Shown here: positions 1 through 22,825 of the stretch, in pieces
Numbering within the stretch: the stretch's first letter is position 1
Layout of the letters: each line of letters starts with the position of its first letter
From: a virus
Length of the DNA stretch: 22,825 nucleotides
Virus record (IMG/VR): IMGVR_UViG_3300036985_000410
Coordinates: 1-22,825 of that record
Strand: one strand, 5' to 3'
The notes under the pieces: model-generated
What the model was told of the DNA's origin: nothing
Seen by the model: the letters and a program-made list of their open reading frames with translations, nothing else
The model's database searches: none
Program-made: the position numbers and the translations under genes

Positions 1-2
1 CT

Positions 3-227
3 AACTTAGTAGATGCCATAACCTTTCGTCCCTACAATTTTGTAGACCGCAAGGTTCCTCATCGTCCCAACTACTTCTACTTCTGCAACAAGCAGATTAT
101 CGACAACTCTGACTCGGTGATTATTTTTTATGACGGCAAAGAAAAGTGTGCGCTCGCCGCGTACGAATACGCAGTCTCGAAGAACATCGAAGTCTCGGCC
201 TTCATCGACAGTAGCATCGAAGGTTAA
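3..227 (+). CDS. SLOG/DUF2493-like protein, C-terminal part (5' end outside window)
   Basis: An open frame runs in from the left edge and stops at TAA 225-227, leaving 74 visible residues. They contain FRPYNFVDRK, then NKQIIDNSDSVIIFYDGKEK, then AYEYAVSKNIEV. This order is an Asn-Lys-x-Ile-Val-Asp-type helix, a hydrophobic strand ending in an Asp-Gly pair, and a helix followed by a strand. It resembles the C-terminal half of SLOG-fold proteins of the DUF2493 type, which are thought to bind nucleotides or nucleotide-derived ligands and are common in phage early modules. The usual Ser/Gly-Thr after the D-G-K element is replaced by Cys-Ala-Leu-Ala, so ligand binding may differ. The last 98 bp are also read in another frame as the start of the DUF3310 gene. 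The family call is from motif memory; that the frame is coding is better supported. Confidence 0.55.
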   Translation, partial: NLVDAITFRPYNFVDRKVPHRPNYFYFCNKQIIDNSDSVIIFYDGKEKCALAAYEYAVSKNIEVSAFIDSSIEG

Positions 228-444
228 CCCTTCACACTACAAAGACCGCAAGTACGAGACCATAGATGTCCTTGAGGATTGCATAGCCAAGTGGCCTCCC
301 GGTACGGCTCTCCGTATCGGGCAGGCTCTTGCCTACTTAATCAGACACCAAGAGAAGGACGGCCTTGTCGATTTGCACAAGGCCATGTGGTACATCCAAC
401 GGGAGATAGCCAGCAATGAGCTTGAGGAAAGCAATAAACGATAA
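130..444 (+). CDS. DUF3310 family phage protein
   Basis: This 104-aa protein has a Ser/Arg/Lys-rich N-terminus (about residues 4-31) followed by a compact domain. The domain opens with VNPSHYK (32-38), continues with ETIDVLEDCI and GQALAYLIRH, and ends with DLHKAMWYIQREI. That spacing of N-P-S-H-Y, E-x-I-D-V, G-x-A-x-x-Y-L and L-x-K-A-x-W-Y-L is typical of DUF3310. Members are often annotated as nucleotide kinase by relation to T7 gp1.7, but activity cannot be inferred here because no P-loop is visible. ATG 130 has only a weak ribosome site (GGTGA, 10 nt upstream). GTG 148 is an alternative start. No in-frame ATG lies nearer the domain, so the N-terminus must overlap the preceding gene by about 80-98 bp. 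The 3' end overlaps the next gene by 29 bp, which suggests translational coupling. Confidence 0.8.
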   Translation: MTAKKSVRSPRTNTQSRRTSKSRPSSTVASKVNPSHYKDRKYETIDVLEDCIAKWPPGTALRIGQALAYLIRHQEKDGLVDLHKAMWYIQREIASNELEESNKR

Positions 445-604
445 GTGTAGGAACTGTATCTACGACCCTGAGAGTGGGCTAGGTACGTGGCGACAGCAGG
501 TTGAGGCGTGTGGTGTGGTGGCTTGTCCACTGCACCCCTACCGCCCCAAGTCAAGTGGTGTTGCTAAGTTAGCCAAAGAGATAGAGGAGGATTTAAATGA
601 CTGA
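416..604 (+). CDS. Small cysteine-rich phage protein (putative zinc-binding, 62 aa)
   Basis: The N-terminus MSLRKAINDKCRNCIYDP is followed by a GTW element and then EACGVVACPLHPYRP. Cysteines 11, 14, 32 and 37 give the pattern C-x2-C-x17-C-x4-C, which could bind one zinc ion. I recognise this layout (an N-terminal K-A-I-x-x-K-C-x-x-C, a G-T-W-R-x-Q-V-E-x-C core and a C-P-L-x-P-x-R-P end) from small unannotated proteins in many phages. Its function is unknown. The gene overlaps the DUF3310 gene by 29 bp and the next gene by 8 bp, so it is part of one co-translated cluster. A zinc-ribbon role in DNA or protein binding is inference only. Confidence 0.75.
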   Translation: MSLRKAINDKCRNCIYDPESGLGTWRQQVEACGVVACPLHPYRPKSSGVAKLAKEIEEDLND

Positions 605-770
605 TATAACCAAATGTTCTGGAGAGGGTTGCCCCCTATCTGAAACCTGCTATAGGTTTACAGCAGTTGGTGACCCGTACTATCAGTCTTATTTTGTCCA
701 ACCTCCGTATAAAGAAGATACTGGTTGCTCTATGTTCTGGAACACAGAAGGAAAGAAAGATGAACGATAA
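597..770 (+). CDS. Very small cysteine-rich phage protein (57 aa)
   Basis: An ATG inside the end of the preceding gene (8-bp overlap) opens a 57-aa frame ending at TAA 768-770. GAGGAGG lies just upstream at about 585-591. The protein starts MTDITKCSGEGCPLSETCYR and continues QSYFVQPPYK and GCSMFW. Cysteines are at 7, 12, 18 and 44, giving C-x4-C-x5-C-x25-C. Short phage proteins with a C-P-x-x-x-x-C-Y-R-F element, a Q-S-Y-F element and a late Cys before an aromatic pair are familiar to me, but none has a known function. The four cysteines suggest a metal site or structural disulfides. It overlaps the next gene by 11 bp. Aromatic and Pro/Tyr content in the second half argues for a folded miniprotein rather than chance. 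Confidence 0.72.
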   Translation: MTDITKCSGEGCPLSETCYRFTAVGDPYYQSYFVQPPYKEDTGCSMFWNTEGKKDER

Positions 771-993
771 ACTTAAAGTAGTACCAATGCCCAAAAAGAA
801 AGAGCCTTCTAGTGCCTCAGCAGATGATGTGCTAGAGGCAGCTAAAGGCTCTTTGAGTAATGATATGCTTATTATCGGTTGGAACAAGGAGCAAGATGCC
901 ATTCACATCTTGACCCCTTGCCTAGACAAGGCTTCACTTGTGTACCTGTTAGAGTACGTCAAGCACTTCGTTATTGCTGGTGACCTTAACTAA
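760..993 (+). CDS. Hypothetical phage protein (77 aa)
   Basis: The frame is open from 667, but ATG 760 is the better start. It overlaps the preceding stop region as the other genes here do, and a purine-rich ribosome site (GAAGGAAAGAAAG) precedes it. It starts MNDKLKVVPMPKKK, followed by a linker rich in Ser, Ala and Asp. The rest looks like one small alpha/beta domain: MLIIGWNKEQDAIHIL (a strand-turn-strand) and a helix SLVYLLEYVKHFVI. Small phage proteins with an I-I-G-W beta hairpin and a final Leu-rich helix are common, but I know no function for them. It is the last gene of the plus-strand module. Its stop codon overlaps the end of the convergent holin gene by 8 bp. Confidence 0.7.
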   Translation: MNDKLKVVPMPKKKEPSSASADDVLEAAKGSLSNDMLIIGWNKEQDAIHILTPCLDKASLVYLLEYVKHFVIAGDLN

Positions 994-1411
994 TCTTCTT
1001 GACCCGTTCGTAAGTACGGAACCCACCAAGACCTAGTTGACCAGTCAATAGCACTAACAGCATATCCATGTCGATAGCAGGTAGTGGGGGTGCAACTCCC
1101 CCGCTAACCTGTATTACCCACGGCAGAATGGGCCTAACTAGGGCCATATAAGCGAACCCTGCCACGCACACCCACCCACTTGCAGGACGCCAGCCACTCT
1201 TGAACACATCAGGACTAGCCGCCTCAATTTGGTTAGTCTTGATTTGCTCCCTAGCCAACTCGACCTCGGCGTCGAGTACCTTAAGCTCCCCTGCCTGAGC
1301 CATCTTAGCTAACTCAAGCTGCATCTCCAGCTTCTTCTGAGGGTCAGGGATTACACGGTCAGTTATCTTACCAATAATATCAGCCACTGGGCCTAGCCAC
1401 GTGATGCTCAT
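986..1411 (-). CDS. Holin, GTA_holin_3TM-like family
   Basis: This 141-aa protein begins with an amphipathic helix (residues 1-20) and a charged helical stretch (about 24-63, Lys/Glu/Leu-rich). It then has the segment FKSGWRPASGWVCVAGFAY (70-88) leading into a membrane helix (about 79-100), and a second membrane helix (about 115-131, MDMLLVLLTGQLGLGG). It ends in the charged tail RTYERVKK. The F-K-x-G-W-R-P motif before the membrane part and the G-Q-L-G-L-G-G-x-R-T-x-E-x motif after it are characteristic of the phage/GTA 3TM holin family. Such proteins permeabilise the inner membrane so that endolysin reaches peptidoglycan. Its ATG overlaps the lysozyme stop as ATGA, supporting translational coupling in a lysis cassette. 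It is the last gene on this strand before the convergent module. Confidence 0.85.
   Translation of the reverse strand: MSITWLGPVADIIGKITDRVIPDPQKKLEMQLELAKMAQAGELKVLDAEVELAREQIKTNQIEAASPDVFKSGWRPASGWVCVAGFAYMALVRPILPWVIQVSGGVAPPLPAIDMDMLLVLLTGQLGLGGFRTYERVKKIS
1082..1106. repeat. Stable hairpin within the holin gene
   Basis: TAGTGGGGG (1082-1090) and CCCCCGCTA (1098-1106) can pair over nine positions with one G-T wobble and a 7-nt loop. It lies in codons for the loop between the holin membrane helices. It is about 90 nt beyond the end of the plus-strand genes, so it would also form in read-through RNA from that side. No T-run follows on either strand. Confidence 0.4.
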
Positions 1412-1827
1412 ACTTCCCCCGTTCTCATTTGGTTGACTAAAGTCTTAGCTCTTCCACCGACTTGCTTGTACCACAAGCTCTTCTCCATATTGTTAGCAGC
1501 ATCTGCGTACCTGCCCTCTTCAATAGCCCGTAGGGTATTGACGAAGGTCAGCAGCTTGGGTACTCCCATGTTATACGCCATATCGTAAAGGATACCTTGG
1601 CGCACTGGGTCTAGCTTTGTAATCCACGGTTTCTTACTGATAAGTTCTAGGCGATGCTCTTTGTACTTCAGCTCAAAGAGTCCCTCTGCCATCTCCTTAG
1701 GGATGTCGTTAGCTTCCAAGTTGAAGCCGTACCCTACCGTGGCAATGCCCTTGGTGTCCTTGTACATCCGCAGACGAAGCCCCTCGTGCTTCTTAATCTG
1801 CTCCTTCATGTATGCGCTAACGTCCAA
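1408..1827 (-). CDS. Endolysin, T4-type lysozyme (glycoside hydrolase family 24)
   Basis: The protein hydrolyses peptidoglycan as a muramidase. HEGLRLRMYKDTKGIATVGY contains the GH24 triad Glu-Asp-Thr with the same spacing as T4 lysozyme (9 then 6 residues); numbered from the TTG start these are E15, D24 and T30. The C-terminal lobe is present (DPVRQGILYDMAYNMG, then WYKQVGGRAKTLVNQMRTG). Length is 139 aa, short for the family but complete. No signal peptide is seen, so export needs the adjacent holin. Start choice: TTG 1827 lies 6 nt after a strong ribosome site, GGGAGG at 1834-1839. GTG 1845 (145 aa) has no good site, and ATG 1809 (133 aa) is 8 nt past the upstream stop. The gene overlaps its upstream neighbour by 11 bp and the holin by 4 bp. 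Confidence 0.9.
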   Translation of the reverse strand: MDVSAYMKEQIKKHEGLRLRMYKDTKGIATVGYGFNLEANDIPKEMAEGLFELKYKEHRLELISKKPWITKLDPVRQGILYDMAYNMGVPKLLTFVNTLRAIEEGRYADAANNMEKSLWYKQVGGRAKTLVNQMRTGEV

Positions 1828-2044
1828 GCAGCACCTCCCGCACACCGTCCCAAAAGATTGCGAGGAGAGTGGTGACAGCAGTCATCACCATAATCACACC
1901 ACCCCACTTGCCCTCGTACTTATCTAACTTACTAGTAATAGTAGTTAGCTGTTCGCACACCTTCTCTAGGTCATCAACAGTACGTTCGTACTTTGACTCC
2001 AAGGCTGTGAGCCTACGCTCTACGTCGAGTTCGTGTTCGTTCAT
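1817..2044 (-). CDS. Coiled-coil protein with one C-terminal membrane helix (lysis-associated candidate)
   Basis: The 75-aa product has a charged, heptad-like helix at residues 5-42 (LDVERRLTALESKYERTVDD and following). It is followed by Gly-Lys-Trp and a single hydrophobic segment (about 47-65, GGVIMVMTAVTTLLAIF), ending in a short charged tail. Proteins of this layout (coiled coil plus one TM, XhlA-like) often sit next to phage endolysins and may assist the holin or anchor to the membrane. That role is inferred from shape and position only. It lies 2 bp after the 613-aa virion protein gene and overlaps the endolysin start, so it belongs to the lysis cassette. The endolysin's ribosome site lies inside its last codons. 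Confidence 0.7.
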   Translation of the reverse strand: MNEHELDVERRLTALESKYERTVDDLEKVCEQLTTITSKLDKYEGKWGGVIMVMTAVTTLLAIFWDGVREVLLGR

Positions 2045-2046
2045 AA

Positions 2047-3888
2047 TTACTGACTCACCTGTGCGTCAGAAGGTACAAACTTTTCATCAGCAGGAGGACG
2101 CATCAAGCTGTTAACAAATGCTTGCGTGTTCTCCTTACCCCAGTACCTAGCAAGAATACGTACATTCATATTCAAAACATCTAGGTTTCTTACTGCTGAA
2201 CTACCCATCGTGCCACCCTCAAATACTGCCTCGCGTGACTTCGGGTCTAGCTTTGCAAACCTAAAGTCATTGACACTCAACCTGCTTATCTTTGCGTCAC
2301 CAAACATCCCGCCTTGAGTTTGATTATCAATAATATTCTGCATATCTTGCTTTGTTTGTGAAATCAAAGTCTGACGGAAACCGGGGCTAGCGTCCAAGTA
2401 ACTAACAAGGTCAGGGTGAAACAACAAACGCTCACGAGTATTAACTCCACCATCGTAGTCCGGTCTAACCATAGTATCGTATTCTTTTTGAATAACTTTT
2501 TGCTTTGCTTGGTCAGTAGCAGGTGTGTTCTTTCCGGGCTTAAATGCACTTGCGTACATCAGACGTTCAGACAAGGAGCCAACTGGAATCTTGGCTGGGT
2601 CAAACTTACCAGAACTGATATCACTGTTAATCTGGAAATAACTTTGAGCTAACTGCCTTCCTTCATCGGTCTGGAGCATATTGGCTCGGGCAGCTTCGAT
2701 AGTTGCAAATCTTCCAAGCGCATTCAGTTGAGCCTGTGCCTTAGCACCTTCAGCACCACCAGCCTTTGCAAGAGCTTGCAACTTAGATAGGTCAGCTCCA
2801 CGTAGAGCATCCATTACTTTCACCAGTGGTTTGTAGTAGTCCTCAAGTACGGCCTTAGGATTATTCCTCAACTCAGCCTGAAGTACAGGGTCATCCTTGA
2901 AAGCAATTGCCATTGCTGCGAAAGTACCAGCGTTGGGGTCAGTCCGAACAGCACGTGCAACCGCTGCATCTTTCTGCACAAGTTCTGCAAACTGTTCCGC
3001 ATCTTGTGCCTGAGTATTAAAGAAAGACCTAACTTCCTGCATTTGACTTGGAGAAAGTCGCGCACCTTGCTTGTCTAACTCATTAAAGAAAGCATCAAGC
3101 TTTTGTCTAGCAGTTCCGATAGATAGGATAGCAGCAGCTTTAGCAGCTTCTGGAGTGGTATAAGATGCACTGCTAACAGCAAGGTCAGCAAAAACCAACT
3201 TAAACAAACCATTGACTTGTGAGAATGCCGCAGGAGACATAGCATCGCCAAGAAGAATGCTTCGTTTATTCTCAGTCTCAAGTACATTAAATGCTTCTTG
3301 CTTTTCAAAAGTATCACGAGCCACAGTCATGCTCACACCAGCACGTATAGCGTATGCCTCCGTCTCTTTAAAGTTCTTAATGAACGGGTCAGACTCATCC
3401 AACTTTACTGCGTCAGCTTCTTGCATGACGTTAGAAGCAAGTTCTTCCGTAGTCTTAAAGACCTTGAGCAACGAGTCGGTGTACTGCGGATAGCTACGCA
3501 TAGCCTGACGTTGCAGCGCAAGCAACTGGGAACCATTGTCCCTACGCAACTGACGAGCCTGTTGCTCCAGCTTCCGAATATTACCCATAATAGCGTCAAA
3601 CCCAGCGCGGTCACTAGGGTTTACCTTTGCCCTCTCTTCATCAATACGAGCCTGTACGCTACTCTCTTGCTCAAGCAATCTCTGCCGTTGCCCCATAGCC
3701 AAGTCAGCAAAAGTATTAACCGTTACTGCTTCGTCAGCATTACCCTTCTTTGTTAGATAGTCACTGACCATAGTAGATGCATCTTCTACTAGTGTAGCCA
3801 TAGAGCTAGGGCCGCCTCCAAATTCTGGAGTGTAGGTAGGAACGCTCGGCGTAGCCGTATCTAGATTCTCATTAAAATTGACAGGCAT
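2047..3888 (-). CDS. Internal virion (ejection) protein, 613 aa
   Basis: I assign this by position and composition rather than a catalytic motif. It follows the giant virion protein by 3 bp and precedes the lysis genes, where T7-like phages keep internal core proteins. It is rich in Ala, Gln, Asp and Lys and mostly helical, with a heptad-like stretch at about residues 66-125 (ending near LEQQARQLRRDNGSQLLAL). There is no signal peptide or obvious membrane segment. The N-terminus is Pro/Thr/Gly-rich (ATPSVPTYTPEFGGG). T7 gp15 is of similar size class (about 750 aa) and forms the middle of the ejected channel, so this is a gp15-like candidate. I do not see sequence identity to T7. The ATG start is preceded by AAGG about 10 nt upstream. 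Confidence 0.65.
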   Translation of the reverse strand: MPVNFNENLDTATPSVPTYTPEFGGGPSSMATLVEDASTMVSDYLTKKGNADEAVTVNTFADLAMGQRQRLLEQESSVQARIDEERAKVNPSDRAGFDAIMGNIRKLEQQARQLRRDNGSQLLALQRQAMRSYPQYTDSLLKVFKTTEELASNVMQEADAVKLDESDPFIKNFKETEAYAIRAGVSMTVARDTFEKQEAFNVLETENKRSILLGDAMSPAAFSQVNGLFKLVFADLAVSSASYTTPEAAKAAAILSIGTARQKLDAFFNELDKQGARLSPSQMQEVRSFFNTQAQDAEQFAELVQKDAAVARAVRTDPNAGTFAAMAIAFKDDPVLQAELRNNPKAVLEDYYKPLVKVMDALRGADLSKLQALAKAGGAEGAKAQAQLNALGRFATIEAARANMLQTDEGRQLAQSYFQINSDISSGKFDPAKIPVGSLSERLMYASAFKPGKNTPATDQAKQKVIQKEYDTMVRPDYDGGVNTRERLLFHPDLVSYLDASPGFRQTLISQTKQDMQNIIDNQTQGGMFGDAKISRLSVNDFRFAKLDPKSREAVFEGGTMGSSAVRNLDVLNMNVRILARYWGKENTQAFVNSLMRPPADEKFVPSDAQVSQ

Positions 3889-3891
3889 AAG

Positions 3892-6800
3892 TTACTGGCC
3901 TTCTTGCGGGTTAGACATAGTAGAGTTGTACAGAGGATTGCTGCTGAGTTCTTCAGCAACATCACTTCCTTCCATGATGGTCTTCAGGTCACGAGATAGC
4001 TTGTCATCTTCCTTTAGACGGCTAGCCCATTGCTTTGCAAATTTAGCCTTGTCTTCTTCGTTCTCAAAGCTATTACCAATCATAAATAGATTGGTCTGCA
4101 AGATAGAAATGTCAGTTTCTGACGGTTGTCCTTTAGCAGCCAATCGAGTTGACAAGAGAGCCATTGCATTAACAGCTTCCTTAATGTCACTACCCGAATC
4201 TTTCTTAGCGGTAGCAATCTCACGTGCCCAGTCACGGCTCTTGACATCAAAGCCAATAGCCTTAGCAAAGACAGCACCATCACTCAGCAACCAATACTTC
4301 TCTGGGTCACTTTCAATATCAAGAAGCTTTTGATTATTACTGGAAAGAATTGCTTGGTTGTTGTAGTAGAGACGGGCGATGTGCACGTTACGCCAACCGG
4401 GAAGAACGTCTAGCAACTCAGACGCAGCCAAAGCCATACGCTGAGTGGTAAATCCGTCTTCAGCCATAGCGTAGGGAGAAGCAATCTTCAGTGCATTACT
4501 GGTAACAGTAGCCACACGACCACCGAAACCACCAGTAGCACCAGCAATAGCATGGATTACCGTAGGTTGGTCAGCCACACGGTTGATAGTTTCCAAGATG
4601 CCATTAGCCAATCCAGCACGGCTAGAGATAGAGGCGTACTCTTCTCCCAATCCGAGTGCACCACCTAGGAATAGGTCTACCATGCCACCTTCAATGGCAA
4701 CAGCAGCCTTCTCATCAGTAATGCCAAGACCACCATTCTCAACATCCCCAGTAACGTAGTTACGCAAGTTCTTTGAGAACAAACCACCCAGTGGGATACC
4801 GCCAGTCACACCGAACAGCATAGTGCCTACGCCCAAGGAAGTAAGAGCCTCAGTCCTAGTCCACTGAGCACCTTCCTTACCAATAAGAGCCGGAATCAAG
4901 TGCTCCATGTACTTAGCAGTAATCTGCATATACTGGGTAGGAATAGAAGCCCAACCACTCTGCCACTTAGCCTTGTTAGCACGTTGTAAGTTGAAGGCTA
5001 CCTTGTAGTACTCCCTCATAGTGACATCTAGCAGGTCACCAGTAGCCTTACCTGAATTGAGTAATGCCTTTGCACGTAGACCTGCAATTGCGTGAGATAC
5101 AATACGGTTAGTCAACTCACCTTCACGATAGAAGACTAGGCCCGAGTCAGCAACACGGCCCATCATCCCACGAGACACAAGCAATCCATTCTCAGCAGCA
5201 TTGTAGTCTGCTGAAGTGTTACGCAATGAACGAGCAAGGCCCGACTTCCTGAAGTTCTCAGCCATTTCCCTAGCTTCACCTACCTCGATACGAGAAAGCT
5301 TTGCAAACTTCTCAATCAGCATATCGTAGTTGGCATGGCTAGGATGTATGTAAGCCGTAGCACGTAGGAACGTATAGCGAGGAAGAGCTTTAATAAAATT
5401 AACAGGGTCTACCGAAGCAGCAATCGTCAAGCCCATTGCCTGAATAAAGAACTGAGCACCACTGTAGAATCCTAGCAAAGCGTGGTGTGTTACTCCACGT
5501 ATATTACCAATAATGTTTGCGTTAGCTACATCCCTAATCCTTTCTACCGCAGTCGATGAGAGCTTACCCTCTACCTTCTCAGCAATGGCTCTAGCACCAT
5601 TACCAAACATCGTCTCTTCCTCAGTACGAACAGCAAGCCAATCCTGCATCACCTCACGGTACTCAGTGATTGCTTTGCGCTCAGGGATAGTCAAAGCCGC
5701 AGTAGACTTAAAGTCACTACGCCAGTCAGTTGGGTCAACTAGATACTTGCCGTAGTTATTCTGGAACTGCGTGATGATTCGCTGACGGAAAGCAGTTTGA
5801 GGATAAGCCCAAGTCATAGAACGTGTGTAGCGATTGAGTGAATCAATAGCCCCATATCGTGGGGTCTCTAGTGCACTAGCCCCATACTTGATAGGTTCTT
5901 CACCACGTGCCTGAAAGTAACGACCATTGTGTAGAGCTTCCTCTACGGCCTGACGGTAGTCATCTCCTTCCTTACCTTGAATAGCCTTTAAATCTCGGTC
6001 AAGGGCTACAGTAAGCTTGTCTTCCTTAACAGTAATACCTAGGTTTGCATCGTCTGCAAACTTCATAGCCTCTTCTTTAGTATCGAAGAAACGACGAACT
6101 TCATTACTGTAAATCTTAGTGCCATTGACAATCTTAGCAGCACGTTGCCGTACTACATAATTGACGCGACGGTAGTACAGCGGGACGTAACCTTGACGAT
6201 AGCCCAGCATCCCAGAGTCAATTCCCTTCAGCTCAGTCTGGCGCACAAAGCCATGAGTAAAGTACTCATTGCCAATCTTTACAGGCTTATCAAACTCTAC
6301 AAAGACACGACTATTATCATTTACCCAACGAGCTTCAACGTCCTTGGCTACCAAGCCAGTACGCTCGGTGTAGGCAATTCGCTTAACATCTTTAGGAATA
6401 GTAACAGTAGATAAGCCATTAGCATCAGTACGAGTAAAGGCAAGCTTGCCAGACAACTTCATTGGCTGACCTTCTACAATGGTATTAATGCCACGGTAGT
6501 TACGGAAATTCAAATCCTTTCCGTAGATGTCATCTCTAATCTTGTACAACTCATCGTACAGATGGCGCATCTCATAGTACTTAGCAATCTGTCGCTCGGA
6601 CAGAGCAACTACTCCAGCCCCTTCAACAGCCACTCCTTCCGTTAGTTCTCGCGCAGTGTATTGGCGAGACATACGGTCACCTTGGATAAGGACATCATCA
6701 ATGCCCTTCCACTCTTGTGAACTCATACCAGTAAGAATTCGGTCTTTAAACTTTAGCTCTAAGACTTCATCAAAAATCTTACGGAACTCATAGGAGAAGG

Positions 6801-8280
6801 CTTCACTGGTAAGTTCTACTTCACTAGCCTTAGCTAGATTGGCACGAGCAGTACCAGTGAGCCAAGCTGACGGAGATAGAGTCTTGCTTGCTAATTCCCC
6901 CAACTCACCCAGCGGTGTCATCTCACCGATGCCATCACGAGTAAAGGATAGTTTCTGAGTAAGCTCACCATTCCGCATACGCAACACAAAGCCAGTAGCA
7001 TCACGGCTCTCTACAGTCACAGCCTCAGGCACAACAGCCATACGCTGACGGATGAAAGCTTCTTGCTCATCAAGAGACAGAGGACTCTGCTCAGGTACAG
7101 CCTTACGTGCCTCACTAATCTTAGCAGTAAGTTTTGCACGCGCAGCCTCAATGCCAGCAACCGTTTCGGGAGCTAGACCAGCCGTAACTTCTGGGGCCAT
7201 ATTACCAATAACAGGGTCTGCGCTTACACGAGCCTCAAGGGTAGATACTCCAATGTCAGCAGCTCGGCCTTCTTCCGTAAGCACACGCGCATTAAGCTCA
7301 CCAGCTTCGCGTTTAAATCCACGACCAGCAAGACTAGATACTGCGCTTGCACCTCTTTTGATTCGTGCACCTAAACCAAAACCAGTAAAGTAAAGTGGTG
7401 ATAGTACAAGTTCTGTTACTCGTTCTTTAGTAGTAGTAGACAGGTCAATAAAATTTTGCAGTGCTTGACTTGCAATATCTAAATCTCCATCTGCGTTTTC
7501 CAATACAGCTTTCTCAATTTCAGGAAGCATATACATCTTACCCGCATTGGTAGATGTACGATATTCAGCAGCTAAGCGATTCACTTCACCGCTATTAATA
7601 GTTACTCGGAATGGAAGAATGAACGACTTACCTAACTCATAACCTTGTTGAATGTAAGACTTGTATTGCCATGTGTCTGGGTCACCACCAACCTTAGCAA
7701 TAACTCGGCTTGCCATTTCATTAAAGCTTTGTTTTGACCACTCTTCTCCATCTACGGAGTCAACTTCTTCTGGCGCAATTTCTCTATACTGAGCTACCTG
7801 TTCCTCTAATGGCAAAGTGGAGAACTCAATCTCTCTAGATTGTTGTATTAGATTTTGAATACCATTCTCGTACTCGGCTTTCTTTTTAGCCTGTTCTTCT
7901 GCTTTTTCTTCGTAGGTAGTACCTACTCCATAATCAAGACTACTAGGCATCTCTAACTTATCTAGATTAGTACGGAGGCGTTGCCGATTAAGAAACTTTG
8001 ATTCTTCCGTAGCGTACCTTAACTGTTCACCACTAGGTAGATTGTGCAAAGTAGAGTAACGCTTCTTGTAAGAAGCATCGTAGTCTAGTCCTAGAGACTT
8101 ATCTAACAACGCAAGCGTAGCCGCATAGCTACGTGCTGATGCGTTAGAAGATTCTGGAACTGGTTCTATGAGTAGGTCTGGAATTTCTACAGGCGCACCA
8201 CCTTCTTGCCCATCTAGCAATGGGTCATAAGAAGCTTTTACGTTCTTAGGAGCTTCACTCTTACTGATAATTTCTGGCAC
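3892..8280 (-). CDS. Giant internal virion (ejection) protein, 1462 aa
   Basis: This is the largest gene of the window and starts with GTG 8280, 2 bp after the stop of the 172-aa gene. The N-terminus is polar and acidic. A Lys/Glu-rich helix lies at about 122-150. A hydrophobic patch at about 290-306 (LVLSPLYFTGFGLGARI) precedes a basic stretch. Further hydrophobic, Gly-rich segments lie near 915-940 (GFYSGAQFFIQAMGLTIA) and 1145-1165 (LGVGTMLFGVTGGIPLGG). The last 200 residues are charged and helical. Such huge proteins with scattered amphipathic or membrane-active segments match T7 gp16-type ejection proteins (1318 aa in T7), which help DNA cross the envelope. I see no lytic transglycosylase motif of the kind at the T7 gp16 N-terminus. 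Which T7 internal protein it corresponds to is not certain. Confidence 0.7.
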   Translation of the reverse strand: MPEIISKSEAPKNVKASYDPLLDGQEGGAPVEIPDLLIEPVPESSNASARSYAATLALLDKSLGLDYDASYKKRYSTLHNLPSGEQLRYATEESKFLNRQRLRTNLDKLEMPSSLDYGVGTTYEEKAEEQAKKKAEYENGIQNLIQQSREIEFSTLPLEEQVAQYREIAPEEVDSVDGEEWSKQSFNEMASRVIAKVGGDPDTWQYKSYIQQGYELGKSFILPFRVTINSGEVNRLAAEYRTSTNAGKMYMLPEIEKAVLENADGDLDIASQALQNFIDLSTTTKERVTELVLSPLYFTGFGLGARIKRGASAVSSLAGRGFKREAGELNARVLTEEGRAADIGVSTLEARVSADPVIGNMAPEVTAGLAPETVAGIEAARAKLTAKISEARKAVPEQSPLSLDEQEAFIRQRMAVVPEAVTVESRDATGFVLRMRNGELTQKLSFTRDGIGEMTPLGELGELASKTLSPSAWLTGTARANLAKASEVELTSEAFSYEFRKIFDEVLELKFKDRILTGMSSQEWKGIDDVLIQGDRMSRQYTARELTEGVAVEGAGVVALSERQIAKYYEMRHLYDELYKIRDDIYGKDLNFRNYRGINTIVEGQPMKLSGKLAFTRTDANGLSTVTIPKDVKRIAYTERTGLVAKDVEARWVNDNSRVFVEFDKPVKIGNEYFTHGFVRQTELKGIDSGMLGYRQGYVPLYYRRVNYVVRQRAAKIVNGTKIYSNEVRRFFDTKEEAMKFADDANLGITVKEDKLTVALDRDLKAIQGKEGDDYRQAVEEALHNGRYFQARGEEPIKYGASALETPRYGAIDSLNRYTRSMTWAYPQTAFRQRIITQFQNNYGKYLVDPTDWRSDFKSTAALTIPERKAITEYREVMQDWLAVRTEEETMFGNGARAIAEKVEGKLSSTAVERIRDVANANIIGNIRGVTHHALLGFYSGAQFFIQAMGLTIAASVDPVNFIKALPRYTFLRATAYIHPSHANYDMLIEKFAKLSRIEVGEAREMAENFRKSGLARSLRNTSADYNAAENGLLVSRGMMGRVADSGLVFYREGELTNRIVSHAIAGLRAKALLNSGKATGDLLDVTMREYYKVAFNLQRANKAKWQSGWASIPTQYMQITAKYMEHLIPALIGKEGAQWTRTEALTSLGVGTMLFGVTGGIPLGGLFSKNLRNYVTGDVENGGLGITDEKAAVAIEGGMVDLFLGGALGLGEEYASISSRAGLANGILETINRVADQPTVIHAIAGATGGFGGRVATVTSNALKIASPYAMAEDGFTTQRMALAASELLDVLPGWRNVHIARLYYNNQAILSSNNQKLLDIESDPEKYWLLSDGAVFAKAIGFDVKSRDWAREIATAKKDSGSDIKEAVNAMALLSTRLAAKGQPSETDISILQTNLFMIGNSFENEEDKAKFAKQWASRLKEDDKLSRDLKTIMEGSDVAEELSSNPLYNSTMSNPQEGQ

Positions 8281-8282
8281 TA

Positions 8283-8801
8283 TTATGGCCCCAAGTCTAT
8301 TTTAGGAGAAGGGAATAAGTTATTAGACGAGGAGTCCCAAGTACTCCAACCCGTCTGAATTCCTTTAACTTCTGCGGCATTAGCAGCACTTGCTGACATA
8401 GCTTGTCCTACCGTATCAGCCACAAACTGTGCAGTACTACCCCAGAACGAGGCATTCTCTGCCTTCGCCATGTATTTCCCTGCCTTAGCCTTATACCCCT
8501 GAGCCTCATTCCCAAGACCAATCTGCCTATCAAAGTAATTAAGATTACTAGTAGCCTGACTTCCTATACTAGAGATAGCTCCTGCTGGTGCAGAACTTTG
8601 TAGTCCCCCACTTTCACTTGCAGCAGCAGCAACCGTCCTAGCCCTAGCAATACGAGATTGCCTAACTAAGTCTCGGCGTTGAATAGCAGCAGCTAGTTGG
8701 GCTTGCTGTCTTTCCACTGCCGATGCCTTGTTCATATAAGTCTGAGCTTTGCGCCGCTTATTTCTAGAAACAACATCACCAATGAATTTAAAAAGACCCA
8801 T
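8283..8801 (-). CDS. Small internal virion protein, gp14-like
   Basis: The 172-aa product starts MGLFKFIGDVVSRNKRRKAQ, then has an Ala/Gln/Arg-rich helix (about residues 22-62) and a Gly/Ser/Ala linker. A second helical part carries YKAKAGKYMAKAENASFWGS and AQFVADTVGQAM, and the end is polar. The length (T7 gp14 is 196 aa), the Ala-rich helical character and the location between the tail nozzle gene and the giant ejection protein gene all fit the gp14-type ejected protein. In T7 that protein inserts into the outer membrane. It begins 2 bp after the preceding stop, with GGAG about 11 nt upstream. The assignment rests on context and composition. Confidence 0.6.
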   Translation of the reverse strand: MGLFKFIGDVVSRNKRRKAQTYMNKASAVERQQAQLAAAIQRRDLVRQSRIARARTVAAAASESGGLQSSAPAGAISSIGSQATSNLNYFDRQIGLGNEAQGYKAKAGKYMAKAENASFWGSTAQFVADTVGQAMSASAANAAEVKGIQTGWSTWDSSSNNLFPSPKIDLGP

Positions 8802-8803
8802 AA

Positions 8804-11254
8804 CTAGTAGTCTCCAACTTGGAACCTACCGGCTCCAGTAGTATTGTAACGAATAGTCCAGCCTAGCAACCAGCTATCCTTAGCCGTGCCAGCCGTGTAC
8901 TTCAGTGACAAAGCCCTACCCCTACCACGTACTTTATTACGGGTAACAACTAGGGTTTCACCATTGTCGAATGTGTCACCTACCCCAGTAGGGGTGTAGA
9001 GCCTACGGTGACGATATACCTGCTGGGCATTGCCCCATTTGCCACTGCTAGAACGGTCAGTCCAGTCCCACTGGGCTTGCATCAGGAGTGACGATTCCCC
9101 TGCCGGAACGAGGTCACCCGCCACATCCGTGTAGCCTGTCTCAGTCTTATTCTGGTAGACGGTAATGTAAGGGGCGTACTTACGGAACTGAGCATTGTCG
9201 GCAGTATCGTATCCCGTTACTAGGTAAGCCTCTTCCTCGGGCCTACCCCAGTCCTGATACGTAGTCCCACTAGTGTCTCCGATAGAGAGCTTGGTCAGGC
9301 CATCAGTGATACCCACAAACTTGATACGCTTGCTAGACCCCGTATCCCGCACGGCAAACAAGGAGGAGGTGTAAGACCCTACCTCTGCAACCGTGTTCTT
9401 GCCCAGTTTCCAAGGGGTAAATGCCCCGAACTGCATATTGAAAACTAGCACCCCATCATAGGTTCCGTTCGTCACGGCAGTTCTAGAATAGAGCCAAAAC
9501 ACCCGCTTCTCGATATCGTCGTAGGCAACCTGAGCACTCTGCTTGGAGGTGTACGGAACTTCCCGGTAGAAGTTATCTACCTTGCCTACTGTGATAGATT
9601 TGGGCGAGACAAACCCTGAGTTCTCATCTTGGGCAAGGCCATAAATGCCGCTAGTAGACCAGTACATTGGGATGTTTTCTGCAAGCACGATACTACCTGC
9701 TCCCGTGGAACCAACGTCCGACACCTTACGCACACTGTAGGACGTAGCCGTAAAGTACCCACTCTGACCTCCAGAGATAGCCCAAATACCATTAGACGCA
9801 AAGACAAGTAGGCTTCCAGAGTAAGCCATCAGGTAGTGAATGTTGGCAGCTTCTGGGATAACAATCACGCCACCGTCAGTATCAATCAAGTCAGAGATAT
9901 TCTGGTCAGTAGGGTCTGCTACTTGGTAGCACTTACCATACTGAGAGTCACCCTCGATAATCTGAGAGAAGAATATACGGGTAGAGAGTTTCTCGTGAGG
10001 AGTACCCGCAAACCACAACCGACCAGCGTAAAACTCTACGCACGTAGGACGGAAGTCAGTGGAGTAACCGTAAGGGTTATTTGCATACTGAGACTGGACA
10101 GTACCGTATGCACCGTACTGACTAATCCAACTCAGGAAGTAATCAGGAAAAGTAACTGAGATGGTGAGCTGGTTAACTGCGGGGGCAGTGACTACAGTTT
10201 GAGTACCGTTGAAGTCAAAGTTATTGTACAGGCCGTAGAAGCCACCATAGCCACTGTACGTAGCACTGTAGAGAGCATACTGCCCTGCTACCGTGAACGT
10301 ATTACCCGCAACCAATCCGTGGGCAGATGCGGTAGTGATGGTTATGGTCTGAGCACCAGCCGTAGTACCAGTAATAGTCCAGTTGATAATAGCAAAGTTA
10401 GAAACGCTATCAGGCAGAGCAATCTTATTAGTAGTAAATGGGTTACGGATGAAATGCCCAGTAGGTGCTGGAGCATCTTGGAATAACTCGGCAACTAACT
10501 TGTCTGGCGAAAACGCTTTAGTCCAATCCTGTTCGGCTACACCAGCTGTAGTGACACGACGATAGCCCAAGTAAGGAACCATGTTCTTTGAAGGATACTT
10601 ACTCTTACTAGTAAAATAAGTAGCAATGTCAGCCTTGAGCCAACCACGATTGTACAAGTTGTACTTGTGTCCATCCGTGGCAGATACTGGGGATGCCGTG
10701 TCGGTAATACCGTCAGTCACGCCCTCAAAGTCACGCTCCGTAATATCAATAAGAGTAGCAGTGAACACATCTGTTGTACTGTCGTACTTCACATAGAAAG
10801 GGTGAAGTAGTTTGTGGGTCACAAAGAAGTGACCACGCCCAAACCCTGCATCAATTGGCAGGGTAGGTAAGGTAGTACTGAGGCTAGTGTTAGTTAGATA
10901 GAGAGTTAGGTCGAGTACAAAGGACAACTTGCTACTGCCAACAGGTTGACCGTCCACATAGAAGTGTAGGTTAGGGCCATACTGGATAACAATGAAGTTG
11001 ACGTTAGGGTCACCCGCTACGTCGTTCCACTTAAAGCTACGAGTTACGTAGTTAGTATCTACAGAGTCAGGGTCATAGCCCCCTTCCGCATCTTCCTTTG
11101 CAATACCACGACGACGCCGACGAGTAGCATCCTTGAGAATCTCAAAGTTCTGCTCGTCAACGGAAAAGTTTTCTGGAAAAACCAAAGGGCTGGCGTCAGA
11201 GTTGAGGCCAGCCGCAAAGGTAAAGTACTCTTTATCAGAGCCTGATTTAGCCAC
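8804..11254 (-). CDS. Tail nozzle / tail tubular protein B (gp12-like)
   Basis: The 816-aa product is close to the length of T7 gp12 (794 aa). The N-terminal pattern FAAGLNSDASPLVFPENF followed by an N-F-E-I-L-x-D-x-x-R-R-R-R-R-G element (to about residue 50) is the recurrent start of podovirus tail nozzle or stabilisation proteins (G-L-N-x-x-A-S-P-L-x-F-P-E-N). The rest is beta-rich with many Tyr, Gly, Thr and Ser, as expected for a propeller-like tail tip, including YAGRLWFAGTPHEKLSTRIF at about 400. It starts with GTG 11254, overlaps the 89-aa gene by 8 bp and has AAGGAAAG 9 nt upstream. It is adjacent to the gp11-like adaptor cluster, with which it would form the short tail tube. Confidence 0.85.
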   Translation of the reverse strand: MAKSGSDKEYFTFAAGLNSDASPLVFPENFSVDEQNFEILKDATRRRRRGIAKEDAEGGYDPDSVDTNYVTRSFKWNDVAGDPNVNFIVIQYGPNLHFYVDGQPVGSSKLSFVLDLTLYLTNTSLSTTLPTLPIDAGFGRGHFFVTHKLLHPFYVKYDSTTDVFTATLIDITERDFEGVTDGITDTASPVSATDGHKYNLYNRGWLKADIATYFTSKSKYPSKNMVPYLGYRRVTTAGVAEQDWTKAFSPDKLVAELFQDAPAPTGHFIRNPFTTNKIALPDSVSNFAIINWTITGTTAGAQTITITTASAHGLVAGNTFTVAGQYALYSATYSGYGGFYGLYNNFDFNGTQTVVTAPAVNQLTISVTFPDYFLSWISQYGAYGTVQSQYANNPYGYSTDFRPTCVEFYAGRLWFAGTPHEKLSTRIFFSQIIEGDSQYGKCYQVADPTDQNISDLIDTDGGVIVIPEAANIHYLMAYSGSLLVFASNGIWAISGGQSGYFTATSYSVRKVSDVGSTGAGSIVLAENIPMYWSTSGIYGLAQDENSGFVSPKSITVGKVDNFYREVPYTSKQSAQVAYDDIEKRVFWLYSRTAVTNGTYDGVLVFNMQFGAFTPWKLGKNTVAEVGSYTSSLFAVRDTGSSKRIKFVGITDGLTKLSIGDTSGTTYQDWGRPEEEAYLVTGYDTADNAQFRKYAPYITVYQNKTETGYTDVAGDLVPAGESSLLMQAQWDWTDRSSSGKWGNAQQVYRHRRLYTPTGVGDTFDNGETLVVTRNKVRGRGRALSLKYTAGTAKDSWLLGWTIRYNTTGAGRFQVGDY

Positions 11255-11516
11255 TAGTTACGCTTTCCTTATGTTCCTTTAGTTCACGCTTACGAGAAAG
11301 CTTAATGGCGTTAGCCCAAGAGCCAGACAGGAAAGCCTTGATAGCTTCATCAGCACGAGACTGACTCGTGTATCGTCCCTCTAGTTCTTCAGGGATGCCC
11401 CCGTTCTTCTCGTCCGTGTAAACTACTTTCCAAAAACCAAAGATTTCATCACGTGTCGTCCCAAGGAAACGCCCATTGACGGTCTCAAGATTGTCGATGC
11501 GGTCTTGGTATTCCAT
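11247..11516 (-). CDS. Hypothetical virion-cluster protein (89 aa)
   Basis: A small soluble protein lies between the two tail tube genes. It begins MEYQDRIDNLETVNGRFLGT, has a central FGFWKVVYTDEKNGG, and a helix with ADEAIKAFLSGSWANAIKL. The C-terminus is highly charged (Lys/Arg/Glu, about residues 73-84). There is no membrane segment, signal peptide or cysteine. AGAGGA 6 nt before ATG 11516 is a good ribosome site, and the 3' end overlaps the nozzle gene by 8 bp, supporting a real co-translated gene. I do not recognise the family. A tail assembly or adaptor role would be a guess from position. Confidence 0.65.
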   Translation of the reverse strand: MEYQDRIDNLETVNGRFLGTTRDEIFGFWKVVYTDEKNGGIPEELEGRYTSQSRADEAIKAFLSGSWANAIKLSRKRELKEHKESVTSG

Positions 11517-11528
11517 ATGTTCCTCTAA

Positions 11529-12287
11529 TTAATTACGCTTTCGCCCAAAGTCTACCCAATCGTACTTCATATCTTCTCGCCACTTGTTACGCTGGGAACG
11601 AACCCGCGTGCGCTTTTCTAAACGGTCAATCATTGGATTCATCTGCTGCTTCACCACAGCCATGCACCGGTTCATTGCCGTGTTGTACAGCAAGTTGAAC
11701 ATATTCTCTGGCAGGTCTGCCGTAAAGTTATCAGTAAGAGTAAACACTGGGCGTTCTGCGCCGTAGCACATACTCTTACTAGTCTGCAAAGTAGAGTCTA
11801 CAGCTGAATTGTAACTGTCGAAGATAAACAACTGGTCATCAAAGCTAGTGTAAAACTGTGGAGCAGAATCTTTCTTAACGATAATATCAATGTTACTATC
11901 CAGTGCCACAGTCTGATATTGCACAGTGTCAGAGCCGTCACGTGCATTAACGTAGTCAATAAAATCTTCAGGCTTCATGTAGTGAATGATGGCATAGTCC
12001 CGAGCATCACCATTATCCAAACGGGTGTCGTACTTAATCCAGTAAATCTTAGACACATTATCAGGAAGACTCATATGTGAAGGTTTACTAGTATCACCAG
12101 AAGCTAGCAAGGAAAATAAAGTATTATTACAAGGTAGTTCCTTGTCATCAATAATTTCAAAGTAAATATCTTTTATAATTTTAGCAACTTGAGTGCTTTC
12201 GATAGTATCAGAGATAGAGTTTACTTCGTCAGAGTCCATAGTATTTAGAATACCTTGAACCATGTCTAAAAGTGTACGCTTAGTCAT
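11529..12287 (-). CDS. Head-tail adaptor / tail tubular protein A (gp11-like)
   Basis: The 252-aa product begins MTKRTLLDMVQGILNTMDSD, then has a helix with V-A-K-I-I-K-D-I-Y-F-E-I-I (about 33-46). A beta region follows with SHMSLPDNVSKIYWIKYD. Next is F-I-F-D-S-Y-N-S (about 154-160) and a C-terminal helical part ending RTRVRSQRNKWREDMKYDW. The layout is an N-terminal helix bundle, then L-P-x-x-V-x-x-I near 78, then a bent beta part, then a basic C-terminus. It is the usual one of podovirus tubular protein A (T7 gp11 is 196 aa), which forms the ring between portal and nozzle. Its ATG overlaps the tailspike stop as TAATG. Bases about 12120-12190 are conspicuously AT-rich compared with neighbours. 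Confidence 0.75.
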   Translation of the reverse strand: MTKRTLLDMVQGILNTMDSDEVNSISDTIESTQVAKIIKDIYFEIIDDKELPCNNTLFSLLASGDTSKPSHMSLPDNVSKIYWIKYDTRLDNGDARDYAIIHYMKPEDFIDYVNARDGSDTVQYQTVALDSNIDIIVKKDSAPQFYTSFDDQLFIFDSYNSAVDSTLQTSKSMCYGAERPVFTLTDNFTADLPENMFNLLYNTAMNRCMAVVKQQMNPMIDRLEKRTRVRSQRNKWREDMKYDWVDFGRKRN

Positions 12288-14569
12288 TAGTAGAACCCGA
12301 TAAATGGCAAACCGGTATTGCCACCAGCATTAGTTGGAACCCCATTTGTTAACGTAACGGTACTGGGAAGGGGGTCAGTTCCAGCAGTATAAGTTCCCGC
12401 GACGGTTGCATAACCAACCCGTCCAGTATAAATAAACGAAACAGTGCCTCCAAACAAACCGACGATGTCTCTGGCGATACCAAAAATCTGCGCGGAAGCG
12501 TTGTCAAATCCAACGCAAATCCAATCACCGGGACGGATGGTAACAGTAGTCCCCAGTGCTACCGTGTTGTATCCACTAACAACTGCAAAAGCTTTTCCAA
12601 AAACCTTTGTGCCGGTGTTTACTGCAAGAGCTTTACTATTAGTTGTAGAAGCCGTAGTTGCAGTTATTGAACTGCGATAAATACCAACAACAATATTTCC
12701 CGCCGCACTGTTGCAATGATAAAATGCGGTTGCTACTGAACTGCCAGCCTGAACTCGATACCAAACGCAACTATTTGCTGTAATTGGGGTATTATTAGAG
12801 TTTACAAAAATAGGGTCATAGGGAATAACGCCAAGGTCATTAGCTACCGTTTGAACCGTTGGACTCATGGGGTAGTTATCAAAGTTCTCTAGCCCACCAA
12901 TACCTCCACTAATCCGGAACGCAGTAAAGTTCCCGTATGGAACGGCGATAGGAGCAGTTGCAGTTTTTACTTCTATGCAATAAAGTGCTGTACCAGTAGC
13001 CCCCGTAGAGTCAATATTATCAAAGGTGCACTCCAGTCCAGAAGCATCTCCAAGTAATGGGATATAGACCATAGACTGTGGGCCGTAACTTAAACTAATA
13101 GCCGTTGTTACACCCGTTGCTAATCCCCCTGTCCAAGTAATGGACGCAGAGCCATTGGTAAACGTAGCCGTCTTGGTAGTCAGGTCACTAAACTGAATTG
13201 AGTAGGTTCCGCTAGCACCGGGCCATGTATAAATCATCGTCGCGCTAGTCGCACCAGCGGACAAAGCCCCTGTTAGGACTAAGCTCAGGTTATAGCCAAA
13301 GCACGTTTCGCCAGTAATGTTGGAAATTTTTGAAAATATAGGATTTGCAATACATAGCGCACCATATGAACCGCCGTAGGTAGATGTCCCACGGATTGCA
13401 GTTGCATACGTCGCACGCCCATTTCTTTGCGGAATCCAAATATTTCTACCACTGGGTGTGGTAGCAGCGGCAACCGAATTAAGTGGGTATAGGTAATTTG
13501 ATTTACCTACAGGATAGCTGCCAGTTGAACCACGGAAGATGGACTGCTGAAACCATGAGTCAAACCACGGATTAGGTGTTGCGCCGTCACGGATACGTCC
13601 GTCTTCATAGTCGTACATTACGCCATCAGTAAAAAAGTTGTCGGTGTTCTTATACGGATGATTAGTGCTATAGCAAGTTGCGCCACCAATGAACGTAGTA
13701 CCTGCACCGCCTCCGCCGCAGCCCGAGCCAATAAACTGCGGGTTATGTGTACCTTGATAGGCAAAGAATCCTACGTTACAATTTTCCCAAAACACATAAT
13801 GAAATATTGGGAAATTCCACGCTAAACACTTGGACACCATACCAAAGCGAAAACCAGACAGATGGAGGTCTCTAAACTCCAACCCATCAGCCGTATTTAA
13901 ATACGACGGTTTACTGTCAATAAAACACGCGCCAGCCGTCTGACCTGCTACGTCATTGTCAGCGGGAACAGTAGGAACACTATTAGTAATGCGGTTATAG
14001 CCAGTAATAGGCCCAGTAAGCGTGGCTCCTTGCCCAACAATACGTACCCAATCTTGGAGAATAATAGAAGTTCTGATGCGATAGTTCTTACCCGGAGTGA
14101 GACGTAGCTCAACCACCGAATAAGTTCCTCCTGCAACAGCAATAGCATTTGCTGCTACGTAAGCAGCAGAAATAGCAGGGCCATCATCCGTAGTACCGTC
14201 ACCAACTGCGCCAAAGTCATCAACGTAGAGAATATTCTTTAGTCTATCTTCAACAGTAGTAGCAACAGTTCCTGCGTAGGGAGCAGTGTAGGTAACAGTA
14301 CTAGCATCACTTGGCCCACCTACAAAAATTAAACTATCTGCGTATGCTTTAGTAGCAGGTTCAGAATTACTAGTAGGAGTAGGGAGATTTAGAATGCGAT
14401 TTGAATTCATATCCAAGTCAGCATTCATAGAATTAGGAGAAGTCCCATCTCGGGACAAGGTGTTCTCTAGGGCCGTCTCAATGAGGGCCGCATTATTATT
14501 GATAACACTTTCTGCGCTGGTAGGATTTCCAGACAGATTAGCTACATCAGCAAGGGTGAGCTTTGCCAT
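12287..14569 (-). CDS. Tailspike with pectate-lyase-like beta-helix domain
   Basis: This 760-aa receptor-binding protein has an N-terminal anchor (residues 1-65, MAKLTLADVA to LDMNSNRILNLP) nearly the same as that of the 291-aa fibre protein. A short linker follows, then YVDDFGAVGDGTTDDGPAIS at 115-134. The D-F-G-A-x-G-D-G-x-T-D-D motif marks the start of pectate-lyase/tailspike beta-helices that usually bind or cleave capsular or O-antigen polysaccharide. The middle is Gly/Thr/Asn-rich and beta-like. Catalytic residues and glycan specificity cannot be read from sequence. The C-terminus (about 600-760) looks like a separate beta domain ending GLPFIGFY. It starts after the terminator and overlaps the adaptor gene by 1 bp. 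The ribosome site is weak (GGTGGA). Spikes of this kind are frequently swapped between phages. Confidence 0.85.
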   Translation of the reverse strand: MAKLTLADVANLSGNPTSAESVINNNAALIETALENTLSRDGTSPNSMNADLDMNSNRILNLPTPTSNSEPATKAYADSLIFVGGPSDASTVTYTAPYAGTVATTVEDRLKNILYVDDFGAVGDGTTDDGPAISAAYVAANAIAVAGGTYSVVELRLTPGKNYRIRTSIILQDWVRIVGQGATLTGPITGYNRITNSVPTVPADNDVAGQTAGACFIDSKPSYLNTADGLEFRDLHLSGFRFGMVSKCLAWNFPIFHYVFWENCNVGFFAYQGTHNPQFIGSGCGGGGAGTTFIGGATCYSTNHPYKNTDNFFTDGVMYDYEDGRIRDGATPNPWFDSWFQQSIFRGSTGSYPVGKSNYLYPLNSVAAATTPSGRNIWIPQRNGRATYATAIRGTSTYGGSYGALCIANPIFSKISNITGETCFGYNLSLVLTGALSAGATSATMIYTWPGASGTYSIQFSDLTTKTATFTNGSASITWTGGLATGVTTAISLSYGPQSMVYIPLLGDASGLECTFDNIDSTGATGTALYCIEVKTATAPIAVPYGNFTAFRISGGIGGLENFDNYPMSPTVQTVANDLGVIPYDPIFVNSNNTPITANSCVWYRVQAGSSVATAFYHCNSAAGNIVVGIYRSSITATTASTTNSKALAVNTGTKVFGKAFAVVSGYNTVALGTTVTIRPGDWICVGFDNASAQIFGIARDIVGLFGGTVSFIYTGRVGYATVAGTYTAGTDPLPSTVTLTNGVPTNAGGNTGLPFIGFY

Positions 14570-14599
14570 TAAAAGGATTCCACCAGTCTTGATAAGATT

Positions 14600-14634
14600 A
14601 AAAAGTAAAAGGTTAGGGGAGGTTTCCCTCCCCC
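14600..14634 (-). terminator. Intrinsic terminator after the capsid genes
   Basis: In the 80-bp gap on the minus strand, GGGGAGG pairs with CCTCCCC around a GAAA tetraloop. A longer imperfect pairing, GGCTAGGG-AGG with CCTCCCCTAACC, is also possible. The T-rich run TTTTACTTTTT follows about 4-6 nt after the stem. This is a good rho-independent terminator layout, placed right after the capsid and decoration genes and before the tailspike. T7 keeps its late terminator at the corresponding place after gene 10. Confidence 0.8.
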
Positions 14635-14649
14635 TCCCTAGCCGTCTAC

Positions 14650-15141
14650 TTAGACAGCACCGACATCGCGGTAGGTCACACGAACCACCAAGCGACCAGC
14701 AGCCGTGATGGTCGGGCTAGTACCCGAGAGCGTCACGTTGATGGTAGCAGCGGCAGTCAACGGCGTGTTAGCCGCCAACGTACCAGCCGAAGCAATCGAA
14801 TAGCTAGCCACAGCCTCGGCCTGACCCTCGGAGATGGTGCAAAGACGATTGGTTGCTTCACTCGTGGAAACGCCAATGTTGAAGGCTGGAGTCGTGCCGC
14901 CGAGCACGAACGCTTCAACAACTTCCACCTGAGCATTGCCGTGAACGGCAGCACCAATAGGAAGCGTCAAGTTGGCGTTACCCGTGTAGAGACCACCAGA
15001 AAAGTCCGAGCCAAGGAGAGTGAAAGCCACTTCCTTGAACGAACCAACAGCACCCGTTTCAGCAAAGCCAGCCTCTTCGTCGGCAACTCGCGTACCGTAG
15101 TGATTGCGGAGGCCGTCCGCATTCGAGAAGATAGTACCCAT
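14650..15141 (-). CDS. Probable capsid decoration / head-associated protein (163 aa)
   Basis: The product begins MGTIFSNADGLRNHYGTR and has an acidic patch at about 21-28. The body is beta-rich and dominated by Ala, Thr, Gly, Ser and Val, and the protein ends RLVVRVTYRDVGAV. It has no signal peptide, membrane segment or cysteine cluster apart from one Cys (about residue 101). The position immediately after the major capsid gene, the strong AGAGGT ribosome site 8 nt before ATG 15141 and C-rich codon use like the capsid gene all point to an abundant structural protein. A decoration or capsid-stabilising role is the most likely reading; a minor head-tail protein is possible. I do not know a named family. 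The gene is followed by the terminator. Confidence 0.65.
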   Translation of the reverse strand: MGTIFSNADGLRNHYGTRVADEEAGFAETGAVGSFKEVAFTLLGSDFSGGLYTGNANLTLPIGAAVHGNAQVEVVEAFVLGGTTPAFNIGVSTSEATNRLCTISEGQAEAVASYSIASAGTLAANTPLTAAATINVTLSGTSPTITAAGRLVVRVTYRDVGAV

Positions 15142-15149
15142 TTTAATTT

Positions 15150-15169
15150 ACCTCTTTAATTACTAGTAA
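15150..15169 (-). promoter_or_regulatory. Ribosome site plus TTACTAGTAA palindrome before the 163-aa gene
   Basis: In the 47-bp gap after the capsid gene, a perfect 10-bp palindrome TTACTAGTAA (15160-15169) lies just upstream of AGAGGT (15150-15155). That ribosome site is 8 nt from ATG 15141. The palindrome recurs at 1929 and 10605. No promoter is evident here. Confidence 0.45.
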
Positions 15170-15188
15170 GGAAAAGAAACCGTGACCG

Positions 15189-16163
15189 TTAGGCCACGAT
15201 GTCCTTGTCCGAAAGAACAACCACGAGGTTTTCCGGGCGGTACACCTTGAGGCCGTAACGAGCAGTCGTCACGTACTCTTCGCGCTGGAAGTCCTTGTTG
15301 TAGTCCGTGTCAACTTCCGGAGCCTGACGCCAAGCACCGACGAACGGCATCAGCTCAGGGGAAGCCAGCGACATGAACAGGTTGCAAACGCCCTGCGTGT
15401 TGGTAGCCACCGAAGAGATGGTTTCCGAAGCAGCTGCCGGGAGGTAGTTGCTCGTGTACACATCGAAGCCGTAGATGTTCTTAACGAAACGACGGCCCGA
15501 AGCGATACCACTCGTGATGACGCCTTCCCACATCGGGTTGTTGCTGACGTTGGTCAGGTTCGTGATGGTGTTGATGGCGTACTCGACCGAGGGGTCAACG
15601 ATAGCGACGAGGTTAACGTCGGGCACGTTGGCCTTCTTGAGCGAGTGAAGAGCACGAGCAAAGTCCTGCACACCAAGAGTCTGGCGCGAAGCAGTCGTGG
15701 TCGAGCCAACAAAGCGGTGAGCCGCACCGTTGATAGCATTGATGCTAGCAGCAGTCTGACCACCCGAAGCACCAGCAGCACCAAGAGCCAGAACGTCCGT
15801 CTCAAGCTTTTCCATGATGGCACGGGCCTGCTTGGGAACGAAGCTCGACACCAACTCGTTCATGTAGAACATATCCTGCATCGCCTTCTTGGTGATGTAG
15901 GTTGCGCTCGACACGTACTGGTTGATGGTGAACGTGAAGTTACCAGTGTCAAGGTTGTCATAGACAACAGCCTGACTTTCGCTGTAGTTACGAACCGGCA
16001 GTTCGCCAATCGACGGGATGTTGAAGGTGTCGCCATCGGGGAAGTCCGTCAGCCAACGCACATAGCCCTGAGCCATAAGTTCGTCCAACAGGACATCCTT
16101 AAGCTGAGTGCTCCAGACCTGAGAACGGCGCAGTTGAGCCGTATTAGCAGTAGTATGAGACAT
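15189..16163 (-). CDS. Major capsid protein
   Basis: The 324-aa product has the features of HK97-fold podovirus capsid proteins. It starts with a helix including SQVWSTQLKDVLLDELM (residues 14-30). DFPDGDTFNIPSIGELPVRN follows (about 40-59), and DTGNFTFTINQYVSSATYIT (about 72-91) gives the beta strand and P-domain layout. A long spine helix covers SFVPKQARAIMEKLETDVLA. The C-terminus has VTTARYGLKVYRPENLVVVL. The D-F-P-D-G-D-T-x-N-I-P-S-I-G signature is shared with many marine and freshwater podovirus capsid proteins I recall, and not with T7 gp10. A strong AGAGGT site (16171-16176) sits 7 nt before ATG 16163. The gene is C-rich in codon use, as expected for high expression. It follows scaffold and precedes the decoration candidate. 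Confidence 0.92.
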   Translation of the reverse strand: MSHTTANTAQLRRSQVWSTQLKDVLLDELMAQGYVRWLTDFPDGDTFNIPSIGELPVRNYSESQAVVYDNLDTGNFTFTINQYVSSATYITKKAMQDMFYMNELVSSFVPKQARAIMEKLETDVLALGAAGASGGQTAASINAINGAAHRFVGSTTTASRQTLGVQDFARALHSLKKANVPDVNLVAIVDPSVEYAINTITNLTNVSNNPMWEGVITSGIASGRRFVKNIYGFDVYTSNYLPAAASETISSVATNTQGVCNLFMSLASPELMPFVGAWRQAPEVDTDYNKDFQREEYVTTARYGLKVYRPENLVVVLSDKDIVA

Positions 16164-16191
16164 TTAGATTACCTCTATTTATTGTGGTGTA

Positions 16192-16950
16192 TTACGAATC
16201 CCAACGCTCACCGAGAGCACTCATGTCATTGTGCATCTGAACCTGAACCGAACGGTCAAGGATAAACTTCTTTACCCCCATGTTCTTCTTCAAGTTCTCG
16301 TAGTAGGCTGCGTTACGAACAGAATTGTTCGACGGGTTGTTACCCAATACGGCAGCACTATTTCGTGCAGACACTGGTGCACCAGTTACGTTGGTCTGGC
16401 TATCCTCACCGATGAGGCGAGAGAAAGCCTTAGGATTACGGCGAGCCATATCGACCAACATAGCCTTGTCCATTCCGAGTTCCGAGGCACGGCTAGAAAG
16501 GACTTCATCAGTCTTTTCACCGTACTTCTTAGCCAGAGTATTCAAAGCTTGCTGTTCGTTAGCTGCCATTCGACGCTGCTCTTCAACAGCGTGTACAATC
16601 TTAACCACATCTTCGGCACTGATAGCCTTAGCCATAACGTCTGGAGTGGTTACCGAGACGGGGCTTGGGGCGGCAGGCTGGTTACTGCTCTCGTCCTCAG
16701 ATTTGGTAACGGAAGCTAGAAGTCGTTCAATTGCACTGGTCATGTGAGTAGTCCTTTCAGATTCTTTTACAAGTTTACGAAGAGCGTCATTCTCGTCTTT
16801 CAACTTATCAATGAAGCGGTCTGCTTCGAGTTTGCTCTTTGCTAAATCGTCAACACTTTTGAACTTCTTTCCGTCTCCTACTAGTTCTTGTAGCGGGTCT
16901 GCTACAGGAGTAATAGGTGCTCCGTTGTCAGGGATAGTTTCGTCGGTCAT
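16192..16950 (-). CDS. Capsid assembly scaffolding protein
   Basis: The 252-aa product is acidic at the N-terminus (MTDETIPDNG) and has the element GKKFKSVDDLAKSKLEADRF (27-46), leading into a coiled-coil helix to about 67. The K-F-K-S-V-D-D-L-A-K-x-K-x-E-A-D motif is typical of podovirus scaffolds. A Ser/Pro-rich linker (about 82-105) and a second helical region with EEQRRMAANEQQALNTLAKK follow. A basic C-terminal segment (YENLKKNMGVKKFILDRSVQ, about 217-236) is suited to binding capsid protein. It sits between portal and capsid, as usual. Residue Met70 (16743) is preceded by AAAGGA 8 nt upstream, so a shorter nested product is possible. No protease motif is seen. The main start has only a weak ribosome site. 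Confidence 0.8.
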   Translation of the reverse strand: MTDETIPDNGAPITPVADPLQELVGDGKKFKSVDDLAKSKLEADRFIDKLKDENDALRKLVKESERTTHMTSAIERLLASVTKSEDESSNQPAAPSPVSVTTPDVMAKAISAEDVVKIVHAVEEQRRMAANEQQALNTLAKKYGEKTDEVLSSRASELGMDKAMLVDMARRNPKAFSRLIGEDSQTNVTGAPVSARNSAAVLGNNPSNNSVRNAAYYENLKKNMGVKKFILDRSVQVQMHNDMSALGERWDS

Positions 16951-16960
16951 TTAGGGGTCT

Positions 16961-16975
16961 TGCCCTTAAAGGGCA
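16961..16975 (-). repeat. Palindrome at the 80-aa gene stop, before the scaffold start
   Basis: TGCCCTT and AAGGGCA flank one central base, spanning the stop codon of the 80-aa gene (16966-16968) and ending 11 nt before the scaffold ATG. As RNA this can fold as a 5-bp stem with a 5-nt loop and would cover the AAGG nearest the scaffold start. It may tune scaffold translation; no T-tract follows, so it is not a terminator. Confidence 0.4.
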
Positions 16976-17208
16976 CTCCTTACGAGTCGTTGTAGTTCCT
17001 TAAGAGCTTCAGTCCTACCGTTAAGGTGGGCCTGTTTGTATCCCCAAGAGGGAGTCTCATAGTCGGAACTGTTGACTGTGAGACTATCTTTAATCTTTCT
17101 TTCCAGTAATAAATCAATTAACTCTAGCGTAGGCGTACTGGCTTTTAGTAGTTCTCCGGTCTTCTTATGGTCTTTAGAGCCGTAGAACCATTCAGTCGAA
17201 ATTGGCAC
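16966..17208 (-). CDS. Hypothetical protein between portal and scaffold (80 aa)
   Basis: This is a small polar protein beginning MPISTEWFYGSKDHKKTGEL. It has a helical mid-part (TPTLELIDLLLERKIKDSL) and a C-terminus with GYKQAHLNGRTEALKELQRL. There is no membrane segment, cysteine or known motif. It starts with GTG 17208, 2 bp after the portal stop (the portal ends in a GGACAG context that can serve as a weak ribosome site), and stops 15 bp before the scaffold gene. Podoviruses often carry a short gene in this position whose product has no assigned role. A head-assembly helper is plausible from location only. Confidence 0.7.
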   Translation of the reverse strand: MPISTEWFYGSKDHKKTGELLKASTPTLELIDLLLERKIKDSLTVNSSDYETPSWGYKQAHLNGRTEALKELQRLVRSAL

Positions 17209-17210
17209 GG

Positions 17211-19013
17211 TTACTGTCCTTGCTGCTGCTGTTCCATCATGGCTTGGGTTTCTGCCTCAATCGTCATTGGGTCAGTAGGAGTCATGGACTCCACCTGTAG
17301 ATTATCTTGGATAGCCATCTGGGTACGCTGGGAATCAGCCTGTTCAAGCAGACGTACATCCTTAGAGAACAGACCATAGCCCGTGAGACCAAGGTTCTCT
17401 TCCATCAACTGGGCAATCTTCATACCCGACAAGTGAGCCTGTACCGCAGGGTCTTGGTAGATAGCACTACCAGCCAACTGCGTCAGGTTCTGAACCAACT
17501 GAGCCTTCATCGCAAAGTGCCGAGCACCTTTTGGATTGAGGCGTCCAGCAGGAGCCAAATCATCCTTAGTAATAGTAAGGAAAATTTGAACCCCATAATC
17601 ATCGTCAATAGCGCGAGCAATGTCAGTACCGTCAAGATTCCGAGCAGCAACTTCCAACATTGAGTTAAGTAGTGGCTCAAGGAAATGTTTTTCAAAGTAG
17701 TTAATCTTGCTTTGGAAGATTCGACCTGCCGCGTTCTCCAACGTCTGTACTTCATATGCAGTCTTCTCACCCGGAGTACGGATACCCATTGCTTGCTTAG
17801 GTGCGCCAGCCATCTCCTCCATCTCGTCCTCTAGCATACGGATTTGCATATCCGCATTGAGGGCGGTAGTCTCAGGGACTAGCATAGTTACGTCACCTTC
17901 CTCACCTAGGAAGATACGAGCACCCGGCTCCCAATCAAAGTCCTCAACTTCACCCTTGACCTTAACGACAGGGAAAGCAATGAGGTCAAATACGTCAGCC
18001 TTCAGATTCTCTAGGTGGTCAATGCGATACTGCATACCAACCAGATTGTCCAATGGCCCCATCGCCCAGAGATTGTCAGGGCGTCCACGCCAGCCAACGT
18101 GTTCCTTATAGGAACGTCCGTGCCAGCTATTGATAGTACCGTTGTAGGCTACGTGCATACGGTCAACAACCACAATCTTCCAGTTCTCGTAGAGCACCTG
18201 ACTGTTAACGTCGAACCAGTCGCCTTCAAACTCTAGGACTTCGACCAAGCCACTGTCCAAGTACTCACGGATGTTACCAAAGCCGTCAGCCACAAAGCCT
18301 TCGTCCTTGATAGTGTCCGTGGTTTCCCAAGTACGGCAGGTGTTACGGAGGTCGATAACCTTCTGGAAAGCCTCAGAGTAGCTAACCATTTCAGGATAGC
18401 TACGTACCAACTTAGCAAGGTCACCCAAGCTGTAGAGCTTACGGACTATCTTAGGGCTATTACGGAACGAGTCCGCAGTAGGGTCAAAGCACATATCGAG
18501 GGGAGAGATACGCTCCAACCGAGGGCCGACGTACACATCTACTAGACCATCAGGTGTATTGGCCCGTTCTGCCACATACTGGACATCTGCAAAGCAATTG
18601 CCGTAGTCGATGTAGTCCAGAACTAGGCGGGATACTTCCTGCTCGAACTGGCTATTAGACAACTTGGTGGCAATGTAGGCTTTGATAGCCTGAGCCTTAT
18701 CGTAGTCAGCCGAGTTCTCGTTAGCAGGAACCCAGTCAAACCACTTATCGTTAGGGAACAGAGCAGCCATGTAGTTAGCATGGAGGTTGTCCCGAATCTG
18801 GCAAATCTTAGGACGGGTAGTCTTGTTCTTCCAAGGAAGAGAGCTGTTACTAGTCGTCGTCGTGTCCGTAGCAAAGACGTAGTTACGTAACTCTGCCCAG
18901 TCCTTCATCTTCTTATCACGGGCCTTAGACCACTGAGTCCAGTTATTAGTAACCGCAATGGCCTTGTCGTCTGGCGACATCTCACTGCGGATATTGATAG
19001 TACGCTTAGGCAT
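17211..19013 (-). CDS. Portal (head-tail connector) protein
   Basis: The 600-aa product is expected to form the dodecameric portal at one capsid vertex. Conserved-looking parts are the N-terminal helical region WTQWSKARDKKMKDWAELRN (25-44) and PWKNKTTRPKICQIRDNLHA (60-79). After these come YMAALFPNDKWFDW (about 81-94), DYIDYGNCFADV (133-144) and RISPLDMCFDPTADSF (168-183). The long portal-type helical segment runs around IRMLEDEMEEMAGAPKQAMG and TAYEVQTLENAAGRIFQSKI. A Met/Gln-rich tail (MMEQQQQGQ) ends the protein. This matches the portal family of podoviruses with large (about 550-750 aa) connectors. ATG 19013 has AAAGGT (19019-19024) 5 nt upstream. It follows the large terminase by 16 bp, the canonical order. 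Confidence 0.9.
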   Translation of the reverse strand: MPKRTINIRSEMSPDDKAIAVTNNWTQWSKARDKKMKDWAELRNYVFATDTTTTSNSSLPWKNKTTRPKICQIRDNLHANYMAALFPNDKWFDWVPANENSADYDKAQAIKAYIATKLSNSQFEQEVSRLVLDYIDYGNCFADVQYVAERANTPDGLVDVYVGPRLERISPLDMCFDPTADSFRNSPKIVRKLYSLGDLAKLVRSYPEMVSYSEAFQKVIDLRNTCRTWETTDTIKDEGFVADGFGNIREYLDSGLVEVLEFEGDWFDVNSQVLYENWKIVVVDRMHVAYNGTINSWHGRSYKEHVGWRGRPDNLWAMGPLDNLVGMQYRIDHLENLKADVFDLIAFPVVKVKGEVEDFDWEPGARIFLGEEGDVTMLVPETTALNADMQIRMLEDEMEEMAGAPKQAMGIRTPGEKTAYEVQTLENAAGRIFQSKINYFEKHFLEPLLNSMLEVAARNLDGTDIARAIDDDYGVQIFLTITKDDLAPAGRLNPKGARHFAMKAQLVQNLTQLAGSAIYQDPAVQAHLSGMKIAQLMEENLGLTGYGLFSKDVRLLEQADSQRTQMAIQDNLQVESMTPTDPMTIEAETQAMMEQQQQGQ

Positions 19014-19029
19014 TTGTTACCTTTAAGAA

Positions 19030-20586
19030 TTAAGCACTGATGCCGCCGAAGCGACTGTGATAAACCACATTAGACTTACGCTCTGTCCGCATGAACTTAT
19101 TAGAAGGTGGCGTAGCAATCTCTACACACGAAGCCAAGGCATCTTTAAGGTCGTCGTGAGCAGGATGTCTCTGAAGAATTTCTTCTTCCAATATCTGACA
19201 GTTGCCACCACGATAGTGCCACATAGCTAGGTTGTCGTATCGCGGTTGAAGGATAGCCCTCACTCGCTCTTCTTTAGTACCCATGTGCCTAGTGGGGTAG
19301 TACTCTTCAATAGAAAGAGCTAGTCCCGCTGGCTTGATATACATATCTCGAATCTCTCGAATGACCGCAGCTTGGGCTACAACCATTTCTGCACGAAGCT
19401 TTCGGAAGTTCCACTTAACGTGCAAGTCACGAATACGTGTATAGCATTCCGACATCTTTTCAGTCTTAAATCGGTCAATGTCTAAGACGTATATATTACT
19501 TTCGGGGTCTACACCTACTACTACAATTGCAGTGTAGTCACTGCGTAGTTTAATAGAGAAGGCCAAGTCAATAGACGCATAGACATTTAGAGGACGACCA
19601 CCAATAAACCATCTACCACTATTTACTGATAAGACAGACTTATCGTAGTACTGAAACTTATTAGCAGTAATATCCGAATCTTCGTATACGTTAGGGTCAT
19701 TGTAGTACTGGGCATAGAACTGAGTCTTGTCCAAGTACTGCGCTTTCTTACGGGATAAGATTGGCGCATCAAACCCAAACCACTTACCGTCTGACCGTTG
19801 TTGACGGGGCCAGAGGAATTCCCCAGTACCGTCTCCACGATTCTCTACCTTACGTTCAAATACTTCGTAGACTTCTACTTCATCTACTACATTACCGTCT
19901 ACGTCAAAGACTTCCTGCTTCATCTCTAGTAGTTCGTGATACAAATCCTTAGGATGGTATCGAGTCCCTACTGTCCACTCCTTTGCGTCAGCACCTTCGA
20001 TAGATGCCAGCAAGGAGTACTGAGTCTTTACCTTCTCCCGGCCTTCGTTAGTGTAGGCATTCTCCTGCACCACAACGTCGTCCAGTACGGCAATGTCACA
20101 GTGGAGACCAGTCAAGCTGGTAGTCAATCCACCCGTGAATACCGTAGGGTCTCGGATTCCTTCTTCCTTACGCTTAGGATGGTCAATCGCAATTTCAGAG
20201 TTAGTCCACTTAGCTCGCTTACCCTCATCTGCATTAACCATCTCAGGCCAGAGTAAGCTGTAGTTAGGGCTAGTGATAATGGCCTTAATAGCCCCTAACT
20301 GTTTTTCTGCCAAGTTTGCTGTCGAAGAAATGTAAAGAACACGGGTTGTCGGATTACGAGTTATCTCCCAAGCTACCCGAAACGCAACCATTGCACTCTT
20401 GGCATGGTCACGGGGTAGCAAGGTTAACTGGTGACTGTGTGCATCTGAACGAGTCCACCACCCAATCAACTCTTTATGTAAATGGCCTAGAAGACGATAA
20501 GGAGCTACAACCTTAATAAAGGTTTCTAGGTCTTCCTCACAAGCCTCTCGTAATTCTAGTTCCTTAGAAGTAGGTTTACGTGCCAC
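19030..20586 (-). CDS. terL: Terminase large subunit (packaging ATPase and nuclease)
   Basis: The 518-aa product contains an ATPase with an atypical Walker A, LLPRDHAKS (56-64, Lys63), and Walker B, IAVLDD (165-170), with the catalytic acidic residue near D170. The coupling motif EWTVGTRYHP (203-212) follows. The C-terminal RNase H-like nuclease shows YASIDLAFS (Asp340), IYVLDIDRF (Asp369/Asp371) and the last acidic cluster HDDLKDALA (Asp478/Asp479). The enzyme drives DNA into the prohead and cuts the concatemer. Length and motif order are as in podovirus large terminases (T7 gp19 is 586 aa). It starts with GTG 20586 overlapping terS by 11 bp, so it is likely translationally coupled. The portal gene follows directly. 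Confidence 0.95.
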   Translation of the reverse strand: MARKPTSKELELREACEEDLETFIKVVAPYRLLGHLHKELIGWWTRSDAHSHQLTLLPRDHAKSAMVAFRVAWEITRNPTTRVLYISSTANLAEKQLGAIKAIITSPNYSLLWPEMVNADEGKRAKWTNSEIAIDHPKRKEEGIRDPTVFTGGLTTSLTGLHCDIAVLDDVVVQENAYTNEGREKVKTQYSLLASIEGADAKEWTVGTRYHPKDLYHELLEMKQEVFDVDGNVVDEVEVYEVFERKVENRGDGTGEFLWPRQQRSDGKWFGFDAPILSRKKAQYLDKTQFYAQYYNDPNVYEDSDITANKFQYYDKSVLSVNSGRWFIGGRPLNVYASIDLAFSIKLRSDYTAIVVVGVDPESNIYVLDIDRFKTEKMSECYTRIRDLHVKWNFRKLRAEMVVAQAAVIREIRDMYIKPAGLALSIEEYYPTRHMGTKEERVRAILQPRYDNLAMWHYRGGNCQILEEEILQRHPAHDDLKDALASCVEIATPPSNKFMRTERKSNVVYHSRFGGISA

Positions 20587-21070
20587 TCTTTACACTCTTC
20601 CAAATAGCGGTGACCTTACTAGCACGGACATCATCTTGTTCCTCATTGCCATGCTTTGGGCGACCACGCTTGGCCTTACTAGACTCTTTCCACTTCTCTT
20701 CAGACAACCACTTGGTTGCTGTCAACTTCTCAGCAGCAGTGCCACTATTCTGAATCACCGCAGCAGTACTGTAGTTAATATATTGCAGCTGAAGGTCTCG
20801 TTCCTTGCGCCACTGTTCTGCGTGTTCCTTGAACCAAGTAGCCTTGCAAAGATTCTCCCAGCAGAGGTACGAGCCAAATATACTCTTGGCAAAGTTAAAC
20901 TCAGTTGGGTCGAGGTAGTCCATATACTTACGCTTCAAAGAAATGTAAGTACCCTTGTCCTCTTCGGCAAGCGTAAAGATAGGAGCATACTTTCCATCTG
21001 TGTCGTTGGTCTCGACAAACAGAGCACTGGTCAGCCAGCGATTGCTGGAGTCTTTAAAAGGATTCACCAC
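20576..21070 (-). CDS. terS: Terminase small subunit
   Basis: The 164-aa product lies directly upstream of terL and overlaps it. Its N-terminal part is polar. Residues 40-60 (TYISLKRKYMDYLDPTEFNF) and 61-98 form a helical DNA-recognition-like region with two cysteines (70, 75). The C-terminal part is helical. A basic AT-hook-like element KRGRPKHG (134-141) is followed by an acidic tail, a pattern frequent in small terminases of podoviruses. TerS recognises the packaging site and loads TerL. Start: two adjacent GTG codons (21068-21070 and 21065-21067), preceded by AAGGTGA; it overlaps the 92-aa gene by 7 bp. The terminase identity rests on position and the tail motif more than on the N-terminal domain. 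Confidence 0.82.
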   Translation of the reverse strand: MVNPFKDSSNRWLTSALFVETNDTDGKYAPIFTLAEEDKGTYISLKRKYMDYLDPTEFNFAKSIFGSYLCWENLCKATWFKEHAEQWRKERDLQLQYINYSTAAVIQNSGTAAEKLTATKWLSEEKWKESSKAKRGRPKHGNEEQDDVRASKVTAIWKSVKSGT

Positions 21071-21342
21071 TTCACCTTGTCAGCCCAGTAAGCTGCGCTC
21101 AATTTACCCTTCGATATATTACCAGCGTGACGGGCCTTAAAAGATTCTCGACGATTCTTATAGGACTCACTTTCACCCTTTTTCTTAGGGGAACCTGAGA
21201 CACCCTGTTGCCCAAATCGGATAGTCTTAACTTGCTCACCAACCTTAGCCACAACTACGTGGCTCTTGGTAGGATGGCTAGGAGTCTTCTTAGGCTTGTT
21301 AAAGCCACTAACTCCTGCTCGGTCTAGTCTAGGGTCTTTCAT
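21064..21342 (-). CDS. Conserved basic phage protein (92 aa), function unknown
   Basis: The protein starts MKDPRLDRAGVSGFNKPKKT and has SHPTKSHVVVAKVGEQVKTI (22-41), the motif RFGQQGVSGSP (42-52) and a basic stretch with ESYKNRRESFKARHAGNI (about 59-76). It ends SAAYWADKVKW. The combination of the A-G-V-x-G-x-N-K-P-K start, I-R-F-G-Q-Q-G-V and the A-A-Y-W-A-D-K-V-K-W end is one I recognise as strongly conserved among small proteins of marine and freshwater phages, with no known function. It is very basic and could bind nucleic acid. It sits between fibre-type genes and the terminases, starts 2 bp after its neighbour and overlaps terS by 7 bp. Confidence 0.75.
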   Translation of the reverse strand: MKDPRLDRAGVSGFNKPKKTPSHPTKSHVVVAKVGEQVKTIRFGQQGVSGSPKKKGESESYKNRRESFKARHAGNISKGKLSAAYWADKVKW

Positions 21343-21344
21343 AG

Positions 21345-21764
21345 TTATGCCCCACTAAATACTTCTGCGGTTAGAGTTACGGCAGACGATGTAAAGACTT
21401 GCCCAGTAGCATTGCTTCTAATCTCTAGTGTTCCTTCTGCGGTAGACTCTCCACCGGGGGCTGTTCCTGCTTGGCTCACTGACCAAGTAGGGCTTGAGCT
21501 AGGGCCGACCCAGACACCAGTAGAAGCACCACCAATAGACCCAGAGACTACTGTCATCCTAAATTGGTAATCAGCAGCTCCACCACCAATAGCCCAAGTG
21601 CCCGAGACGCTATTAGTATTGCCAACACTTGTGTACGTACCAGCAGCGTTTATAGTCAAACTTGCTAGCGCACCATTAGGTACAGTATCGGTATCCCAAA
21701 TCAACATATCAGCAGGAAGAGTTGCGGAAATACCACCTCCAGTAAGTAGCATTTGCTGCATCAT
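21345..21764 (-). CDS. Beta-rich, probable fibre-associated virion protein (139 aa)
   Basis: ATG follows the stop of the fibre gene without a gap (TAAATGATG), so the two are almost certainly co-translated; the second ATG is an equally possible start. After MMQQMLLTGGG the body is Ser/Thr/Gly/Val-rich. It contains LTINAAGTYTSVG, GTWAIGGGAADYQFRM, TWSVSQAGTAPGGES and GTLEIRSNATGQVFTSSAVT, which looks like a chain of beta strands in an Ig-like or lectin-like fold. Similar beta-sandwich proteins with a G-T-W-x-x-G near the middle and a G-T-x-E-I-R near the end occur next to phage fibres. A receptor-binding tip, chaperone or virion surface role is inference; no catalytic motif is seen. Confidence 0.6.
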   Translation of the reverse strand: MMQQMLLTGGGISATLPADMLIWDTDTVPNGALASLTINAAGTYTSVGNTNSVSGTWAIGGGAADYQFRMTVVSGSIGGASTGVWVGPSSSPTWSVSQAGTAPGGESTAEGTLEIRSNATGQVFTSSAVTLTAEVFSGA

Positions 21765-22640
21765 TTAGGTAACGCCTGAGCCACTGATGAGCCAGCTAGC
21801 CGTACCGATACGCACTAGGGTAGCAAGACCCCTAGTAGCAAAGTTGCGATTAGTAGCAGTACCACCTACTGCTCCTCCTGCAATAAAAAGAGTTACGCCA
21901 GTAGGACAAGTAATAACTACTGAACTAGCATTAGTATTACAGATACTAACAGCAGCTCCGTTAGCGAATGCCGCATCAGTTGCGGTAGTAGGGATAGTAA
22001 ATCCACCAGTACTACTGTTGATAATCAACTTGCCACGGTCAGCACTAGTAATAGGGTAGGAAGCAGACGCAGCAACAGCTACAATATCACGATATCCTAC
22101 ATCATTGCTAGAAATCTGAAGGCCAACAGTGAAGTTACTAGTAGCATCTTTCAGAGCTACGTTGCTAGGCAATCGAGCAGCAGCTAACGTACCACTACCA
22201 ATGTTAGTTGCATTAATACTAGTAAGATTTAGACCACTAACTGCTGGAAGAGTTGCAGGGAATCGGGCATCAGGGACAGTACCACTAGTTAGGTTGGTAG
22301 CATTGAGGCCCGAAGCCCCCGTCAGAACAATCGAATAGATTAGATTTGTGCCATCGCTAACTAGACCTTTACCAGTTTGGCCTACTGGACTAGGCGCAGC
22401 TTGGAAAGTGTATCCACCTGTAATATCAATAAGACGCGCAGCATCAGTATTAGCTACAGGTGCAGCAAGATTAGTAATCTTATTACTATTCATATCTAGT
22501 TCAGCATTCATCATATTAGGGCTAGTGCCATCACGTGACAAAGTATTTTCAAGTGCTGTTTCAATAGCAGCATTGTTATCATTAATCCTAGTTACAGAGG
22601 CATAACCTGCTGCAATATCATTAAGTGTAAGTTTAGCCAT
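21765..22640 (-). CDS. Short tail fibre-like protein sharing the tailspike anchor
   Basis: Of 291 residues, 1-60 form the anchor module (MAKLTLNDIA to LDMNSNKITNLAAP), which matches the tailspike N-terminus almost residue for residue over NNAA-IETALENTLSRDGTSPN. The middle (about 112-160) holds two imperfect repeats of N-A-T-N-x-x-S-G-T-x-x-x-A-R-x-P (NLTSGTVPDARFPATLP and NIGSGTLAAARLP), typical of trimeric tail-fibre shafts. The C-terminal domain (190-291) is beta-rich and ends RGLATLVRIGTASWLISGSG, a common fibre C-terminal pattern. It therefore probably attaches to the tail and forms a short fibre. No enzymatic domain is present. ATG 22640 has AGGA about 11 nt upstream. It is followed without a gap by the 139-aa gene. 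Confidence 0.78.
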   Translation of the reverse strand: MAKLTLNDIAAGYASVTRINDNNAAIETALENTLSRDGTSPNMMNAELDMNSNKITNLAAPVANTDAARLIDITGGYTFQAAPSPVGQTGKGLVSDGTNLIYSIVLTGASGLNATNLTSGTVPDARFPATLPAVSGLNLTSINATNIGSGTLAAARLPSNVALKDATSNFTVGLQISSNDVGYRDIVAVAASASYPITSADRGKLIINSSTGGFTIPTTATDAAFANGAAVSICNTNASSVVITCPTGVTLFIAGGAVGGTATNRNFATRGLATLVRIGTASWLISGSGVT

Positions 22641-22669
22641 TACTTAGATAGTCCTATTCTTAATAAGTT

Positions 22670-22825
22670 TTACAGCCAAACCCGTCGCCATATAAGCGGC
22701 TCGGGATTAACCTTATATGGTTCTAGTGAAGTGCCATCTTCGTTTTCTAACACCCGGACGTTTACGTGCCAACCGGGAATTGCAGTAACAATAGGATTTT
22801 CTGGGTCAGTATTATCTACGTCGTA
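22670..22825 (-). CDS. C-terminal part of an unidentified phage protein (5' end outside window)
   Basis: A minus-strand frame is open from the right edge to TAA 22670-22672, giving 51 residues. They include YDVDNTDPENPIVTAIPGWH, then VNVRVLENEDG and EPYKVNPEPLIWRRVW. The regular alternation, the Pro/Trp pattern and the 29-bp spacing to the next gene argue that it is real. I have an impression of similar short C-terminal domains (N-T-D-P-E-x-P-I-x-T-x-I-P-G-x-H-V-N-V) in structural or fibre-region proteins of other phages, but cannot name a family. It would be co-transcribed with the fibre gene. Confidence 0.65.
   Translation of the reverse strand, partial: YDVDNTDPENPIVTAIPGWHVNVRVLENEDGTSLEPYKVNPEPLIWRRVWL
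22688..22720 (-). repeat. Inverted repeat near the end of the partial gene
   Basis: Perfect 9-bp arms CCATATAAG (22688-22696) and CTTATATGG (22712-22720) are separated by 15 bp. They lie inside the last codons of the unidentified gene, about 50 bp before the fibre start. No T-run follows within 10 nt, so an intrinsic terminator is unlikely. It may fold in the mRNA or bind a dimeric protein. Confidence 0.4.

Follow-up and report, generated by a model that had tools for sequence, protein, structure and literature searches.

Podophages are usually described as carrying either one type of fibre or a second protein attached to the first. In the Klebsiella phages KP32 and KP34 and in coliphage G7C, which have two receptor-binding proteins, often a depolymerase, published accounts give an anchor, with a T4 gp10-like domain, to the first protein and none to the second. 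Kuravirus SU10, according to its description, has a gp11-type adaptor and a nozzle that bear fibres of two types, and the same text treats the P22 and Sf6 adaptors as having no fibre dock. Accounts of P-SCSP1u and Peru-2 place fibre trimers between adaptor and nozzle docks, and a study of phage GT1 (PMC10386132) raises the question of whether surplus tail fibre genes accompany an unusual tail hub. In ICP2, mutations of the tail fibre gp25 change host range, as reported in a review. A search of titles and abstracts, mostly outside the subscription literature, returned no description of a podophage with two anchored receptor-binding proteins.

The DNA analysed here, a 22.8-kb viral fragment that we call the window (22,825 nucleotides), spans the half of a podophage genome that encodes the virion and includes no replication arm. 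Its structural genes are collinear with those of ICP2 and RIO-1, the order found in Zobellviridae, and its portal is 47-51% identical to the best records among the matches listed; judged from these sequences the source is a Zobellviridae-like podophage, of which the window contains the virion genes only. As in ICP2, where gp25 and gp14 both carry an N-terminal module, two genes at the same two positions begin with that module: the fibre gene is syntenic with gp25 and the tailspike gene with gp14, annotated only as a hypothetical protein. However, both ICP2 copies are type I-like whereas the window has one type I and one type II, and, unlike the window tailspike with its putative pectate-lyase-like body, neither gp25, which has a collagen-like stretch, nor gp14 was found to have a pectate-lyase body.

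Table 1. Tail-related features of the window
Feature	Position	Strand	Location or basis
Tail fibre, 291 aa	21765..22640	-	site 1, upstream of terminase genes
Fibre anchor module, type I, residues 1-66	22443..22640	-	alignment and profile match
Tailspike, 760 aa	12287..14569	-	site 2, flanked by the decoration-protein and adaptor genes
Tailspike anchor module, type II, residues 1-70	14360..14569	-	alignment and profile match
Tail adaptor, T7 gp11/P22 gp4 fold (predicted)	11529..12287	-	AlphaFold2 model and structure alignment
Tail nozzle (gp12-like)	8804..11254	-	phrog_8094 tail appendage, 6.9e-148; placed as ICP2 gp9
Decoration-type protein, 163 aa	14650..15141	-	phrog_18422, 2.7e-22 (function-unknown PHROG)
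139-aa ORF, directly after fibre	21345..21764	-	ORF call

Two unrelated proteins with a common N-terminal module

The fibre and tailspike genes lie 7.2 kb apart, and the first-pass annotation had proposed that their products share an N-terminal module. Indeed, both ORFs were recovered at the coordinates of Table 1, and their best local alignment scored 220, against a mean of 58 (SD 8, maximum 87) for 500 shuffles of the fibre. The shared module spans 66-70 residues, 44 of the 66 aligned residues being identical, with MAKLTL, the identical 16-residue ETALENTLSRDGTSPN and MNA-x-LDMNSN as common blocks, and in the tailspike copy four residues are inserted after position 18, a feature that goes with a different subtype (type II). 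Profiles built with the respective copy included matched the fibre module at 22383-22640 (E 4e-36) and the tailspike module at 14327-14569 (E 1.8e-32). The remainders of the two proteins score 59 against each other, which is the level of chance, and the bodies are unrelated.

The same annotation held that the modules are not a recent copy, and we agree, since in a 75-codon alignment only 22 of the 48 identical residues use the same codon (across the 66 aligned codons, 124 of 198 bases agree), and the two modules sit on separate branches of the family tree, alongside copies at the corresponding site in other phages. Recent duplication within the genome was discarded for these two reasons. Gene conversion between the modules was also considered, because at 10 of 66 positions the fibre module sides with that of the tailspike against that of a sister phage (L001), but where the modules fall in the tree, together with the overall consensus of the family, accounts better for these agreements.

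The fibre has an N-terminal match to a tail fibre PHROG (phrog_17587, 5.3e-9) and an ortholog 90% identical in the sister phage (L001:3398-4270), while its body gave partial matches only, in 11 records. The 139-aa ORF that follows, 88% identical to its counterpart in L001 and without a match in PHROGs and Pfam, is possibly part of the fibre. The tailspike matches a tail spike PHROG over residues 73-174 (4.5e-8) and PF12708 at 5.7e-5 (23.4 bits, under the curated cut-off of 27), and its body is predicted to be pectate-lyase-like. This body had no match in the phage collection and none in 8 related records, the latter search having run without a positive control.

Sites and subtypes of the module family

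The search for other users of the module was productive, many proteins with unrelated bodies carrying it at their N-terminus, and the module is widespread in phages with an ICP2/RIO-1-like gene order, at two loci: site 1, beside the terminase genes, and site 2, between capsid and tail adaptor. We obtained 111 matches across 215 loci (N-terminal in 99), and, across 329 loci, 100 unique N-terminal copies, with 64 at site 1 and 27 at site 2. Type II, the longer form, is homologous to type I over the whole length; its motif was seen, by rule or by eye, in none of the 64 site-1 copies and in 20 of the 27 site-2 copies by rule, with two or three more by eye (22-23/27). On the module tree, 5 changes suffice for the site-2 label, whereas shuffles require 20 (0/500 as low). 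The fibre copy pairs with that of L001 (SH-aLRT 88), and the tailspike copy lies in a branch of nine site-2 copies and one site-1 copy (SH-aLRT 93), its nearest relative being the site-2 copy of L149 (76%). As each window copy clusters with its same-site counterparts from other phages, neither arose within this genome by copying of the other; on this phylogenetic evidence subtype follows gene position, and the two copies are of separate descent. The split of subtypes by site, which we counted against a model of shared docks, could mean two different docks.

Among the loci surveyed, the window alone holds type I and type II in the same genome, and of the records searched, eight of 40 kb or longer hold a type II copy, none of them together with a type I copy. 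Both sites are also occupied in ICP2 and VP41s3, with type I-like copies at each that are kept apart by site in the tree.

The sister phage L001, about 92% identical to the window, has the fibre only and no tailspike at site 2, and thus provides a natural empty site. Divergence between the two phages also reaches the decoration gene, the first 200 residues of the adaptor and the fibre module: the 163-aa decoration-type protein, named from the place of its gene after the capsid, is 72% identical to that of L001 (capsid 93%) and forms the left boundary of the exchanged tract, and the adaptor is 48-68% identical over residues 51-175 and 96-100% over residues 201-252. By these comparisons the tailspike is an accessory gene, an exchangeable add-on.

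The anchor and its putative dock

The first-pass annotation had read the module as a virion anchor, and this reading gained ground: the module stands at the N-terminus of unrelated bodies, it aligns with the T7-type anchor, and another phage has the tailspike body joined to a different N-terminus. When the module was compared with an alignment of two PF03906-matching proteins, hhalign (probability 91.9%, E 7e-7) paired its residues 23-78 with residues 104-160 of a T7-type anchor, which comprise the helix and LDMN..NL element that follow the jelly roll. The likeness to the T7-type domain (PF03906; T7 gp17, P-SCSP1u gp28, Peru-2 P2_41) is thus confined to the part after the jelly roll, a fold that the T7-type anchor has and the window modules lack: PF03906 itself matched neither fibre nor tailspike at E up to 1, and the predicted module (pLDDT 77.7) has no strand. 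We take the module to correspond, by sequence profile, to a T7-type fibre anchor without jelly roll, composed of an extended N-terminus, one helix and an LDMN...NL..P element. A profile search of the PDB gave weak matches to the LDMN half only, the strongest (E 0.005) to a GCN4-fused putative inner membrane protein and those to phage fibres at E 0.015 and up, and a fold search gave nothing below E 0.5.

A sequence profile search with the adaptor found nothing relevant. Its AlphaFold2 model (pLDDT 86.5) aligns over 158-207 residues with podophage adaptors of the T7 type (T7, KP32, P-SCSP1u and A4 among them), with VIA-align Z scores of 15.5 for cyanophage A4, 12.7 for P-SCSP1u and 12.6 for T7 (6r21, 174 residues), and of 10.3-11.3 over 102-110 residues for Sf6/P22. 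In this model a beta domain at about residues 55-178 stands where the fibre dock is in T7-type adaptors, so that the predicted protein has the fold of a gp11/gp4-type adaptor together with the dock domain of the T7-type ones. The other half of the dock would be formed by the nozzle.

The site-1 module co-varied with the adaptor over and above other structural genes, significantly so in the initial panels and after pooling to 39 genomes (partial r 0.37). When only the 19 new genomes were used, partial r was 0.04-0.14, non-significant and under the 0.20 of the capsid (p 0.08); of 42 control windows taken from TerL, portal or capsid, 6 performed as well as the module, and an early gradient along the nozzle failed in the larger genome set. 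Strong at first and unreplicated in the new genomes, adaptor co-variation was set aside as proof of docking and is a hint only. Among seven sister pairs, defined by a portal identity of 97% or more and counted without repeat loci from the same contig, the adaptor N-part had diverged in two (window/L001 and L289/L205), and in both the modules had diverged as well. The adaptor was conserved in the other five, with the module conserved in L201/L204, L018/L019 and L289/L301 and diverged anyway in L033/L273 and L132/L119. Module divergence without adaptor divergence, as in L033/L273, counts against a docking model.

Models for a short tail with two anchored proteins

The reading we lean towards, with a little more belief than doubt, is that one anchor family holds both fibre and tailspike to the tail, as trimers that would dock at the junction of adaptor and nozzle and share or compete for the docks. 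As the two proteins begin with variants of one module, they probably share a few docking places. Each would be a homotrimer, the module would sit where the 12-mer adaptor meets the 6-mer nozzle, and, as related structures have six such docks, the two may share or compete for about six. Particles would then carry a mixture, in which the pectate-lyase-like tailspike may bind or cut surface polysaccharide and the short fibre may bind another receptor. Homologous exchange of the decoration-tailspike-adaptor block would have brought in the tailspike, or removed it from the sister, so that the tailspike would travel with the dock-bearing part of the adaptor. Competition for the same docks, or their mixed occupancy, which the first-pass annotation had put forward, is plausible.

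More tentatively, types I and II could be alternative and normally exclusive keys to the same six docks, the window phage, with both, making virions of variable mixture. The decoration-tailspike-adaptor blocks would then be exchangeable host-range cassettes that carry a spike with its own half-dock, the anchor of the resident fibre being exchanged to match.

It is rather unlikely, in our estimate, that both proteins occupy every virion at different docks, the fibre on the adaptor and the tailspike on the nozzle or the reverse, with subtype serving as the address. Such an arrangement resembles that of SU10, described as having six long fibres attached to its adaptor and six short fibres attached to its nozzle, and it suits the close tracking of gene position by type II and the separation of per-site copies in ICP2 and VP41s3. 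SU10 uses two separate docks, and the two window proteins carry variants of one anchor. Against this model, the subtypes are homologous throughout, ICP2 and VP41s3 are type I-like at both sites, and type I is missing from all eight near-complete type II records, as expected of alternatives for one dock.

We see little chance of an anchor-branch arrangement on the KP34 or G7C pattern, in which the tail-bound fibre would serve as an adapter, the tailspike would be attached to it or to some other protein, and the tailspike module would serve trimerisation and not docking. The 291-aa fibre is close in size to the 307-aa truncated first receptor-binding protein described for KP34, and relatives have whole module proteins of 97-198 aa. 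Yet in the window both proteins have their own anchor, Pfam and PHROGs found in neither a T4 gp10-like docking or branching domain (which HMMs can miss), and the type I partner is absent from those same eight records; the branched fibres suggested by the first-pass annotation fared poorly on these grounds. It is likewise improbable that only one of the two proteins serves at any given time, or in this particular host, the other being spare or poorly expressed and the pair a transient replacement, for although L001 carries the fibre only and the two types meet only in the window, both ORFs are intact and the tailspike stop overlaps the adaptor start codon (TAATG), so that the gene is probably read with the structural operon.

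Two independently anchored receptor-binding proteins of one family, with subtype tied to gene position, would offer a testable model for short tails that carry more than one receptor-binding protein. ICP2 gp14, which carries the module too, is likely to be a second tail fibre in that phage.

The shared module and its users

The window, a virus record of 22,825 bases, carries on its minus strand from 22640 downwards the fibre, 139-aa and 92-aa ORFs, small terminase, large terminase, portal, an 80-aa ORF, scaffold, capsid, a 163-aa decoration-type protein, the tailspike, tail adaptor, an 89-aa ORF, nozzle and internal virion proteins, several of these names having been assigned by position against ICP2 and RIO-1. 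The same order is found in Vibrio phage ICP2 and Pseudoalteromonas phage RIO-1, both placed in the Zobellviridae in their records, and the portal is 47-51% identical to those of the best listed phages. According to its record's own notes, the RIO-1 nozzle gene lies in two pieces with inserted genes between them, while that of the window is a single gene. Since the window stops 185 bases upstream of the fibre, more fibre genes may lie beyond its end. The 139-aa ORF directly after the fibre had no Pfam or PHROGs match, and its C-terminal end differs most from the sister phage L001.

Coordinates of the features discussed, by record
Record	Feature	Positions	Strand	Length (aa)
The window	Fibre	21765-22640	-	291
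The window	ORF after fibre	21345-21764	-	139
The window	Tailspike	12287-14569	-	760
ICP2 (L017)	gp14	12658-14286		
RIO-1 (L019)	Nozzle gene pieces and inserted genes	29108-33239		
L023	Protein with tailspike-like body	3602-5659		
L033	Module protein	1399-1863		155
L273	Module protein	1458-3941		828

The first-pass annotation had claimed a common N-terminus for the tailspike and the fibre ahead of unrelated bodies, and both points held: the N-termini aligned with a score of 220, where shuffles gave 58 +/- 8, and the remainders scored only at chance level. The two modules share 44/66 residues and 124/198 bases. When 50,697 phage records were searched by tblastn, the two queries matched 54 and 63 records, the commonest being phages that infect Vibrio, Pseudoalteromonas or members of the Roseobacter group, along with oyster-derived metagenomic phages. 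A module HMM run over 215 loci gave 111 matches, 99 of them at a protein N-terminus; among the other 12, two have no start codon where one is expected (L002, L184), two lie behind a T7-type domain (L007, L008), and most others cover mainly the LDMN half. At least one match occurs in 69 of 82 distinct whole records (any found in more than one search being counted once) and at least two genes with a match in 13, one such second match being weak (E 3e-4).

Some site-1 proteins, beside the terminase genes, are complete yet very short, scarcely more than the module (L052, L054, L069 (97 aa), L132 (122 aa), L227 (114 aa)), and might serve as stand-alone anchors for a fibre encoded by another gene. 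In the near-identical phages L033 and L273, the module proteins at the same place have had the body replaced behind the first codons of the anchor. The gp14 of ICP2, annotated as hypothetical and encoded between capsid and adaptor, bears the module and is a candidate for a second tail fibre of that phage. The records of L186, L279 and L317 hold a second copy that is separated from the first by several kilobases and occupies neither usual site, which suggests a third position for module genes.

Two sites and two subtypes

We compared 100 unique N-terminal copies from 329 loci, with types defined after the sequences were inspected and positions called from gene order. Type II is marked by a motif like ..NL.NE.SAV.. 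and by three to four extra residues ahead of the helix; type I, itself mixed, is every other copy. The type II motif was found in 0/64 copies at site 1, by rule and by eye, a similarly long spacer without it occurring in two (one each of L089 and L279). An earlier, looser rule, used on the first 80 copies, had made the L179 site-1 copy type II; by eye it is not. At site 2, between capsid and adaptor, there are 27 copies when those that follow the capsid in loci ending before the adaptor are counted as well, and 20 of them are type II by rule. Among the other seven, inspection by eye assigns L312 and L316 to type II and leaves the second L148 copy ambiguous; those of L293, L137, ICP2 and VP41s3 resemble type I. 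The last nine of the 100 (seven unplaced, two after the adaptor) are all type I.

The module tree, poorly resolved with only 66 columns, supports this split by site (5 changes of the site-2 label against 20 in shuffles). In it the fibre module pairs with that of L001 (support 88), and the tailspike module, whose nearest relative is L149 (76%), falls in a branch of nine site-2 copies and one site-1 copy (support 93). Among the loci examined, both sites are filled only in the window, ICP2 and VP41s3, and the two types are combined only in the window. Because none of the eight searched records that reach 40 kb and carry type II (those of L149, L153, L154, L183, L148, L067, L085 and L316) holds a type I copy, the sequences suggest that the types are alternatives for one role.

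Probable exchange around the adaptor

When we compared L001 with the window, nine of 13 genes showed 90.7-98.8% nucleotide identity; below that range are the fibre gene at 88% (69-77% over codons 1-75), the 139-aa ORF at 86%, the decoration gene at 71% and the adaptor at 69%. The tailspike, whose stop codon overlaps the adaptor start, is absent from L001, which has a short spacer between decoration gene and adaptor. Adaptor protein identity is 72-80% over residues 1-50, 48-68% over 51-175 and 96-100% over 201-252. Silent sites have also diverged in the adaptor (14/32 fourfold sites equal) and somewhat in the fibre module (16/25, against 111/133 in the rest of the fibre), so the pattern looks like homologous block exchange rather than fast selection. 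The apparently exchanged part of the adaptor contains its first helices and beta domain, and the retained part is its C-terminal end.

A quick tree of 110 adaptors places that of the window as sister to L001's, among genomes with type I or no module seen, and all nine remaining adaptors of type II genomes elsewhere; the label changes 3 times, against 9.1 in shuffles. By this placement the window seems to belong to a type I lineage bearing a type II spike.

Co-variation of module and adaptor is only hinted at. With portal, capsid and nozzle averaged as the control, module distances gave a partial r of 0.34 with the adaptor N-part in 32 genomes (p 0.001) and 0.45 for site-1 modules only in 22 (p 0.001). 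With portal, capsid and TerL as control, 39 genomes gave 0.37 for the adaptor (p 0.001) and 0.00, 0.03 and -0.10 for portal, capsid and TerL. When the 19 new genomes were taken by themselves, the values for the adaptor or its parts were 0.04-0.14 (p 0.16-0.38), below the capsid at 0.20 (p 0.08), and six of 42 control windows performed as well as the module. Nozzle segments were inconsistent between genome sets.

Probable docking of the fibre and tailspike

The predicted adaptor (pLDDT 86.5) matches T7-type adaptors with Z up to 15.5 over 158-207 residues; only 102-110 residues of the P22 and Sf6 adaptors could be aligned to it, and these are described in the SU10 paper as missing the fibre dock domain. 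The predicted module (pLDDT 77.7) consists of a helix at 16-37 between two extended parts, and in profile comparison its portion starting with the helix aligns with the region that immediately follows the jelly roll in T7-type anchors. L023, a different kind of phage, encodes a protein 75% identical to tailspike residues 109-760, with a quite different N-terminus matching phrog_8859 and phrog_677 (baseplate wedge/tail fibre connector), a case of a body swapped between anchors. Given the homology to T7-type anchors, the N-terminal place before unrelated bodies and the L023 body with another N-terminus, we infer that the module probably docks these proteins to the tail.

For the P-SCSP1u tail, six fibre trimers are described, placed between the docks of the adaptor and those of the nozzle. 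The likeliest reading, held with moderate confidence, is that fibre and tailspike use six docks in common; separate docks for the two proteins are the main rival, which we regard as rather doubtful. The window represents one podophage whose two receptor-binding proteins are anchored independently, by members of one anchor family, and whose tailspike is an exchangeable add-on.
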